The notes below the pieces were generated by a model. That model searched no databases and was not told the origin of the DNA. It saw only the letters and a program-made list of their open reading frames with translations. DNA of 64,000 bases, taken from positions 1,362,943 through 1,426,942 of the forward strand of contig NZ_FUYR01000001.1 in NCBI RefSeq assembly GCF_900168015.1, in the 5' to 3' direction. Both the position numbers and the translations under genes were made by a program. Shown here one piece after another: positions 1-64,000 of this stretch (positions within the stretch are counted from its first letter, which is position 1; the number at the start of each line of letters is the position of its first letter). The DNA comes from Daejeonella lutea. Lineage in GTDB: Bacteria; Bacteroidota; Bacteroidia; Sphingobacteriales; Sphingobacteriaceae.

Positions 1-275
1 AGGATTATTGGAAGGATTCAAATGTTAAGGGTTATTGGTGATTGGGTACATGGATGATCGGTGGCCAGTATGTATACGGTAAAGTTTGCAGGGCGTGATC
101 ACAATTCCTTCATATTGATCTATCGAATACTCATATTCATCTATTCAAAAACCGTTTGTATCCCTGACCAGGCATTTGCTTGCAGTGTTAGCGTATTTAT
201 TATTGTACATTTTTAGTTCATCAATTTGGATTTTATGATGTAACTGAACAACACTAAACCTGAAAAACAAATCTT

Positions 276-734
276 ATGAAAAACATTAACAAATTATTTA
301 TCCTGGTGTGCTGTCTGGCAGGCCTGGGATGTGACAAGGATCAAAAGCTTGTTTCGGAAATTGCAGGGGAATACAAAGTTGAAAGCATTATTAATTATGA
401 TAATGGCCAGTCAACGAATTTAACCATCACTGCCGGAACCATTTTTTTCGACGACTGTACCATGAAGGATGGAGTTGGAGGGAATTGCACAGGCTGGTAT
501 GATGTAAATGGATCCGGCCGTGTTAACTTCCAGTATTATACCCGCAAAGAGGGCGGTTCAAAAACAATCCGGATTTCTAACCCTATGCCAGTGAAGGAAC
601 CACAAATTATTGGTTATTATAAATTCGATAAAGACGCCAGCTTTACGCTTCTGAATGGCATTGAAGGATCAACTGATGCTGCCAACGGCGTGTCGTACTC
701 AGATTATTCAGTTATCAAATTATCGAAAAAATAA
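276..734 (+). CDS. small putative lipoprotein, function unknown
   Basis: A 152-residue exported protein. The first 18 residues form a short basic n-region and a hydrophobic stretch, followed by Cys19 in the context AGLGC, so lipoprotein processing is likely although the residue at -3 is Gly rather than the usual Leu/Val. The mature part starts with acidic/polar residues and is rich in beta-prone segments (GEYKVESI, GTIFFDD, GYYKFDKDASFTLL), which resembles the small lipocalin-like lipoproteins common in Bacteroidota, but I do not recognise a specific family. The ATG is preceded by an A-rich leader without a clear Shine-Dalgarno. It stands alone; the next gene starts about 290 bp downstream. 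Confidence 0.75.
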   Translation: MKNINKLFILVCCLAGLGCDKDQKLVSEIAGEYKVESIINYDNGQSTNLTITAGTIFFDDCTMKDGVGGNCTGWYDVNGSGRVNFQYYTRKEGGSKTIRISNPMPVKEPQIIGYYKFDKDASFTLLNGIEGSTDAANGVSYSDYSVIKLSKK

Positions 735-855
735 TTCTTCATGGATTTATGGCTGTTTCAGGACCGATCACGCTCAACTCGAATATCCTGGGTAGGCGAG
801 CCTCGCAGGATCTGCATCAGATCGGTCCCTGCCCGGATCGCCACTTATTGCTATT

Positions 856-930
856 CGCTGCGTTTAGTCCGCCGAGTTCAAACCTCAGACCTCTAACCTC
901 CTTTGCCAGCTGTAACTTCAACGAAGGATG
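856..930 (-). repeat. composite repeat Z-heptads-Y
   Basis: Read on the minus strand this is, in order: module Z (plus 905-930, CCATCCTTCGTTGAAGTTAC then AGCTGGC), the linker AAAG, about 3.5 heptads of GAGGTCT type (plus 877-902) and the tail GGACTAAACGCAGCG (plus 856-870). Each module recurs elsewhere in the window in the same order. The surrounding 735-1020 interval holds no convincing gene. Confidence 0.6.
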
Positions 931-1020
931 GAGACTCCAGTCCTCCAACCCTCTCCATCAAATAATTTCCGATTTTCCTATTAAATGTATACATTCCCGT
1001 TACATTCTACCCGATTGTAC

Positions 1021-1851
1021 ATGCGAAACATCCAATCCGCAGCGATAAAGACATCGCTCATTGTCCTTCTCCTGGCGAACATCGGTTATGCCAGCGCGCA
1101 GGACAGCCTGCTCTTAGCCCGACAGGCAGCACATAAAAGCCGGGAATATATTTCCTTTGACGCGCAGCCCTTGTTTAGAACCGGGACGACAATCGTCCGG
1201 GCCACAGACAGGGATGTGATGAAGAAATTAAATACTCCCGGCTTTGCTGTCGGGGTAGATTATCAAAGGGTAAGCCTGAGCGGATTAACCTTCGCCGGAG
1301 GAATACACTTTCGCATGATTCCGGTTGCGTACAAGTTCGACGTGAATTACAACGAATTGGCCTCCGGCGGACCCTCTACTTCAAATTTCGGGTCGAAAAA
1401 TTCGAATTTAATCAATGGCCACTTCTACTTTCCGATCCAGGCCGGCTATGCCTTTAGCAAGAAGATCGGTAATTGGGCACCATCAGTTCTGGGAGGCGTT
1501 AGCATAAGCAGCGTGCAAAGTTCACATCTGAGCAGCGGATCGTACTATTGGGATAACGCAAATGTTAGGCACCCGGTACAAGAAATTTCCGTCTATTATA
1601 GCGAACTCCATCCCTGGTTAACGTATACCCTGAATGCCAGGGCATCAAAAACATTACGGAGGGGTAATCAGATCTTCTTTGGGTTCAATTTTAACTATTC
1701 GCCGGTAATATATAATCAGGGGGATTACGCCTATTACCCAGAGAGCGGACAACAAACTGGCACTTTCAGCGATACCGGCAGCTATATCGCTTTGCAGTTT
1801 GGATTCTCCTTCGTGAGAAAATATCAGGAACCTCAACCATACAGACGATGA
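1021..1851 (+). CDS. putative outer-membrane beta-barrel protein
   Basis: A 276-residue protein starting at the ATG of MRNIQSAAIKTSLIVLLLAN; the upstream in-frame ATG at 985 would put 12 extra residues in front of an otherwise normal signal peptide, which ends near ASAQ. The mature protein alternates hydrophobic and polar residues with many Tyr, Gly and Asn turns (for example GAYAFSK-like and QIFFGFNFNYSPVIYN segments) and ends FGFSFVRKYQEPQPYRR, which fits an eight-to-ten-stranded outer-membrane barrel. No specific family is recognised. Its stop overlaps the next start by four bases (ATGA), so the two genes are translationally coupled and probably work together at the outer membrane. Confidence 0.7.
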   Translation: MRNIQSAAIKTSLIVLLLANIGYASAQDSLLLARQAAHKSREYISFDAQPLFRTGTTIVRATDRDVMKKLNTPGFAVGVDYQRVSLSGLTFAGGIHFRMIPVAYKFDVNYNELASGGPSTSNFGSKNSNLINGHFYFPIQAGYAFSKKIGNWAPSVLGGVSISSVQSSHLSSGSYYWDNANVRHPVQEISVYYSELHPWLTYTLNARASKTLRRGNQIFFGFNFNYSPVIYNQGDYAYYPESGQQTGTFSDTGSYIALQFGFSFVRKYQEPQPYRR

Positions 1852-3587
1852 GCAAGCTTAAGATTTTAACGCTGGTCCTGATACTGTTAACAGCCCAGCT
1901 GGTTCGTGGCCAGAAATCCCTGGAGTTTCGATTTACACCCAAGATAAGTCAGAAGCCCGAAATTGAAAACCCTTCGCCGGCAAGGATCACCGCTCCTACG
2001 CAAATTGCTTATGATATGGGTGTGACCTTTACCCATATGCTGAATCAAAAATGGGGTGTTGGTGGAGGAATCACCTTGGGAAGCACCGTCTATCGGATGG
2101 ATTTCAGTGCACCCAGTTCAGCCTTTGGCACCAAACAGGATAAGGGAAATTTAGATATCGGCTATTACTTTTATCCCTATAAGTATCAGGGTATAACTGC
2201 ACGCGGCTTACGGAATTTCGCCCTGAACAAACGCACTTCGCTCAGAATCCTCGCCGAGCCCTCACTGATGTATTACAGCTATAGTGAAGACAATTTTGAT
2301 GGGTTCACGGATGGTTTTAACCGCGCGGTACCCTACGATCCGGAAAATCCGGCAACCCTTCCTGCCGACCTGCTCGTCGATATACCGGGAACAGGGCATC
2401 GGCTCGACCTTTATCTGGCAGCGGGCTTGGGTATAGAAAGAAAACTTTCCCCATCGAGCAGTTTTGTGATTGGTGTTCGGAAAAGCTTCGGACTGAGACC
2501 TATTGGTGCCGGGATACTGCAGGTGCAGATGAACGATAAACTATATACCGGCAAATTCAACACGCGTGCTGGATTTTTTGGAGTAGACCTGGCCTATAAG
2601 TATAGCTTTCAGAAGAAACCCGAATCGGTGAAGCAATTGCAAATGGTGCCCGCCACGGGAAAATATCAGCGGGTTGTGTATGGAGAGTTGCAGGGTGCCG
2701 GTATGGGATATAGCCTGAATTATGATATGCGCCTCAAACCCGACCGGAAAGACGGTTTCGGCTTCCGCGCCGGGCTCGGCTGGGAACCGGACGAGTACTC
2801 TGGCAACTGGACAACCCTGCCTTTGGGAATTAACTATGTTTTGGGTAAGAGAAAGCATGGTTTTGAAATGGGTTTAGGAGTTACCTTTTTTCACAATGCT
2901 TCTGGGGCAAATTACTTCATTGACCTGTATGATGATGAACCGCACCCCAAAATAACCTCGGCAGAACTATTCACTATTGGATACCGATACCAGGTAAGCC
3001 CAAAATTGCTGCTTAGAGCTACCAATTCATTTATGTATACCGGGAAGGGTTATTTTTATACTCCGCTTTGGGAAGGACTTTCTTTTGGGTATACATTCAA
3101 CACACCTAAATTACCTCCCCGGTTGCCAAAACTAACGACTGAGAAAGTTCTTGATGAGCCAGCACCCGGACGGTACAGGAAAGCCATTTTTGTGGAAGGC
3201 GGCGGCAACGTTTTCGGGCTCTCAGCAAATTTCGATATGCGCTTGAGGCCGGGTCGTAATGACGGGCCGGGGTTCAGGGCTGGTGTGGGTTATGGTGCAG
3301 TGCTTTATGAAGACGATTATAGGTACTTTGGATTAGCGATCCCGCTTTCTTACAATTATATCTTCCGCAATGAGCGGAGCGGCATTGAAACTGGCCTGGG
3401 TGTTACACCCAGCTTCGCAACAGGAAATGGCATATCAAATCCTTCGCTGGCGGTCGTAGCCAACCTGGGTTACCGGCTGCAGCCGCTGCGGGAAGGCTTG
3501 ATTGTTCGGGCAACGTACAGTCCGGCCTATGACAACCGGGGGTTCAGATCGGGGTTGGGGGTTTCTTTTGGGTATAGTTTTAGGTAG
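1848..3587 (+). CDS. outer-membrane protein with tandem barrel repeats
   Basis: A 579-residue protein with a clear signal peptide (MSKLKILTLVLILLTAQLVRG). Two internal repeats are visible: one from about residue 273 (YGELQGAGMGYSLNYDMRLK followed by GFGFRAGLGW) and one from about residue 445 (FVEGGGNVFGLSANFDMRLR followed by GPGFRAGVGY), each continuing to a YNYIF/INYVLGKR...G.E.GLGVT segment. The N-terminal third has related barrel-like strands. It ends SFGYSFR, a normal aromatic barrel terminus. It overlaps the preceding barrel gene by ATGA and is probably co-transcribed with it. The function is unknown; repeated barrel units could be a duplication within one large barrel. Confidence 0.7.
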   Translation: MSKLKILTLVLILLTAQLVRGQKSLEFRFTPKISQKPEIENPSPARITAPTQIAYDMGVTFTHMLNQKWGVGGGITLGSTVYRMDFSAPSSAFGTKQDKGNLDIGYYFYPYKYQGITARGLRNFALNKRTSLRILAEPSLMYYSYSEDNFDGFTDGFNRAVPYDPENPATLPADLLVDIPGTGHRLDLYLAAGLGIERKLSPSSSFVIGVRKSFGLRPIGAGILQVQMNDKLYTGKFNTRAGFFGVDLAYKYSFQKKPESVKQLQMVPATGKYQRVVYGELQGAGMGYSLNYDMRLKPDRKDGFGFRAGLGWEPDEYSGNWTTLPLGINYVLGKRKHGFEMGLGVTFFHNASGANYFIDLYDDEPHPKITSAELFTIGYRYQVSPKLLLRATNSFMYTGKGYFYTPLWEGLSFGYTFNTPKLPPRLPKLTTEKVLDEPAPGRYRKAIFVEGGGNVFGLSANFDMRLRPGRNDGPGFRAGVGYGAVLYEDDYRYFGLAIPLSYNYIFRNERSGIETGLGVTPSFATGNGISNPSLAVVANLGYRLQPLREGLIVRATYSPAYDNRGFRSGLGVSFGYSFR

Positions 3588-3598
3588 ATCGGAGGTCA

Positions 3599-3899
3599 CC
3601 ATCCTTCGTTTAAGCTACGGCTGGCAAAGGAAGTCGGAGGTCGGAAAACTGAAGTCGGAGGTCGGAGGTCTGATGGATTTCCGACAAGTGGATTTCCGAC
3701 AAGATTTAACCGCAGAGAGCGCAGAGTTCACGCAAAGGGCGCAAAGGAGTGGATTTCCGGCATTGGATTTCCGACAAGGGTTAACCGCAGAGAGCGCAGA
3801 GTTTTACGCAAAGGGCGCAAAGAATTGGATTTCCGACGAATTTACCACGGAGGACACGGAGGAAACACGGAGGAAACAGAGGAGTGGATTTCCGGCATA
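3599..3899 (+). repeat. composite repeat Z-heptads-X
   Basis: This fills the gap after the tandem-barrel gene. A partial heptad (ATCGGAGGTCA) follows the stop codon, then module Z at 3599-3625, linker AAAG, and heptads GAAGTCG/GAGGTCG/GAGGTCT to 3673. Module X follows: TGGATTTCCGACAAG-type 15-mers at 3674, 3689, 3750, 3764, 3826 and 3885, separated by units of the TTAACCGCAGAG...CGCAAAGGGCGCAAAG kind and one ACCACGGAGGACACGGAGG unit. An open frame runs through it, but it is just translation of the repeats. Confidence 0.75.
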
Positions 3900-4017
3900 G
3901 ATTAAATATAAGGCATATAAAATTTTTCACCAATGCAACAAAGTCCAACGTTCGATGCCGGCGAAGCTGCCTACAATGGCACACTGGAGCCGCCACAATT
4001 CTAAGTATCTTCCTCGT

Positions 4018-5379
4018 ATGAAAACATCCGCCTCCATCTTCATCCTACTAGTAGTCACTTTCACCACCCTTGCCCAGCCCATCAGCGGTCAATGGAGTGG
4101 TACCTTAAACGCCGGGGCAATGAAACTAAAGGTCGTGTTCCACATCACCAAAACAGAGTCCGGCTATAGCTCCACGATGGACAGTCCGGACCAGGGTGCG
4201 ATGAAAATACCCGTAACGGCAACGACCTTCGAAGCACCGAATTTGAAACTGGAGATTTCAAAATTACAGATAGAATACAAGGGAGTATTAAAAAACGATA
4301 CTCTTTCGGGGACTTTCATTCAGTCGGGAATGCCGATCCCTTTGACCCTGACCAAAACACTGATCCCAGCTTCTAAACGACCGCAGGAACCTAAACCTCC
4401 CTTTTCCTATTATACAGAAGACCTTACATTTAGAAACAGTGCGGCGAATATCTCTCTGGCCGGAACATTAACTCTGCCTGCAAAAGACGGCAACTATCCG
4501 GCTGTAATTCTTATCGGGGGCAGCGGTCCGCAAAACAGGGACGGGGAAATTGCAGGGCACAAGCCATTGCTTGTACTTGCTGATCACCTGACTAAAAACG
4601 GAATTGCTGTATTCCGTTTCGACGACCGGGGTGTGGGAAAATCAGAGGGAAATTTCCAGACAGCTTCCATCCCTGATTTTACGTCGGACGTGGAAAGTGC
4701 TTTGGCTTACCTGAAAACCCGCAAAGAGATAAACAAGCAAAAAATAGGCTTGGTAGGCCACAGTGAGGGCGGGATCATTGCCCCGATGCTGGCAGCAAAA
4801 TCGCCTGATGTGAAGTTTATCGTCATGTTAGCCGGTCCCGGCCTGCCGGGATATAAGTTGCTATTGCTGCAAATGGAGAAAATGCAAAGGGCTATGGGAG
4901 TGCCCGATAAAATGGTTCAGGAGAGCGCTAAATTTTACGGAGAAGCTTACCAGATGATTTGGGAGTCTCCCGAAAATGACCCAAGCTTGAAAACCAGGGT
5001 CGGCAAGTACGTGACTTTCCAAATGGGTATCCAGGCTCCAGAGGGTGCGGCAAACGGTGTGGTGTCAAGTATCACCAATCCCTGGATGGTCAGCTTCCTG
5101 AAGTACGACCCTGTTCCGGTATTAAGCAGAGTTAAAATTCCGGTCCTGGCATTGACTGGCGAAAAGGATGTGCAGGTCCTCCCCGCAGAAAATCTTGCTG
5201 GTATTAAAAATATCCTTACCGAATCGGGTAATAAGAATTTCACGGTAAAAGAATACCCCGGACTGAATCACATGTTCCAGACGTGTACGACGTGCTATCC
5301 TTTTGAAGCTTTGGAGGAGACGTTTGCTCCGGAGGTGTTAAAGGATGTGACGGAGTGGGTGCTTGGGAGGACGAAGTGA
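4018..5379 (+). CDS. secreted alpha/beta hydrolase (serine esterase/peptidase type)
   Basis: A 453-residue hydrolase. I chose the ATG of MKTSASIFILLVVTFTTLAQ because it gives a standard signal peptide; the upstream ATG at 3955 adds a poorly coding stretch. Residues about 20-120 are a small N-terminal domain (ISGQWSGTLNAGAMKLKVVF) seen in Bacteroidota hydrolases. The hydrolase fold follows: oxyanion region GGSGPQNRDGE, FDDRGVGKSEG, nucleophile elbow GHSEGG (Ser), acid Asp in LTGEKDVQV and His in GLNHMF. It likely acts on small esters or peptides in the periplasm or outside the cell; the substrate is unknown. Its stop codon is followed within a few bases by a heptad repeat array. Confidence 0.85.
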   Translation: MKTSASIFILLVVTFTTLAQPISGQWSGTLNAGAMKLKVVFHITKTESGYSSTMDSPDQGAMKIPVTATTFEAPNLKLEISKLQIEYKGVLKNDTLSGTFIQSGMPIPLTLTKTLIPASKRPQEPKPPFSYYTEDLTFRNSAANISLAGTLTLPAKDGNYPAVILIGGSGPQNRDGEIAGHKPLLVLADHLTKNGIAVFRFDDRGVGKSEGNFQTASIPDFTSDVESALAYLKTRKEINKQKIGLVGHSEGGIIAPMLAAKSPDVKFIVMLAGPGLPGYKLLLLQMEKMQRAMGVPDKMVQESAKFYGEAYQMIWESPENDPSLKTRVGKYVTFQMGIQAPEGAANGVVSSITNPWMVSFLKYDPVPVLSRVKIPVLALTGEKDVQVLPAENLAGIKNILTESGNKNFTVKEYPGLNHMFQTCTTCYPFEALEETFAPEVLKDVTEWVLGRTK

Positions 5380-5385
5380 GGGGGG

Positions 5386-5500
5386 TCTGAAGACTGAAGT
5401 CGGAGGTATGAGGTCTGAGGTCGGAGGTCGGATGGATTTCCGGCATTGGATTTCCGACAAAGATTAACCACAAAGCACACAAAGTTTTTCACAAAGGGCA
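5386..5500 (+). repeat. heptad array followed by module X
   Basis: Heptads of GAAGTCG/GAGGTAT/GAGGTCT type run from just after the hydrolase stop to 5432, then TGGATTTCCGGCAT (5433-5446), TGGATTTCCGACAAA (5447-5461) and a TTAACCACAAAGCACACAAAG unit to about 5500. The order and polarity are the same as at 3629-3899. Confidence 0.75.
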
Positions 5501-5513
5501 CTAGTCACACTGC

Positions 5514-5566
5514 GATCCGATAGCTATCGGATCCAGCGTATGCTGCCTGCCTGGCCGGTAGGCAGG
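5514..5566. repeat. perfect 20-bp palindrome and a second inverted repeat
   Basis: GATCCGATAGCTATCGGATC at 5514-5533 is a perfect palindrome; its core CCGATAGCTATCGG recurs at 5895-5908 and a half copy lies at 48226-48235. At 5546-5566 lies CCTGCCTGGCCGGTAGGCAGG, a near-perfect inverted repeat; a relative occurs at 48195-48214. Confidence 0.7.
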
Positions 5567-5597
5567 GAACCTCACACATTAAATTATTAAGAGATTT

Positions 5598-5722
5598 GAT
5601 TGCTTCGTCGTACCTCCTCGCAATGACAGAAGCGGCATTTTTTTCAGGCAGTTGTAGGTAAAAAGGTCGACATTATTCCAACCCAACCACTATGAAGATT
5701 GTCATTGCAACGCGAAGCAATC
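5598..5722. repeat. inverted pair of CATTGC...GAAGCAATC elements
   Basis: At 5598-5628 the minus strand reads TGTCATTGCGAGG...CGACGAAGCAATC, and at 5697-5722 the plus strand reads TGTCATTGCAACGCGAAGCAATC. The two copies face each other about 70 bp apart. This short element type is familiar to me from intergenic regions of many bacteria; its function is unknown. Confidence 0.55.
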
Positions 5723-5747
5723 TTTGCGTCTTTAGATTAAAAATTAA

Positions 5748-5936
5748 CACAGCGTTTAGCCCATCACGCTTCAACTTTCAGCTTTCAGTTTTCCCCTTTC
5801 AACTCTCCACTCTCAACTTTCCCCTTTCAACTTTCCACTCTCAACTCTCAACTTTCACCTCTCAACTTTCCACTTTCCACTTTCCACTTTCCACCCGATA
5901 GCTATCGGCTCTCAACTCTCAACTAAATAACTCTCA
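5748..5936 (-). repeat. heptad array with Y tail, abutting hipA stop
   Basis: On the minus strand the array begins in the hipA stop codon (AGTTGAGAG) and continues as about 20 heptads of GAAAGTT/GAGAGTT/GGAAAGT type to about plus 5770, then ends in GGGCTAAACGCTGTG (plus 5748-5762). The palindrome CCGATAGCTATCGG (5895-5908) is embedded in the array. Confidence 0.75.
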
Positions 5937-7232
5937 ACTTAACAACGTCCCCCCAATTTCATCCCTCAAGCCCTTTTTCACTCCTACCTCATCCGCATAC
6001 TTTTTCCAGTTTCCGACTACGCCCTTAATCTCTTCGAAAATATCTGCAGCCTTTTTACATCGGATTGATTCGCCGATCACCAATAGATCCGCTTTGGTAA
6101 TTCCATTCCGTTTTCCATTAATGCTCAATGCATGCTGACTCACCCATTCGCTTCCGGGGCGGTAGGCATGGCACAGGTCATAGGCCGGGGAGAGCTCCCA
6201 GTGCCCGCCTTGTTTTAATAAGAAAGAGAAGTTCTTCGTGTGGTCGTCACAGTTCCGTGCGAGGACATTGAATACCATGCGCCGGAACATCTGTTCCGCT
6301 TCGGCATAGGTCAGTTTCAATTCACGCATACACTGGAAAAGCTGCTCATAACTGAAGCTGTTCACCAGGTTATAGTCGTAATGCTTTAGCGCGCAGAAAG
6401 TCTGAACGTGATGTTTCGTTCCATTAGCTTCCCGGTCAAAGCGCTTAGTCATGAAGTGTGCCCTGCCGTTTTCTTCCAGCAGCCTGGAAGGCATCATGTT
6501 GATCCCGCAGTCTTGGGCCATATGGTAATAAGCCATTTCCACACGGCCGTAGCCAGAACTGCTGCCCAGCTGTACATCGCTGACCCCATCCAGCTTGATC
6601 AGCCAGTGTTCAAAACCTATAGGTACTTTGGTCTGGCCAGATTTAACTTCGCCGGTTTTTTCATTCCATGCGATCACCGCTTTAGGGCGGGCGCCGCCGG
6701 CAGAGGTACCGATCTTTAAGATGTCCAGCACGGCATGCTCTTCGTACTTATTGAGGTTAGTAGCAAATGCTTCACGCTGGTCGAGCATTCTCTGCGCTGT
6801 GGCCACCAGGCTTTCTATTTCTATGGAGAAGGTGCGTTTGTTTTCTTTGAGCACAGCAGGCTCGAATTCGAGTGCCCCCATCCCGCGGCTTCCGATGAAA
6901 CAGAGCATTTCAATCGGGTTCATTCTATCCTGCGGCCGGCCTTGCTGCGCCAGCCATAAATTGATTAACTGGTTCCCGTATTTGTCGGGCAAAGCATCTG
7001 CAAGTAATCCCGGCAGGCCTTTGAAGGTGTCGTGCTCAGAATCTCTTTCCTTTCTTAACTCAGGAAATGAGAATTGGCTGCGGTTATCAGCAAGCGGCAT
7101 CTTAAGCGGCGCCAGATCCCAGCCCGATCGCTTGAATTTAGGGTCGTATTCAAACACAGCATATCCTGTTGCCGGATCCCATGCTACGGCGCCGGCCAAG
7201 GTTCCCCATATTTTGACTTCAGCTACTTCCAT
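5934..7232 (-). CDS. hipA: HipA-family serine/threonine kinase toxin
   Basis: A 432-residue protein, close to the usual 440 of HipA. An N-terminal HipA_N-like region (WGTLAGAVAWD; FKGLPGLLADALPD) precedes the kinase core: GTSAGGARPKAVI (nucleotide-binding loop carrying the serine that is autophosphorylated in the family), HWLIKLDG, RFDREANG, the catalytic RNCDDHTKNFSF at residues 326-337 and the metal-binding SPAYDL. HipA toxins phosphorylate a translation component (glutamyl-tRNA synthetase in E. coli) and cause growth arrest; the target here is unknown. It starts three bases after hipB in the usual antitoxin-first order. The stop codon lies inside the first unit of a heptad repeat array. 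Confidence 0.93.
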   Translation of the reverse strand: MEVAEVKIWGTLAGAVAWDPATGYAVFEYDPKFKRSGWDLAPLKMPLADNRSQFSFPELRKERDSEHDTFKGLPGLLADALPDKYGNQLINLWLAQQGRPQDRMNPIEMLCFIGSRGMGALEFEPAVLKENKRTFSIEIESLVATAQRMLDQREAFATNLNKYEEHAVLDILKIGTSAGGARPKAVIAWNEKTGEVKSGQTKVPIGFEHWLIKLDGVSDVQLGSSSGYGRVEMAYYHMAQDCGINMMPSRLLEENGRAHFMTKRFDREANGTKHHVQTFCALKHYDYNLVNSFSYEQLFQCMRELKLTYAEAEQMFRRMVFNVLARNCDDHTKNFSFLLKQGGHWELSPAYDLCHAYRPGSEWVSQHALSINGKRNGITKADLLVIGESIRCKKAADIFEEIKGVVGNWKKYADEVGVKKGLRDEIGGTLLS

Positions 7233-7235
7233 GGC

Positions 7236-7589
7236 TTACCAGTCTGATTCCCCGCGGCCTTCGCTCCTGTTCGCCTTCCCACGTGCGCGCTGGCGCTTTT
7301 CTTTCTGTAATTTAGCCAGGGCCAGCGGACTGATCGTCTCCTTCACTTCAAATGCCATTAATACCGGCAATTGATCCAGGACCCGCAATACCTGGATCAG
7401 GGTGGTGACAGTAACTGTTTCTCCCCTTTCCAGTAAACTCAGCGTCGAACGGCTGATCCCGGCTGCAGTGGCCAGTTCATTCTGTGTCCTGTTTTGTTCC
7501 ATGCGATGATGCCTGGCAAATTTCCCGATTTGGGCTGCAATAGCCTGATCACTCATAGAAGTCCATTCGTTGAATGACAACTCATTCAT
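7236..7589 (-). CDS. hipB: HipB-like XRE antitoxin
   Basis: A 117-residue protein with a Cro/C1 helix-turn-helix (RTQNELATAAGISRSTLSLLERG, split here as RTQNELATAAGIS and RSTLSLLERG) at about residues 34-56, then a short region VTVTTLIQVLRVLDQLPVL typical of HipB, and a basic C-terminal tail (QKEKRQRARGKANRSEGRGE). It should bind and neutralise HipA and repress the operon. The tail is longer than in E. coli HipB (88 residues). Three TTAATGNATGAT-type sites and a TATATTTG promoter box lie in the 120 bp upstream, consistent with autoregulation. Confidence 0.9.
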   Translation of the reverse strand: MNELSFNEWTSMSDQAIAAQIGKFARHHRMEQNRTQNELATAAGISRSTLSLLERGETVTVTTLIQVLRVLDQLPVLMAFEVKETISPLALAKLQKEKRQRARGKANRSEGRGESDW

Positions 7590-7607
7590 AATCCTATCTT
7601 TAGAGTT

Positions 7608-7718
7608 TTAATGCATGATTAACCATACAAATATAGGAAATGTTTTTATAATTTGCAAGGTTAATGAATGATTTACCGTTCATTGGGGCACGTACCTTAG
7701 CTTAATGTATGATGTTTC
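7608..7718. promoter_or_regulatory. three repeated operator-like sites upstream of hipBA
   Basis: TTAATGCATGATTAACC at 7608, TTAATGAATGATTTACC at 7661 and TTAATGTATGATGTTTC at 7702 share TTAATGNATGAT in the same orientation. Copy 1 is also an inverted repeat (TTAAT...ATTAA), and copies 2 and 3 are each followed by a TTCATT inverted arm. They are at 53- and 41-bp spacing around the hipB promoter, as expected for cooperative HipB binding (inference). Confidence 0.6.
7628..7658 (-). promoter_or_regulatory. hipBA promoter, Bacteroidota type
   Basis: On the minus strand TATATTTG (plus 7628-7635) matches the -7 consensus TAnnTTTG, and a TTG (plus 7656-7658) lies 20 bases upstream in the -33 position. 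The promoter is about 40 bp from the hipB start, with operator-like copies directly downstream and upstream. Confidence 0.6.
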
Positions 7719-7742
7719 ATTCATAATGACATCGGGCAAGCA

Positions 7743-7814
7743 GGTAATCGGTGATCGGTAATCAGTAATCGGTAATCAGTGATCAGTAATCAGTCTGGGC
7801 GGGCTAAACGCGTG
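7743..7814 (+). repeat. heptad array (GTAATCA type) with Y tail
   Basis: GGTAATC/GGTGATC/AGTAATC heptads run in step for about 50 bp and are followed by GGGCTAAACGCGTG at 7801-7814, the same tail as after the GAGGTCT arrays. No gene is seen between hipB and the kinase gene. Confidence 0.65.
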
Positions 7815-7860
7815 TCAAGATGTATGAGAAACGATACACGGGTAGTCAGGGTTATACGCC

Positions 7861-7985
7861 CTCCTCGGACTTCTGACCTCCGACTTCTGACCTCCGACCT
7901 CCGACCTCCGACTTCTGACCACCGACTTCAGACTTCAGACCTCATACCTCCGACTTCAGCCCTCCGACTTCAGTCCTCCGTCACC
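7861..7985 (-). repeat. long GAGGTCG-type heptad array
   Basis: About 17 heptads; on the minus strand they read GGAGGACTGAAGTCGGAGGG and continue with GAGGTCG, GAAGTCT and GAAGTCG units. The array starts within three bases of the histidine-kinase stop codon. Confidence 0.75.
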
Positions 7986-9803
7986 CTACCCCACCGGCAG
8001 CGTAAACCAAAACTCACTTCCTTCCCCCTCCTTACTTACCACTCCAATATCCCCGCCATGACGTTTAATGATATCTGCCGAGATATAGAGCCCTAAGCCC
8101 AGGCCGGAATATTGTATTCCGCTTGTATCGGCGCGGTAATAGCGGTCAAAGATGTGTGGGATTTTAGCTTCGGGAATGCCGGGACCAAAGTCGATGACCG
8201 AAACTTTTATGTAGTTCTCGTGAGGTTTGGAGATGTTGATCTCGATGATCTTTGACAGCGGCGCATATTTCACCGCATTGTTCACGAGGTTTACGAGCAC
8301 CTGATCGATCTGATGTTTGTCGGCATACACCCTCAGGCTGGTATCGCCGGTAGTTTTAAGCTCATACTCCCCTGCCATGCGGATATGGTCACAGCACTCC
8401 TCCACCATTTCGGCCACAACAAAATCAGTCTTGTGCAGGGCCAGCTGTCCCGAAGATATCTTGGACACATTCAGCAGGCTTTCTACCAGCTGCTGCATTT
8501 TAGCCAGGTTGGAGTTCACCTTATCGACAAACTCTGATAAGCGGGGTGAGGAAGGGTCGGATTTTAACAGGCGGTCGACGACCTGCATGGAAGCCCTGAC
8601 ACTGGTCATAGGTGTTTTGAGCTCATGACTCGCCACACTGATAAAATCGTCTTTCTGCTGCTGCAGATGAATGTAATCTGTGATATCAAGTACCGTTCCC
8701 AGCATGCGCACGCCTTGCCCCTGTCCGTTCTTCTCTACCTTGCCATGAACGCTGATCCAGTGTACCGAGCCATCCGGCCAGACTACCCGCGCTTCATAAA
8801 ACAAACGCCCGGTACGGTCCATCTCCCGGTAAGCTTCAGCCCTCACCTCTATATCGTCGGGATGGATACGGTCCACAAAGTCTTTCCTGCTCAGCGAGCC
8901 CTCAACACCGAAGATCACATCCAGGCGTTCCGAAGTTCGCAGGATGCCGGTATCAAGGTCGACCTCAAAGGTTCCCATATCAGTGGCTTCAATAGCGAGC
9001 AATGCACGCTGCTCCGAATCTTCTACGGCCTTGCGCGATAAAACCTTATCGGTGATTTCAATAGCAACTACCATGACTGACGAAACCTCACCCACTGTAT
9101 TTTTTACCGGCTCATAGACGAAGTCGACATAAACCAATTCTTCCATCCCATTACGAACAAGCAGAATAGGATGCTCGTTCGCATAGAAGGGCTTTCCTGT
9201 TCGGAAAACCTCATCCAGCACCGGCCGGTAAGATTCTGCCGCTTCGGGCACACCTTCCCAGATGGAACGGCTCTCAAGCTCCGACCGCTGCTTGCCAACG
9301 ATTTCCAGGTAGGAATCATTGGCAACCTCTACGATCCGGTCGTCCCCGGTAACAATACAGATCCCCACTGGCGCCTGGCGCACCATGTTGTATAGTCGCT
9401 GGTTTGTGCGGGCCACTTCCTGCCGTGCCAGCTCCAGTTCGGTTACGTCCGAAGCAAAACAAAGCACACTGGAAATATTGCCGCTCGCGTCAGACATGGG
9501 CTGGTATGTAAATTTGTAATAGTAGGTTTGCAGGCGGCCGTCCACCATTAAATCCGCGCGGTCGTTTTCAGTATGATATACTTCTCCTGTTCGTAAAACA
9601 TGCTGGATCAGACCCGCAAATGGCTGGTCCTTTAATTCCGGCAAGGCTTCGGAAAACTTCTTACCGAGCACTGATTTATCGCGGCCCCAGGCCTTTAGCG
9701 TAGCATCATTGGCTACAGTAATGATCATATCCTCGCCGGTAGTTACGTATACCGGGAAAGGCGACAATTCAACAATGTTCTGGTAGATATTTTCGGGCGA
9801 CAA
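7986..9803 (-). CDS. soluble PAS-domain sensor histidine kinase
   Basis: A 605-residue kinase with no membrane segment. Three PAS/PAC domains are visible: about residues 10-125 (SPFPVYVTTGEDMIITVAND), 135-255 (APVGICIVTGDDRIVEVAND) and 270-380 (MGTFEVDLDTGILRTSERLD). HisKA follows with the phosphoacceptor His393 in SVASHELKTP, then HATPase_c with N-box QVLVNLVNNAVKY, DFGPGIPEAKIPHIFDRYYR and GLGLGLYIS. No response regulator is adjacent, so it is an orphan kinase; the intracellular signal is unknown. A second kinase of similar design lies at 24179-26287. The start ATG directly follows an AT-rich leader. Confidence 0.9.
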   Translation of the reverse strand: MSPENIYQNIVELSPFPVYVTTGEDMIITVANDATLKAWGRDKSVLGKKFSEALPELKDQPFAGLIQHVLRTGEVYHTENDRADLMVDGRLQTYYYKFTYQPMSDASGNISSVLCFASDVTELELARQEVARTNQRLYNMVRQAPVGICIVTGDDRIVEVANDSYLEIVGKQRSELESRSIWEGVPEAAESYRPVLDEVFRTGKPFYANEHPILLVRNGMEELVYVDFVYEPVKNTVGEVSSVMVVAIEITDKVLSRKAVEDSEQRALLAIEATDMGTFEVDLDTGILRTSERLDVIFGVEGSLSRKDFVDRIHPDDIEVRAEAYREMDRTGRLFYEARVVWPDGSVHWISVHGKVEKNGQGQGVRMLGTVLDITDYIHLQQQKDDFISVASHELKTPMTSVRASMQVVDRLLKSDPSSPRLSEFVDKVNSNLAKMQQLVESLLNVSKISSGQLALHKTDFVVAEMVEECCDHIRMAGEYELKTTGDTSLRVYADKHQIDQVLVNLVNNAVKYAPLSKIIEINISKPHENYIKVSVIDFGPGIPEAKIPHIFDRYYRADTSGIQYSGLGLGLYISADIIKRHGGDIGVVSKEGEGSEFWFTLPVG

Positions 9804-9879
9804 AATTCAAAAGAGTTATACTGTAAAGGTATTGTTTATAGGGAAATATTGAAAGAGGTGTGGAGAGGGGTTTGGTGGA

Positions 9880-10060
9880 GGAGGTATGAGGTAGGAGGTA
9901 TGAGGTATGAGGTATGAGGTATGAGGTATGATGGATTTCCGACAAGTGGATTTCCGACAAGGTTTAACCGCAGAGGACACAAAGGATGCAAAGGTTGGAT
10001 TTCCGACAAGTGGATTTCCGACAAGGTTTAACCGCTGAGTACAGACAGAGGGCACAGAGT
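9880..10060 (+). repeat. TATGAGG heptad array followed by module X
   Basis: TATGAGG heptads (9880-9931, nearly identical units at the end) pass into TGGATTTCCGACAAG 15-mers at 9932, 9947, 9996 and 10011, with TTTAACCGCAGAGGACACAAAG and TTTAACCGCTGAGTACAGAC units between and after them. Confidence 0.75.
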
Positions 10061-10233
10061 TGTTCCCCGACTTGATCGGGATCTCCCGCAGACGCGCGGC
10101 TCGCGTCCTCTGGGAATTTCGACTACCTGGGTTTAAATCCACAGCGGAGCTAAATCGACAGACACTGGCGGCCGTAAAGACTGACTGGCACGTGCGGCTG
10201 TGGCCGCGTGCCGTGACAAGATCCCCGATCTAG
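10060..10233. repeat. 174-bp segment bounded by inverted repeats, MITE-like
   Basis: The left end TTGTTCCCCGACTTGATCGG (then GATCT) and the right end, which on the minus strand reads TTGTTCCCCGACTAGATCGG (then GGATCT), match at about 24 of 26 positions. Between them is a non-coding GC-rich stretch with a strong hairpin at 10187-10212 (GGCAC/GTGCC and GCGGC/GCCGC arms). Each end is itself partly palindromic (CCCCGA...TCGGGG), so it could also be two separate copies of one small palindromic repeat. No transposase is present. Confidence 0.45.
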
Positions 10234-10256
10234 TCGGGGAACAATCCGTTAACACG

Positions 10257-10296
10257 TGAACTGTCAACTGTCAACCGTCAACTGTCAACCGTCAAG
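10257..10296 (-). repeat. GACAGTT heptad array at the chaA stop
   Basis: On the minus strand the exchanger stop codon TGA is part of the first unit (CCTTGACGG), followed by TTGACAG/TTGACGG heptads for five to six units. Confidence 0.75.
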
Positions 10297-11368
10297 GGTA
10301 TATCATCAAAAACACAAACGCAAACAAATTCATCAGCAGCACCACCCCGTACACAATATTCGATTTACCGCTGCTGAGCGAGAGCATTACCGTCAACACC
10401 GATAATCCCAACAGCACGATTGATTTAATATCCAGTCCCAGGATGACGGGCATATTCAGCATGATACAAACTACAGCCACAGCGGGGATAGTCAGCCCGA
10501 TACTCGCCAGTGCTGATCCCAGGGAGAGATTTATACTCGTTTGCAGGCGGTTTTGACGGGCAGCCATGACAGCCGCAGTGGCTTCCGGCAGCAGGATGAT
10601 AGCTGCGATGATAACCCCCACCAACGACTTGGGAAGTGAGTAACCTACAATTATGCTTTCAATGGTTGGAGTGAGAGTTTTAGCAAGCATCACCACAATG
10701 CCCAGACTCACAAGAAGCGCGATCAGGCTGCTCGTAAACACCTTGTTGCTGATCGCAATAGGTTGCGCGGAATCCTCATTTTCTTCCGGACCTATGGTAA
10801 GAAAATACTGGCGATATCGGCTGGTCTGCGCGAAAAGAAAAGATGCGTAAATAACCAAACACGCTACGGATGCAAATACCAGCTGCGGCATAGAATAGTA
10901 GGAGCCTTTAACACTTTCGGTAAAGGTTGGGAATACCAGGGTGAAGACTAAAATGGAGACCAGCGACACCAGCGCTATCGTCACCGAGGAGGCTGAAAAG
11001 TTCTGCTCGTAATGTTTTAGTCCCCCGATAAACAAACACAGCCCGATAATTCCATTCAGTATCAGCATAGTTGCCGCGAATACCGTATCCCGTGCCAATG
11101 AAGCGGCCGCCGGTCCTTCCGACAACATTAGCGAAACGATGATCGACACTTCGATTACCGTAATCGAGATCGCCAGAATGATCGTACCATAGGGTTCTCC
11201 AACCCTTTCGGCGATGATCTCTGAATGATGCACCGCCGCCATCACACACAGAATCAGCAGCACACTCGCAACGATCTGGAACATGGTGCTGTCGTATATC
11301 AGTCCGGAGAAGAAAAGCAGCCAGGCGATTACGGGGATGATGATGGTCCATTGAAGGAGGAGTTTCAT
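10292..11368 (-). CDS. chaA: ChaA-type calcium/sodium:proton exchanger
   Basis: A 358-residue integral membrane protein of the Ca2+:cation antiporter (CaCA) superfamily. The start is the ATG of MKLLLQWTIIIPVIAWLLFF; the longer frame upstream only translates repeats. About 11 membrane helices are visible. The two inverted family signatures are present: HHSEIIAERVGEPYGTIILA with a following ITVIEVSII in the first half, and LLPEATAAVMAARQNRLQTS plus SLGSALASIGLTIP in the second half, each carrying the ion-binding Glu. It should export Na+ or Ca2+ in exchange for protons at the inner membrane. It is a single-gene unit; its stop is inside a heptad array. Confidence 0.88.
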   Translation of the reverse strand: MKLLLQWTIIIPVIAWLLFFSGLIYDSTMFQIVASVLLILCVMAAVHHSEIIAERVGEPYGTIILAISITVIEVSIIVSLMLSEGPAAASLARDTVFAATMLILNGIIGLCLFIGGLKHYEQNFSASSVTIALVSLVSILVFTLVFPTFTESVKGSYYSMPQLVFASVACLVIYASFLFAQTSRYRQYFLTIGPEENEDSAQPIAISNKVFTSSLIALLVSLGIVVMLAKTLTPTIESIIVGYSLPKSLVGVIIAAIILLPEATAAVMAARQNRLQTSINLSLGSALASIGLTIPAVAVVCIMLNMPVILGLDIKSIVLLGLSVLTVMLSLSSGKSNIVYGVVLLMNLFAFVFLMIYP

Positions 11369-11439
11369 ACGGTGGGGTTTTGGTTTGGCGGGTAAAGTTA
11401 GGGAAAATGGGGAGAAGGTGTTAGGATTGGGGTTGAACT

Positions 11440-11612
11440 GAGGTCGGAGGTCGGAAGACAGAGGTCTGACTGGATTTCCGACAAGTGATTTCCGACAAGT
11501 GATTTCCGGCAAGTGGATTTCCGACAAGGATTTAACGCAAAGGACGCAAAGTTTTCCGCTAAGGACGCAGAGAAGTGGATGCGAGATGCGAGAACCGCGA
11601 TGCGAGATGCGA
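11440..11612 (+). repeat. heptads, module X, then GATGCGA heptads
   Basis: GAGGTCG heptads (11440-11470) lead into X 15-mers TGGATTTCCGACAAG at 11471, 11486 (one base shorter), 11500 (one base shorter) and 11514, then a TTTAACGCAAAGGACGCAAAG unit. A different heptad array, GATGCGA, follows at 11578-11612 (five units, one altered). Confidence 0.7.
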
Positions 11613-11635
11613 GCCGAGGCTCGTATCCACCCAGC

Positions 11636-11686
11636 TTCAGAGCTCTGACTTCGGACTTCGCCCGCCGTAGCTTCAGCGAAGGCGGG
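11636..11686 (-). repeat. module Z leading into heptads, at a stop codon
   Basis: On the minus strand, directly after the TAA of the upstream gene, module Z reads CCCGCCTTCGCTGAAGCTAC then GGCGGGC and forms a CCCGCC/GGCGGG stem. It passes straight into GAAGTCC, GAAGTCA and GAGCTCT heptads. The Z stem could act as a terminator for the upstream gene (inference). Confidence 0.6.
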
Positions 11687-14605
11687 TTACCTTACTAAGA
11701 GTAAACTTCCCTTCACGCCCCGACACCCCGTCCCTAAATCAATCACATAATAATATGTTCCCATGGGCAATTCCTTACCATTTCGCTCTCCCCGAAAAGG
11801 TATTTGATAACCCTTAGACCGGAACACTGCCTGACCGTACCTGTTGTACACCGTGATGACGGGCTTGTAATCATCCAGCCCTTTAATTTCCCAGGTATCA
11901 TTAACCGCATCGCCATTCGGGGAGATGGTATTGGGGATGATAATACTATTTGAAGGAACTATTATTCGTACGGGTGTTGCTTTGCTTTCACAACTGCCAT
12001 TGTAATAAGTGATGTAAAAGGTTTTGCTGGCATCGACAGTCACGCTAAGCACACCGCTCGTGCTTTCGGCGATAGGCGTCAGAGTTTCCAGATTAGGATA
12101 TAGGCGATAGGTCCCTGCTTTTGGCTTACTGACGATCAAGGTTGCCGGGCCAGCAGCGCAGACAACGACGTCTGGCACGACCGGCGGCACCAGAGTCTCA
12201 CCTTCTTCCCCGACGTCGAATTGTATAGTGCCGGAGCAGCTGCTTGTTGTAGAACTCACCCGCAACGTATACTTCCCAGACTTTAATCCGCTGACGTCGG
12301 CTGTAGTGCCAACAATGTTATTCGCCGCATCGGTCCATGAATACTGATATGGCCCGCCACCCCCTAAAACGAGGATCCCGCTGATGCTGCCGTTACTGCC
12401 AGAGCATCGGTCAGGCATGATCTTCACCGCTGCTTGATCAACCCCGAGGCTAGTAACAGCCGGAATGGTGAATGTTTTATAAAGCCCCTCGCAGCCTTTA
12501 TCGTCGCCGACAAAAAGACGGTATACCCCCGCCGGCATCCCGCCAAGGTCGTCTTTATTCCCCACCAGTTCGCCGGCTGCATTGAACCACTTAAATGAAT
12601 TCGGCACGACAAAGCCAGTCACGTCTACTCGTACCGAGCCGTTACTTGCCCCGCAGGAAGCTGACCCGATCACAGTCTCGTAAACAGGAAATGTACTTAC
12701 CGGACTTTGGACATTGGCAAGGATCACCGGCCCGTAGCTTGCTGCACACTTACCGTTCGTAGTGACAAATAAGGTATACTCTCCCGGCCCGAGGTCCGTG
12801 ACATCAGTATTGCCCATTGCCACAACCTTCCCGGTTTTGTCGCGCCATTCAAGCAGAGGCGTACTGCTCGCATCAGAAAATATGGAAAGCCGCTTGATAT
12901 GGCCATTATTTAATCCGCAACTCGGCTGCCGGATCTCCACATCAGTACTGAGAACCTCCAGTCTGGGCAGCGCCAGGACTACGTCTAGCGCCTGAGTATA
13001 ACAGGTTCCGTTGTAGAGCCTGGCGTAGTATCGTCCGGGGGGCAGGTTCTTTACTTCCATTCCGTCGCCAACCTTTTTACCGCTGCTTTCAAACCACTCT
13101 ATATTCATTGCATGCTTCACACTGAGCAAGCGGATAGATCCAACATCGACTTCACAGGTAGGTTGCACTACGGCAGTTTGCCTTACACTTACGTCATATA
13201 AAAAAAACGGTACTGTAAACTCCGAAGAGGAACTGGCCAGCGTAGCATTGGCGGTCAGCTTTTTGCCGGCAAGATTGCCTGTGATCTTCCAGGCGCCGGC
13301 TGCATCAGCCGTCACTTTTCCATAGAGGTCTTTGGGATTGCAGGATACACAGCCCGAGTTGTCGGAATAGATATAAATTTCTGCTCCTGCACTAGCCGTG
13401 CCGGAATATTCCGAGTCTGAATTTACCAGCACCTGGATGTCTGGAATTGTCGAATTAACAATGCGCAGGGGTAGTACTGTGCACCATATACTGTTCCGCC
13501 TTACCTGGATGCGCTCACCGGCATTAATATATATTGGTGTCCCGAACAAAATGTTCATGTCTTCTTCGCGATCTGTGCCAATGGTTCCCTCGCTGCAATT
13601 GTAAATACCCAGAAGTCCGTCGCCCTGAACCACTCCCCTGTTCCTCAAAACATTCAAGCCGGTCACCTGAGTTATTGAGAATGAAATAACATTGGCTACG
13701 TTATCTGCGATCAGAAAACTCGTGACCCTGTTGACATTTTGACTGGTGATCTGAACGATCTTTGTTGATGGCTTTCCGTCTATATCAATCCCTAATTTAT
13801 TATAACGGAGTACAGTGCCCGACCCGCCGAACTTAATTGCTGTACCGCCCACACCCGGTGTGCTTGCCTGGTGTGCAGCAACATAATTCCCTTTGTCCGG
13901 AGTGTCGCCCCCAAACACCGAATTCTTAGCGTAGACATATATGCCCTCCCGGTTTGTGGTGATATCCGGGATCGTTCCATCGAGATTCAAACCGATCCAG
14001 TTCGACTGCATAGTGATACGCTCCGATTTTGGCAGGCTCTCATCTCCGTCCGCATAGATACCGTGCTCATTGATGTCGAGCACATTTCCTTTACCCGGTG
14101 CGCCGATGGTTACATTCACAGAAGACTGGATATAGATCCCCGCATCTTTCAGATGGGTATCTTTTGGAAAGCTGTTGATAAGGTCGTAGAACTCGTGGAT
14201 GTAAAAACCGTAGATCTCCACATCCTGGGCCTTATCAATAAAAAATGCACCTGTATACAGAAGCGGATTGGCATATACCGTCCTGTCTGCCTTTATGCCA
14301 ATCTTTGCATCACTCCTTCCGAACTTTGCTCCCGGCTGGGTAGTTGCGTCAATGATCGTCTTCGACCCAACATGCGGCAGCTCCCACAACAGCGTAATCG
14401 TTCTCTCTGCCTCCGTTGTCCCGGGAATGTTAAAATGGATCTGATCTACTGTAGCCGTACCATTGGCCGCCGCTTTAGTCAGCGCTTCCCGCAAGGTTCC
14501 AGCCCCGGAGTTGGCATTGCTCGTCACCATGATAACCTGAGCATCCGCATTCAGATGGAATAAGAGCAGACAAAACAATGTTAAGAAACTCGACTTCAGT
14601 GACAT
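11687..14605 (-). CDS. large secreted protein, type B T9SS sorting domain
   Basis: A 972-residue exported protein; I start at MSLKSSFLTLFCLLLFHLNA, which gives a signal peptide ending ADAQ. Residues about 25-420 resemble a right-handed parallel beta-helix as in CSLREA-type adhesins (VTSNANSGAGTLREALTKAA; repeated NVTIGAPGKGN-like turns). Then come several repeats of about 80 residues with signatures SCGLNNGHIKRL, SCGASNGSVRV and RCSGSNGSISGIL plus YTLFVT/YRLFVGD, like SprB repeats. The last 90 residues (IIPNTISPNGDAVNDTWEIK...VYNRYGQAVF...KGSLLLVR) are the gliding-motility-associated type B sorting domain, so it should be exported by the type IX system and stay on the surface. It is divergent from, and paralogous to, the next gene. 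Confidence 0.88.
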   Translation of the reverse strand: MSLKSSFLTLFCLLLFHLNADAQVIMVTSNANSGAGTLREALTKAAANGTATVDQIHFNIPGTTEAERTITLLWELPHVGSKTIIDATTQPGAKFGRSDAKIGIKADRTVYANPLLYTGAFFIDKAQDVEIYGFYIHEFYDLINSFPKDTHLKDAGIYIQSSVNVTIGAPGKGNVLDINEHGIYADGDESLPKSERITMQSNWIGLNLDGTIPDITTNREGIYVYAKNSVFGGDTPDKGNYVAAHQASTPGVGGTAIKFGGSGTVLRYNKLGIDIDGKPSTKIVQITSQNVNRVTSFLIADNVANVISFSITQVTGLNVLRNRGVVQGDGLLGIYNCSEGTIGTDREEDMNILFGTPIYINAGERIQVRRNSIWCTVLPLRIVNSTIPDIQVLVNSDSEYSGTASAGAEIYIYSDNSGCVSCNPKDLYGKVTADAAGAWKITGNLAGKKLTANATLASSSSEFTVPFFLYDVSVRQTAVVQPTCEVDVGSIRLLSVKHAMNIEWFESSGKKVGDGMEVKNLPPGRYYARLYNGTCYTQALDVVLALPRLEVLSTDVEIRQPSCGLNNGHIKRLSIFSDASSTPLLEWRDKTGKVVAMGNTDVTDLGPGEYTLFVTTNGKCAASYGPVILANVQSPVSTFPVYETVIGSASCGASNGSVRVDVTGFVVPNSFKWFNAAGELVGNKDDLGGMPAGVYRLFVGDDKGCEGLYKTFTIPAVTSLGVDQAAVKIMPDRCSGSNGSISGILVLGGGGPYQYSWTDAANNIVGTTADVSGLKSGKYTLRVSSTTSSCSGTIQFDVGEEGETLVPPVVPDVVVCAAGPATLIVSKPKAGTYRLYPNLETLTPIAESTSGVLSVTVDASKTFYITYYNGSCESKATPVRIIVPSNSIIIPNTISPNGDAVNDTWEIKGLDDYKPVITVYNRYGQAVFRSKGYQIPFRGERNGKELPMGTYYYVIDLGTGCRGVKGSLLLVR

Positions 14606-14630
14606 TTGAACTAAAATACGAAAACTTAAG

Positions 14631-14669
14631 GTTAGTTGACGGTTGACAATTGACGGTGGACGGTGGAAG
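14631..14669 (+). repeat. GACGGTT heptads between divergent paralogs
   Basis: GTTGACG/GTTGACA/ATTGACG/GTGGACG units lie in the 155-bp gap between the two divergent start codons, so here the array sits in a promoter region. Confidence 0.65.
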
Positions 14670-14760
14670 TTTATCAAAATTCTCTCCGTTGCTTCACAAC
14701 TGTAATGCAGGAGTCAGTAGTTTTTGTATTATTGCAATACAACAAAATAAAGCATTTATA

Positions 14761-17700
14761 ATGCGAAGACTAATTTATATCTGTTGTATACTGCTCGTCA
14801 TTACACTAAATTCGAATGCAGCCATATTTACAGTTACCAGCAATGCTGACAGCGGCCCAGGCACATTTCGCGAAGCTCTAACTCTTGCTGCTGGAAACGG
14901 AAGTGCTCTAAAAGATTACATACATTTTAATCTTACAGGAACAACGCGGGGCAGTAGGACCATCACTATCTCTACCGCACTTCCCAAACTTAGCTCAAAC
15001 CTTGTAATCGATGGTTCAACCCAGCCGGGCACTCCATTCGGTGTATCTGATGCCAGGGTTATACTACTTGCCCGCATCCAGGGCGAGTACATCGGTGTAT
15101 TGGAGTGTTACAAAGAATCAGATATCGAATTGTATGGGTTGATGTTTGAAAAATCGCCTGATTTTACAACGGGATACTATGCTTTTGAATTTACGGCAGT
15201 AAAGGGGCTGATATTAGGCGCCCCTGGAAAAGGTAATCTGTTCAAGATCGGGATTTCTGTCATGGATATTTCATTTCCCAAAACAGAGGCTACGAATTTT
15301 TCGGAAAATGTCAAAATAAGCGCCAACATTTTCGGGTTGGATGAAGATGGTGAGACATTAGCAAAGCTGTTTACCCCAACTTCAATGTTTCTTCGCACTA
15401 TTAAGAATCTAACTATCGGAGGCGAGACTCCTGCCGAAGGAAATTGTATTAGTTATGCATCAGGTTATATCGACTATGTTGCGACGGATCTCCCTACTGG
15501 TTATTACAAGTTTATAAACAATCGGGTAGGTGTAAATTTCACAGGCACAAAGACGATACCAAATGGTGTTTCGGGAAGCAATATAAATTTTTGGGGGACA
15601 CATACTGAAAGTGTTGAGGTTCGCGCAAATCTTTTTAGCGGCAGCAGTTACCTGCATCTAGCGGAAACCAACTCGTTCATAAAAGTCACTGGCAATAAAT
15701 TTGGGTTGGACATTACAGGTACAAAAGTTCTGGGTACAGATTATTGTGCTATAATTATTGGGTATTGCCGTGGCGGAGGAATTATCGGTGGCACAGCTCT
15801 AGCTGATAAAAATATTTTTGCCGGCGGCTGGGCAACTCGTGCGCTGAACGGTGAAATTGGTGAAGTCATCAACATAGGTTCACCAAAATTTGAACTGATA
15901 AACAATAGCTTCTATTGCAACAAAACTCCTGTGCCTTACAGCATCAATACCCAAAATAAGTTTGTTGCACCTGTGGCAGCCATCTCGTCCCGATCGGCAA
16001 ACCAAATAAATGGAACTGCTTCACCTGGATCAAGAGTCGACCTCTATTATTCTCTCAATTGTAACTTTTGTGAGCCTGAGAAATACTTCGCTTCAGTTAC
16101 AGCAGACAATAGCGGAAATTGGGAATATAAAGGATCATTACAACCTGATAATATAATTGTTGCCGGCACCCTTGACGGACAATCATCTCTTTTCACTTTA
16201 GTTAGATTCGATAATCAGCCGGCCGATGTCAAGTTAAGAATGGTTTGTAATGGTGAGAAAGGCTCTATCACTGGCATCGCATATAAAAATGCAAGTTCGG
16301 CTACCTGGTATAATGAAGCCGGTTCGGTTGTAGGGACGGGGGCGGATCTGAAAGACGTGCCAACTGGAAAATACAAATTAGTAATCACGGATGGCTTTTG
16401 CTCACAAACCACTCCATTTTATGAGATAAAAGATAATACTATAGCCGCTGATATCACAGCGATAAAAATAAATGATGCCGGATGTGGGCAATCAAACGGG
16501 TCAATTACTGGTATTCAGGCAAATGGGCTAACATATGAATGGCGCGATCAAACGGGGCTTATCCACGGATCTTCTTTAAACCTTACAAACGTGCAGTCCG
16601 GTGTTTACACGCTTACGGTCCTAAACGGCACAGCGTGCAGCGCAGTTATCGGTCCCTTCGCTATAAAAATAAGTAACGGAAAATCAGTAGATGACGGCCA
16701 GGTAAAACTTGTAAATCCGAGCTGCGGACGCCCGAATGGCTCAATTAAGGGTCTACTCATCCGGGGAACTAATGGAACTGTTACGTACACTTGGAGAAAC
16801 AGCTCGTCTACAATTGTTGGGAACACGCAAGATCTAACTGATGTTCCGCAAGGGAATTACACTTTGCAGATAACAGATGGTGCTTCGTGTCCCGCGGTAT
16901 CTCGCGTATTTGAATTGAAGGCTACCAACCCTATTTCATTAAACGACAATACGGTGAATGTTTCGCCTTCCGCATGCGGATCGTCAACTGGATCTATAAA
17001 AGGAATTACTGTATCCGGGGCAAGCCGTTATGAGTGGCTAAATCAAGACGGAACTTTATATGAAACTACAACAGGCCCGGATTTGCTTAATGTGCCTGGG
17101 GGCAATTATCGGCTAAGAGTAATCAATAATGGGCCTTGTGTATTGGAGAGCAAGTTAATTACAGTCCTTCAGCCTGCAATGTTACCTTTTCCAGACTATC
17201 CGGCCAGCATTACACGTCCTTGTGATATGCAAAACGGAAGTATCGTCGTCTCGTTTAATAGCACCGTTTTACCCAAAGCTATTGAATGGAGGGATGCCAG
17301 CGGAAAAGTTGTTGGCACGACCGGATCTATTACCTCAACCCCCGCTGGCACGTATCGATTGTTTCTAACGGATGCGAATGATTGCAAAAGTTTATACAGG
17401 ACATATGAACTTACAAAAACCCCCGCCCTTACCTTAAACACTTCTGCTGCTTCAATGACAAATGCGTATTGCGGCAAGAAAACGGGATCGATAAAGTTTC
17501 TCACCGGATCTGGTGGCATAGGCACCTATAATTATAGATGGTTTGATGATACTGGTAATATCGTTGCGACCACCGCGGATCTAATCAATATCAGCGCTGG
17601 AAACTATGTCCTTGAGCTTTCTGATCAAAGCACGTGCAAATTTATCAGTGAAGCATTTGTAATAAAGAACGATGAAGTCATTCTTAAAGCCCCTCAAAGT

Positions 17701-18192
17701 GATAATGTTTGGATTTGTGCACCAGGAGATGCCGTAATTAAAGTCAATAATAATCAGCGGGGAATCTATCGTCTTTATGAGACGCTGACTTCAAATGCAA
17801 TACTTGCATCAAGCCAGGAAGGAATCTTCAAGGTGGATGTCGATAGTGAGAAAACGTTTTATTTAAGCTTTGCTGATGGTGATTGTGAAAGTCCCCGAAC
17901 TGAAATTACGGTTTATATTGGCACTGATGAGCTAAATATTAGCAATGTGTTTACTCCAAATAACGATGGCGTAAATGATCACTGGAAACTTGACAATATG
18001 TTTCATTATCCGGAAGCAAGAATCAAGATATTCAACCGTAATGGAACGGTCATTTTCGAAAGCATCGGTTACAAAACCCCCTTTGATGGGAAGCGAAATG
18101 GTTCAGATCTTCCACTTGGGTCATACTTCTATCTGATTGAACTTCGCAGAGGTTGTATACCATTGAAAGGCAGTATCACAATTCTCAGATAA
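14761..18192 (+). CDS. large secreted protein, type B T9SS sorting domain (paralog)
   Basis: A 1143-residue protein starting at MRRLIYICCILLVITLNSNA; the ATG at 14650 would add an unlikely leader. The architecture matches the divergent neighbour: beta-helix-like region from VTSNADSGPGTFREALTLAA to about residue 420, then about seven SprB-like repeats with signatures GCGQSNGSITGI, SCGRPNGSIKGL, ACGSSTGSIKGI, PCDMQNGSIVV and YCGKKTGSIKFL, each ending in YTL.V.DG-type strands. The type B sorting domain (ISNVFTPNNDGVNDHWKLDN...IFNRNGTVIFE...LKGSITILR) closes it. The gene is visibly more AT-rich in its codon choice than its GC-richer paralog, which suggests separate histories. It is likely a surface adhesin or matrix protein; no catalytic motif is seen. 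Confidence 0.88.
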   Translation: MRRLIYICCILLVITLNSNAAIFTVTSNADSGPGTFREALTLAAGNGSALKDYIHFNLTGTTRGSRTITISTALPKLSSNLVIDGSTQPGTPFGVSDARVILLARIQGEYIGVLECYKESDIELYGLMFEKSPDFTTGYYAFEFTAVKGLILGAPGKGNLFKIGISVMDISFPKTEATNFSENVKISANIFGLDEDGETLAKLFTPTSMFLRTIKNLTIGGETPAEGNCISYASGYIDYVATDLPTGYYKFINNRVGVNFTGTKTIPNGVSGSNINFWGTHTESVEVRANLFSGSSYLHLAETNSFIKVTGNKFGLDITGTKVLGTDYCAIIIGYCRGGGIIGGTALADKNIFAGGWATRALNGEIGEVINIGSPKFELINNSFYCNKTPVPYSINTQNKFVAPVAAISSRSANQINGTASPGSRVDLYYSLNCNFCEPEKYFASVTADNSGNWEYKGSLQPDNIIVAGTLDGQSSLFTLVRFDNQPADVKLRMVCNGEKGSITGIAYKNASSATWYNEAGSVVGTGADLKDVPTGKYKLVITDGFCSQTTPFYEIKDNTIAADITAIKINDAGCGQSNGSITGIQANGLTYEWRDQTGLIHGSSLNLTNVQSGVYTLTVLNGTACSAVIGPFAIKISNGKSVDDGQVKLVNPSCGRPNGSIKGLLIRGTNGTVTYTWRNSSSTIVGNTQDLTDVPQGNYTLQITDGASCPAVSRVFELKATNPISLNDNTVNVSPSACGSSTGSIKGITVSGASRYEWLNQDGTLYETTTGPDLLNVPGGNYRLRVINNGPCVLESKLITVLQPAMLPFPDYPASITRPCDMQNGSIVVSFNSTVLPKAIEWRDASGKVVGTTGSITSTPAGTYRLFLTDANDCKSLYRTYELTKTPALTLNTSAASMTNAYCGKKTGSIKFLTGSGGIGTYNYRWFDDTGNIVATTADLINISAGNYVLELSDQSTCKFISEAFVIKNDEVILKAPQSDNVWICAPGDAVIKVNNNQRGIYRLYETLTSNAILASSQEGIFKVDVDSEKTFYLSFADGDCESPRTEITVYIGTDELNISNVFTPNNDGVNDHWKLDNMFHYPEARIKIFNRNGTVIFESIGYKTPFDGKRNGSDLPLGSYFYLIELRRGCIPLKGSITILR

Positions 18193-18356
18193 TTATTGGC
18201 AATTATAATAGGACTTCATCCTCAGAAATACGAGATTTGCAGAGATATTAATTAGATGCGATAATTGATAATCTGTACCGTGTTGAGCGGAATCTCCGCT
18301 GTCCTAAGGTATATCTGACAGCTCGAATTTAGTATCCATTAACTCATTACGTTAGC

Positions 18357-18713
18357 ATGAAAGACAACACCGAACGCGTATACAAAATGATCTTTGCGGG
18401 GGTATACCCGATGTATGTACAGAAAGTGGAGCGAAAAGGCCGCACAAAGGCCGAGTTGGATCAGGTGATCTTCTGGCTGACCGGTTATGATGCAAAATCG
18501 CTGCAGGATCAGATCGACAGGAAGACCACCTTCGAAACCTTTTTCGCTGAAGCACCCGCACTAAATCCAAACTCTTCAAAGATAACAGGCATGATCTGCG
18601 GATACCGGATAGAAGATATTGAAGATCCGCTTATGCAAAAGGTAAGGTATCTGGATAAGTTGGTGGATGAGGTCGCGAAAGGGAGGAAGATGGAAAAGAT
18701 TTTGAGGGAGTAA
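18357..18713 (+). CDS. DUF2200 family protein
   Basis: A 118-residue soluble protein that I recognise as the DUF2200 family from its typical start: [20 protein letters not shown], then [18 protein letters not shown], and the [20 protein letters not shown] end. The biochemical function of the family is unknown. It stands alone, about 165 bp after the giant adhesin gene, with no co-directional neighbour close enough for an operon. The full family length appears present. Confidence 0.85.
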
Positions 18714-19274
18714 AATGTTTTTGTGCCTCGTGCCGACGAAATGACACGGAAAAACAATATTAATCGCGTCTCAGGAGGGCGAGTTCTGCAACTTGCAGGG
18801 CCAGACGTTGTGTTTATGTTAGCTACCCAGCGTACACACCGCACAAAGAATCCACCCCCACCCCCCGCCAGCGGGGGACATTAGCGTACACACCGCGGGC
18901 CGCAGGCCAGCATTTTTACACCAGCTAAGCGATGTGTACGCTTCTTAAGCCAAACCACTGACTCTCCGTTCACCGTCATTCCGCATTGGCTGGTGCGGTA
19001 ACTTCAGGCCAAGCCCAAGCAGTAACTTCCGAAGCAGCAGACGCAGCGGTGGGGTTTACTCAACACTTTAATTTGTTTTTAATGGAATTCGTGGTCTCCC
19101 TCCGTTCGGCATTGCATACTTTTTGACCTAAAGCAACCTCCGAAGGAAGCTTGAATGCCTTTAAAGAACATTAAGCAAGAAATGAAAAAAAGTATGTGCT
19201 CTTTCGCCGGCACGAGGCGGGCACAACATCACTAAATGGTTTTTTCTGCCAGCACCAGGCGGTAATACATACAC
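18714..19274. other. 560-bp intergenic region with repeat relics
   Basis: No supported gene. It holds GCGTACACACCGC twice (18831 and 18873 area), a GC-rich CCCCGCCAGCGGGGG inverted repeat near 18865, and copies of a GCCGGCACGAGGC-type word at 18723 (inverted), 19203 and 19245 (TGCCAGCACCAGGC); a further copy is at 20791. Confidence 0.5.
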
Positions 19275-20621
19275 CTATTTTTTCTTTTTCCCCTTCCCTC
19301 TTCCCTTTCCTTTCCCATTACCTTTACCATTGCCCCTGTTAACTTGTGCCACCGGCGCTGGTTCTGTGTATTTTGGTAAGTTATCCAGCGAATCCTGTAT
19401 CCTCTCGGCGTCAGCAAGAGAATCTAAAAGCCTTTGATTTTCGGCATTGATAGCGGTACTGTCGACGGTGTCGACTGCAGGGGATTTTAAACTACGATAC
19501 CCGGCGAATAGTGCCAGGCAGATCAGCAGGAAAACTGCTGCCAGAATAAGTGGCTTTTTGTAATCCCTGGAGGATGTGGGTGAATCCAAATTTAATGCCG
19601 GATTATCGGGGATAGCATCGATTCCGGGTTTATGGGCTGGAACTGCGACTACGGGCTCTGGAGTGGGAACAACCAGCGGTATCGCAGCAGCCAGGGGTGT
19701 ATACGCAAATGCGTTTCGGCCGGCGATACTCTCAACAATTGCCTGGTTCAATTCCACTCCATCCCGGAAACGATTAACCGGGAGCTTCTCGAGGCATTTA
19801 GCGATCACCGCCTGCAGCCACGCGGGGATCTGCATTTCTGCCTCGCGTTTACTTTCATCCCAGTTTTCCGGCATATTTGACCGACGGATTTCCAGGAGAT
19901 CGGGCACTGGTTTTTCCATGTGAGATACCATCACGGCATTCCTCGAGGTTTCGCTGTTACTGTTTAAAGGGAATGGCACCTGGCCGGCGAGGAGCTCGAA
20001 CATGATAATGCCAAAGCTGTAGACATCGGATTCCATGAGCATTTCCCCATCATTCTGCTCAGGAGCCATAAACTCTATTGCTCCGGCATGTCTTAAACTG
20101 GTACGGCGCTGCTCATCCGACATAATAGACAGTCCGAAATCCAGTAGCATATATTTATCGGTTTTTACGTTCAGCTTGACGTTATTACTTTTAATATCGC
20201 CATGCTTGACCTGCACCTTATGGCAATGAGCTAGAGCATTGGAAAGCTGTTCGGCTACGCGTATCGACTCGTCGACCGTAAAGGCCTTCGTACCGGGTAC
20301 AAGCAGCATATCCTGAAGGTCAGGGCCTTCAATAAATTCCATTTCAATGAAGGGCAAAGAGCCGCTGTCAGTAATCCCCGAGCTGAGGATCTTGACCACA
20401 TGCGGGCTTGGCGATTCGTTCACCATTTTGAGCTTAGTCACCTCGTTCTGAAAATCCCGGTAGCTCTTATCCGCGAGGTCTTCCGAGTGCAGCGGTGTAG
20501 GAAGGATCTTCACTGCAGTGATCTCCTCCCCCCGGCGGGCTTTGTATACAGAACCCTGCCCGCCAGTACGGAGAGCACCAAGGTTTTCGAGGCCTTCAGT
20601 TATTGAAAAGATTTTGCCCAT
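19275..20621 (-). CDS. membrane-anchored Ser/Thr protein kinase
   Basis: A 448-residue Hanks-type kinase. The kinase domain fills residues about 10-300: glycine loop LRTGGQGSVYKARRG, ATP-binding Lys38 in AVKIL, catalytic loop HGDIKSNNV (Asp142, Lys144, Asn147), DFG at 161-163, MAPEQ at about 186 and SDVYSFGIIMFELLAG. The catalytic loop has Gly where most kinases have Arg (HRD), so it is a non-RD type, probably without activation-loop control. One membrane helix (PLILAAVFLLICLALFAGY) near residue 360 follows a Pro-rich linker, and a Lys-rich tail of Gly-Lys repeats lies outside the membrane. No phosphatase or FHA partner is adjacent. Substrates are unknown. Confidence 0.9.
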   Translation of the reverse strand: MGKIFSITEGLENLGALRTGGQGSVYKARRGEEITAVKILPTPLHSEDLADKSYRDFQNEVTKLKMVNESPSPHVVKILSSGITDSGSLPFIEMEFIEGPDLQDMLLVPGTKAFTVDESIRVAEQLSNALAHCHKVQVKHGDIKSNNVKLNVKTDKYMLLDFGLSIMSDEQRRTSLRHAGAIEFMAPEQNDGEMLMESDVYSFGIIMFELLAGQVPFPLNSNSETSRNAVMVSHMEKPVPDLLEIRRSNMPENWDESKREAEMQIPAWLQAVIAKCLEKLPVNRFRDGVELNQAIVESIAGRNAFAYTPLAAAIPLVVPTPEPVVAVPAHKPGIDAIPDNPALNLDSPTSSRDYKKPLILAAVFLLICLALFAGYRSLKSPAVDTVDSTAINAENQRLLDSLADAERIQDSLDNLPKYTEPAPVAQVNRGNGKGNGKGKGRGKGKKKK

Positions 20622-20756
20622 TTATGTTGATACAATATGAATAGAGAGAAATTAATTGTGGCTATGAAACTATTTGGTAAACCTGAATTAGAGATAAAAG
20701 TTTTAATAGTAATTGATACGGAGCAGTGTAGCATCAGGCGGAGCGACAGCTTTTTG

Positions 20757-20808
20757 CCTACTTTTCAGCTGATGGAAAAGTAGGTGCCAGTCTGCCGGCA
20801 TGAGGCAG
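20757..20808. repeat. inverted repeats upstream of dinB-like gene
   Basis: CCTACTTTTC (20757) and GAAAAGTAGG (ends 20784) form a perfect 10-bp stem with an 8-base loop, followed by CTGCCGGCATGAGGCAG at 20792-20808. There is no T-run, so it looks like an interspersed repeat rather than a terminator. Confidence 0.55.
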
Positions 20809-20870
20809 AAATAAATTTGCAACAATGGTACTATTATTGCCGCCAATTCCAATAACCAAAAAACCCTGCT

Positions 20871-21380
20871 ATGATCCTAAAATCTCTTTCTAACGAATTC
20901 GAACACGAAGTAACCAGCACCCGCAGACTTTTACAAGCCGTCCCTGAAAAGGACCTGGCCTTCAAACCCTCCGATATTTCCTGGACCATGGGCGAACTCG
21001 CTCAGCACATCGCTACCATTTACTATTGGTACGTAGGCACCTGTACAATGGACGAATATGATATGGCGGCGGATCAGCTCGAGCGCGGATCGCCTGGCGA
21101 CATAAAGGCTACTCTGGAGCTTTTCGAAACCAATGTTGAAAAAGCCCGGGAAGCCCTCAAATCCCTGACCGAAGAAAATTTAAAGGAAAACTGGACAATG
21201 AAGGTGGGCGACAAAGTGGTCTTGGGACCTATGGCCAGAATCGGTGTGATTCGCGGTTTCCTCTTCAATCACATTTACCACCATCGCGGTGAGATGATCG
21301 TATATCTGCGTGCTACGGGGAATAAGGTTCCTGGTATGTACGGGCCAACTTACGAGGAGGATGTGCGAAATCAGGGATAG
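20871..21380 (+). CDS. DinB/DUF664 family protein
   Basis: A 169-residue four-helix-bundle protein of the DinB superfamily. The three metal-ligand histidines are present: His in ELAQHIATIYYWY (about residue 46) and the pair in NHIYHHRGEMIVYLRATG (about residues 137-143). The sequence from WTMGELAQHIA to KVPGMYGPT follows the family pattern. Members are metal-binding and some are thiol-dependent transferases; the role here is unknown. Repeat-rich DNA flanks it on both sides, and a heptad array begins a few bases after the stop. Confidence 0.88.
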   Translation: MILKSLSNEFEHEVTSTRRLLQAVPEKDLAFKPSDISWTMGELAQHIATIYYWYVGTCTMDEYDMAADQLERGSPGDIKATLELFETNVEKAREALKSLTEENLKENWTMKVGDKVVLGPMARIGVIRGFLFNHIYHHRGEMIVYLRATGNKVPGMYGPTYEEDVRNQG

Positions 21381-21385
21381 GAAAG

Positions 21386-21469
21386 AAGTCTGAAGGCGGA
21401 AGTCGGAGGTCGGAGACTAAACGCTGTGAGAAAGGACTGAGGTCTGAAGTCGGAAACTAGACGCTGCAA
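21386..21469 (+). repeat. heptads-Y-heptads-Y
   Basis: GAAGTCT/GAAGGCG/GAAGTCG/GAGGTCG heptads, then GACTAAACGCTGTGAGAAA at 21415-21433, then GAGGTCT/GAAGTCG heptads and a second, degenerate tail AACTAGACGCTGCAAA ending at 21469. Confidence 0.75.
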
Positions 21470-21491
21470 ATACTATTATTTGTAACTTGTC

Positions 21492-21581
21492 GGACCTCAT
21501 ACCTCATACCTTATACCTCATACCTCATACCTCATACCTCATACCTCATACCTCATATCTCATACCTAATACCTAATACCT
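21492..21581 (-). repeat. 13-unit TATGAGG heptad array abutting a start codon
   Basis: On the plus strand this reads as near-perfect CCTCATA heptads, changing to CCTAATA in the last units, and ends immediately at the ATG of the VOC gene. It therefore replaces the normal leader of that gene for about 90 bp. Confidence 0.8.
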
Positions 21582-21977
21582 ATGAACGCAAAAAAAATCT
21601 GGGCTAATTTCAGCGTAAAAGACGCTTCCCGCACAAGCAATTTCTACAAACAACTGGGATTTAAGGTTAATGGCTCTGGCAATTACCCACAGTTGGCCAG
21701 CTTCCTTTTTGGTGATGACAACTTTATCATCCATTTCTTTGAAGCAGGCTCGCAGATTGACGAGTACCTTCCTGCCGGACCGAAATCGGGTGAGATTATA
21801 TTTACTCTTTCAGCAGAAACAGAAGCCGAAGTAAACGATTGGTCGGATAAAGTCAAGGCAGCCGGCGGGAGGATTCTGCGCGAAGCTGGCAGGGATGAAA
21901 ACAACTATTATGTTTTTGCTTTCGCTGATCCCGACGGCCACATGTTCAATGTGCTGCTGCTGGAAGGTGGTATGTAA
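21582..21977 (+). CDS. VOC (glyoxalase/bleomycin-resistance) family protein
   Basis: A 131-residue single-module VOC-fold protein: NFSVKDASRTSNFYKQLGFK at the start, the central FGDDNFIIHFFEAG strand and the C-terminal YYVFAFADPDGHMFNVLLLE with the family DPDGH motif. His and Glu residues in these strands are in positions of possible metal ligands. Proteins of this type are dioxygenases, isomerases or resistance-binding proteins; the substrate cannot be inferred. The start is fixed by the heptad array, which ends at the ATG with no Shine-Dalgarno. Confidence 0.85.
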   Translation: MNAKKIWANFSVKDASRTSNFYKQLGFKVNGSGNYPQLASFLFGDDNFIIHFFEAGSQIDEYLPAGPKSGEIIFTLSAETEAEVNDWSDKVKAAGGRILREAGRDENNYYVFAFADPDGHMFNVLLLEGGM

Positions 21978-22012
21978 GAAACAATGACATTAACTGGTCA
22001 GGTGGTTATATT

Positions 22013-22068
22013 CTGAGGTATGAGGTCGGAAGTCTGAAGTCTGAGGTCCGAGGCTAAACGCTGTGAGA
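22013..22068 (+). repeat. heptad array with Y tail
   Basis: CTGAGGT/ATGAGGT/CGGAAGT/CTGAAGT heptads followed by AGGCTAAACGCTGTGAGA at 22051-22068, about 35 bp after the VOC stop. Confidence 0.75.
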
Positions 22069-22167
22069 TGGTGATTTGTAATTGCTAACTGGCCCCATCT
22101 ACCGGAACAAGGAAACAGCGTTGACTAATACAACAAGAAGGCTTCTTAAACCCTATGGAAATTGGCT

Positions 22168-22236
22168 ATTCTTAATTCTTAACTCTTAATTTTTAATTCT
22201 TCTTTCATAGTTCGTAATTTTTAATTCTTAATCCGT
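22168..22236. repeat. AT-rich TTCTTAA heptad array
   Basis: Units ATTCTTA/ACTCTTA/ATTTTTA recur at 7-bp steps upstream of the sigma-factor gene. Shorter relatives lie at 30069-30090 and 39583-39598. Confidence 0.6.
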
Positions 22237-22283
22237 AACATTTCCCCCATCCGGGCGAATCATTGTTAAAATAGCAGGAATTA

Positions 22284-22787
22284 ATGGAGAGCAATCCGCA
22301 GCAGGAATTATTTATATCGGTAATCGAAGAGAACAAGGGCATCATCTATAAGATCGCCAACTCTTTCAAAAAAGATGAAGACGATAAAAAAGACCTGGTT
22401 CAGGAAATCATCTTCCAGCTTTGGCGCTCTTTCAATACGTACGACCGCAGCAGCAAACTATCTACCTGGATGTACCGGGTGGCCCTTAATGTAGCCATCA
22501 CTTCCTACCGAAAAGACAAGAAGAAAACAGAGGTATTCGTGCCACTGGGCGACAGCATGCTCGAATTTGCGGATACCGATCGATACGATGAAACAAGCCT
22601 GAACCTGCTCCAGCAATTTATCAGGGAATTGAAGGAGCTGGACCGGGCGCTGATGATCCTATACCTTGAAGAAAAGAGCGGGAAGGAAATGGCAGAGATC
22701 CTGGGGCTTTCGGAACTGAACATCCGCACCAAGATCAGCCGCATTAAAGAACAGTTAAAGAAGAAGTTTTCACATATCAATCAATAA
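22284..22787 (+). CDS. ECF RNA polymerase sigma factor
   Basis: A 167-residue sigma-70 family protein with regions 2 and 4 only. Region 2 is IIYKIANSFKKDEDDKKDLV followed by QEIIFQLWRSF and STWMYRVALNVAITSYRKDK; region 4 is the helix-turn-helix LEEKSGKEMAEILGLSELNI and RTKISRIKEQLKKK. It should direct transcription of a small regulon, possibly including itself. Only three bases separate it from the next gene, a membrane protein, which is the position expected of a regulatory partner. Confidence 0.92.
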   Translation: MESNPQQELFISVIEENKGIIYKIANSFKKDEDDKKDLVQEIIFQLWRSFNTYDRSSKLSTWMYRVALNVAITSYRKDKKKTEVFVPLGDSMLEFADTDRYDETSLNLLQQFIRELKELDRALMILYLEEKSGKEMAEILGLSELNIRTKISRIKEQLKKKFSHINQ

Positions 22788-22790
22788 GTA

Positions 22791-23456
22791 ATGGAAGAAT
22801 TAGCCATCAAAGCACTCTGGCATGAGTACGACAAGAAGCTGGAACAGAGCTTGCAGCTGAATTACCGGATCATCAAAGAGATGCAGACGCAAAAGTACGA
22901 GGACCAGATCGGCTCTTTTAAAAGAAACCAGGTAGCGGCCGTAGTAGCCGGAGTGATTTGGATTATGATCCTTGTTTTCTTAGTGGTTAACACTCTGCAC
23001 AATCTGTACTTCGTTGCCTCTGTAGGAATGATCGCGTTATTTAATGTTTTCGCCGTAGCAGCTTACATCCGGCACCTTGTCCTGCTAGATCAGGTAGATA
23101 TTTCCGATAGCATTACCGATTCCCAGCAGAAACTGGCAGTGATACAAGTGTCGCTAAACAACGTAGGCCGGATCCTCGTTCTGCAAGCCCCGTTCTATTG
23201 CACCTTTTGGTACAACCAGGAACTTGTAGACCACGCAGGCTTTACCTTCTGGGCGATCAATCTTAGTATCGTAACAGTCTTCGTGGCTGGCTCTATCTAC
23301 CTGTTCAACACATTGACCCATGAGAATATACACCGTAAGTGGGTCAGAGGTTTTATAGAGGGCTATGGGGGTAAAAAACTAATAAAGGCCATGGAATTCC
23401 TTAAGCAGATCGAAGAGTACAAAAGTGAGGTGGGAGGTCGGAAGTCTGAGGTCTGA
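22791..23456 (+). CDS. membrane protein coupled to the ECF sigma factor
   Basis: A 221-residue protein: about 45 N-terminal cytoplasmic residues forming an amphipathic helix (LWHEYDKKLEQSLQLNYRII), then roughly four membrane helices (VAAVVAGVIWIMILVFLVVN; FVASVGMIALFNVFAVAAYI; a segment around VLQAPFYCTFWYN; FWAINLSIVTVFVAGSIYLF). It lacks the zinc-binding or FecR-type motifs of known anti-sigma factors. Its position suggests it is the anti-sigma factor or sensor for the sigma factor (inference). The last ten residues (SEVGGRKSEV) are translated from a heptad array that has run into the gene, and the stop codon is itself part of the array. Confidence 0.75.
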   Translation: MEELAIKALWHEYDKKLEQSLQLNYRIIKEMQTQKYEDQIGSFKRNQVAAVVAGVIWIMILVFLVVNTLHNLYFVASVGMIALFNVFAVAAYIRHLVLLDQVDISDSITDSQQKLAVIQVSLNNVGRILVLQAPFYCTFWYNQELVDHAGFTFWAINLSIVTVFVAGSIYLFNTLTHENIHRKWVRGFIEGYGGKKLIKAMEFLKQIEEYKSEVGGRKSEV

Positions 23457-23489
23457 GGTCTGAGGTCTGAGACTAAACGCTGCGAGAAA
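23424..23489 (+). repeat. heptad array inside a gene end, with Y tail
   Basis: GTGAGGT/GGGAGGT/CGGAAGT/CTGAGGT heptads start 30 bp before the stop codon of the membrane-protein gene and continue past it, ending in GACTAAACGCTGCGAGAAA at 23471-23489. Confidence 0.8.
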
Positions 23490-23533
23490 TTAATTTTTCA
23501 TTCTTAACCCGCGCCTAACTTTTCCCGAAATAG

Positions 23534-23572
23534 AAAAAGCCTTCACGATCTGCATCATGAAGGCATTTTTTA
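23534..23572. terminator. bidirectional Rho-independent terminator
   Basis: A-run, stem GCCTTCA (23539-23545) pairing with TGAAGGC (23558-23564), then a T-run. It can terminate the sigma-factor operon on the plus strand and the tRNA on the minus strand. Confidence 0.75.
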
Positions 23573-23675
23573 TTCCCTGTGTGAATAGTTCACCATCAAG
23601 TTTCAGTTTTCAGTCCCCAACTTTCAGCGTACCTGCGTTAATTGTTATACCCCACCGTTATATTCCGAGGCGAAA

Positions 23676-23708
23676 TCAACTGTCAACTGTCAACTGTCAA
23701 CCGTCAAC
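23676..23708 (-). repeat. GACAGTT heptad array downstream of tRNA-Lys
   Basis: Four to five TCAACTG heptads on the plus strand, about 15 bp beyond the tRNA 3' end. Confidence 0.7.
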
Positions 23709-23722
23709 TATCCACTTATCTG

Positions 23723-23796
23723 TGACCCCTCTGGGACTCGAACCCAGGACCTACTGATTAAGAGTCAGTAGCTCTAACCAGCTGAGCTAAGGAGTC
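23723..23796 (-). tRNA. tRNA-Lys (anticodon CTT)
   Basis: The minus strand folds as a standard 74-nt tRNA: acceptor GACTCCT/AGGGGTC with one G-T pair and discriminator A, D-arm AGCTCAGCTGGTTAGAGC, anticodon arm TACTGA-CTCTTAA-TCAGTA with loop CTCTTAA and anticodon CTT (reads AAG, Lys), T-arm CTGGG-TTCGAGT-CCCAG. CCA is not encoded. Confidence 0.95.
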
Positions 23797-24178
23797 GTTT
23801 GATTAGGTTGCAAAGAAACGAAAAATTTCAGAATTGTTAAAGGAAACCTGTTGCCTATTTCTGTCCGGATAAAACATACCAATACGTGTTATTAAATCTT
23901 CGACCTGCTCATAAGGCCCCCTCAGAACAGCTTACCTTCGTTTAACTCAGTCAAAATATAAACCCTTCCAGTACGGTTCAGGTAACGGACGAGATGATGA
24001 TACCCATGAATGGCACTGGCAGGGTAATCTCCCACGGCTACGAGAGGAAGATTACTTTTGAAAAATGTGGACTCTCAGGGTACCATGAAGGAGAATACCC
24101 ATTCCCTTTTCCTCTAAATATCCACTTTGTCTCAAAAAAATTTTAGTTTAGCAGATATTACACATCTACTGCCAGAGA
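23797..24178. other. 382-bp intergenic region, nothing recognised
   Basis: It contains the tRNA promoter region and the leader of the following kinase gene. I see no gene, clear repeat or consensus promoter. Confidence 0.4.
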
Positions 24179-26287
24179 ATGTCGCCACTTCAAGAATCTC
24201 AATTACTCTACACCTTTGACCACGCTCCTATCGGCATCTGTATCCTTGATGCAAAGACCCTTGTTGCAGAGAAGGTAAACGAAAAATTTCTGGAGGTGGC
24301 AGGGAAACCTTATGAGGAGATTTACGGAAAGTTTTATTGGGATGCATTTGCTGAAGTACGGGACATTTATGAAGATGCTTTGAATACGGTAATCAGGACG
24401 GGTGAGGCTTTTCATGCGAATGAAGTTGAGCTGCAGCTGATCCGCCACGGTAAGGAAGAATCGATTTTCGTCAATTTTGTGTACTCGCCCATTAAAAACA
24501 ATGGCCAGGTTGAGAAGGTGACCATATGGGTGATGGAAAATACTTTGCAGGTGGCAGCCCGTCAGAAAATTGTGGCTATAAACTCTGAACTTGACGCCTC
24601 CAAGCAGGGAATGGAAGATGTGATCAAGGATTCTATTGAAATCAACCAAAAGCTGCAGGCCTCAAACACGGAACTGTCTGCGAGCCGGGACGAGCTTAGA
24701 AGAACCTTATTCCGCCTTTCGGAAAGTGAAGGGCGGGCCCGGAGTATCGTGGAGGCAGCACCTTTCCCTATTGGTGTCTATATCGGCCGGGAAATGAGGA
24801 TCATGTTTGTGAATAAATCGATCACCGACGTGTGGGGAAAAGGGCCTGATGTTGTAGGGAAGTTGTATCGAGAGGTCTTGCCGGAACTGGAAGAACAGGG
24901 TGTTTACCCACAGCTTGACGCAGTTTTTACCACGGGTATACCTTTTGAAGCCCGCAGTCAGCGGATCGATCTTGTGGTGAATGGTGAGCCTAAAATTTTT
25001 TACTTCAATTACAACTTCACTCCCTTAATAAACGACGCTGGTGAAATCTACGGTGTCATGAACACGGCTGCCGATGTTACGGACAATGTTCTGGCAAAGC
25101 AGGAAGTGCAGGAAATATCGGATGCCTTGGCGGCTCTGAATGAAGAGCTAGCGAGTATCAATGAAGAGCTCACGGCATCGAACGAAGAGCAGACTCAGAT
25201 CAATAATGAGTTATCGGACTTAAATGAAAAGTATAAAGTTGCCCAGGATGAACTGCAGCTGGCAATCGATGCCGCTTCCCTGGCAACTTTTGATTTAAAC
25301 CCCAGGACTGGTCGCTTTATTGGGAATAACCTGTTGAAATCATGGTTTGGATTAAAATCAACGGATGAAATTATTCTAAACGAAGCTACTGATCAAATTG
25401 ATGAAAAGGATCGCAATCGAGTTGTGGCGGCCATAAATCATGCCCTTTCATTCGAATCCGGCGGGGATTATGATGTTCAATATTCGATTTATAATTCAAT
25501 AAATCCGATTCCCCGGATCGTGCGTGCCAAAGGCAAAACACAGTTTGACGAAAACAAGCAGGCCGTCCGCCTGAGTGGTGTGTTACAGGACGTGACGGAA
25601 CAGGCCCAGGATGAGCAGCGTAAAAACGACTTCATTGGAATGGTGAGTCACGAGCTTAAAACACCCCTCACTACCCTGACGGCAATTGTACAGGTGCTGC
25701 ATTCCAAACTAAAGTCAAGTGATGATTCATTTGTTGCCGGTGCGCTCGACAAAGCTAAGGTCCAGGTTAAAAAAATGAGCTCCCTGATCAATGGGTTCTT
25801 GAATATTTCCAGGCTGGAATCGGGAAAGATCCAAATGGAGAAAAGTAAGTTCAACCTAAAAGAGCTTATCGAAAATGTGATCAGTGAAACTAAAGTCATT
25901 TCAGACACCCATGTAATTAACCTTTCCCCTTGTGAATCGACCGTAGTTTATGCCGACCATGATAAGATCGGATCTGTCATTTCCAACTTGTTAAGCAATG
26001 CGGTTAAATATTCGGAGAAAGGAACCGCGATTGAATTGCAGTGTCATACGAGATCGGGGGAAATTGAAGTGAGCGTGACTGATCATGGGATGGGAATTGA
26101 ACCGGCCGATATCAAATTCCTGTTCGATCGGTTTTACCGGGTAGATAATCCGAACTATAGCCATATCTCAGGTTTTGGAATTGGATTGTATTTAAGTTCT
26201 GAAATAATCCGTCAGCACAATGGCAGGATCTGGGTTGAAAGTCAGAAAGGAAAGGGTTCAACCTTCTATTTTACGCTTCCATTGTAA
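24179..26287 (+). CDS. soluble PAS-domain sensor histidine kinase
   Basis: A 702-residue kinase without membrane helices. PAS domains at about residues 5-130 (APIGICILDAKTLVAEKVNE), 190-310 (APFPIGVYIGREMRIMFVNK) and 360-470. Two long coiled coils link them, the second rich in NEELASINEELTASNEEQ. HisKA has His491 in MVSHELKTPLTTL; HATPase_c has SVISNLLSNAVKYS, VTDHGMGIEPADIKFLFDRF and GFGIGLYLSSEI. It resembles the kinase at 7986-9803 and is likewise orphan, with no response regulator in the window. The coiled coils suggest signal transmission between PAS modules in a dimer. The signal is unknown. Confidence 0.9.
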   Translation: MSPLQESQLLYTFDHAPIGICILDAKTLVAEKVNEKFLEVAGKPYEEIYGKFYWDAFAEVRDIYEDALNTVIRTGEAFHANEVELQLIRHGKEESIFVNFVYSPIKNNGQVEKVTIWVMENTLQVAARQKIVAINSELDASKQGMEDVIKDSIEINQKLQASNTELSASRDELRRTLFRLSESEGRARSIVEAAPFPIGVYIGREMRIMFVNKSITDVWGKGPDVVGKLYREVLPELEEQGVYPQLDAVFTTGIPFEARSQRIDLVVNGEPKIFYFNYNFTPLINDAGEIYGVMNTAADVTDNVLAKQEVQEISDALAALNEELASINEELTASNEEQTQINNELSDLNEKYKVAQDELQLAIDAASLATFDLNPRTGRFIGNNLLKSWFGLKSTDEIILNEATDQIDEKDRNRVVAAINHALSFESGGDYDVQYSIYNSINPIPRIVRAKGKTQFDENKQAVRLSGVLQDVTEQAQDEQRKNDFIGMVSHELKTPLTTLTAIVQVLHSKLKSSDDSFVAGALDKAKVQVKKMSSLINGFLNISRLESGKIQMEKSKFNLKELIENVISETKVISDTHVINLSPCESTVVYADHDKIGSVISNLLSNAVKYSEKGTAIELQCHTRSGEIEVSVTDHGMGIEPADIKFLFDRFYRVDNPNYSHISGFGIGLYLSSEIIRQHNGRIWVESQKGKGSTFYFTLPL

Positions 26288-26446
26288 CGCGGTACATTTT
26301 CAAATAGCCCAGGTTGCCAGTAAAAAAAGCACCAACAGGATCCCGAAATAACCAGGTAATTCCTCGCCCGTCAACACATTACCCGATTCATTCAATTGCA
26401 ACCACATGTGTACATTAACAGGTCTGCAATTAATTGCAATTAAAGA

Positions 26447-27253
26447 TTACTTTCCAAACTCCTCATACCTCGCCCGGATGAAATTAAAAAGTCCGTACAG
26501 CATCAATCCGATGCCGATAAGCGCCAGGAAATACGGACCGTAATCACTATGACTCAGCATACCGAAAGCTTTTGACGTATCACCAGCCTCATTGGAATTT
26601 GAACTTAACGCCGCCTGAATAAATAAATACGAAAACAACAGCCAGACTACTCCGCGTGCTATATAACCCAGCTTACCGGCAGTGAGCAGATATTGTTTTG
26701 CAGCTGCAGGCACATGCTTATTAACGTGTTTGCGATATTTTTCGGAAAGCCCATAATAGATCTGGTACACGCCTACTGCAAGCAGGATCACAGCCGCGAA
26801 ACCGACCAGCCATTGTCCCATAGGTTGGGAAAGCATTTCCTGGGCTGCGTCCTGCGACCTGCTACCTGAATCCTTTTTGTGATAAACTGCCATCTTGAAG
26901 GCACTAAATGCAACAGACGCATATACAAGGCCGCTAAAGAGATATCGTCCCCTAACTGCAAGTCCTTTTGTGTCATCACCCTTTTCCTCGGAATCACCGA
27001 ATGCCTGGATCATTCTCCATATCACGTAGCAGATTAGTCCGGCAATTACAATCCATAGCAGGACCGCTCCAGCCGGCTGGTCGTATATGAAGTCGAATAC
27101 CCCTGATTTACTGGTATTCTGTGAGGATTTTCCGCTTATCCCGAATGCCGCCATAAAAGCCAGGGCTCCAAGTAGCACGTAAACGATCCCTTTCGCTGAC
27201 AACCCGGCACGGGCAATAGGTTTCATATTACGGGTGATGATGTTTTTTGGCAT
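26447..27253 (-). CDS. DUF1206 family membrane protein
   Basis: A 268-residue protein with six predicted membrane helices arranged as three two-helix repeats. Each repeat begins with the family pattern: ARAGLSAKGIVYVLLGALAF near the start, VRGRYLFSGLVYASVAFSAF in the middle, and AGKLGYIARGVVWLLFSYLF near the end. These are the marks of DUF1206, whose function is unknown. It is transcribed alone, convergent with the kinase gene, with about 160 bp between. Confidence 0.85.
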   Translation of the reverse strand: MPKNIITRNMKPIARAGLSAKGIVYVLLGALAFMAAFGISGKSSQNTSKSGVFDFIYDQPAGAVLLWIVIAGLICYVIWRMIQAFGDSEEKGDDTKGLAVRGRYLFSGLVYASVAFSAFKMAVYHKKDSGSRSQDAAQEMLSQPMGQWLVGFAAVILLAVGVYQIYYGLSEKYRKHVNKHVPAAAKQYLLTAGKLGYIARGVVWLLFSYLFIQAALSSNSNEAGDTSKAFGMLSHSDYGPYFLALIGIGLMLYGLFNFIRARYEEFGK

Positions 27254-27531
27254 AAGATCTTAATGTATATCGCTACCGATAGAATACAGTATAACCCGCT
27301 GAATGGTGTTTTGTGTTGGGAAGGATTGGAATTATTAGGAGTTGAAAAGATTTTAGTAGGCCACCATGCAATGGCGGCTAATTAGACCCCACAAATAACA
27401 AAACGTACACCAAGCGTCCGAATCCGAACAATTACGATGCATAGTATACCATACAAAATATTGATTAACAGAGTATTATATTCGTGGTACGGATTTTACT
27501 TCAGGCAGTCTTAAGCTGAAGATATCTCACC

Positions 27532-29988
27532 ATGATAAAGAACTACTTCAAGATCGCATTCAGAAATTTGATCCGTAACAGGAATTATGCGGTAATAAAT
27601 ATTGTCGGGCTGGCGGTAGGAATTGCCGTTTGCATGGTGATTTTCTTTATTATACAATTTCACAACAGTTTCGACTCCTTCCATGCAAAGAAAGAAGGGG
27701 TTTACCGGCTGCTGACTGAACATCAGGCGGAAGGAGTCAGTGCTTCTGCCAGCACGAGTATTCCTTTCCCAATGCCCCGCAGCTTGAAATCAGCCTTCCC
27801 TGAAGTGCAGGTTGCTCCCATTTATGCCAGCCGGAACGATCAGCTTCAAGTGCTAGATGCAAGTGGACGTCCGGTAAAGAACTTCAAGGAACAAACCGGG
27901 GTATTTTACACTGATCCCTCCTTTTTTAAGATGTTTGACTTTCCGCTGCTGGCAGGCTCATACGCTTCGTTGAACGATCCGAACAATGTGTTCCTGACGA
28001 AAGAGATTGCGGAAAAATATTTCGGGGACTGGAAAAGTGCGCTGGGTAGAAACATCCGTCTAACAGGATATTATCGCATCGGATCAGCTTTATTTCAGTT
28101 TCCACCAATTGTGCTGAATATAACCGGGATTCTGCAAACCATTCCCGCCAATACTGACTTCCAGCTCAAGTTGGTAATAGCCTGGGGAACTGATTTCACG
28201 GGAGATAATATCTATGGTTTACAGCAGCCCGAATGGGGCCACAGTTCCCCGGAATTTGGGAGCTATGTACTGCTGCCTCCGGGCATGACTGCTGATCGAT
28301 TCGACCGGCAGTTGAAGACGCATACAGCCAAGTTGCAATCGGCTGGAAACAGCGATACTTACACCATACAATCCTTGAGTGAGGTACATTATGACACAGA
28401 AATTGGCAATTACAGCAGTAAAACCATTAGCCGCGACCTGATCCGTGTGCTGTGGCTGATTGCTGCTTTTATTATCCTGATAGCCTGTGTCAATTTTATA
28501 AACCTTGCCACTGCTCAGGCAGCCACACGGGCGAAGGAAGTTGGAGTAAGGAAAGTGCTGGGCTCTAACCAGTATCAGCTACAGATCCAGTTCATTGTTG
28601 AAACATTCCTAATTGTAAGCGGGGCCGTTTTGCTTGCTGTTCTGCTTACTATTTTCGTCCTCCCTTCGGTTGCAAGTCTTCTGGAGCTATCGCTTTCCTT
28701 TAATGCCTTAATCAAGCCTGACTTAATCGCATTTCTTATCGGACTTACACTACTCGTAACTGCCCTCGCCGGCTTCTATCCAGCGGTGGTGCTTTCGCGT
28801 TTCAACCCGGTTAACGCCTTAAAGAGCAAGCTGAATGAAGCTACAGGAAAAGGCATTTCATTACGTCGCGGACTGGTGGTATTTCAGTTTATTATTGCAC
28901 AGGGACTAATCATTGGAACGCTGATCATCGCAAAACAAATAAACTTCTTTATGGATCAGCCGCTCGGCTTCGATAAAGAGGCTATCGTGAATGTTCCCTT
29001 TCGCCCTGACAGTACCGGCACACGCGGCACGGATTATTTAAGGCAGCAGCTTATGAAGGTAAATGGTGTTCAGTCTTTAAGCTTCAGCTCAAACACTCCT
29101 GCTGAAGATGATAATGAGATGTGGAGCAAGGTACAGTTGGTGAATGATAGTAAAGAATCTGATTTCCAGGTGATCACCAAGTTCGCAGATGAGGGCTATG
29201 TTGACACATATAAATTGCAGCTGGTCGCCGGCAAGAACCTTCAACCTTCCGGTCATACCTCTGAATTTCTGGTGAATGAGTCACTTGTAAAAAGCCTTGG
29301 GTTTAAACGGCCGGAGGATATTCTTAATAAAGAACTCAGCATCATGGGCGGCTTAATTAAATTACCTGTTGTAGGAGTGCTTAAAGATTTTAATGACCGC
29401 TCATTACGCCATGGCCTTGCCCCTTTGGTGATCACCACTAACAGTACCATGTATCGTCAGACGGCCATCAAACTTTCAACTACGAATATAAATGCTACGC
29501 TTGGTGCAATTCAAAAGGTCTGGGAACAAAGCTTCCCGGATTATGTATACGAATACAAGTTTCTGGATGAGAAGATTGAAAGCTTTTACAAACAGGAAGA
29601 TCAGCTAGCACAATTATATAAGATCTTTGCTTCTATAGCGATTTTCCTCAGCTGTCTCGGTTTGTACGGCTTAGCCTCATTCATGGCAGTGCAGCGGATA
29701 CAGGAAGTTGGCATCAGGAAAGTGCTGGGTGCATCAGCAGGAAATATCGTTCTCCTTTTCTCGAAAGAATTTATTGTCCTTATTGCAGTGGCATTTCTAA
29801 TTGCAAGCCCACTCACCTGGTACTTCATGAATAACTGGCTGCAGGATTACGTTTATCGGATTAATATCAGCTGGTGGCTTTTCGCTGCAGGTGGCCTGGC
29901 TGCGATGATCGTGGCGCTGGCAACAATAAGTTTCCAGGCTGTAAAGGCAGCGGGAGCAAATCCGGTGAAGAGCCTGAAGGTGGGTTGA
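27532..29988 (+). CDS. MacB/FtsX-type ABC transporter permease
   Basis: An 818-residue permease of the type common in Bacteroidota. It opens with MIKNYFKIAFRNLIRNRNYA and INIVGLAVGIAVCMVIFFII (first helix), then a MacB-like periplasmic domain (residues about 45-285), FtsX core helices (LIRVLWLIAAFIILIACVNF with EVGVRKVLGSNQYQLQIQFI), a second periplasmic domain (residues about 470-650) and a second FtsX core (EVGIRKVLGASAGNIVLLFS). Such proteins pair with a MacB-type ATPase and work as mechanotransmission pumps or lipoprotein/antimicrobial exporters; no ATPase gene is adjacent here. Its stop codon TGA begins a heptad array. Confidence 0.9.
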   Translation: MIKNYFKIAFRNLIRNRNYAVINIVGLAVGIAVCMVIFFIIQFHNSFDSFHAKKEGVYRLLTEHQAEGVSASASTSIPFPMPRSLKSAFPEVQVAPIYASRNDQLQVLDASGRPVKNFKEQTGVFYTDPSFFKMFDFPLLAGSYASLNDPNNVFLTKEIAEKYFGDWKSALGRNIRLTGYYRIGSALFQFPPIVLNITGILQTIPANTDFQLKLVIAWGTDFTGDNIYGLQQPEWGHSSPEFGSYVLLPPGMTADRFDRQLKTHTAKLQSAGNSDTYTIQSLSEVHYDTEIGNYSSKTISRDLIRVLWLIAAFIILIACVNFINLATAQAATRAKEVGVRKVLGSNQYQLQIQFIVETFLIVSGAVLLAVLLTIFVLPSVASLLELSLSFNALIKPDLIAFLIGLTLLVTALAGFYPAVVLSRFNPVNALKSKLNEATGKGISLRRGLVVFQFIIAQGLIIGTLIIAKQINFFMDQPLGFDKEAIVNVPFRPDSTGTRGTDYLRQQLMKVNGVQSLSFSSNTPAEDDNEMWSKVQLVNDSKESDFQVITKFADEGYVDTYKLQLVAGKNLQPSGHTSEFLVNESLVKSLGFKRPEDILNKELSIMGGLIKLPVVGVLKDFNDRSLRHGLAPLVITTNSTMYRQTAIKLSTTNINATLGAIQKVWEQSFPDYVYEYKFLDEKIESFYKQEDQLAQLYKIFASIAIFLSCLGLYGLASFMAVQRIQEVGIRKVLGASAGNIVLLFSKEFIVLIAVAFLIASPLTWYFMNNWLQDYVYRINISWWLFAAGGLAAMIVALATISFQAVKAAGANPVKSLKVG

Positions 29989-30090
29989 CGGTGGACGGTG
30001 GACAGTTGAGGGTGGACAGTTGACAGTTGACGGTGGACGGTTGACAGTTGACAGTTGACAGCCTGCCGTAATTCTTAATTCTTAATTCCT
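29984..30090 (+). repeat. GACAGTT and TTCTTAA heptad arrays
   Basis: From the permease stop (GGTTGACGG) about eleven GACAGTT/GACGGTG/GAGGGTG heptads run to 30061. A short TTCTTAA heptad array follows at 30069-30090, leading to the stop of the next, convergent gene. Confidence 0.78.
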
Positions 30091-30099
30091 ATTCCCTAC

Positions 30100-30564
30100 T
30101 TAAAACGTTCGTATCCATGGCCGGCTTACCAGTGGTGAAAATGGCCATGGAATGGAGGTAAGTATGATCAAAAGTCCGATACTGAACCAGATTGCCATTG
30201 TTTTAAACTTCTCTTGATCAGTTGGCATGCCTTTTACTTTGCCTGATCCGGTGGTGATCACTCCTACCGCGATGATCATCATCGTGATGTGCTCCATGCC
30301 GAAGAAACGGATCTCCCGAAGGTGAATGGCATCTTTGAAATTATGTAAAAAGTAATCGACAATCGGGCTGAGAAAATAAAGGATCACGCCAAGGAGGAAT
30401 TGTATCTCAGCAAATCTTGCGGTGAGGGCACGCGACAGATTATCATGCTTTGCAAAAGGTTTCGTTCTGAGCCAGCCAATGTACGCGCGGGAGATAGAAT
30501 AGAGCAGGCTGATCAATACGAACCAGCGAATGAGAGAATGAAGGGCAATAATTGTTGGGTACAT
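30100..30564 (-). CDS. four-helix membrane protein, function unknown
   Basis: A 154-residue integral membrane protein. Helices are visible at ALHSLIRWFVLISLLYSISR, IQFLLGVILYFLSP, HITMMIIAVGVITTG and MAIWFSIGLLIILTSIPWPF. Conserved-looking histidines (HSLIRW, MEHITMM) near membrane faces recall small haem- or metal-binding membrane proteins, but I cannot assign a family. It is a single gene; the preceding GNAT gene is on the same strand about 145 bp upstream. Confidence 0.75.
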   Translation of the reverse strand: MYPTIIALHSLIRWFVLISLLYSISRAYIGWLRTKPFAKHDNLSRALTARFAEIQFLLGVILYFLSPIVDYFLHNFKDAIHLREIRFFGMEHITMMIIAVGVITTGSGKVKGMPTDQEKFKTMAIWFSIGLLIILTSIPWPFSPLVSRPWIRTF

Positions 30565-30621
30565 TGAAAGGGCTAATTATGCTCCAAATTGGTGAATAGC
30601 GTTATACAAATGCAGAATACC

Positions 30622-30716
30622 TTGATCCTATGAATCCTTTCCTATCAATCCTATTCCACCATTTTAATCCTCTAATCCTATCATCCTACTAATTCTATTC
30701 CAGACAATCCTAATCC
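30622..30716 (-). repeat. AGGATT-type degenerate repeat at the GNAT stop
   Basis: Words ATCCTAT, AATCCTA and CAGACAATCCTAATCC recur; on the minus strand the GNAT stop TAG is the start of TAGGATTGTCTGG. The same vocabulary forms a regular 38-bp tandem array at 34069 and recurs at 48261. Confidence 0.6.
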
Positions 30717-31165
30717 AGGTCTCTTAATATATAATACCCCTGCTTCCAGTACCCATTCTCCTCATAAAACCGGTGCGCATCCACTCTATGAAATGAAGAT
30801 TCTAATCCTAATACCTGGCAGCCGTGCATTTTGACAATCTCCTCAGCGTCGTCCAGTAGCTGCTTTCCGATGCGCTGGCTTCGCATGCTCTCATCCACAA
30901 CCAGCTCATCAATATTAGCCAGGTTCCCTTCTGCCTTTAAATTGTTCCGGATACTTATTGAGCATAGTCCGACCAGTCGGTTCCCCTGCACCGCTACACG
31001 AATTATATGCCCCTCGAGCTTGAAGGATCTAAGAAATGCTTCTTTTAGTGCCGTTTGATTCAGTTCACGGTCGGGCCATAGCTGCTGCAGCAATGCAACA
31101 ACCTCTTCGCAATCCTCAGGCCTGCTTTCTCTTATATGAACCGCAATCTGGTTGCTTTCGCTCAT
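30710..31165 (-). CDS. GNAT family N-acetyltransferase
   Basis: A 151-residue acetyltransferase: N-terminal strand and helix HIRESRPEDCEEVVALLQQL, central strands RLVGLCSISIRNNL and NIDELVVDES, the acetyl-CoA pyrophosphate loop RSQRIGKQLLDDAEEIV and the C-terminal ESSFHRVDAHRFYEENGYWK, all in GNAT order. The acceptor substrate is unknown. The stop codon is inside an AGGATT-type repeat. Confidence 0.9.
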   Translation of the reverse strand: MSESNQIAVHIRESRPEDCEEVVALLQQLWPDRELNQTALKEAFLRSFKLEGHIIRVAVQGNRLVGLCSISIRNNLKAEGNLANIDELVVDESMRSQRIGKQLLDDAEEIVKMHGCQVLGLESSFHRVDAHRFYEENGYWKQGYYILRDLD

Positions 31166-31229
31166 GGGTTGTTTGAATTAAGAATTACGATTATCCACCA
31201 TGCCACCCTAAACCAATTCACATTCCCCG

Positions 31230-31277
31230 TATCTTGATACTTGATACTTGATACTCGATACTTGATACTCGATATTT
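31230..31277 (-). repeat. GATACTT heptad array at the hexosaminidase stop
   Basis: On the plus strand ATCTTGATACTTGATACTTG continues as GATACTC/GATACTT units for about six heptads, ending in GATATTT next to the hexosaminidase stop codon. Confidence 0.75.
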
Positions 31278-34025
31278 CTACCTGTTCTCCAATTCCACTA
31301 TTCTGCTTCTCCTGCCACTCGCATCAAATGCAGCTGCTTTTATGGTGCTTCGCTCCGTGATCGGACCGGTATACAATTTACTCAGAACCGCAGGATCGGA
31401 GCCGTCCGTGGTATACCGAACCTCGAGGCCAGGATACTGGATATTAGCGACAACACGGCGGCCCTCCTGTTTAAGGCCAGGTTCCGGAATGCGATATGAA
31501 TATCCGCCGTTATAATAAGTTAATCGTGGTAGCTCACGTTTGCCCAACCGATTCGCAAACTCGATCCATGATTGATTATAGAGCACATCTGCCTGAGCAG
31601 CATCGCTAATTGTAGCCCAATCCGGGTCTTTTGACCAGGCACGTTCAGCCAGGCCCAGTAGTTTTGGAAGTAACATGTATTCCAGTCGGCCTGTACTTAT
31701 ATTGTTCTCCGACCAAAGGAGCCCCTGAACACCCACGATATTTGACTTTCCGTAGTCTGTTAAACGAATCTTGCCAGTCTGGTCAAGCTTACCGATCGGG
31801 TTTCCCTGACCGTTCTCTTTTACATTCTTTAGCATGTCGAAGGGAATAAAATAAAATGGCTTGTCAGCATCAACCAGTCCGCCCCACTTATAACCCGGCT
31901 CGAAATACGAGTTGTTGTATGCCAAGTCAAAATATTGATTAGAAACTGGTGACAGTACCACTTTGTAGCCGCCATTTGCCAGGCGGTAAGCAAGATCTTC
32001 AGCACCCGAGCCAATCGTATTATTCCAGACATTCAGATGGAAGTTGTCATCCGCGAAATCCGGGTTTGCAATATAATGAGACTTGCCATCGAGGGTGGTT
32101 TTGCGCATGCCTGCTTCCTCCCAACCGGAAACATACAGTCCACGTTTCTTCACCATATCATTTAGTTTGCCAAAGTAGTAATACCACAAATCATCTGTGG
32201 TTTTGATCTTAGGATTTGTCTTTTGAAGCGCTAAATAGGCTGGTGACTTCTCCCAAACACCCGCCGGAACTTCATCGCCGCCGAAATGAATTGTTTTCAA
32301 AGGTGCTCCTGCTTCCTTGTACATAGCAATCAGGTCGTCGGTAACCCTTTCCATAAAATTATAGGCAGATGGTAATGCCACATTGATGACATTATCGCTC
32401 CAGCCCTGGACAGAGCGATATTCGGACGAATCAGCGGGTTCGGCAAGGCGATACCGGTTCGCTTCCGCAGCTTTACCAGCCTTCATGAGCTTGGCATAAC
32501 GGTTCTCCATAGACTTGATTGCCGCGCGGGCATGTCCGGGCGACTCAATTTCAGGTATCACACTGATATGCCTTACGGCCGCGTATTTCAAGATTTCTAT
32601 GAAATCCTTTTTTGAATAATGGCCGCTGCCAGGAAGCACATTTACTGCGCCGCCCGAGCCGAATGAAGGTTGAATATTATTTTTGTTGTCGACCGTATGG
32701 CCACGCACACTACCCACTGTCGTTAATTCAGGGAGTGAAGGGATTTCAACACGCCATCCTTCATCGTCAGAAAAGTGCAGGTGCAGGGCATTTAATTTAT
32801 ACAGGCTCATTACATCGAGAACCTTCAGAATCTCTTCCTTAGGCTGGAAGTTTCTAGAAATATCAAGCATCAGACTGCGGTAGCCGAAACGGGGACCGTC
32901 CATCACTTCCACACCCGGGATCAGGATGGTTTGCTGTTTCCCCTTCCAGCTTGATGCCGGCATCAGAGTTTTCAGGGACTGGATGCCATAAAATGCGCCT
33001 GAGGGACTAGAGGCCGAGATTACCACACCAGCCGAGGTAACTTTTAGTGAATAGTTCTCTGGGGCCATCCGCGTATTCTTCTGAAGTATGATTGAATTTC
33101 CCGTCGGTAGTTCTGGAACGATCCCAGGTTTTAACAATAATACTTTCTCCAACTCGCTGGCAAGATAGTTGGCCTCTTTCGCAAATGCCGGCTCAGCATA
33201 AATCCGCGTTCCGGCATAGAGTGAAAATTGTCCTGTTGCAGTATTATATAAAGCGGGTGTCGGAAATATCTTAACAAGCTGTTCTTCATCAACATCCTTA
33301 ACCACCAGGTTTCTGGCAAAAACGTTAGCCGGATTCATCCAGCTATTTGATGCCGCAGCGAGGCTTTTTAAAAATGTGTTGTCTGGATCAGGATAAGTTG
33401 CCGGCACCGGAATAGCTTTCGTTGGTGCGCTGTCCATTACCAGATAAAAGCCCTGCGGGTTCATTGTGATGTTGTCTATTGATCCTGAGCGGACCATTGG
33501 GTAGTTGATGCTTGCCCCGGCAGCAATACCATCAGATGCCGGATTGGGTTCAATTTTATATAAATCGCCATTTATATAGGAGATAGTCAGGCCGCGGCTT
33601 TCCGGCTTAGGAAAACTTCCGCTATAATTGAAATATAATGTCCATCCATTCGGTGGAAGATCGATATCAGAATCGTTAAAGATTATCAAATTCGCCAAGG
33701 ATTGGCTCTTCCCTTCATAGTTATTCTGGACTGGCTTCCATTCCACCCGCAGCTTATAGGCCGGAGCTGGTTTTGCCGCGCTTGTTGTGGTAGTTGTTTT
33801 AGCTGGTGTTGTTTTTGCCGGTGTAGTCTTGGCTGGTGTAGTCTTCGCCGGCGCAGCTTTCGCCGGGGTAGTTTTAGCTGGCGTAGTTTTAGCTGGCGTA
33901 GTTTTAGCTGGCGTGGCTTTAGCTGGCGTAGTTTTGACTTGTGAAAATGCAGGTACTGCAAGTGCAACTAGTAGTAGAATGAAGAGGTTAAGGGCTTTGG
34001 TCTGTGATATGAAAGTCCTGATCAT
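31278..34025 (-). CDS. GH20 beta-N-acetylhexosaminidase
   Basis: A 915-residue secreted glycoside hydrolase. Signal peptide to about residue 28 (LFILLLVALAVPAFSQ), then a low-complexity stretch of AKTTP pentapeptides (31-78), a CHB_HEX-type carbohydrate-binding domain (about 88-225), a GH20b domain (about 250-370) and the GH20 barrel (from about 376) with LHLHFSDDEGWRVEIP, PEIESPGHARA and the catalytic Asp584-Glu585 in HFGGDEVP. A C-terminal chitobiase-type domain has VRYTTDGSDPA. It removes N-acetylhexosamine from chitin or glycan ends, probably in the periplasm or at the outer membrane. The Pro/Thr/Lys-rich linker after the signal peptide is unusual. Confidence 0.93.
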   Translation of the reverse strand: MIRTFISQTKALNLFILLLVALAVPAFSQVKTTPAKATPAKTTPAKTTPAKTTPAKAAPAKTTPAKTTPAKTTPAKTTTTTSAAKPAPAYKLRVEWKPVQNNYEGKSQSLANLIIFNDSDIDLPPNGWTLYFNYSGSFPKPESRGLTISYINGDLYKIEPNPASDGIAAGASINYPMVRSGSIDNITMNPQGFYLVMDSAPTKAIPVPATYPDPDNTFLKSLAAASNSWMNPANVFARNLVVKDVDEEQLVKIFPTPALYNTATGQFSLYAGTRIYAEPAFAKEANYLASELEKVLLLKPGIVPELPTGNSIILQKNTRMAPENYSLKVTSAGVVISASSPSGAFYGIQSLKTLMPASSWKGKQQTILIPGVEVMDGPRFGYRSLMLDISRNFQPKEEILKVLDVMSLYKLNALHLHFSDDEGWRVEIPSLPELTTVGSVRGHTVDNKNNIQPSFGSGGAVNVLPGSGHYSKKDFIEILKYAAVRHISVIPEIESPGHARAAIKSMENRYAKLMKAGKAAEANRYRLAEPADSSEYRSVQGWSDNVINVALPSAYNFMERVTDDLIAMYKEAGAPLKTIHFGGDEVPAGVWEKSPAYLALQKTNPKIKTTDDLWYYYFGKLNDMVKKRGLYVSGWEEAGMRKTTLDGKSHYIANPDFADDNFHLNVWNNTIGSGAEDLAYRLANGGYKVVLSPVSNQYFDLAYNNSYFEPGYKWGGLVDADKPFYFIPFDMLKNVKENGQGNPIGKLDQTGKIRLTDYGKSNIVGVQGLLWSENNISTGRLEYMLLPKLLGLAERAWSKDPDWATISDAAQADVLYNQSWIEFANRLGKRELPRLTYYNGGYSYRIPEPGLKQEGRRVVANIQYPGLEVRYTTDGSDPAVLSKLYTGPITERSTIKAAAFDASGRRSRIVELENR
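33792..33935 (-). repeat. 15-bp tandem repeat coding for AKTTP
   Basis: About nine copies of a 15-bp unit inside the hexosaminidase gene; several consecutive units are almost identical at DNA level (GTAGTTTTAGCTGGC on the plus strand), which points to recent slippage and possible length variation. Confidence 0.8.
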
Positions 34026-34068
34026 AGGGAGATGGTTTTAAATTTGGGGAAAATTACGAAAAAGGAAT

Positions 34069-34258
34069 AAGATTGTCTGGACTAGGATTCATAGGATGAT
34101 AGGATTAAGATTGTCTTAACTAGGATTCATAGGGTGATAGGATTAAGATTGTCTGGACTAGGATTCATAGGATGGTGGGATTAAAATTGCCTTAACTAGG
34201 ATTCATAGGGTGATAGGATTAAGATTGTCTGGGATAGGATTTATAGGATGATAGGATT
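34069..34258 (+). repeat. five tandem copies of a 38-bp repeat
   Basis: The unit begins AAGATTGTCTGGACTAGGAT and ends TCATAGGATGATAGGATT. Five units in phase fill the gap between the hexosaminidase start and the stop codon of the next gene; units 2 and 4 share the TTAACT variant and units 1, 3 and 5 have GGAC/GGGA. The stop codon overlaps the last unit. Confidence 0.8.
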
Positions 34259-35933
34259 ACCTCAACACCGCAACAGACCCCGACTTCTTAACCTTCCCGT
34301 TCTTATCATCAACGCCATCTACAAACCAATAGTACACCCCAACCGGAAGCGATGTTCCGTTTTTGTTTCCATCCCAATAATTATAGATATCGGTGGTGGT
34401 AAATACAACATCACCCCACTTATTGAATATTTTGAAACTTTTGACTGTGATTGCGTTGTCAATAAGTACAGTAAGCAGGTCATTTATGCCGTCGCCATTA
34501 GGTGTGAAGGTATTCGGAATGACGATGCCCTCGTAGATAATATTTGCTACTACCGGCTCGACGATGCTGCATCCGGCTGCATTGGTTACTTTAATGTAAA
34601 AGGTTGCATCCCTGTTAACGGCCTTTGCATCGGCCACAGGCACAGTAGCCTTTGGATCCCGCCAATAAGAGTATTTCATCGTCGGATCCGGTATAAAGCT
34701 CCGGGTCAGGTCGACTGTTGCGGGGTAATCAACCGGGTCAGGATCTGTTATCGTAATGGTAGGTTTTTCGGCAATTATGGCTTTAAACTCGGCGATAGCG
34801 AAACAGCCGCGCTTGTTTTGCCCCTTGATGTAATAGGTGCCGCTCTTCGTAATCTTCTTTGGGTTGGGATGCGGAATTGTAGCATTTGCATCCTCCCAGT
34901 AAGTATAAGTCAGATCCGGATAATTCCCCGAAACATGCGTCGGCAAAGTCATGTCAACCGATACACATTCGGGAGGAGGCTGCTTCACACGAATGGTGAG
35001 TCCCTGTAGTGTTGTATAAAGAGTTTGTATACAGCCAAGCCCAGGGAAGGGTATAAGTTTCAACGCAATATTAGTGCCTACCGGTGTATCAGCCGGCAGT
35101 ACCAGGCTATCGGCAGTTCCGAGTAAATCGCCGGTTTGAGTATTTCTCCATTCATATTCGTTAAACCCGGGTAATGATTTCAGTACGATTGGCTCAGCCC
35201 CAGGGCAGATGATATTTCCGGTAACCGGGAACGAACAATTCTCGGTAACATCGAGGTATACATATCCAAAGTGGGCATTAAAGGTGCAATCGTTGCTCGT
35301 AAACTCAAGCCTGATACGATGCCCAATATAATCTGTCAGATTAAGCAATACCGGCGACCATGGTTTATAAACTACATCATTTTGAGTTTCCGACCGCTTA
35401 AAACCAGGCAAAGCGCCACCTGCTACAAATTCAAAAGAACCACAGCTGGTTGAGGCACTATTAGTTTCATCGATGATCTGAACGGTAAACTTCGGTTGTT
35501 CATAGGGCTGGTGATTGGGAGCCTGAAGGACCACCGCATAATTGAATATAACTGAATACGCCGCGACATTTGCAGGGACTTCAAACGAGTAGCTAACACG
35601 TTCGGCACCATGCCCGCCTACATTATTTCCCAGCTTAACGATGTACTCACTGCCATTCGGAGAATTGAGAGGGAATCCACCGTACTCATCCTTGTCGATT
35701 CCCTTGGGAATGATGGTATGCTGGCCATATTGAGGACCTGTTTCACTAAGATCATAATTTGTTGTCCGGACATTGTTATTATTCACCACATTGACAAAGC
35801 CGCTATACGCTCTCCAGTTTGCGAAGGTCCCGGTTTCAAAGCCAATATTTTGAGGGCAATCGTTAATGCTCTGAGGGTAACTATGTATTGTGCTAAAAAA
35901 GCAAGTTAGGAATATGAGAGCCCTCGTCAGCAT
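34257..35933 (-). CDS. secreted protein with type B T9SS sorting domain
   Basis: A 558-residue exported protein with signal peptide MLTRALIFLTCFFSTIHSYP. Residues about 25-230 look like a carbohydrate-binding or jelly-roll domain (NIGFETGTFANWRAYSGFVN, SYSFEVPANVAAYSVIFNYA). Ig-like or SprB-like segments follow, and the type B sorting domain ends it (IVIPNTFTPNGDGINDLLTV; IFNKWGDVVFTTTD; KKSGSVAVLR). It should be exported through the type IX system and remain on the surface. It is the last gene of a minus-strand cluster, two bases after the preceding gene, so surface display and the MG2-type protein are likely linked. Confidence 0.87.
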   Translation of the reverse strand: MLTRALIFLTCFFSTIHSYPQSINDCPQNIGFETGTFANWRAYSGFVNVVNNNNVRTTNYDLSETGPQYGQHTIIPKGIDKDEYGGFPLNSPNGSEYIVKLGNNVGGHGAERVSYSFEVPANVAAYSVIFNYAVVLQAPNHQPYEQPKFTVQIIDETNSASTSCGSFEFVAGGALPGFKRSETQNDVVYKPWSPVLLNLTDYIGHRIRLEFTSNDCTFNAHFGYVYLDVTENCSFPVTGNIICPGAEPIVLKSLPGFNEYEWRNTQTGDLLGTADSLVLPADTPVGTNIALKLIPFPGLGCIQTLYTTLQGLTIRVKQPPPECVSVDMTLPTHVSGNYPDLTYTYWEDANATIPHPNPKKITKSGTYYIKGQNKRGCFAIAEFKAIIAEKPTITITDPDPVDYPATVDLTRSFIPDPTMKYSYWRDPKATVPVADAKAVNRDATFYIKVTNAAGCSIVEPVVANIIYEGIVIPNTFTPNGDGINDLLTVLIDNAITVKSFKIFNKWGDVVFTTTDIYNYWDGNKNGTSLPVGVYYWFVDGVDDKNGKVKKSGSVAVLR

Positions 35934-35935
35934 GG

Positions 35936-38359
35936 CTATTTTACTTCAAAGGTTGAAGATGCGACACCTGGCTGACCTGACGGTGTGATTCCCTGAACAA
36001 CGATAGTGTATTTTCCTTTTTGATCAGAGGTATAAAAGGTCATTTTTCTCTTACCGCTAGCATCGATGGCCGCATCGGGCAACCAAAATAACAAATTACG
36101 AAAATCAGGTAAACGGTCTGCTGCTTGTGCCTCGGTTTCATAAACCGGGGAATAGAATTCTCTTCTCAGCTGAGTGCCTTCATAATCGACAACTGTCGCC
36201 CTGCTGTCCAATTGAAAGTCAGGAAGGTTGTTTTTATAAGACTTGAAATTAATTATGCTGTTAAATGTGACAGGCCCCTGGTAGTATTTCTTAGTAAGAA
36301 CATCAATAGTTTTCACCTTCTTCGGATCATACTTAACCATCTTGGTTCCGCGATCGAATACGGGCACTCCATCGTATAATACTAAGGGCTCAACATTTTT
36401 ATAGGTATCATTGTAATGGGGTTTGAATGAAACCCAAACGGAAAACTCGTCTCTCTGCCTTGTGACGGGCACTTCTAATACATACTCTCTCAGCACTTCT
36501 TCCATGGTATTAAATCTCACAAAGTTATCCAGAAGATAACTCTTGTCGGGCTTTAGATAGAAGGACACACTATCCTGCGGCTTCGCATAAAAGGTCCGCA
36601 ATTTTTCGTTAAGGTAGACATTCTGCACCTGGTTTCCAACGCTCAGAGTCAGAAGTTCATCTTTAAAATTCTCGGTAAGAGGATCGCTCAATAGCGAATA
36701 ATTAGTGGTTTTAGCTGAGAAAGGACTTAGAAGTTCGATGTGATAAGTCGAATCCTGCTTGTAATTGGTCTGGGCAACGAGCTCAGACGGGCCATAAATA
36801 TCTTTTGTATAGAATTTAAGGTCGCCAGAAGTATTGCTCCGTGCGGTGTAGAGCCGGACATTCTTTCCGGGAACTGACAGATACGATACGATTCCACCTG
36901 CAGGTGAGTTCGTGCGCGAGTCTGTTAACTTAGCGCTTATAATATGACCCTCGATTTCTGGCAGGAAAGTTATTGCTGCAGGCTTGCCGCCCATAGCCTC
37001 CTCCCATACAAATCTTCTCCAGCCGTGAGTAAGCATTAAGTTATCAAGGGCTTCGTTGGCTTGTGGGTCAGTATTCTTAAGATAATATCCAGGGTCTTCG
37101 ATGTTGCCCCTGAGATCTGATTTCAGCCATAAATAGTTTAATATGTCTGTGCTATTTGATGAGAGCCCATTTGATGCATATACACCCACTGACGCCTCAG
37201 CTAGAGTTGCTGCACCATTTTCAGTGATTGCTGCAAGATCCAGGGTAACTTTCTTCCGTTTACCATATTGCAGCTGATCCGGTTTTACCGTAAACGTTAG
37301 TTTGGAGGAAGGACGTTTGAAATAAAGACGCTCGGCTACAGGTTGACCGGAACTGCTGAAGACTGTGAAATGTGAAATCCCATCGCCCAGGATAGACTTA
37401 TCGATCTGATAAACTGCCTTACCCTCGTTTAGCCTTAGTTTCTCAGCAAGCCTGGTCTGCTGGCGGGTATGCACGAGCAATAAAATTTCCCTGGCATCTG
37501 ATGTATTTCCTGCAATACTCACATTTAACTTGCCTGAAGTCTCGCTTAAGGACATGACAAAGCCCGATTTATTAGGCTGTGGTAAGTCGACAGTACGGGT
37601 TTGTCCGCCAGGCAGGTTCAGAACTGCTTTGTATGACTTGTTGCTTCCGGTTTCCATTATAAAATTGCCGATACCGAATTTTAATGGCCTGAAGCGGGTA
37701 ATAGTGTCATTTCTTTCATCAACAATACTGCCCCTAAAGTCTACACCCCGGCCGCTATCATCAACCACTCTGAACCCAACCTTCGAAGCAAGCCCTTCCA
37801 CGAGACTGCCTCCTTCCGGGAAAAACTGAATGTCGTAATTCCTGACGCTTGCTGTAGGTAGCCTGACAGGCTTAGCGAGTGTATTCACGATATGCAGTGG
37901 CTTTTCAAAGAAATAGTCAGCGCTGAAGTTTTTCATCCAGCTGGTGTAGGATCTTATCCGATAGGTACCGGAACTGAGATCGCCAGGCAAATGAAGAGAG
38001 CCATTTCCTGTTCCTTTATCGAGCGCAATCTTAGCCTGCATGACCGGCTTATGATCCTGATCCAGGATCTCTGTATAAGCTATTTTGCTGAAGTCAAGCA
38101 GGCTGTTGGATTCCGAGCCCACATTATAAACCTTGAACCATACGATCTCGCCGGCCAGATACAGGTCCTTATCGGTGTGCAGGTAAACTTTTTCCTGCAG
38201 ATTGCTCTTGCTGAAGCGGTTAAATCGGGAGCTGATACTGTCCAGGCTCACCGATTGGGCAAAGGTATCGCTAACCAATAGCAAGAAGCCCAGCAGGCAC
38301 AGCAATCTTTGCCGGCAAAACATTCCCTTGATTCCTTGTGTGAGTTCTCGCATCGTCAT
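35936..38359 (-). CDS. large exported protein with MG2-like domain
   Basis: An 807-residue protein with a long-n-region signal peptide (RQRLLCLLGFLLLVSDTFAQ). The mature N-terminus has the pattern QEKVYLHTDKDLYLAGEIVW followed by FKVYNVG, typical of Bacteroidota proteins related to alpha-2-macroglobulin MG2 domains. Further beta-sandwich domains follow (GTYRIRSYTSWMKNFSADYF; WLPDAAIDASGKRKMTFYTS; the last part KGKYTIVVQGITPSGQPG). No thioester or protease motif is seen. Three bases separate it from the DUF4249 gene upstream and two from the type B protein downstream, so the three are co-transcribed. It is probably periplasmic or outer-membrane associated; the function is unknown. Confidence 0.8.
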   Translation of the reverse strand: MTMRELTQGIKGMFCRQRLLCLLGFLLLVSDTFAQSVSLDSISSRFNRFSKSNLQEKVYLHTDKDLYLAGEIVWFKVYNVGSESNSLLDFSKIAYTEILDQDHKPVMQAKIALDKGTGNGSLHLPGDLSSGTYRIRSYTSWMKNFSADYFFEKPLHIVNTLAKPVRLPTASVRNYDIQFFPEGGSLVEGLASKVGFRVVDDSGRGVDFRGSIVDERNDTITRFRPLKFGIGNFIMETGSNKSYKAVLNLPGGQTRTVDLPQPNKSGFVMSLSETSGKLNVSIAGNTSDAREILLLVHTRQQTRLAEKLRLNEGKAVYQIDKSILGDGISHFTVFSSSGQPVAERLYFKRPSSKLTFTVKPDQLQYGKRKKVTLDLAAITENGAATLAEASVGVYASNGLSSNSTDILNYLWLKSDLRGNIEDPGYYLKNTDPQANEALDNLMLTHGWRRFVWEEAMGGKPAAITFLPEIEGHIISAKLTDSRTNSPAGGIVSYLSVPGKNVRLYTARSNTSGDLKFYTKDIYGPSELVAQTNYKQDSTYHIELLSPFSAKTTNYSLLSDPLTENFKDELLTLSVGNQVQNVYLNEKLRTFYAKPQDSVSFYLKPDKSYLLDNFVRFNTMEEVLREYVLEVPVTRQRDEFSVWVSFKPHYNDTYKNVEPLVLYDGVPVFDRGTKMVKYDPKKVKTIDVLTKKYYQGPVTFNSIINFKSYKNNLPDFQLDSRATVVDYEGTQLRREFYSPVYETEAQAADRLPDFRNLLFWLPDAAIDASGKRKMTFYTSDQKGKYTIVVQGITPSGQPGVASSTFEVK

Positions 38360-38362
38360 ATC

Positions 38363-39517
38363 CTACCAAAATGCGGGTTTAACATTAGTACCGCTGCGCA
38401 GCCGGCAGTCGAGGCATGAAGCAGGAGTTGCAGTCCAGTGTGTTATGCCACCAGCACTGTTTTGCACTGGATATTGCGGAGTATATGCAGCGCCTGGTCC
38501 GAAATGCACAGCAAGACTATCACGGTCGTTTTTAACTGGAAATGTATTACAATTCAGGCGGAAGCCCCAGCCGGGAACATCGCTGATCGTAATAAACAAT
38601 CTCTTTTCAAGCACCGGAGCAATCACGATATAGCCAATAGCAACATCATTCTTATCGCTCACATTCCTGATATTGCCAACTAACTCTGAAGGCTGTGCGT
38701 CAAAAAAGGAGCCCAATTGCTCTGTGTTCCTTTTCATCATGCTCAGGTATTCAAAAGCTTCAAAGTTGAGGGCATATTGTCTGACAAGTATGCTGTACCG
38801 CACGCTTAATTTGTCAGAAATATTCGGGATAAAGGCTACGCGGTGACGGGAAACCACATCCGCACTAAGCTTTGCCGTTGAGAAAATATCAATATTAGTA
38901 GACCGCTGCGACTTATAGCAGGTAAACATCAAGGCAGACTCCTTTGAATCGCGCGCCACAACGGCTATTCCCCCCATTGGTCCGGGTACACCGGAGTATT
39001 TTGCGGAATCAATGGAACGTATTTCCCAGTCTTCTTCAAAATCCCACTGGTAATATTTTGTATTATTCTGACTGTCCTGGGCATCAACATAAATGCCAAC
39101 ACCTTCCGGCGACCTTTCCCAGTAAAACTTATCAATGGGAGGGGTATTTTTAACAGCCAGGGCATCCGACATATACTCCACACCCGCGCTTGTTCGGATC
39201 CGGAGACGGTATTTCTGTGTACTGTTCAAGCTGAGCGCCGGTATTGAATAGAGCCCACCGGTCTTCTCGGCCAGAGTAACCGCTGTATTATTTTCAGAGA
39301 GAACCTGAACAACGGCCTTTGGCTCTGGCTTTATCACCACCTTATCATCCAGGTCCAGTGTACGACTGAGATAGATATTCGTAACGCCCGACGGATTGAT
39401 CACTCCCTCTACAATTAAGGCGCTACTGAACCCGTTGATTGCTTCCGGGTTGAAAGGCTTCTTACATCCGACCACGGTGAGAAGAGCAAAAATTCCTATC
39501 GTAAATAGTTTCCTCAT
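38363..39517 (-). CDS. DUF4249 family lipoprotein
   Basis: A 384-residue lipoprotein; I start at MRKLFTIGIFALLTVVGC, where Cys18 sits in a good lipobox, rather than at the upstream ATG at 39574. The pattern ALIVEGVINPSGVTNIYLSR, VQVLSENNTAVTLAEKTGGL and YRLRIRTSAGVEYMSDALAV is that of DUF4249, a family of outer-membrane lipoproteins usually encoded after a TonB-dependent receptor with an STN domain, as here. It ends with a Cys-rich segment (ATPASCLDCRLRSGTNVKPA) typical of the family. It probably covers or assists the receptor, by analogy with SusD (inference). The gene upstream is about 305 bp away. Confidence 0.87.
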   Translation of the reverse strand: MRKLFTIGIFALLTVVGCKKPFNPEAINGFSSALIVEGVINPSGVTNIYLSRTLDLDDKVVIKPEPKAVVQVLSENNTAVTLAEKTGGLYSIPALSLNSTQKYRLRIRTSAGVEYMSDALAVKNTPPIDKFYWERSPEGVGIYVDAQDSQNNTKYYQWDFEEDWEIRSIDSAKYSGVPGPMGGIAVVARDSKESALMFTCYKSQRSTNIDIFSTAKLSADVVSRHRVAFIPNISDKLSVRYSILVRQYALNFEAFEYLSMMKRNTEQLGSFFDAQPSELVGNIRNVSDKNDVAIGYIVIAPVLEKRLFITISDVPGWGFRLNCNTFPVKNDRDSLAVHFGPGAAYTPQYPVQNSAGGITHWTATPASCLDCRLRSGTNVKPAFW

Positions 39518-39822
39518 TGTTTTTCCCTGTTCAAGACTCCGCCCAATTCTAAATAATGAATGGCAATTCGTCATTGGTTTACTAATTCTTAATTCCTAAG
39601 CAGATAAAGCCTTCTTTACTGCGATGTTATCTTGTAGCTGTAGCAGCACCATCCTACGTTTATCCTACGTTTATCTTACGTTTGAAGCTTGGCGATGCCT
39701 ACGTTATAGCAAACTCACCCTTCTTTATCGTTTATCCATTAACTTGATTCCTTCTCCCTCATCTTATTTCTAACATCACATATCTCAAATCCCGAATCTT
39801 CCGTCTCTTATCCCGCTCGCCA
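39518..39822. other. intergenic region with three 11-bp repeats
   Basis: It contains CTAATTCTTAATTCCTAAG (a short TTCTTAA array at 39583-39601) and three direct copies of an ACGTTTATCCT 11-mer at 39650-39684 (the last with one change). No gene is seen. Confidence 0.5.
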
Positions 39823-42609
39823 CTAAAACCTAATATTATAATTCACATACGGGATAGCGTTGCCAAAAACCGACAAGCGGTAACCCTTTATTACACCTTT
39901 CTCAGAAGTAAAATAAGTTGAGTATGGATTATCGCGGCCGGTTAGGTTATATATTCCAACGGTCCATGAGCTATGCGTTAACTGATGGATCTTGTGATTA
40001 CCTTCAATGTTCATGGAAACGTCAGTGCGGAAATAATCAGGGATCCGCAGCTGGTTTCGGCCTGAATACCGGGCTCTCAGTGAACCGGCATAAAAGTACT
40101 TGCCAACCGGCACTGTTATTGGCCTGCCAGTACTGTAAGTGGTATTCAAAGACATGCTGAACCGGTGCGAAAAGCGGTAATTTCCAACCAGGGTAAGATC
40201 GTGGGGCTTATCAAAATTGGAAGGATAGTATTCGCCGTTATTGATGAGCTGTGCAGCCGTGGGATCATCCATACGGAGCAAAGTGCGCGAATATGTGTAA
40301 CCCAGCCAGCCATTTAACTTGCCGGTCAGCTTTTTGACCAGCAGCTCAACACCATATGCTTTGCCCTGTGTATTAATGACATCCCGCTCAATATCATGAT
40401 TCATCACCAGGACTGCTCCGTTGCGGTAATCGAGGTAATCCTTCAGGCGCTTATAATATCCCTCAACAGAAGTCTCAATTGTATTGGATTTAAAGTTCTT
40501 ATAAAGCCCGAGAGATACCTGGTCGCCAAACTGCGGTTTTATATTGGGATCACTCAGCTTCCATATGTCGGTTGGTGCCATAGCAGCAGTGTTCGACAGA
40601 ACGTGGATATATTGCCTCAGTGTATTATACCCGGATTTCACGGACAGGTCTTCCGTGATCTGATAGCGGGCTGAAAAGCGCATTTCCGGTCCGTGGTAAG
40701 TCTTCACAATATCGCCTTTCTTAAAATCAGTACTTCCAAGCAAATTTGGCTCTGATCGGGGTAAGCCAGGAGCATAATTATTAATGGACTGCGGACCCAT
40801 GTAATTAAACATCGAATACCTTAGCCCCAGATCAAGGGAAAGATTTGAAGTGAGATCAAACCGATCGCCGAAGTAAACAGCACTTTCATAAGCTTGTTCG
40901 GGTGCAATGATATCGCGGACAATCAGGGATTCCTTGGCGTAGGGTGTAAACGAACCGGGATTAAGTTTGTACTGAATGGTACTGACACCAAAATCAAGGG
41001 TATGCTTCGGGCTAAGATAATAGGTGAAGTCTGTTTTAACATTGACCTGCTTGATGTCAAATCCAAGCTTGTAGGCATTCACTGGGTTGATATTGCTGCG
41101 GGTATTGTAATCGTAACTGCTAAATCCACCCACAAGTACGCCGGTAAACTTATTACTGAATACATGCTTCCATTTCATTGACACGTTTTTATTACTGTAC
41201 GCGTACGATGTATCACTATTCAGATTTGAATCATCACTACTTAGGTAGCCGGTCAGGTACAGATTATTCTTATCATTGATCTTGTGACTGAGCCTGACGT
41301 TGGCGTCGTAAAACGATGCTTTGCTGTCTTTATAGTTAGAATCTTCGGGAAGCAGCCGCAATAACCAGTTCGAATAGGTTGTCCTCCCTCCTACAATAAA
41401 TGACGTTTTATCCTTTATCAGTGGTCCTTCCACATTCAGGCGGCTGGTCAGAAGGCCGATCCCTGCCGTGCCCGCAAGTTTCCTGGAGTTACCATCCTTG
41501 CTGCTCACGTCGAGCACCGATGAAAGCCGGCCGCCGTAACGTGCGGGGATACTGCTTTTATACAGCTCCACGTCCTTTACCACGTCGGGATTAAATGCGG
41601 AGAAGAAGCCGAAAAAGTGAGAAGGGTTATAAATGGTCAGGTCGTCAAAAAGTATCAGGTTCTGATCTACTGCTCCACCCCGAACGTTAAAGCCGTTAGC
41701 AGCTTCGCCTACTGTTTTCACACCGGGAAGGGTTAACATGACGCGTACTACGTCGGCTTCGCCAAAAACTACCGGCACCTGCTTTATGGTAGCGATGCTC
41801 AGCTTCTCTACCCCCATCTGTACATTGCGCACATTGGCTGAATTTTCTGCGGATACCACTACCTCGCGCAGTGATAAAACCTGGGTTTTGATTTCGATGT
41901 CAAGCTTTCCTTCTGAGTAAAGCATGATCCGGCGTTTGGTATCGGATATACCGAGAGCCTTTATATTCAGGGTGTGGGCACCACGCGGCAGAATAAGTGA
42001 ATAGTAGCCAAACTGGTCTGTATACGTTCCGATTCGTGGTGCGTCAGTAAAAACTGCAGCCCTGATGACAGGTGCACCATTTGCCGCATCCCGCACGTAA
42101 CCAGCCAGAGCTACGTTACCGCCCTGTATCTCGCTGGTTTTTATTCCAATCTCAACCAGCTTGTTTTCCTGTGTCGATGTTACGCTTCCCTGTTCATTCT
42201 GATTATATACTGTTGCGAGCGTTGATGGTTCTTTTTGGTTGACTATTCGGCTTGAATCTTTTTCACTTTCAAATAATCCATAAGGCAGAGAGGCGTAGAT
42301 TTCTTTATCACGGGTGAGGAACACGTTTCTGTCGGGATCGATTGTAAATTTAACCGGTGTATTTTCAAAAGCCTTTTTAAGGATAAATGCCAGAGGTTCG
42401 GATACGATCTTAACGGTGATGCGGACACTGTCCAGCTGCCTGGCATCATAGAAAAAGTGAAAATCAGCTTTTGATTCGATGTCACTTACTAACTGTTTGA
42501 TTGTAGCGTTTTTTAAATCAACACTTAAAACGCCTGGCTCCTGCTGAGCATAAACGTCTGCGCAGGGAAGTAGACTAATAAACAAGATAAAATTGCGGAT
42601 CAGTTTCAT
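39823..42609 (-). CDS. TonB-dependent receptor with STN domain
   Basis: A 928-residue outer-membrane receptor. Signal peptide (MKLIRNFILFISLLPCADVYA), STN/secretin-like domain at about 25-100 (GVLSVDLKNATIKQLVSDIE), a carboxypeptidase-regulatory-like domain at about 165-250 (VALAGYVRDAANGAPVIRAA), the plug at about 265-385 (PVVFGEADVVRVMLTLPGVK; GFNVRGGAVDQNLILFDDLT) and a 22-strand barrel ending YNIRF. STN domains usually contact an anti-sigma factor, but no FecR or sigma gene is adjacent. The start overlaps the preceding gene by ATGA. With DUF4249 it likely imports an unknown ligand using TonB energy. Confidence 0.92.
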   Translation of the reverse strand: MKLIRNFILFISLLPCADVYAQQEPGVLSVDLKNATIKQLVSDIESKADFHFFYDARQLDSVRITVKIVSEPLAFILKKAFENTPVKFTIDPDRNVFLTRDKEIYASLPYGLFESEKDSSRIVNQKEPSTLATVYNQNEQGSVTSTQENKLVEIGIKTSEIQGGNVALAGYVRDAANGAPVIRAAVFTDAPRIGTYTDQFGYYSLILPRGAHTLNIKALGISDTKRRIMLYSEGKLDIEIKTQVLSLREVVVSAENSANVRNVQMGVEKLSIATIKQVPVVFGEADVVRVMLTLPGVKTVGEAANGFNVRGGAVDQNLILFDDLTIYNPSHFFGFFSAFNPDVVKDVELYKSSIPARYGGRLSSVLDVSSKDGNSRKLAGTAGIGLLTSRLNVEGPLIKDKTSFIVGGRTTYSNWLLRLLPEDSNYKDSKASFYDANVRLSHKINDKNNLYLTGYLSSDDSNLNSDTSYAYSNKNVSMKWKHVFSNKFTGVLVGGFSSYDYNTRSNINPVNAYKLGFDIKQVNVKTDFTYYLSPKHTLDFGVSTIQYKLNPGSFTPYAKESLIVRDIIAPEQAYESAVYFGDRFDLTSNLSLDLGLRYSMFNYMGPQSINNYAPGLPRSEPNLLGSTDFKKGDIVKTYHGPEMRFSARYQITEDLSVKSGYNTLRQYIHVLSNTAAMAPTDIWKLSDPNIKPQFGDQVSLGLYKNFKSNTIETSVEGYYKRLKDYLDYRNGAVLVMNHDIERDVINTQGKAYGVELLVKKLTGKLNGWLGYTYSRTLLRMDDPTAAQLINNGEYYPSNFDKPHDLTLVGNYRFSHRFSMSLNTTYSTGRPITVPVGKYFYAGSLRARYSGRNQLRIPDYFRTDVSMNIEGNHKIHQLTHSSWTVGIYNLTGRDNPYSTYFTSEKGVIKGYRLSVFGNAIPYVNYNIRF

Positions 42610-43352
42610 CTTTCACTGTTTAGCTGATCAAAATACGCCAGCATCATGACTATAGCTTTTTCACGTTCCTTACGGAACTTAATCTTGTTTTGCTTGAGAT
42701 GTGCGAGAACCTCTTTCTGATATTTCCCCAGTACATCCAGGACAGATTTCTGGCTTGAAACCGGGTGAAATTTATCCCCGGTACGGACATAGATATCGCT
42801 CTTATCCCCTGAAAAAGAGATCCACACACCATCCGTATCTGTACTTATCAGGAAGTCTTTAGCCCGTTTAACTAAGATCTCGGATTTCCCTTTGTAGATC
42901 TGATCGTAGAAACCTTCACCTAGGTCGTACTGCCTGGCAGACTCACCAGCAATTCTGATAAAATGGTGGCCTTCAATAGTAAAATCGCTGATTTTTTCGG
43001 GGTGAAGGCTAATACGTGAATAATTATCAATGTATTGAACAACAACTTCCTGTTTGGCTATATCGAACCACATGGGAACATTCCTGTACACCATGCCGTC
43101 GTACCGGATCTCACCGCGCCGGACATCACCAGAAATGAAGAACTGCTGGCCTTTTTTTATGGGATGGGGATATCCAATGTAATCGACGCCACTATATATG
43201 GCAGCCTGATCTGCGAGACTTGCAGCATATATTTCCCGTGCATGCAGCAATGCCAGGTCTTCGTTACTATTCCTGCCTTGCTGGCTAAAAGCTGTATTTA
43301 CAAGAAAGAAAGTGAATGTGAGAGTTAAAACCAGGGAACAACGATGGTTCAT
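42606..43352 (-). CDS. exported protein preceding the TonB receptor
   Basis: A 248-residue secreted protein with signal peptide ending near NTAFSQQ. No known domain is recognised. The body is beta-rich (RGEIRYDGMVYRNVPMWFDI; IEGHHFIRIAGESARQYDLG) and the C-terminus is a basic helix (LKQNKIKFRKEREKAIVMML). Its stop overlaps the TonB receptor start by four bases, so it is the first gene of the cluster 43352-34257 and should be translated with the receptor. It takes the place that a FecR-type regulator often holds, but has no resemblance to FecR. Confidence 0.75.
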   Translation of the reverse strand: MNHRCSLVLTLTFTFFLVNTAFSQQGRNSNEDLALLHAREIYAASLADQAAIYSGVDYIGYPHPIKKGQQFFISGDVRRGEIRYDGMVYRNVPMWFDIAKQEVVVQYIDNYSRISLHPEKISDFTIEGHHFIRIAGESARQYDLGEGFYDQIYKGKSEILVKRAKDFLISTDTDGVWISFSGDKSDIYVRTGDKFHPVSSQKSVLDVLGKYQKEVLAHLKQNKIKFRKEREKAIVMMLAYFDQLNSER

Positions 43353-43522
43353 TAATTATTAATATCTAGGTAAGAAAGTCAAAAAGTTCTAACCATAAAT
43401 GTACATAATTTGCAATGAATGAAGACATTGCAAAACTAAATTTGTCGCTATTTTTTAATAAAAGAACTAACATTTTGAAACACTTCGTGCAGACTCCGTG
43501 TTACCGAATAAAAAAAACAGCT

Positions 43523-44317
43523 ATGAACTTGGAAAATATAACAGATAGGCTGAAAGACAATTTAAATATGTCTTCCCTGCGCGAAAACATTGGTTCAATT
43601 CAGTCTGAAAAGCCTAATGTGGATCTGACCGAAAGAATTTTATCCGTTATGGGCGGGGTTTTCTTAACCTATAAAAGTCTGAAAACTTTAAAGAATCACC
43701 CGTTTATTGGTGTGCAGGAGGCGATTGCAGGCGGTTTGCTAATATACAGGGGGGCCACTGGCTTCTGCCCTGTTTACAATGCATTGGATCAGGATGGTAC
43801 CGATCCGGCAGCAGTGAATATTACTGAAACTTTTATAGTTGACCGTCCGCGTGAAGAAGTATACAAATTCTGGCGCCGCCTTGAAAACCTGCCCCGCTTC
43901 ATGAAGCACCTTGCTTCAGTGGATGAATATGATCGAAAAAATTCCCATTGGCGGGCAAATCTTCCTGGTGAGATCCTGAAGCTGAACTGGAATGCGGAGA
44001 TTACCCGTGAGGACGAAAATAATTATATCGGCTGGCAGTCCGTAGAAGGATCGATGGTCGAAAATGCTGGTAAAGTGACTTTCCATGACGCAATTAACGG
44101 CTCCGGAACAGAACTCACTGTCGACATCAGTTATTTCCCTCCGGCAGGAAGCCTTGGACAGGGAATCGCGCGACTATTAAACGGAGTCTTTGAGAAAGCT
44201 GTCCGAGAAGACGTGACAAACTTTAAGCACTATATCGAAGGGGAAGAATATAAGACCTATGAGCACAAACCTGCTTTGTGGGATCATGTGGAAGATGTGG
44301 TGAATACCTTTAAATAA
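43523..44317 (+). CDS. membrane-anchored SRPBCC (polyketide cyclase-like) protein
   Basis: A 264-residue protein; I start at MNLENITDRLKDNLNMSSLR rather than the in-frame ATG at 43415, whose extra residues look non-coding. Residues about 35-85 form a DUF2892-like hydrophobic pair (ERILSVMGGVFLTYKSLKTL; EAIAGGLLIYRGATGFCPVY). Residues about 100-245 are an SRPBCC/START-fold domain (VNITETFIVDRPREEVYKFW; NLPRFMKHLASVDEY; ELTVDISYFPPAGSLGQGIA). This combination is common in Bacteroidota and is thought to bind hydrophobic ligands; the true role is unknown. It is divergent from the receptor cluster. Confidence 0.82.
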   Translation: MNLENITDRLKDNLNMSSLRENIGSIQSEKPNVDLTERILSVMGGVFLTYKSLKTLKNHPFIGVQEAIAGGLLIYRGATGFCPVYNALDQDGTDPAAVNITETFIVDRPREEVYKFWRRLENLPRFMKHLASVDEYDRKNSHWRANLPGEILKLNWNAEITREDENNYIGWQSVEGSMVENAGKVTFHDAINGSGTELTVDISYFPPAGSLGQGIARLLNGVFEKAVREDVTNFKHYIEGEEYKTYEHKPALWDHVEDVVNTFK

Positions 44318-44323
44318 ATACCG

Positions 44324-44368
44324 TTCCTTGGGAGCTACCGGACAAGCCGTACGCTCCCAGGGAATTTC
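44324..44368 (+). terminator. stem-loop after the SRPBCC gene
   Basis: TTCCTTGGGAGC (44324-44335) and GCTCCCAGGGAA (44353-44364) form a strong stem with a 17-base loop, followed by a short T-rich stretch (TTTCTC). It lies 6 bp after the stop. Confidence 0.6.
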
Positions 44369-44391
44369 TCCATTATATTCTCATCCTGTGC

Positions 44392-45087
44392 CTATCGATT
44401 CGAGCGAAGGCTGACCACTCGCTCTATCCCTCCAATAGTAATTAGATACTGTGCCAGCATATACGTTCCCATAATTGCTACACCTGAGTACGGAAAGGGC
44501 ATAACAAACTTATTATATGCAAGTATGGAGTCGGAAATGACAAAAAAGATGGCTCCGGTAAATATCATACGAAAGCTTAGCCCATTAACCCGCTTATGGC
44601 GGTAACCGGCTAATATTGCCATAATTGAGATTACAAACATATAGGCCATCACAGGGATTCTCATATCACCGAGGGAGTCACGAAGCCAGGAGTAATAACT
44701 CAATGAAAATACACCCATCAGGAATAGCATTAAATGACCGTAGATCTTTGAGGCCTGGGGGTCATTCTTAAAATCACGGAAAAACGCTAGTGAATAAAGG
44801 ATGTGCGCTACTAAGAAAGAAATGAGCCCACAGATGAAGAATGGATTACCTTCGAGTGCAAACATCAGGAAGCAGTCGCCGAACAAAGAGAAAATGAGTG
44901 CAGCCAGGATCAGTCGGTTAAAACCGATGTCAAGCTTCACTTTTTGGATGAAATAAATCCCGAGGGATATACAGATCAAAGGTTTAACAAATAACCTGAC
45001 ATCTCTGAGCAGATGAATATCAGCATATAAGTTTGCAATTGTGATGATCAGGAAAATAGTCGTGAAAATAAAATGGCGTTTTAACAT
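44392..45087 (-). CDS. lysoplasmalogenase (YhhN/TMEM86 family)
   Basis: A 231-residue membrane protein with about eight helices. It shows the YhhN/TMEM86 pattern: FVKPLICISLGIYFI, then LILAALIFSLFGDCFLMF and FICGLISFLVAHILYSLAFF, with the conserved Asp, His and Lys residues, and later MIFTGAIFFVISDSILAYNK. The family hydrolyses the vinyl-ether bond of lysoplasmalogens. It overlaps the end of the upstream fatty-acid-hydroxylase gene by seven bases, so the two are co-transcribed and translationally coupled. A joint role in ether-lipid breakdown is likely (inference). Confidence 0.88.
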   Translation of the reverse strand: MLKRHFIFTTIFLIITIANLYADIHLLRDVRLFVKPLICISLGIYFIQKVKLDIGFNRLILAALIFSLFGDCFLMFALEGNPFFICGLISFLVAHILYSLAFFRDFKNDPQASKIYGHLMLFLMGVFSLSYYSWLRDSLGDMRIPVMAYMFVISIMAILAGYRHKRVNGLSFRMIFTGAIFFVISDSILAYNKFVMPFPYSGVAIMGTYMLAQYLITIGGIERVVSLRSNR

Positions 45088-46304
45088 AGATTTAATTTCT
45101 GCATGCGATAGAACCAGACGGCTGAGATGATCGCTAAAAGGCTGTTTATGAGGATCAGGTAGGAAAAATAATGATGGCTGTAAAATACTAATGGAGCCAG
45201 AATCCAGATCAGCAAGCGTGTATACTCAAACTTCTTTACCCATTTCCTCTGTTCTAAAAGAGCCCCGCACAAGGTAAGTGTTGCGATGACCAGGGCAACA
45301 CTAACACATAATTGAAATGCTGTAAGACTGCGATATTGAAGGATAAGAAAATTGCTTACGGCTAAAAATATCAGGAACTGTACCAGTATGTAAGGGTTTA
45401 GCGCAGAACTGTATTGGGGACTATATTTCTTATACTGTTCTTTATCGATTTCCTGTGGGTGCTGCATTCCTCCAAGTGACTCCGGAAACCATCCAGGCTG
45501 CTTAATAAACACATTCACTTTGTCGCGAAATCCTTTGCTTTTGCGTGCGGTTTGAGTAAGATCAGACCAGTAATGTAAATTCGCCCATACCGGGTTCCAG
45601 CTTGCGAGTGGCTTGGTAATTCCATAAACCACTTCATCCTCTTCTTTTTGAAAAGTACCAAATAATCTGTCCCAAATAATTAATGTCCCAGCATGATTTT
45701 TGTCAATGTATTTGGGATTTGAGCCATGATGTACCCGGTGATGCGAGGGGGTGTTGATTATCCATTCCAGCGGACCCATATTACCAATTGCGCGGGTGTG
45801 TATCCAGAACTGGTAAATTGTGTTAAATGAACTAACTGTCAGGAACATGATCGGTTCAAATCCTGCAAAGGCCAGAGGCAGATAAAAGACCCAGGAGAAA
45901 CCTCCCTGAAACCAGGATTGCCGCAAAGCTACCGTCAAATTATATTCTTCCGACTGGTGATGTACAATATGAGCTGCCCAGAGGGCATTAACCTCATGGC
46001 TCATTCTGTGAAACCAATAGTAGAAAAAGTCGACCCCGAGAAATAATATAAGCCAGGTCCAAATGGTATTTGGGAATTCATAAAATCTCCAGTGATTGTA
46101 AATATAGAGGTAGGAAAAGAAGGTAATCGTCTTGAGGAAAATGCCAACCAGCTGTGATCCAATTCCCTGGCTGAGATTAGAAAGAGAATCGTTTAATCTG
46201 TAATAACCCAGCTTCTTGTAAATGGTGTAGGCAAGTTCAATGCCTATCAAAACAAAGAAGAAAGGAATGGACAAAGCAATGTAATTAACCGGCATAGTTT
46301 TCAA
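45081..46304 (-). CDS. sterol desaturase/fatty acid hydroxylase superfamily, AGMO-like
   Basis: A 407-residue membrane di-iron enzyme. The three histidine boxes are present: HRMSH (about 99-103), HIVHH (112-116) and HHRVHHG in the stretch INTPSHHRVHHGSNPKYIDK (about 185-200), plus an intervening His in FWIHTRAIG. Helices flank them (LSIPFFFVLIGIELAYTIY at the start, several at the C-terminus). The length and layout fit the alkylglycerol monooxygenase-like (TMEM195) branch rather than short fatty acid hydroxylases. The C-terminal 100 residues form extra helices. It probably cleaves the ether bond of alkylglycerols using oxygen and a pterin; pairing with lysoplasmalogenase supports this. Confidence 0.85.
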   Translation of the reverse strand: MKTMPVNYIALSIPFFFVLIGIELAYTIYKKLGYYRLNDSLSNLSQGIGSQLVGIFLKTITFFSYLYIYNHWRFYEFPNTIWTWLILFLGVDFFYYWFHRMSHEVNALWAAHIVHHQSEEYNLTVALRQSWFQGGFSWVFYLPLAFAGFEPIMFLTVSSFNTIYQFWIHTRAIGNMGPLEWIINTPSHHRVHHGSNPKYIDKNHAGTLIIWDRLFGTFQKEEDEVVYGITKPLASWNPVWANLHYWSDLTQTARKSKGFRDKVNVFIKQPGWFPESLGGMQHPQEIDKEQYKKYSPQYSSALNPYILVQFLIFLAVSNFLILQYRSLTAFQLCVSVALVIATLTLCGALLEQRKWVKKFEYTRLLIWILAPLVFYSHHYFSYLILINSLLAIISAVWFYRMQKLNLC

Positions 46305-46485
46305 TCAACATATCAAGTGCATAGTAAACCGTTTGTTTTAACTATTCAGAGACATCGGCAATTGCCGGACCCATATACATATGCAGGTTTCAATTTAGGA
46401 TTAAAATCCGAAACAAAAAACTCAATGATATAGTTCTTATTTAACAGGCTCTCTATATATTAGCGCCTTCACAATAGATTCATCG

Positions 46486-47238
46486 ATGAAAAAGATCTTT
46501 TTTGCATTTGCATTAGTAGCAGTTTATACATATAGTTCGGCTCAGACCAAACCCGCACCACCAAAACCTAAAGCCCCTTCAACACAAGCTAAGCCGGCGG
46601 TAAAAACGCCTCCCAAGGCAGTCAATGCACCTTTGCTAAAAACCTCCGTCGACTCAGCCAGCTATGCCTTTGGTGTGAGCATTGCAAACGATATTAAATC
46701 ACGTGGGGTAGGTAATTTAAACTCCGCAGTGCTGGCGAAAGCGATGACTGATGTGTTTGGTGGCGGATCTACCCTCTTAAGTCCGGAAAAATGCCAGGAT
46801 CTTATTATGAGCTTCCTGGGGTCAGTTGAAAAGAAAAAGTTTGAGGGCAACATTAATGAAGGCACAAAGTTTCTTAGTGAAAATGCTAAAAAGCAGGGAG
46901 TAGTTACGCTTCCAAGCGGGCTACAGTACGAAGTAATTACCCAGGGAACAGGTGTAAAGCCTAAGGCGACAGACGAAGTGACGGTGAATTATAAAGGCAC
47001 GCTGCTAAATGGTAAACAATTCGATAGCTCCTATGATCGCGGAGAACCTGCGACATTCATGTTAAATCAGGTAATTCCAGGCTGGACAGAAGGTCTGCAG
47101 CAAATGACGGCAGGGTCTAAATACCGATTCTTTATTCCTTACGCTTTGGCATACGGGGAAAGAGCAGCTGGACCGGACATAACACCGTACAGCACCCTGA
47201 TTTTTGAAGTGGAGTTGATCAGCGTGCAGGCTAAGTAA
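46486..47238 (+). CDS. FKBP-type peptidyl-prolyl isomerase, Mip-like
   Basis: A 250-residue exported prolyl isomerase. Signal peptide MKKIFFAFALVAVYTYSSAQ, then a Pro/Lys-rich linker (PAPPKPKAPSTQAKPAVK), an FKBP N-terminal dimerisation domain (about 50-130; SYAFGVSIANDIKSRGVGNL) and the FKBP domain (about 140-248) with DEVTVNYKGTLLNGKQFDSS, VIPGWTEGLQQM, IPYALAYGERAAGPDITPYS and LIFEVELISV. The active-site residues Tyr, Phe, Trp and Tyr in these motifs are kept. It should fold envelope proteins in the periplasm. Its stop abuts the stop of the convergent transporter gene without a gap. Confidence 0.92.
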   Translation: MKKIFFAFALVAVYTYSSAQTKPAPPKPKAPSTQAKPAVKTPPKAVNAPLLKTSVDSASYAFGVSIANDIKSRGVGNLNSAVLAKAMTDVFGGGSTLLSPEKCQDLIMSFLGSVEKKKFEGNINEGTKFLSENAKKQGVVTLPSGLQYEVITQGTGVKPKATDEVTVNYKGTLLNGKQFDSSYDRGEPATFMLNQVIPGWTEGLQQMTAGSKYRFFIPYALAYGERAAGPDITPYSTLIFEVELISVQAK

Positions 47239-48060
47239 TTACTTTCCGGAAGCTTCTTTTACCAATCTTAAAGCAAGATCTTTTCCAAGATATCTGTCTA
47301 TGATAGAATGTATTATGTACAGCAAGGGTGTCATGAGAATAGCCACCAGGAATTTATATGTATAATTCACCAGGCCTATTGCGGCAACCATTTGCCAGCT
47401 CCAGCTATACTGAGGATTAATATAAAAAGCGATAAAGATCACTACAAAACTATCGATGAATTGAGAAACCAGTGTAGATCCGGTTGCTCGTAGCCAGAGA
47501 AACCTCTCTCCGGTGGCTTTTTTGATCTTGTGAAAAATAACTACGTCGACCATCTGCCCGATCAGGAACGCAGTAATCGAGCCCACAATTATCCACATCC
47601 CCTGTCCGAAAATACCGTTGAATGCTACGTTCATGTTTAATGCTTCGCCACTCACATTCTGGTTAATCCAAAAATCTGAAGGCACCAGCCCCATAGCGAA
47701 TCCAACCACCAAAAAAGCGTAGCAGATAATTATCGAAGCCAGGATGGATAAAAACCGCACCTGCTTTACCCCGAAGTATTCGTTAATAATATCGGTCATG
47801 ATAAAAATGATTGGCCAGGTAACCACGCCCGCGGACATGTTGAACGACAAATCTTTTACTCCAAACATGTTAATATCAAATTTCGGGATGCCCAGCGAAC
47901 CCTCCACAGTAAATATCTTTACGCCAATAAATTCGGCAAGGATCGCATTAGAGATTAAAAAAGATCCGAGGATTATAAAAAGCCGGCTCTCTTTGGTTTT
48001 AAACGTCACGTTGTGTGGTTTGGTTGGTTGAAAATACGCAAAAATAGTATCAGGAACCAA
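47239..48060 (-). CDS. yhhQ: queuosine precursor transporter (YhhQ/VUT family)
   Basis: A 273-residue membrane protein with about six to seven helices. Family signatures are ILGSFLISNAILAEFIGVKI, SAGVVTWPIIFIMTDIINEY and FLIGQMVDVVIFHKIKKATG, then LRATGSTLVSQFIDSFVVIF. YhhQ imports preQ0/preQ1-type precursors of queuosine, used to modify tRNA wobble guanosine. The first codon as drawn is TTG; a GTG at 48009 (VTFKTKESRLFIIL) is an alternative start, and a TATTTTTG box (48039-48046) on this strand could be a promoter for that shorter form. It is convergent with the FKBP gene. Confidence 0.88.
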   Translation of the reverse strand: MVPDTIFAYFQPTKPHNVTFKTKESRLFIILGSFLISNAILAEFIGVKIFTVEGSLGIPKFDINMFGVKDLSFNMSAGVVTWPIIFIMTDIINEYFGVKQVRFLSILASIIICYAFLVVGFAMGLVPSDFWINQNVSGEALNMNVAFNGIFGQGMWIIVGSITAFLIGQMVDVVIFHKIKKATGERFLWLRATGSTLVSQFIDSFVVIFIAFYINPQYSWSWQMVAAIGLVNYTYKFLVAILMTPLLYIIHSIIDRYLGKDLALRLVKEASGK

Positions 48061-48082
48061 GGTTCAGGGAGCAGATATCATG

Positions 48083-48133
48083 AAGCAGGTATCAGGAAGC
48101 AGGTATTAGGTATCAGGTTTCAGGTTTGAGGTA
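48083..48133 (+). repeat. CAGGTAT heptad array
   Basis: CAGGTAT, CAGGAAG, CAGGTAT, TAGGTAT, CAGGTTT, CAGGTTT and GAGGTAC follow one another in strict 7-bp phase in the gap between two divergent genes. Confidence 0.78.
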
Positions 48134-48194
48134 CAAGACACGGGGCTTGTAATCCTGGAATCGGATCATCCTAATTATATTTTGCCGCGCTATG

Positions 48195-48415
48195 CCTGCC
48201 CGCCGGCAGGCAGGCTCACATCAAATAGCTATCGGTTGACCCAAAAAATCTCCTCCCAGCATCCTATGAATCCTATCATCCTATGAATCCTATTCAAGAC
48301 AATCTTAATCCTACAATCCTATTCCAGACAATCTTAATTTTACATCCAGTCATCCTATAATTCTACTCCAGACAATCCTATTCTAGACAATCTTAATCAA
48401 TCCTAATCCTTATTT
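48195..48415. repeat. palindromic element and AGGATT-type repeats
   Basis: CCTGCCCGCCGGCAGGCAGG at 48195-48214 is a near-perfect palindrome, followed by ATAGCTATCGG (48226-48236). From 48261 to 48415 the words ATCCTATGAATCCTATCATC and CCAGACAATCTTAAT recur; they are the reverse complement of the 38-bp unit at 34069. Confidence 0.6.
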
Positions 48416-48425
48416 TAGCCCCACT

Positions 48426-49568
48426 ATGTTATTAAAGTCGAAGCTTCCGGATGTGGGGACCACCATATTCACCGTGATGTCCCAATTAGCAGCCCAGCAT
48501 CATGCAATAAATCTTTCACAAGGATTTCCGGATTATGAATGCTCTCCAGAGCTCATTAACCTGGTCAGCAAATATATGAATGCAGGCCACAATCAATATG
48601 CGCCGATGGCCGGGCTCATCTCTTTGCGAGAACGGATAGCTGAAAAACAACAACTCCTGCACAAAACCGGATACAATCCGGATACAGAAATAACGATCAC
48701 TGCAGGCGGCACTCAGGCAATTTTTACCGCCCTTGCTTGTGTGATCCAGGCCGGTGACGAGGTGATCATTTTTGATCCCGCTTACGATTGCTATGCACCG
48801 ACTGTTACCCTGCTCGGCGGAATGGTGAAAACGATAGAGTTAAGTCCCCCGACCTATAGAATAAACTGGCAGGAAGTGAAGGAAGCTATTAGCTCCAGGA
48901 CAAGAATGATCATCGTCAATTCCCCAAATAACCCAACTGGCATTACGCTGAATGAGGCTGACATTCAGGAACTGATCAACATAACCGATAATACCAACAT
49001 CCTGATACTTAGCGACGAAGTTTATGAGCATCTCATTTACGACGGAGCTAAACACTTAAGTGTCTCCAGGTATCCTGAATTGAAGGAACGTAGTTTTATA
49101 ACCGCATCATTTGGAAAACTCCTACACACAACCGGCTGGAAAGTTGGTTATTGCCTCGCCCCTGAATGGCTGATGTCGGAATTCAGGAAAGTCCACCAGT
49201 TCCTGGTCTTCAGTGTTAATACCCCCGTACAATACGCAATTGCAGATTTTCTTAAGGATCCACAGAATTACCTTGAACTCCGTAATTTTTTTCAGGTAAA
49301 GAAGAATATTTTCTCTAACTTGCTGAGAGATACCCGGTTCGATCTGCTTCCATGTTACGGATCTTACTTTCAGTCAGTGCAATACAGCCGTATTAGTGAC
49401 GAGAAAGACACCGACTTGGCGAGGAGGCTCACAGTAGAATTTGGTGTAGCAAGCATACCTGTGTCGGCATTTTATAGTAAAGGTACGGATCACCATGTAT
49501 TACGTTTTTGTTTCGCTAAAAAGCAAGAAACACTAGAAAAAGCCGTTGTTAGATTAACTAAGGTGTAA
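48426..49568 (+). CDS. methionine aminotransferase (class I/II PLP enzyme)
   Basis: A 380-residue fold-type I PLP aminotransferase. Landmarks: INLSQGFPDYECSP near residue 30, TAGGTQAIFTALACV (cofactor phosphate loop), IVNSPNNPTG (Asn), LSDEVYEHLIY (Asp, Tyr), the Schiff-base Lys231 in ASFGKLLHTTGWKVGY and a C-terminal Arg in HHVLRFCFAK. Sequence style matches the YbdL/MtnE-like methionine aminotransferases, which transaminate 4-methylthio-2-oxobutyrate with glutamine. The next gene is an omega-amidase, which fits this use of glutamine. It starts just after a repeat-rich region. Confidence 0.9.
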   Translation: MLLKSKLPDVGTTIFTVMSQLAAQHHAINLSQGFPDYECSPELINLVSKYMNAGHNQYAPMAGLISLRERIAEKQQLLHKTGYNPDTEITITAGGTQAIFTALACVIQAGDEVIIFDPAYDCYAPTVTLLGGMVKTIELSPPTYRINWQEVKEAISSRTRMIIVNSPNNPTGITLNEADIQELINITDNTNILILSDEVYEHLIYDGAKHLSVSRYPELKERSFITASFGKLLHTTGWKVGYCLAPEWLMSEFRKVHQFLVFSVNTPVQYAIADFLKDPQNYLELRNFFQVKKNIFSNLLRDTRFDLLPCYGSYFQSVQYSRISDEKDTDLARRLTVEFGVASIPVSAFYSKGTDHHVLRFCFAKKQETLEKAVVRLTKV

Positions 49569-49608
49569 CAGCAACTTTTACCACTGCTAAACGTATGAGT
49601 ATTACTAA

Positions 49609-50388
49609 ATGAATACACTTAAAATTACCACCTTCCAGGCCTACCTGTTCTGGGAGAATATTGATAAAAATCTTCAAAACCTTGGTTTGAGATTGTCCTC
49701 CATTCGGGAAAAAACTGATCTGATTGTTCTGCCGGAAATGTTCAGCACGGGTTTTTCCATGAATGTTGAAAAACTAGCAGAGGAAATGGACGGGCGGACA
49801 ATGACCTGGATGCTCGATCAGGCAAAGAAATTCGAAAGTGTCGTAACGGGTAGTTTGATCATCAAAGACGGAAAGAAGTATTATAATCGACTGATCTGGA
49901 TGCGTCCAGACGGAAGCTACGAATATTATGACAAGAGGCATTTATTCGGATTAGGGGAGGAAGATCAGCACTATACTGCGGGAAACAAAAAGCTTTTTGT
50001 TGAACTCCACGGTTGGAAAATATGTCCGGTTATCTGTTATGATTTACGTTTTCCGGTATGGCTCCGGAACGTCAGTGACGACTACGACATGCTTTTAGTG
50101 GTTGCTAACTGGCCGGAAAAAAGATCATTGCATTGGAGGACCCTAATACCCGCCCGGGCTGTAGAAAATCAAGCGTTTATTGTTGCTGTAAACCGGGTTG
50201 GTCATGATGGAAATGAAGTTTATCATTCCGGCGACTCAATGTGTATAGATCCAAGCGGAAAAGTTGTTTATTACAAGCCTAATGATGAAGATCTTTACAC
50301 GTTTAGTATCAATAAAGAGGAAGTTGGCAATGCAAGAACTGCGTTTCCGTTCTTAAAAGACGCAGACAAATTCAAGCTTATTGACTGA
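49609..50388 (+). CDS. omega-amidase / nitrilase superfamily (YafV-like)
   Basis: A 259-residue carbon-nitrogen hydrolase with the Glu-Lys-Cys triad: Glu43 in VLPEMFSTGFS, Lys109 in YYDKRHLFGLGEE and Cys143 in PVICYDLRFPVW. The family's second Glu is in LGEEDQHY. It matches the YafV/Nit2 omega-amidases that hydrolyse alpha-ketoglutaramate (from glutamine transamination) to 2-oxoglutarate and ammonia. It lies 40 bp after the methionine aminotransferase on the same strand, so the two form a short operon that would pull the transamination forward in methionine salvage. Confidence 0.92.
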   Translation: MNTLKITTFQAYLFWENIDKNLQNLGLRLSSIREKTDLIVLPEMFSTGFSMNVEKLAEEMDGRTMTWMLDQAKKFESVVTGSLIIKDGKKYYNRLIWMRPDGSYEYYDKRHLFGLGEEDQHYTAGNKKLFVELHGWKICPVICYDLRFPVWLRNVSDDYDMLLVVANWPEKRSLHWRTLIPARAVENQAFIVAVNRVGHDGNEVYHSGDSMCIDPSGKVVYYKPNDEDLYTFSINKEEVGNARTAFPFLKDADKFKLID

Positions 50389-50448
50389 GAGTAATTCATA
50401 GTTTTAATTTATAGTCCGGCGAGCGGACAAGCTAACGATTGGTGTTGT

Positions 50449-50733
50449 ATGGAAATAAATCATTTAGAAAACGCGCATAAAGGGTCATTTTATGTTGAAG
50501 AAAATGGTGCTCTTATCGCCGAAATGACATATAGCCTGGCCGGGCCCGGCAAAATGATCATTGATCACACATCCGTTTCTGATCAATTAAGGGGACAGGG
50601 CGTTGGAAATCTGCTTCTGGACGCAGCCGTTTCATATTCAAGGGATAAAAGCTTCAAAATTATCCCACTATGTCCATTCGCCAGGTCTGTATTTAACAAA
50701 ATGCCTGCTTACGATGATGTTTTACTAAAATAA
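50449..50733 (+). CDS. short GNAT-like acetyltransferase (YjdJ type)
   Basis: A 94-residue GNAT of the short COG2388 kind: EENGALIAEMTYSLAGPGKM, IIDHTSVSDQLRGQGVGNLL (acetyl-CoA loop RGQGVG) and LCPFARSVFNKMPAYDDVL with the conserved Cys-Pro-Phe/Tyr motif. The substrate is unknown; the family may modify small amines or thiols. It is co-directional with the omega-amidase 60 bp upstream. Confidence 0.88.
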   Translation: MEINHLENAHKGSFYVEENGALIAEMTYSLAGPGKMIIDHTSVSDQLRGQGVGNLLLDAAVSYSRDKSFKIIPLCPFARSVFNKMPAYDDVLLK

Positions 50734-50745
50734 CAATCGTAACCA

Positions 50746-51630
50746 TCATTTTTCAGCATCCAAACGCGCTTTACATTCAGCAAGTCGGGCTACCTCCTTT
50801 TCTGTCAATTGCGGTGGCTGAAGTTTCATGGTTTTCAAGGCGTCAATTATAATCTGGCTTATTGCAATTCTGGTAAACCATTTTTTATCAGCCGGGATAA
50901 CGTACCATGGGGATTGGTCAAAAGATGTTTCCCTGATCATTTCTTCATATGCTTTCATATAATCATCCCAGAGTTCACGTTCGTCCAGGTCAGCCGAAGA
51001 AAATTTCCAGTGCTTGAGCGGGTCTTCTATGCGCTCCATAAACCTCTTCTTTTGCTCCTCTTTTGAGACATTCAAAAATATTTTGATAATGACTGTCCCA
51101 TTGTCGCTCAAATGCTTTTCAAAGGTACGGATGCTTTCATACCTTGATTCCCAGAATGATTTATTGATATCCGCGACCGATGAAATAGAAGCAATTCGTT
51201 CGTTTAGAATGTATTCCGGGTGGACCTTACACACCAGGACATTCTCGTAGTGTGAGCGGTTGTGGATACCTATTCTGCCGCGCTCTGGCAATGCCTTAGC
51301 ATGGCGCCACAGAAAATCATGATCGAGCTCTTCGGAACTGGGCTGCTTGAAACTAAACACCTGACATCCCTGAGGATTTAATCCGCTCATCGTATGCTTG
51401 ATGGCACTGTCTTTCCCCGCGGCATCCATCGCCTGGAAAATAATGAGCAAAGAGTGTTTGTTGGCAACATATAATTGTTCCTGCAGCGATTCCATCTCGG
51501 TCTTTAAACCTTCCAGAATTCCCTGTGACTGATCCTTTTTTAATTTGTCCGTAAAGGCTGGATCATGGTCCTTTATTTTAAATCCTGTGGGATTAACAAC
51601 CTTAAACTTCTTTGTAGTATTTTCCATCAT
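50746..51630 (-). CDS. ppk2: polyphosphate kinase 2 family phosphotransferase
   Basis: A 294-residue PPK2-type enzyme. Walker A-like FQAMDAAGKDSAIKHTMSGL (about 66-85) followed by NPQGCQVFSFKQPSSEELDH, then the lid/Walker B part RGRIGIHNRSHYENVLVCKV and later EEQKKRFMERIEDPLKHWKF and WYVIPADKKWFTRIAI. It moves phosphate between polyphosphate and nucleotides; the sequence resembles class III members, which can use AMP and ADP, but the class is inferred. It is convergent with the small GNAT gene (12-bp gap) and divergent from the PBP gene. Two adjacent ATGs (51630 and 51627) could start it. Confidence 0.92.
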   Translation of the reverse strand: MMENTTKKFKVVNPTGFKIKDHDPAFTDKLKKDQSQGILEGLKTEMESLQEQLYVANKHSLLIIFQAMDAAGKDSAIKHTMSGLNPQGCQVFSFKQPSSEELDHDFLWRHAKALPERGRIGIHNRSHYENVLVCKVHPEYILNERIASISSVADINKSFWESRYESIRTFEKHLSDNGTVIIKIFLNVSKEEQKKRFMERIEDPLKHWKFSSADLDERELWDDYMKAYEEMIRETSFDQSPWYVIPADKKWFTRIAISQIIIDALKTMKLQPPQLTEKEVARLAECKARLDAEK

Positions 51631-51749
51631 AAAATAATTAGGTAACAGACAATGTAAAATTTTTTTACTCCTGATTACGTTAAATTCCTGAAATTCTAAA
51701 ATTCATTAATTTTACACCATATTACTGACGATTTCCCGACCTTTACTAT

Positions 51750-54212
51750 ATGTTCAGAAGAATTACGAATAAACCGCTTCGCTACTCCGTTATTACCTTA
51801 TACTTCATCATTTTGTTTTTTTGTGCCCTTGAGCTTAACTTCCTGTGGCTTTTTGGATACTCCCCGACAATTAAGGATATTAAAACACCGGTACTGAACA
51901 TTGTTTCTGAAGTCTACACTTCAGATGGGAAACTTATCGGGAAATACTATAAAGAAAATCGTACCCCTGTGGAATTTGACAGCATTTCGCCTGCTGTTAT
52001 CGATGCACTGGTAGCTACAGAAGATATTCGCTTTTACAAGCATGGCGGGGTTGATTTCCGGTCATTCATTTCCAGCATGGTCTCGACAGCAACCGGTGAC
52101 AAGCGCGGTGCAAGTACTATCACGCAACAGCTCGCAAAGAATCTTTACAGCACCAGAAACAGGAAATCTCAGGGTGCGGTGAAATATATCCCCCTGGTAA
52201 GAACTGCAGTCTATAAATTCAAAGAATGGATAACTGCTTACAAGCTCGAAGGCAATTACACCAAGAATGAAATTCTTACGATGTACCTGAACACGGTACC
52301 CTTCAGCAGCAATACGTTTGGGATAAAGACAGCATCAAAACGATATTTTAACAAAGAGGCGAGTAGGCTGCAGGTTGACGAGGCGGCCTTGCTTGTGGGA
52401 ATGTTAAAAGCAACCACTACGTATAACCCCATCCGCAATCCTGAAAAATCACTGGAACGCAGAAACACCGTGCTTTCGCAGATGGAAAAGTATGAGTACC
52501 TCACAGCCGCAGAATTTAAAAAGTATAGTCAGAAGCCTTTGAAACTGAATCCAGGCACCCTTGACGAGGGCAGTGAAGGAGGTTCATACCTGAGATCTGC
52601 AGTCTCACGCTATCTCGAAAAGTGGTGCAAGGATAACGGCTACAATCTCGACACCGACGGACTAAAGATTTATACTACGATTGATTCCAGGATGCAGCAA
52701 TATGCACAGGAAGCGGTTAATAGCCAAATGAAGATCTTACAGCGGCGGCTGGAAAATGTATGGGGTAATGAAAATCCCTGGAGAACTGCCGATGGCAAAG
52801 AAATTCTTGACTTTCCGGAGAAAGCCGCTCAGCGTCTGCCTTATTATGATGCTTTAAAAAAGAAGTATAATAATAACCAGGACTCTATTGATTATTATCT
52901 CAACAAGCCAAAGAAAATGAAGGTTTTTAACTGGGCTGGAGAGAAAGAAGTTGTTTACTCGACGATAGATTCAATAAAATACTATGCAAAGATCCTGAAC
53001 ACAGGAATGATGACGATGGATCCATTCAACGGCCACATCAAGGTTTGGATTGGTGGGGTAGACCATAATTATTTCAATTACGACCACGTAAACCAGGCTA
53101 AGAGGCAAGCGGGGTCAACCTTTAAGCCATTTGCCTATCTCGCAGCATTGGAGTCTGGCATGAATCCTTGCGATAAGTTAGTCGATAAACCTGTGCGCAT
53201 TCCTTACGAGGATAAAGGCAAAACAGAATATTGGGAGCCAAAGAATGCAGACTGGAATTTTTCCGGCCGGGAGATGACGCTGCGTTGGGCGATGGGTAAG
53301 TCAGTAAATTCAATAACTGCGCAAATAACAGAACAGGTAGGCGCCGAAAATGTGGTCAAGTATGCGCATCTCAGCGGGATCGAAAGCGATCTGAAAGCAG
53401 TGCCTTCAGTAAGCCTTGGACCGAACGATGTCAGTGTTTTTGAAATGGTTAGAGCCTACGGGACATTTTTAAATAAGGGTGTAAGGTCTGAGCCAATCCT
53501 TGTAGAGAAGATTACTGATCAGGATGGAAAGGTTATCGAGGAATTCAAGTCTGAGCAAAAGCGCACGCTGAGCGAGGAAATAGCGTGGCTGATGATTTAT
53601 ATGTTGCGTGGTGGAATGGAAGAACCCGGCGGAACGTCTCAGGCATTATGGGAATGGGATCTCTTCAAGAAAAATAATCAGATAGGTGGAAAAACCGGAA
53701 CATCGTCTGATTATGTCGATGGATGGTATATGGGTGTTACAAAAGACCTTGTGACTGGTGTTTGGGTGGGCTGTGATGAACGCAGTGTGCATTTCAAAAC
53801 TTCTGAGACTGGGGAAGGCTCCAGAACCGCACTGCCCATCTTCGCTAAATTTATGGAGAAGGTCTACCGCGACCCAAGCCTGGGAATTACACTCGGCCCG
53901 TTCCCAAAACCGACGGTCGAAATTTCAAGGGTATATCAATGTCCTACTCCACGATATGAGGTAGACACCTTTGCAGTAGACAGTACATTTATGGATTCTT
54001 TAACTGTTCCAGACATCAGTTCGGATACTGCAATTAGTACTACGCCTGATCCTGTCAATCCTGCACCACAGCCACAGGATAACAGATCTACTCAACAGCC
54101 CGCTAACCGTCCCCCTGCTCCCGTTAAAGTTGAACCCGCAGCTCCGGAGAAAAAGACCAGAAAAGAGCTTCGCGAAGAACGCAGAGAAAATAAGGCTAAA
54201 CAAAACAATTAG
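51750..54212 (+). CDS. class A penicillin-binding protein 1A
   Basis: An 820-residue bifunctional peptidoglycan synthase. One N-terminal membrane helix (YSVITLYFIILFFCALELNF). Glycosyltransferase domain at about 70-245 with Glu91 in ATEDIRFYKHGGVDFRS and GASTITQQLAKNLYS. Transpeptidase domain with Ser456-xx-Lys459 in RQAGSTFKPFAY, SVN at about 518, and KTGT at about 648 in IGGKTGTSSDYVDGWYMG. A disordered Pro/Gln-rich tail ends in a charged helix (KKTRKELREERRENKAKQNN). It builds and crosslinks the cell wall in the periplasm. About 120 bp separate it from the divergent ppk2 gene. The following gene starts 95 bp downstream on the same strand. Confidence 0.95.
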   Translation: MFRRITNKPLRYSVITLYFIILFFCALELNFLWLFGYSPTIKDIKTPVLNIVSEVYTSDGKLIGKYYKENRTPVEFDSISPAVIDALVATEDIRFYKHGGVDFRSFISSMVSTATGDKRGASTITQQLAKNLYSTRNRKSQGAVKYIPLVRTAVYKFKEWITAYKLEGNYTKNEILTMYLNTVPFSSNTFGIKTASKRYFNKEASRLQVDEAALLVGMLKATTTYNPIRNPEKSLERRNTVLSQMEKYEYLTAAEFKKYSQKPLKLNPGTLDEGSEGGSYLRSAVSRYLEKWCKDNGYNLDTDGLKIYTTIDSRMQQYAQEAVNSQMKILQRRLENVWGNENPWRTADGKEILDFPEKAAQRLPYYDALKKKYNNNQDSIDYYLNKPKKMKVFNWAGEKEVVYSTIDSIKYYAKILNTGMMTMDPFNGHIKVWIGGVDHNYFNYDHVNQAKRQAGSTFKPFAYLAALESGMNPCDKLVDKPVRIPYEDKGKTEYWEPKNADWNFSGREMTLRWAMGKSVNSITAQITEQVGAENVVKYAHLSGIESDLKAVPSVSLGPNDVSVFEMVRAYGTFLNKGVRSEPILVEKITDQDGKVIEEFKSEQKRTLSEEIAWLMIYMLRGGMEEPGGTSQALWEWDLFKKNNQIGGKTGTSSDYVDGWYMGVTKDLVTGVWVGCDERSVHFKTSETGEGSRTALPIFAKFMEKVYRDPSLGITLGPFPKPTVEISRVYQCPTPRYEVDTFAVDSTFMDSLTVPDISSDTAISTTPDPVNPAPQPQDNRSTQQPANRPPAPVKVEPAAPEKKTRKELREERRENKAKQNN

Positions 54213-54307
54213 CCTATCTTTCTTCTTATACAAGAAAAAGCTGCTGGTAAAAAAAATCGAAATGATAAATTTTACGTAGTTTAGGATAAGACATTTCCAT
54301 ATAGCTA

Positions 54308-57300
54308 ATGATAGAAGATAAGACCACACCGAAGAAGCCTTTATTTTGGCTTATTTCTTCCCTATTTCTAATTGTTTTTTTCAGTTCGGTCACCGAGGTA
54401 CAGGCTCAGTACTTTGGTCAAAACAAGGTGAGATACAAAAACCTTAAATTCAAGGTTTATGAAACCCCCCATTTTGAACTTTACTACTATCTAAAGAATG
54501 ATAGCCTGGTAAAAAGATTTGCGAAGGAGGCAGAGGTATGGTATGATCTGCATCAGCAGGTGTTCAGAGATACCTTTACTAAAAAGAATCCTTTTATTCT
54601 TTATTCAAATCATCCGGATTTTCAGCAAACTACAGCCCTGGATGGTGAGATCGGAGTTGGAACCGGCGGTGTAACTGAGGGTATGAAAAACCGGGTTATT
54701 ATGCCAATTTCGCAGCTAAATCATCAAACAAGGCACGTATTAGGGCATGAGCTTGTTCACGCTTTCCAATATCATTCTCTGATAGAGGGAGATTCTACAA
54801 ATTTGGAGAACATTGGCAACTTGCCTTTATGGATGGTTGAAGGTATGGCGGAATATCTCTCTGTCGGTAAACAAGATGCATACACTGCAATGTGGATGCG
54901 TGACGCATTTTTAAATAAAGACATTCCATCTTTAAAGGACCTGACAGAATCTAATAAATACTTTCCTTATCGTTATGGACAGGCATTCTGGTCGTATATC
55001 GGATCTACTTACGGCGATACAGTAATAGTTCCGTTTTTCAAAGAAACTGCTAAGTATGGCTATCAAATGGCTATTAGAAGAACTTTCGGATATGACGAAC
55101 GGACTTTATCAAGCCTTTGGAAGACGAGCATAGAAAACGCTTATAAACCATACCTTCAAGACACTTCTCAGGTTCCAATTGGAAAGCTGATCATCAATGA
55201 GAAGAATGGTGGAGAAAGCTATAATGTCGCTCCTGCAATCTCCCCTGATGGAAATTATGTTGCCTTTCTTTCTGAGAAGGATCTATTAAGTATAGACTTA
55301 TTCCTGGCAGATGCGAAAACGGGGAAGATTATTCGAAAGCTTACCAGTAAGGCGAAGAACTCACATATTGATGAGTTCAACTTTATAGAATCCGCGGGAG
55401 CCTGGTCGCCGGATAGCAGGAAATTCGCTTTCAGTGCATTTAGTGGGGGTGTTACAAAATTGATCATCGTGGATATTGCTACAGGAAAAACACTTTCCAC
55501 AGAGGCCATGGGTGCGGTTGAGGAATTCAGCAACATAACCTGGGCTCCAAATGGCGTTGATGTGGCATTCTCAGGATTGAAGGAAGGTCAGAGTGATCTT
55601 TTCCAGTTTAATCTGAATACCAAAGTACTCACTCAGCTAACTAACGACCGGTACTCCGAGTATCACCCAAGTTATTCGAAAGATGGGAAAACGATGGTTT
55701 TCAGTACCGATAGAAGCACTCTCGACAGATCATCAGTTAATGTAGACATCACCATGAACATGGCGATTCTCGATCTAGCTACTAAATCCGTTACGGACAT
55801 CCCAGTTTTTGACGGTGCGAATAACCTTAACCCTCAATACTCAGCCGACAATAAGAGCATATACTTTCTGTCAAATAGAGATGGTTTTAGGAATATGTAC
55901 CGATATTCTATTGCCGGAAATACAACTGAAAAACTCACGAGCTATTTTACGGGAATTAGCGGAATTACAGAGTTTTCTCCTGCATTGAGTCTTTCGAATA
56001 AGGATGATGTTCTTTACTCCTATTACCGGGCTCAAAAGTATACTATATACAATGCCAAGGTAAGCGATTTTACACCTGAAAAAGTTGAGCCTAATGCCCT
56101 GAATTTTGATGCTGCACTGCTGCCGCCGGCGAAATCTGTGGGTGTGAATATTATCAATGCAAACCTCAATAACTTTGAGCGGTTCGAAGAAATTCCAAAC
56201 GACTCCATTCGTACAATTGGATATAAGCCTAAATTCAAACTTGATTATTTGTCAAGTAATGGCGTGGGTGCTTCTGTAGGCCGTTTCGGAACCGGTTTAT
56301 CGAGTGGTATACAAGGAGTATTCAGTGATATCTTAGGAAGGAACCAAATTTATGCAACAGCCGCGGTTAACGGGGAGATCTATGACTTTGGAGGTCAGGT
56401 TGCGTATGTAAACCAGGAAAGCCGTATTAACTGGGGCGTAGTAGTATCTCATATTCCATACGTATCCGGTCAGGTTTCACAAGGATTTGAAAATCTCGAT
56501 GGCTACGGTCCTGTTTACAATGAAAGTTATGATATCATCCGAACCTTTGAGGATCAGCTTCAGGTATTCGGATCTTATCCATTCTCTAAAAACCACCGTT
56601 TCGAAGCCGGGTCTGGTTTATCCAGGTACAGTTACAGGATTGACCGCTATAGTAATTACTATGACCCTAATGGCTTCTATCCTATCGGAACAGATAAAAA
56701 TAAGTTGTCTAAAGAACAAGCTCAGGCAACCTATGGAGTGCCGTTTGATCCGTTCACTACGGTAACCTTAAATGCTGCCTTCGTGGGGGACAATTCTTTT
56801 TCAGGAGTTACTTCACCTCTTGACGGTTTCCGTTACCGCCTGGGTATTGAAAACTACATGGGAGACTATAAACTAGGAGCTCTAACCGCCGACGGAAGGA
56901 AATATGTGAGAATGAAGCCGGTAACTTTTGCTGCAAGATTATACAGCTATTCAAGGTTTGGTCGCGACGAGAACCGTCTTTACCAGATGTATGCTGGGTA
57001 CGGCTACCTGATCAGAGGATATGAAGCCAATTCGTTTTACAAAAATGGTACTGCTACTACCGGTGGATATGATATCAATCAATTAGTTGGCTCCCGGGTT
57101 GCTGTAGCAAACTTTGAAGTAAGGCTACCATTTACAGGGCCAGCAAAATTAGCCCAGATTGAGTCTAAATTCCTGTTTTCGGATCTGAATTTATTCTTCG
57201 ATATGGGTATGGCTTACGATAGTGATTCAAAAGTTGCCTTCAAAAAGAAGCCAGGCATGGTAGGAACCGGAGCGGGTGCCTATCCTGAACGTGTACCTGC

Positions 57301-57433
57301 AATGAGTGCAGGTATCTCACTGCGTGTAAATGTATTTGGATATTTTGTTCTTGAACCATATTACGCCATTCCATTCCAAAGAACTGACGTGAATGCGGGA
57401 GTATTTGGTTTAGTATTTGCACCAGGCTGGTAA
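54308..57433 (+). CDS. metallopeptidase-like, TolB-type propeller and outer-membrane barrel fusion
   Basis: A 1041-residue exported protein. After a signal segment (LFWLISSLFLIVFFSSVTEV) comes a peptidase-MA-like gluzincin domain at about 45-285: HVLGHELVHAFQYH (HExxH at 147-151) and WMVEGMAEYLSVG with the likely third ligand Glu. A WD40/PD40 beta-propeller follows (about 300-600; APAISPDGNYVAFLSEKD, GAWSPDSRKFAFSAF, HPSYSKDGKTMVFSTD). The last 400 residues look like an Omp85/surface-antigen barrel (GIENYMGDYKLGALTADGRK; LFFDMGMAYDSDSK; VFGYFVLEPYYAIPF). It is probably an outer-membrane protein holding a periplasmic protease or binding module. Ends with a terminator. Confidence 0.85.
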   Translation: MIEDKTTPKKPLFWLISSLFLIVFFSSVTEVQAQYFGQNKVRYKNLKFKVYETPHFELYYYLKNDSLVKRFAKEAEVWYDLHQQVFRDTFTKKNPFILYSNHPDFQQTTALDGEIGVGTGGVTEGMKNRVIMPISQLNHQTRHVLGHELVHAFQYHSLIEGDSTNLENIGNLPLWMVEGMAEYLSVGKQDAYTAMWMRDAFLNKDIPSLKDLTESNKYFPYRYGQAFWSYIGSTYGDTVIVPFFKETAKYGYQMAIRRTFGYDERTLSSLWKTSIENAYKPYLQDTSQVPIGKLIINEKNGGESYNVAPAISPDGNYVAFLSEKDLLSIDLFLADAKTGKIIRKLTSKAKNSHIDEFNFIESAGAWSPDSRKFAFSAFSGGVTKLIIVDIATGKTLSTEAMGAVEEFSNITWAPNGVDVAFSGLKEGQSDLFQFNLNTKVLTQLTNDRYSEYHPSYSKDGKTMVFSTDRSTLDRSSVNVDITMNMAILDLATKSVTDIPVFDGANNLNPQYSADNKSIYFLSNRDGFRNMYRYSIAGNTTEKLTSYFTGISGITEFSPALSLSNKDDVLYSYYRAQKYTIYNAKVSDFTPEKVEPNALNFDAALLPPAKSVGVNIINANLNNFERFEEIPNDSIRTIGYKPKFKLDYLSSNGVGASVGRFGTGLSSGIQGVFSDILGRNQIYATAAVNGEIYDFGGQVAYVNQESRINWGVVVSHIPYVSGQVSQGFENLDGYGPVYNESYDIIRTFEDQLQVFGSYPFSKNHRFEAGSGLSRYSYRIDRYSNYYDPNGFYPIGTDKNKLSKEQAQATYGVPFDPFTTVTLNAAFVGDNSFSGVTSPLDGFRYRLGIENYMGDYKLGALTADGRKYVRMKPVTFAARLYSYSRFGRDENRLYQMYAGYGYLIRGYEANSFYKNGTATTGGYDINQLVGSRVAVANFEVRLPFTGPAKLAQIESKFLFSDLNLFFDMGMAYDSDSKVAFKKKPGMVGTGAGAYPERVPAMSAGISLRVNVFGYFVLEPYYAIPFQRTDVNAGVFGLVFAPGW

Positions 57434-57452
57434 TACGTTTAAAGAAATATAG

Positions 57453-57478
57453 AGCGACCTTCGTGTCGCTTTTTTTGT
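57453..57478 (+). terminator. Rho-independent terminator
   Basis: AGCGAC (57453-57458), loop CTTCGT, GTCGCT (57465-57470), then seven T. It lies 20 bp after the metallopeptidase-barrel gene. Confidence 0.88.
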
Positions 57479-57584
57479 TTATAAGAGTTAAGGTCATTTA
57501 AGAATCATAAACATGCACAAACAAGTTTTTAAAAACTAAACAGGATAAGTTTCCGTAAATATTCAAAACAACAGCAAATTCATC

Positions 57585-58079
57585 ATGAAATATTTAAGGC
57601 TAATGACCCTCGCACTAATTGCCCTTGCATGTACCGCAAATGCTCAGACTCGTAAAAATCCGCAAGCAGGAAAAAACGGCAAGGTCTACCCTGTTCAAAA
57701 ATCAGAGAGCGAGTGGAAAAAAATACTTAGTCCTGTTTCGTTCCAGGTCATGGTTAAAGGGTCAACAGAAGCTCCTTTCAATAATGCTTACCACGATAAT
57801 CATGAAAAAGGAATTTACGTAAGCGCAGCAACGGGCGAGCCTTTATTCAGTTCCGACGATAAGTTTGAGTCAGGGACTGGTTGGCCCAGTTTTACCAAGC
57901 CGATCAAAGCTGGTGTTATTGCAATTGTTACCGATACGAGCCATGGAATGGTACGCAGCGAAGTTGTAGAAGCAAAAACCGGTCTCCATCTAGGTCATGT
58001 TTTTAATGATGGTCCTAAAAATAGAGGTGGTAAAAGGTACTGCATGAATTCTGCAGCATTAAAGTTCGTTAAAAAATAA
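57585..58079 (+). CDS. msrB: exported MsrB-type methionine-R-sulfoxide reductase
   Basis: A 164-residue protein with a signal peptide (MKYLRLMTLALIALACTANA). The MsrB fold is clear: FSSDDKFESGTGWPSFTKPI, HLGHVFNDGPKNRGGKRYCM and NSAALKFVKK, with catalytic Cys153 in RYCMN. It lacks the two CxxC zinc sites (SAATGEPLF in place of CxxCG; AKTGLHLGHVF) and has Thr where the usual resolving Cys is (SGTGWPSF), leaving a single cysteine in the mature protein. It reduces methionine-R-sulfoxide, here probably in the periplasm or on the surface. Its stop abuts that of the convergent gene. Confidence 0.9.
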   Translation: MKYLRLMTLALIALACTANAQTRKNPQAGKNGKVYPVQKSESEWKKILSPVSFQVMVKGSTEAPFNNAYHDNHEKGIYVSAATGEPLFSSDDKFESGTGWPSFTKPIKAGVIAIVTDTSHGMVRSEVVEAKTGLHLGHVFNDGPKNRGGKRYCMNSAALKFVKK

Positions 58080-58454
58080 TCAGGAGTAAGTTGGAGCCAT
58101 TTTATTAACTGGCTGTATTCCTGATCTAAGGATTTGTTCAAAATCTAAACCTACCGTAAGATCTATCCAATCAGGATTGACTGATCTGATCATCCTGTCT
58201 TTCTGTATCCGTGTAAACTTACTGATCAGATTAAAACGTTGAACCGCGCTGTTCTCAGAACTCAACTCTTCGAAATAAACCAGACGAGTTAACTGGTGGC
58301 CTGAATCAAAAAACAAATTAGGCATTTGACGATAAAAAGTCATCGTTTTCATGAGATCAGTGCTCATTCCAACGTGAAGACAACTGCGATTACGGTCTGT
58401 AACTAAGTAAACGTACTTTTTAGTTTTAGCTAGTGGTGTGTTAAGGATCGGCAT
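58080..58454 (-). CDS. GIY-YIG nuclease-like protein, degenerate
   Basis: A 124-residue protein with a GIY-YIG-like start, KYVYLVTDRNRSCLHVGMST (VYL and HVG in the places of GIY and YIG), followed by LTRLVYFEELSSENSAVQRF and IQKDRMIRSVNPDWIDLTVG, matching the family order with the last NP.W motif. The family Arg after YIG and the metal Glu are not clearly in place, so catalytic activity is doubtful. Small proteins like this occur widely in Bacteroidota. It is convergent with msrB, sharing the boundary with no gap. Confidence 0.8.
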   Translation of the reverse strand: MPILNTPLAKTKKYVYLVTDRNRSCLHVGMSTDLMKTMTFYRQMPNLFFDSGHQLTRLVYFEELSSENSAVQRFNLISKFTRIQKDRMIRSVNPDWIDLTVGLDFEQILRSGIQPVNKMAPTYS

Positions 58455-58513
58455 ATATATTTAAAATTAAATTGTGTGTTTTGAAATTAATTGCTAATTT
58501 TATGAGCATAAAT

Positions 58514-58532
58514 TTACTAACAATATTAGTAA
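58514..58532. promoter_or_regulatory. palindromic operator upstream of the S24 repressor
   Basis: TTACTAA-CAATA-TTAGTAA is a perfect inverted repeat with 7-bp arms and a 5-base spacer, 19 bp before the repressor start. It fits an autoregulatory site for a dimeric helix-turn-helix protein (inference). Confidence 0.6.
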
Positions 58533-58551
58533 TTCCAAATTTATTTTTAAA

Positions 58552-59328
58552 ATGGCAAATATTTCTTCCAACCTTAAGTACCTGAGAAAGAAAAAGGGTC
58601 TTACACAACAGCAATTCGCAGACACATTAGATATTAAGCGTTCCCTTGTGGGTGCTTATGAAGAAGATCGTGCCGAACCTAAATATGAATTGCTAAAAAA
58701 ATTCGCCGAATTTTACGAGTTATCAATGGACGAATTAATTAACGACAGAATCGACGATAAGTGGAAGCCAAAACCAAAGGGAGATCCTGCGAACATACGG
58801 GTACTTAGTATTTCTGTAGATAGTCAGGATCGGGAAAATATTGAATTGGTACCTGTAAAAGCCAGCGCAGGTTATTTAAATGGATATGGAGATCCGGAAT
58901 ATATAAGTGAACTTCCAAAATTTCATTTACCCATGTTCAAACAAGGAACTTACCGTGCGTTTGAGATCAAAGGTGATTCCATGTTACCACTCCAATCCGG
59001 GACGGTAGTTGTAGGAGAATATCTCAGCAACTGGAACGATCTTAAACCGGGAGAAACTTATGTAGTAATAAGTAAAGATGATGGCATCGTGTACAAACGT
59101 ATTGGAAATCGCTTCAAAGAAAATAAATCGCTTAAGCTTATTTCAGACAATCCGGTTTATGAGCCATATACAATACCTGGAGAAGATGTTTTGGAGATCT
59201 GGAAAGCAAAAGCTTTTATAAGCACCCAATTCCCAGAGCCAACTCCTGAGCCAACCTTAGAAACATTAACAAGTATGGTTTCGCAAATGCAGAAATCCAT
59301 CTCCAAACTGGACAGAGATAAAAATTAA
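58552..59328 (+). CDS. XRE-S24 (LexA/CI-like) transcriptional regulator
   Basis: A 258-residue repressor. N-terminal XRE helix-turn-helix at about 8-62 (GLTQQQFADTLDIKRSLVGA). A peptidase S24 domain covers about 130-235: Ser in KGDSMLPLQSGTVVVGEYL and the general-base Lys in TYVVISKDDGIVYKRIGN. This is the layout of phage CI-like and ImmA/LexA-type repressors that self-cleave. An Ala-Gly cleavage site is plausible in PVKASAGYLNGYGDPEY (about 105). The C-terminus adds a 40-residue tail (PEPTPEPTLETLTSMVSQMQ). No phage genes surround it, so it is a host regulator. A palindromic operator lies just upstream. Confidence 0.9.
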   Translation: MANISSNLKYLRKKKGLTQQQFADTLDIKRSLVGAYEEDRAEPKYELLKKFAEFYELSMDELINDRIDDKWKPKPKGDPANIRVLSISVDSQDRENIELVPVKASAGYLNGYGDPEYISELPKFHLPMFKQGTYRAFEIKGDSMLPLQSGTVVVGEYLSNWNDLKPGETYVVISKDDGIVYKRIGNRFKENKSLKLISDNPVYEPYTIPGEDVLEIWKAKAFISTQFPEPTPEPTLETLTSMVSQMQKSISKLDRDKN

Positions 59329-59399
59329 CAAATTTTAACATAAGACGATTAAACTTTAGCCAGGTATTACCATCTATCATTATAAATAACCATATAGAT

Positions 59400-59855
59400 A
59401 TGAATATGAAAAAATTAATGATAACAGCGGCCCTGGTAGTAACTATCGCAAGCCTGGGATATTCGCAGGAGCGTCCGGAAAGACCTCGCGGTGAAGGAGA
59501 CAGAAAAGCACGAGTTGAGGGCCAGCAACGTCAGCCTCGCACACCTGAACAGCGGGCGCAAATGGCAACCGATGCTTTAGAAAAGAAGTTGGGCTTAACT
59601 GCTGAGCAAAAGACAAAGGTTTATGCTTTGAACCTCGAGCGTGCTGAGAAAATGGAAAAGACTATGAAGTCTGAACGCGAATTTCGTAAAGATCAGATGG
59701 AGAAACACAAATCTCTAATGGAAGAATCTGATAAAAAGTTAAGTAAAATTCTAACTGACGAGCAGCGCAAATCTTACGAGGATATGAAAAAACAATCCCG
59801 TGATAGAATGAAGGCCCGTCGTCCTCAAGCAGGACCTCGCAACAGGGTTAAATAG
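59400..59855 (+). CDS. Spy/CpxP-like periplasmic protein
   Basis: A 151-residue exported protein; signal peptide (KKLMITAALVVTIASLGYSQ) followed by a Pro/Arg/Gly-rich stretch (ERPERPRGEGDRKAR). The rest is a two-helix, highly charged alpha-hairpin: TPEQRAQMATDALEKKLGLT, AEQKTKVYALNLERAEKMEK, then KKLSKILTDEQRKSYEDMKK. The LT.EQ pattern repeated in both halves is typical of Spy/CpxP-like small chaperones or stress proteins. The second ATG (59406) is an equally good start. A terminator follows. Confidence 0.82.
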   Translation: MNMKKLMITAALVVTIASLGYSQERPERPRGEGDRKARVEGQQRQPRTPEQRAQMATDALEKKLGLTAEQKTKVYALNLERAEKMEKTMKSEREFRKDQMEKHKSLMEESDKKLSKILTDEQRKSYEDMKKQSRDRMKARRPQAGPRNRVK

Positions 59856-59875
59856 TAGTCTGCCTGAAATAATTT

Positions 59876-59910
59876 AAAAAGCGGCCTTTTGGGTCGCTTT
59901 TGTTATTTTT
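59876..59910 (+). terminator. Rho-independent terminator before bioF
   Basis: AAAAGCGGCC (59877-59886), loop, GGGTCGCTTTT (59891-59901) with one G-T pair, then a T-rich run. It separates the Spy-like gene from bioF. Confidence 0.85.
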
Positions 59911-59922
59911 AGCAAAAAAAAC

Positions 59923-61050
59923 TTGAAAGCAATCAGGAATTTCATTTCAGAAAAATTAGATACCCGCGAAAAAGATAATGCCCTGCGGATCTTGAAAACT
60001 GAATCAAACCTGGAAGACTTCTGCTCCAATGACTACCTTGGGTTTTCCAGATCAGCAGATTTGAAAAGACTTTTTGAGGACGAACTTGAGAAGTATCCTG
60101 AATATAAATTAGGCTCAGGTGGATCTCGTCTGCTTGCGGGTAATGATCAATATACTGAAGATCTGGAGGCAATAATAGCTGAGTTTCATAATTGTGAATC
60201 CTCACTCCTTTTTAATTCCGGATACGACGCTAATGTTGGCATATTCTCCAGCCTTCCTCAGCGGGGAGATACAATTATCTGTGACGAAAACATCCATGCC
60301 TCGATTATCGATGGTGCCCGCCTTAGCCATGCTGCACGGTTTATTTTCAAACACAATGATATGGAGAGCCTTGAACAGAAATTAAAGGCTGCGCAAGGGC
60401 GAATATTTATTGGAGTAGAAAGCGTGTATTCTATGGATGGAGACGAAGGACCGCTGGAGCAAATCTGCTCACTTGCAGAAACATATAATGCAGCTGTGAT
60501 AGTTGACGAGGCCCATGCAATCGGCGTGTTTGGTGAGATGGGACGAGGAATAGTAAGCGAATTAAAACTCATTAACCGGGTGTTTGCCCGGGTAGTAACC
60601 TTTGGAAAAGCGCTTGGAGTTCATGGAGCTGCAGTGCTTGGCAATAATGAATTAAAAGCCTACCTGATCAATTTTGCGCGTCCATTTATATATACAACCG
60701 CTCAGCCCTTTGTTTCTAACGTTGCAATAAAAGTATCCCATGATTACCTGAAATCAAGAAATCATCAGTTGGAACTCCATGAGAAAATTCAAAAATTCAG
60801 GAACAATTTAAACAATATCCCAGGTCTGGCGAATAGTCGCTCGGGCATTCAAATTCTATTAGTTCCAGGAAATGCAAAAGTAAAAGGCATTGCCTCTAAA
60901 CTCCAAAATTCTGGCTTTGATGTGCGCGCAATTCTTAGTCCAACTGTACCTACTGGCTTGGAAAGACTCCGAATATGCATACATAACCATAACTCGTTTG
61001 AACAAATAAATGCCCTTTGTGATTCTTTAAAACATCATTGTGAAGCATAA
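59923..61050 (+). CDS. bioF: 8-amino-7-oxononanoate synthase
   Basis: A 375-residue PLP enzyme of the alpha-oxoamine synthase family, starting with TTG. Landmarks: SNDYLGFSRS, LGSGGSRLLAGND, FNSGYDANVGIF, GVESVYSMDGDEGPLEQIC, VDEAHAIGVFG (Asp195, His198) and the PLP Lys229 in VVTFGKALGVHGAAVLG. It joins pimeloyl thioester and alanine to make 8-amino-7-oxononanoate in biotin synthesis. The next gene, bioD, overlaps its end by 11 bases, so the pair is coupled; bioA and bioB are not in the window. Confidence 0.93.
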   Translation: MKAIRNFISEKLDTREKDNALRILKTESNLEDFCSNDYLGFSRSADLKRLFEDELEKYPEYKLGSGGSRLLAGNDQYTEDLEAIIAEFHNCESSLLFNSGYDANVGIFSSLPQRGDTIICDENIHASIIDGARLSHAARFIFKHNDMESLEQKLKAAQGRIFIGVESVYSMDGDEGPLEQICSLAETYNAAVIVDEAHAIGVFGEMGRGIVSELKLINRVFARVVTFGKALGVHGAAVLGNNELKAYLINFARPFIYTTAQPFVSNVAIKVSHDYLKSRNHQLELHEKIQKFRNNLNNIPGLANSRSGIQILLVPGNAKVKGIASKLQNSGFDVRAILSPTVPTGLERLRICIHNHNSFEQINALCDSLKHHCEA

Positions 61051-61651
61051 ACCAATTTTTGTCACCGGCATTGGTACCGGAGTTGGAAAAACTATTATTT
61101 CTGCCATTTTAGTGGAGAATCTAAAGGCCGACTATTGGAAACCGATCCAGTCCGGTGATCTCGATAATACCGACACCGATCGCGTGAGGAGCCTTGTCGC
61201 TAATAACAATAGCATCTTTCATCCTGAGATATATCGGCTAACACAGCCTTTCTCACCCCATAAATCTGCAGCAATAGATAATATAGTGATCGATTTAAAT
61301 TCTATAACACTTCCTGTTACTGAAAACCGGCTAATAATAGAAGGTGCGGGTGGCTTAATGGTCCCATTAAATGATAATGATCTGATGATCGACCTAATCG
61401 AGAAATTTGATGCAGAGGTCGTGCTTGTCTCTCAAAATTATCTGGGAAGTATAAATCACACCCTAATGTCTGCTGAGATCTTAGAACACCGTGGAATTAA
61501 ATTAAATAAGTTGATTGTTTCTGGTGTACCAAACGAAAGTTCCGAGGCGATAATTTCCAAGCATACAAAACAAAACTTAATCCACATACCCCATGTTGCC
61601 GAGATGAATACAGCAGCTATTCAAGACTTTGCTTCTACATTAATATTTTAA
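61040..61651 (+). CDS. bioD: dethiobiotin synthetase
   Basis: A 203-residue ATP-dependent carboligase. P-loop GIGTGVGKT at 10-18, then KADYWKPIQSGDLDNTDTDR (substrate Lys region), LTQPFSPHKSAAID, and IIEGAGGLMVPLNDNDLMID. It closes the ureido ring to make dethiobiotin. It overlaps bioF by 11 bases and is followed by a strong terminator. A slightly short member of the family, but all motifs are present. Confidence 0.93.
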   Translation: MKHKPIFVTGIGTGVGKTIISAILVENLKADYWKPIQSGDLDNTDTDRVRSLVANNNSIFHPEIYRLTQPFSPHKSAAIDNIVIDLNSITLPVTENRLIIEGAGGLMVPLNDNDLMIDLIEKFDAEVVLVSQNYLGSINHTLMSAEILEHRGIKLNKLIVSGVPNESSEAIISKHTKQNLIHIPHVAEMNTAAIQDFASTLIF

Positions 61652-61677
61652 AAACGTTGCCGTAATCTCTATAAACA

Positions 61678-61708
61678 AAAAAAGTCCCGCATATTGCGGG
61701 ACTTTTTT
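61678..61708. terminator. strong bidirectional terminator between bioD and susD
   Basis: AAAAAAGTCCCGC (61678-61690), loop ATATT, GCGGGACTTTTTT (61696-61708). Both strands carry A/T tracts, so it can end transcription of both convergent genes. Confidence 0.92.
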
Positions 61709-61725
61709 GTTTATAACCTAATGAC

Positions 61726-63117
61726 TTAAAATCCTGGATTAGGAACTAAGCTTGGGTTCTGATCAATTTCACGTTGTGGAATTGGCAGGATTGTCTTAGG
61801 AGCTCCAAAGGCTGCCGCAGCAACACCTGGTCTAAGATTTTGCTTGTATCTAAGCATATCCATTCTTCTGAAACCTTCAAAAGCAAGCTCTTTTCTTCTT
61901 TCAAGAAGAACTGCGTCAATTGTTGCTTGTTTTGTCAACGGAGCAACTGGAAGCAAACCAGCACGGTTTCTGAAGTAGTTCACAATAGTGATGGCTTCAG
62001 CACTTGGAGTAGCACTTGATTGTGCTAATGCCTCTGCTAAAGTCAGGTAAACTTCAGTGATACGGATAACTGGTGAGTTATCAGCATTGGTAACCGCATC
62101 CGGAAACTTAGTTGTAAAAGTTTTAGATAAACCATCAGCAGCGGTACCCGTTCTCTTCAAAGCAAAACGCTTGTCAGCTGGCTCTGCATTATAAGCAGCA
62201 GTCAGATTAACAGAGAAAGGAGCATCACCACGACCACCAACGGCTGTTGGGCTATAGTAAGCAGCCCAGCCACCTGAACCTGTCCGTCCGTTATCTGTTG
62301 CAGAGTTTTGGATTGTGAAAACATCTTCCGCAGTATTCTTATCCCAGAACGTATAATCAGTTGCACGAGCGTACGGACCAGCTATTGCAGCTCTTGCAGC
62401 AGTAATTGCACCAGCCCAATCTTCACGATAAAGGTTTAATCTCGCTAAAAGTGCGTTTGCAGCGCCTTTAGTTGCACGGCCAACACCATCAGGATGCGTG
62501 GCACCAAGCGCAGCTGCAGATTCTGTCAAATCCTTCTTGATTTGTGCATGAACATCATTCACTGTAGCTCTAGCCGGGTATGTAATATTCCCAGTAAAAT
62601 CTTCCAGAACCAATGGAACACCAAGATTTGTACCACCACTAACCTGGAAAGGCTGTGCAAACATATTAACCAACTGGAAGTATGCAAGGGCACGCATAAA
62701 TTTCGCTTCACCTAAGTAAAGATCTTTATCTGCCTGTGATAAACCTGGGACACCAGGAACCTTTGCAATAATTTTGTTTGCTCTGGTGATAACCTGATAG
62801 TGAACCTGCCATAATCCCGAAACATTAGAATTAGTTGAAATCGTTGAGAAAAGATAGATCTCGGTCAGTGTAGGGAATGAACCTACCCAATCCACGTTAT
62901 CACCCATGTACTCGTCGATAACAGCTGGAAGACTTCCTGAAAACTCAAGTGTCTGAGCTGTATTGTATAATCCTAACACCGCGCTTTTAGTGGTCGCAGC
63001 GTTATTGAAAATAACCTCTTCGGTCAAATCCTGCTCTGGTGTCAGCGCTAGCTTATCTTCACAAGAATTTAGTGAAAGCGTAAGCGCTGAGATTGCCAAT
63101 ATATATTTAATCTTCAT
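61726..63117 (-). CDS. SusD/RagB family nutrient-binding lipoprotein
   Basis: A 463-residue lipoprotein with Cys19 in LSLNSC. SusD features follow: the N-terminal helices (LTPEQDLTEEVIFNNAATTK), YLGEAKFMRALAYFQLVNMF with the family tetratricopeptide-like core, GRATKGAANALLARLNLY, and the C-terminal ERRKELAFEGFRRMDMLRYK ending FPIPQREIDQNP-like (ILPIPQREIDQNPSLVPNPG). SusD proteins form the lid of SusC and bind glycans or other nutrients on the cell surface. It is 11 bp downstream of the SusC gene in the same operon. The ligand is unknown. Confidence 0.95.
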   Translation of the reverse strand: MKIKYILAISALTLSLNSCEDKLALTPEQDLTEEVIFNNAATTKSAVLGLYNTAQTLEFSGSLPAVIDEYMGDNVDWVGSFPTLTEIYLFSTISTNSNVSGLWQVHYQVITRANKIIAKVPGVPGLSQADKDLYLGEAKFMRALAYFQLVNMFAQPFQVSGGTNLGVPLVLEDFTGNITYPARATVNDVHAQIKKDLTESAAALGATHPDGVGRATKGAANALLARLNLYREDWAGAITAARAAIAGPYARATDYTFWDKNTAEDVFTIQNSATDNGRTGSGGWAAYYSPTAVGGRGDAPFSVNLTAAYNAEPADKRFALKRTGTAADGLSKTFTTKFPDAVTNADNSPVIRITEVYLTLAEALAQSSATPSAEAITIVNYFRNRAGLLPVAPLTKQATIDAVLLERRKELAFEGFRRMDMLRYKQNLRPGVAAAAFGAPKTILPIPQREIDQNPSLVPNPGF

Positions 63118-63128
63118 TATTTCTTTTA

Positions 63129-64000
63129 TTAAAATCCTAAGTTAACACCGAATGTGAACGATTTAGATTGAGGTGCAGCGAAGAAAGACTCTCCCATTAC
63201 CAGGTTACTTGCTCCGTTAGCAGATACTTCCGGATCTGGTCCTCTGAAATCTTTAGCCGTTATGATAAATAGATTCTGACCCAAACCGTAGATCCTTGCT
63301 GACTTGATAACTTTGCTTTTAGCCAATAATGAGGCCGGCAGGTTATATCCTAAAGTCACAGCTTTAAGTCTGGCATATGATCCATCTTGCAATTGACTAG
63401 TAGACAATTGGTTAAAAGTAGTACGAGTAGGACTGTTCAAACGAGGTGCAAAAGCTTCCTGACCAGCTGTTTTCCAGTAATCAAGTAGATCTGTACTCTT
63501 GTTGTATGAACCAGTAGCGAAGTTCTCAGTAAAACGAAGACCATCGATCAGTACTTTACCTCCGTATGCGAAGTTAAAGAATGCACTTAAGTCAAAAGCT
63601 TTGTATCTGAAATTGTTAGTGAAACCACCCTGGAAATCAGGATTAGCATGACCAACAACAACCCGATCAGCAGCAGTTGGAGCTGTAGTAGCTGTACCGT
63701 CTTTCTTCAACCATTCAGCATCACCCGTTGCAGGGTTGATACCTTTGTAGCGGATCAGGTAGAAGCTATTTCTAGACTCACCAACAATCGCTCTCTGAGC
63801 CGTTGAGCCAGAAAGGAAGTTTCTTCCTTCAGGATCTTTATTCTCAGGTAATGACAATACAGTGTTCTTGTTGAAACCTACATTGAAGCTAGTGCTCCAA
63901 GAGAAGTTTGTTGTTTTAACGTTCTCGCTGCCGATAGTTAAATCAACACCTCTGTTACGCATTTCACCAACGTTCTGAGTTGCACTTGCGAAACCAGTTG
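63129..64000 (-). CDS. SusC/RagA family TonB-dependent receptor, C-terminal part
   Basis: The gene continues beyond the window edge; about 290 residues of the C-terminus are visible, including codons upstream of the internal ATG at 63962. The barrel strands are typical of SusC: TTNFSWSTSFNVGFNKNTVL, GDAEWLKKDGT, FRYKAFDLSAFFNFAYGGKV and the end LKAVTLGYNLPASLLAKSKV...GPDPEVSANG...FTFGVNLGF. It forms the outer-membrane channel with the SusD lipoprotein encoded 11 bp downstream. The substrate is not readable from this part. Confidence 0.94.
   Translation of the reverse strand, partial: TGFASATQNVGEMRNRGVDLTIGSENVKTTNFSWSTSFNVGFNKNTVLSLPENKDPEGRNFLSGSTAQRAIVGESRNSFYLIRYKGINPATGDAEWLKKDGTATTAPTAADRVVVGHANPDFQGGFTNNFRYKAFDLSAFFNFAYGGKVLIDGLRFTENFATGSYNKSTDLLDYWKTAGQEAFAPRLNSPTRTTFNQLSTSQLQDGSYARLKAVTLGYNLPASLLAKSKVIKSARIYGLGQNLFIITAKDFRGPDPEVSANGASNLVMGESFFAAPQSKSFTFGVNLGF

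What the first reader, a model, noticed from the sequence alone, without database searches (positions are those of the whole stretch)
34257..43352. Five-gene envelope cluster: unknown exported protein, STN-TonB receptor, DUF4249, MG2-like, type B protein
Four of the five junctions have gaps or overlaps that imply co-transcription (4-bp overlap, 305 bp, 3 bp, 2 bp; only the receptor-DUF4249 gap is long). Receptor and DUF4249 pairs are known, but linkage to an MG2-like protein and a T9SS surface protein suggests a combined uptake and surface-display unit. The first gene stands where an anti-sigma factor would be expected, but has no FecR features.
Basis: partly seen in the sequence, partly recalled or inferred. 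Interest (0 to 1): 0.5.

Follow-up and report, generated by a model that had tools for sequence, protein, structure and literature searches.

The report
Four-part outer-membrane uptake operon
Four of the five genes look like one operon kept by many Bacteroidota: a TonB-driven outer-membrane transporter, its likely surface lid, an exported protein of unknown kind and a complement-like protein carrying a spare transporter plug; the fifth gene, a surface protein, is a local newcomer.

Summary
Four (exported unknown "U1", STN receptor, DUF4249 lipoprotein, "MG2-like" protein) form an operon-like unit conserved far beyond close relatives: in 75 of 75 loci with readable upstream sequence (80 fetched, chosen by MG2 similarity) U1 and receptor precede MG2, usually with 1-4 DUF4249 genes between. 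In 148 Bacteroidota genomes, U1 (>=80 bits) and long-type DUF4249 occur together in 11; one more has DUF4249 with a broken U1. One congener outside that set has an unlinked U1 of 82.7 bits. The fifth gene, a T9SS surface protein, is not part: it follows MG2 in 0 of 7 readable congener loci, six of which have a hexosaminidase there; its kin lie elsewhere. The MG2-like protein is a truncated macroglobulin/complement-type chain with a receptor-type CTD and plug-like domain but no barrel, apparently where macroglobulins carry their bait region. U1 has no Pfam family above cut-off and no convincing solved fold. Best reading: a lid-type TonB-dependent importer with two extra exported, probably periplasmic, partners; substrate unknown.

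The parts
42606..43352 (-). U1: exported 248-aa protein, first gene of the operon, no Pfam family above cut-off, confident AlphaFold model without a convincing PDB match
   Evidence: N-terminal helix, invariant Gln24 after the presumed signal peptide
39823..42609 (-). TonB-dependent receptor: STN, CarbopepD_reg_2, plug, barrel
   Evidence: 4-bp overlap with U1
38363..39517 (-). DUF4249 lipoprotein (likely surface lid), long type with conserved Cys200, Cys323 and C-terminal CxDC...PxFW
   Evidence: ORF extends to 39574, relatives align from Met at 39517
35936..38359 (-). Macroglobulin-plug protein: MG2 domain, further MG-type domains, CTD and plug-like domain without barrel, closing MG strands
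39518..39822 (-). Genome-specific 305-bp spacer inside the operon, with an 11-bp tandem repeat whose motif recurs elsewhere in the genome
   Evidence: 4 bp in nearest congener
34257..35933 (-). T9SS type B surface protein: next to the operon but not part of it; diverged extra copy of a gene kept at another locus

Best explanation
U1-receptor-DUF4249-MG2 is a conserved TonB-dependent import operon of Bacteroidota. Shown by computation: the gene order and its breadth, co-occurrence of U1 with the long DUF4249, the conserved lipoprotein cysteine of DUF4249, the receptor's domains, several DUF4249 copies beside one receptor, and the macroglobulin-plus-plug make-up of the fourth protein. Inferred: the DUF4249 lipoprotein sits on the cell surface as a lid that captures substrate and closes on the barrel (as BtuG or SusD do); TonB opens the plug; U1 and the macroglobulin-plug protein, which carry signal peptides but mostly no lipobox and no T9SS domain, work on the periplasmic face of the receptor, the macroglobulin chain as a docking arm or acceptor whose barrel-less CTD-plug module binds the receptor or its cargo. 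Several lids per receptor would widen or vary the substrate range. The T9SS protein is a local neighbour. The four-part importer is likely (about 0.7); the periplasmic docking/acceptor step is a guess (about 0.3).
For: U1 and receptor before MG2 on one strand in 75 of 75 readable loci of 80, and all 15 U1 hits of at least 80 bits in 148 genomes lie in the cluster, 14 with DUF4249. U1 (>=80 bits) and long DUF4249 (E <= 1e-25): together in 11 genomes, DUF4249 without it in 1 (U1 broken), U1 without DUF4249 in 0, neither in 136 (Fisher p 9e-16; the 80-bit line was drawn after seeing the list). Distances of U1, receptor and MG2 correlate over 90 loci (r 0.86-0.95, 0 of 999 permutations as high). 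Cys18 kept in 128 of 130 DUF4249 rows. In 15 of 26 multi-copy loci the DUF4249 copies form an exclusive clade. The MG2 protein's C-part matches the receptor's CTD+plug by profile (P 2.7e-7; nine control pairs 0.06 to 0.69), and Plug exceeds Pfam's cut-off in 4 of 7 paralogous ORFs. For a DUF4249 pair in Bacteroides, PMC11003636 states that disrupting BT2172 or BT2173 has similar consequences (passages read).
Against: No substrate, expression, localisation or interaction data. DUF4249 is absent between receptor and MG2 in 8 of 76 loci readable there (in one of these seven copies follow MG2, in three a copy follows on the opposite strand, one is cut at the contig end), and in this genome's own second cluster L108, so the lid is not obligatory at that place. 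U1 is broken in one otherwise complete operon (L154). A congener (G155) has a U1 relative of 82.7 bits, above my line, with no cluster gene within about 7 kb (L151); 18 of the 148 genomes have only weaker U1-like hits, and the nine such loci fetched are not clusters. Two other receptor-DUF4249 pairs of this genome lack U1 and MG2 (L106, L107), so a lid transporter does not need them. The distance correlation would also follow from species history alone. The periplasmic side rests on signal peptides only: a crude lipobox motif was seen in 8 of 85 U1 and 9 of 93 MG2 rows, and in only 71 of 121 DUF4249 rows. Genes before and after the operon vary and give no substrate hint.
Confidence: 0.6

Rival explanations
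1. Signalling unit: the STN domain makes the receptor a sensor, and U1 takes the place of an anti-sigma factor, switching on a regulon when substrate binds.
For: STN in 16 of 18 receptors and weak FecR_C-like overlap in 7 of 18, both at E <= 1; a gene with sigma-70 region 2 lies upstream of U1 in L052.
Against: U1 has a signal peptide, no further hydrophobic segment by eye and no FecR match; the ten upstream genes scanned, from nine loci, differ (IF-2, PNPase, YhhN, fatty-acid hydroxylase, acyltransferase, glycosyltransferase and others), so there is no fixed sigma partner. STN also occurs in receptors that only transport (general knowledge).
Confidence: 0.1
2. The MG2 protein is a protease trap or defence protein of the macroglobulin kind that merely shares the operon.
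For: Fold match to E. coli and Salmonella alpha-2-macroglobulin, VIA Z 19-20.
Against: The chain aligns only up to about residue 789 of human alpha-2-macroglobulin and no thioester-domain family was listed; the insertion place holds a CTD-plug module that is kept in the shortened versions too.
Confidence: 0.1
3. Combined uptake and surface-display unit including the T9SS protein.
For: 2-bp gap between MG2 and the T9SS gene, so co-transcription in this genome is possible.
Against: 0 of 7 readable congener loci have it; kin of the T9SS gene sit at another locus, where this genome keeps a second copy (52-74% identical to five congener copies, against 45-49% for the window copy).
Confidence: 0.04
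4. Export or assembly machine: the receptor-like barrel with U1 and MG2 helps to put the DUF4249 lipoproteins or other proteins on the surface.
For: Several DUF4249 copies beside one barrel.
Against: The receptor keeps the plug and CTD domains of importers; DUF4249 genes also exist away from any cluster (L105, L155, L156).
Confidence: 0.1

Closest known systems
BT2172-BT2173 (TonB-dependent transporter + DUF4249; PMC11003636, passages read; it cites Price et al. 2023, bioRxiv 2023.03.17.533168, not held and not read)
   Same: Receptor and DUF4249 protein as conserved neighbours that act together
   Different: Here U1 and a macroglobulin-plug protein are added and the lid copy number varies. 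Whether BT2172 has such partners was not tested here
BtuB-BtuG (PMC10404256, abstract read)
   Same: TonB-dependent barrel with a non-SusD surface lipoprotein lid
   Different: Other lid family; its abstract names no counterpart of U1 or the macroglobulin protein
SusCD and utilisomes (PMC7618045, abstract read)
   Same: Barrel, lid and further partners as one machine
   Different: No SusD domain here and no glycan-degrading genes fixed beside the operon; the extra partners mostly lack a lipobox
Bacterial alpha-2-macroglobulin / complement C3-C5 fold
   Same: Chain of MG domains up to the closing strands of the domain that is split around the bait or anaphylatoxin part (domain limits recalled)
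   Different: No thioester part; CTD-plug module in the insertion place
FecA-FecR signalling receptors
   Same: STN domain
   Different: No FecR match and no constant sigma gene; U1 is a different exported family

Membership tests
TonB-dependent transporter with lipoprotein lid (pedal-bin kind) | Receptor with CTD, plug and barrel | tested here: met
   CarbopepD_reg_2 and Plug in 18 of 18 at E <= 1; barrel model PF25183 in the window protein and 3 of 18, PF00593 in 6 of 18
TonB-dependent transporter with lipoprotein lid (pedal-bin kind) | Neighbouring co-directional lipoprotein gene | tested here: met
   DUF4249, Cys18 in 128 of 130 rows; but no copy between receptor and MG2 in 8 of 76 readable loci
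TonB-dependent transporter with lipoprotein lid (pedal-bin kind) | Lid opens and closes on the barrel over substrate | not testable with these tools
   needs structure or biochemistry
BT2172-BT2173 type pair | Receptor of the BT2172 subfamily | not tested
   the BT2172 sequence was not at hand
SusCD | SusD-family lid | tested here: not met
   the lid gene matches DUF4249 only, no SusD match up to E 0.05
FecAR signalling | FecR anti-sigma and sigma gene beside the receptor | tested here: not met
   U1 has no FecR match in the listed families; scanned upstream genes vary, one of ten sigma-like
Alpha-2-macroglobulin | Chain of MG domains | tested here: met
   MG2 domain; VIA Z 19.8, rmsd 5.6, 320 aligned (4u48)
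Alpha-2-macroglobulin | Thioester domain | tested here: not met
   no such Pfam match in the window protein or the ten others scanned singly, nor among the 25 families listed for 54 members
Alpha-2-macroglobulin | Bait region | tested here: inconclusive
   no A2M_BRD match listed for operon proteins; CTD-plug module near that place by aligned ranges; one paralog has a sub-threshold A2M_BRD match, E 0.014
T9SS type B cargo (fifth gene) | CHU_C / TIGR04131 C-terminal domain | tested here: met
Polysaccharide utilisation locus | Glycan-degrading genes fixed in the operon | tested here: not met
   of ten downstream genes scanned four are glycoside hydrolases of three kinds, six are not; GH20 was seen next to MG2 only in congeners

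The most novel reading that the evidence does not exclude
A TonB-dependent transporter with a second plug in trans: the receptor's CTD-plug module has a relative mounted on a complement-like macroglobulin arm, which docks at the periplasmic mouth (with U1) and takes over or holds open the channel while the resident plug is pulled by TonB, so that large or folded cargo caught by interchangeable DUF4249 lids can pass.
Probability: 0.1. Interest if true: 0.85.

Novelty: new variant of a known kind. Interest (0 to 1): 0.52.

Why it matters
If right, lid-type transporters in Bacteroidota are not only barrel plus lid: one class carries two further conserved partners, one without any recognised family and one joining a complement-like scaffold to a transporter plug. 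This gives a defined, testable set of genes for asking what happens behind the barrel, and shows single receptors with several lid genes (up to seven in one locus). It also corrects the idea that T9SS surface display belongs to the unit.

Tried and rejected
T9SS gene as part of the unit: rejected. FecR-like role for U1: no match. Function of U1 by fold: Foldseek 629 weak matches, none at E <= 0.001; VIA best Z 3.5 over 49 residues of the C-terminal helices; this does not show that the fold is new. Function of U1 by distant relatives: nine loci of U1-like genes under 80 bits fetched (L115, L125-L132) show unrelated neighbours, except two with a receptor (L131, where SusD was found by Pfam, and L132, judged by gene sizes). 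Substrate from neighbours: mixed genes. Solved relatives by sequence: none for the receptor at E <= 0.01, two irrelevant ones for DUF4249 (E 1.6 and 1.7). Literature: no paper with 'MG2 domain' + TonB + Bacteroidetes, with 'MG2 domain' + Bacteroidetes, or with alpha-2-macroglobulin + plug domain + TonB-dependent receptor + Bacteroidetes; 'MG2 domain-containing protein' gave two animal papers (listing only); DUF4249 one paper; bt2172 two, one unrelated. bioRxiv is not held. A first hhalign of the MG2 C-part against the receptor with operon rows only was weak (P 0.014, probability 3%); significance came only after paralogs, short forms and other receptors were added, and the plug match there covers only 34 columns. 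Pfam Plug in operon-type MG2 proteins is weak: 13 of 54 at E <= 1, best E 0.0074, not in the window protein; 2 of 9 short forms, below cut-off. The promoter/terminator scan was at chance level; Rfam found only the tRNA. A direct 3D check of where the plug module sits could not be made, as model coordinates are not readable; the place is read from aligned ranges (complement beta chains align to model residues 33-463, whole chains to 34-807) with recalled complement domain limits. Signal peptides were judged by eye and by crude motifs, not by a predictor.
Full report
The observation. All five ORFs stand at the stated places on the minus strand. The junctions are a 4-bp overlap (U1/receptor), about 305 bp (receptor/DUF4249, counted to the ATG at 39517 at which relatives align), 3 bp and 2 bp. 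The genome is 4.03 Mb in 10 contigs. Three congeners have contigs of exactly the same length as named records (NCHA01000022.1, a Sphingobacteriales MAG, and NZ_JAUXXZ010000052.1 and JAURKO010000036.1, both Daejeonella MAGs), so the window is probably from Daejeonella or a genus close to it.

Conservation. A scan of the collection of 84,980 species genomes with the MG2 protein confirmed 153 relatives, of which the best 80 were kept; they were chosen by MG2 similarity, so orthologs are favoured. In my gene calls four loci begin inside MG2 at a contig end and one (L045) inside the receptor. In all 75 others U1 and receptor stand before MG2 on the same strand; for two of these (L031, L062) U1 was missed by the ORF rule and found by six-frame search. 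DUF4249 counts between receptor and MG2: one copy in 46 loci, two in 17, three in 4, four in 1, none in 8; the other 4 are the contig-end cases. Of the 8 without, L037 carries seven copies after MG2, three (L055, L068, L081) have a copy on the opposite strand after MG2, L103 is cut at its end, and L075, L077 and L094 show none. Named hosts include Mucilaginibacter, Daejeonella, Pontibacter, Hymenobacter, Spirosoma, Dyadobacter, Ohtaekwangia, Chitinophaga, Flavitalea and Ginsengibacter.

A less biased view. U1's profile was searched in 148 Bacteroidota genomes: 30 have a match at E <= 1e-6, 43 places in all. Fifteen places, in 11 genomes, reach 80 bits; all fifteen lie in the cluster, fourteen with DUF4249, the exception being this genome's second cluster L108. 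Of the 28 weaker places I fetched eleven: ten (nine loci, L115 and L125-L132) are not in a cluster, one (L154) is a broken U1 inside one. The long DUF4249 profile in the same 148 genomes matches 12 genomes at E <= 1e-25: the same 11 plus G057, whose operon is otherwise complete but whose U1 frame is broken (L154). The 28 rows of that list are 27 genes: 21 in clusters, five fetched ones outside (L105, two in L155, L156, L157) and one not looked at. Against the linkage: in the window's genus, where 12 of 20 genomes have U1 at E <= 1e-20, G155 has a U1 relative of 82.7 bits whose surroundings (L151) hold no other cluster gene. So U1 relatives of this closeness also occur alone.

The fifth gene. 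Of ten congener loci fetched, seven can be read beyond MG2: six have the GH20 hexosaminidase next, one (L143) small ORFs; none has the T9SS gene. In the window the T9SS gene lies between MG2 and that same GH20 gene, with YhhN, fatty-acid hydroxylase and FKBP genes shared on the other side. Strong kin of the T9SS gene occur in seven congeners, five of which also have a U1 hit, each time on another contig. Five of these seven were fetched; they and this genome's own second copy (L148) have neighbours of like size (sizes only). The L148 copy is 52-74% identical to the five congener copies, the window copy 45-49%. So the window's T9SS gene is best read as a diverged extra copy that came to lie behind MG2; a 38-bp tandem repeat array (34063-34259) borders it. 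Ten downstream genes of other clusters scanned with Pfam gave GH20 (2), integrase (2), MFS, rhamnosidase, arabinofuranosidase, DNA polymerase I, DUF4112 and one without match: no T9SS domain. A single-sequence search with the window's T9SS domain hit only L126 and L077 besides the window copy in L001-L134, and in L135-L157 only the six kin genes themselves; a diverged domain could be missed.

The macroglobulin-plug protein. AlphaFold gave pLDDT 86.4, pTM 0.85 from 54 rows. Foldseek's best matches are complement C3/C5-type proteins and bacterial and animal alpha-2-macroglobulins, E down to 8.4e-16; VIA Z 19.8, rmsd 5.6, 320 aligned for 4u48. Complement beta chains align to residues 33-463 only, whole chains to 34-807, so residues of about 470-720 seem to lie where the linker and anaphylatoxin part of complement, or the bait region of macroglobulins, is inserted (domain limits recalled). 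The strand list fits: three strands at 355-395 and four at 756-806 could make one split domain. Distant operons (L116-L124, nine complete proteins) have a shortened protein that keeps a first stretch ending at profile position 138-179 and a last one from 459-464 to 760-804; in six of nine the only remnant between is about 352-406, each match weak alone (iE 0.003 to 1.6). The inserted part is a carboxypeptidase-regulatory-like domain followed by a plug-like domain. Profile comparison with the receptors: CTD+plug against CTD+plug P 2.7e-7, CTD against CTD 5.3e-7, plug against plug 7.4e-7 (34 columns only), nine control pairs 0.06-0.69. In paralogs outside operons Plug passes Pfam's cut-off in 4 of 7 ORFs scanned. 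Six of those paralogs (L109-L112, L114) form their own clade (support 1.0) apart from operon members in a midpoint-rooted FastTree tree; the operon members themselves are not one clade in it.

U1. Sixty-two rows align over 351 columns; Gln24, Gly55 and Tyr84 are invariant. AlphaFold: pLDDT 92.3, an N-terminal helix, long antiparallel strands (157-172, 175-191) and two C-terminal helices. No Pfam family matched more than 2 of 62 members at E <= 1; the only PDB sequence match is at E 0.27; no convincing fold match. U1 and MG2 diverge faster than the receptor: against the nearest congener L142 identity is 55% (U1), 60% (MG2), 84% (receptor), DUF4249 67%, and neighbouring genes 68-78%.

DUF4249. 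In an alignment of 130 rows the 128 long ones all share Cys200, Cys368 and Cys371 and end in CxDC...PxFW (nearly all columns), and 127 share Cys323; the two short DUF4249 proteins of this genome's other receptor pairs (L106, L107) lack all these. Cys18 is missing in two rows only (L037_f, L055_a). The family thus has at least two kinds here: a short one with a receptor alone, and a long one found mostly with U1 and the macroglobulin-plug protein. In 15 of 26 loci with two or more rows the copies form an exclusive clade in a FastTree tree (no support test); in others, such as several Mucilaginibacter pairs, copies match their counterparts in another species by position. So lid genes have duplicated repeatedly (or been homogenised) while each cluster keeps a single receptor; L118 holds two receptor-DUF4249-MG2 units behind one U1.

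Mechanism. Known lid systems work like a pedal bin: lipoprotein lids capture cargo and close on the barrel (PMC10404256 and PMC7618045, abstracts read). For a DUF4249 pair of B. thetaiotaomicron, disrupting either gene has similar consequences (PMC11003636, passages read). I therefore read this operon as such an importer with two added exported partners. That U1 and the macroglobulin-plug protein act in the periplasm is not shown. Substrate unknown.

Standing. Receptor plus DUF4249 is known; the four-part form was not found in the papers searched, but the key preprint is not held, so novelty of the linkage itself is uncertain.

Noticed in passing
39651-39683 and other places of the genome: An 11-bp tandem motif in the operon's 305-bp spacer recurs in seven further matches at five sites of contig C10 (87-100% over 32-50 bases); an interspersed short repeat.
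   Followed up: partly
34063-34259: 38-bp tandem repeat, 5.2 copies, ending at the stop of the T9SS gene, between it and GH20; may mark the insertion border.
   Followed up: no
5384-5429, 5770-5894, 7743-7794, 9881-9931, 10259-10295, 11578-11613, 21494-21581, 22168-22232, 23426-23471, 23676-23716, 29983-30061, 31233-31274, 48047-48133: Thirteen tandem arrays with a period of 7 bases and differing sequence in this 64-kb window; an odd habit that deserves its own study.
   Followed up: no
3674-3837, 9932-10071, 11473-11540: The 15-base unit TGGATTTCCGACAAG, or a close variant, is repeated within three separate arrays.
   Followed up: no
33796-33935: 15-bp tandem repeat inside the GH20 gene coding a TPAKT-like linker near the N-terminus.
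   Followed up: no
L037:7086-17073: Seven DUF4249 genes after U1-receptor-MG2, all one clade.
   Followed up: partly
L131, L132: A distant U1-like gene stands behind a receptor-like gene and a SusD gene (SusD by Pfam in L131 only), hinting that U1 relatives may also serve SusCD systems.
   Followed up: partly
L110, L113: Two macroglobulin-plug paralogs in tandem, and one in which the macroglobulin part (606 aa) and the plug part (261 aa) are separate neighbouring ORFs.
   Followed up: no
L105, L155, L156: Long-type DUF4249 genes standing alone, without receptor, U1 or MG2 nearby.
   Followed up: partly
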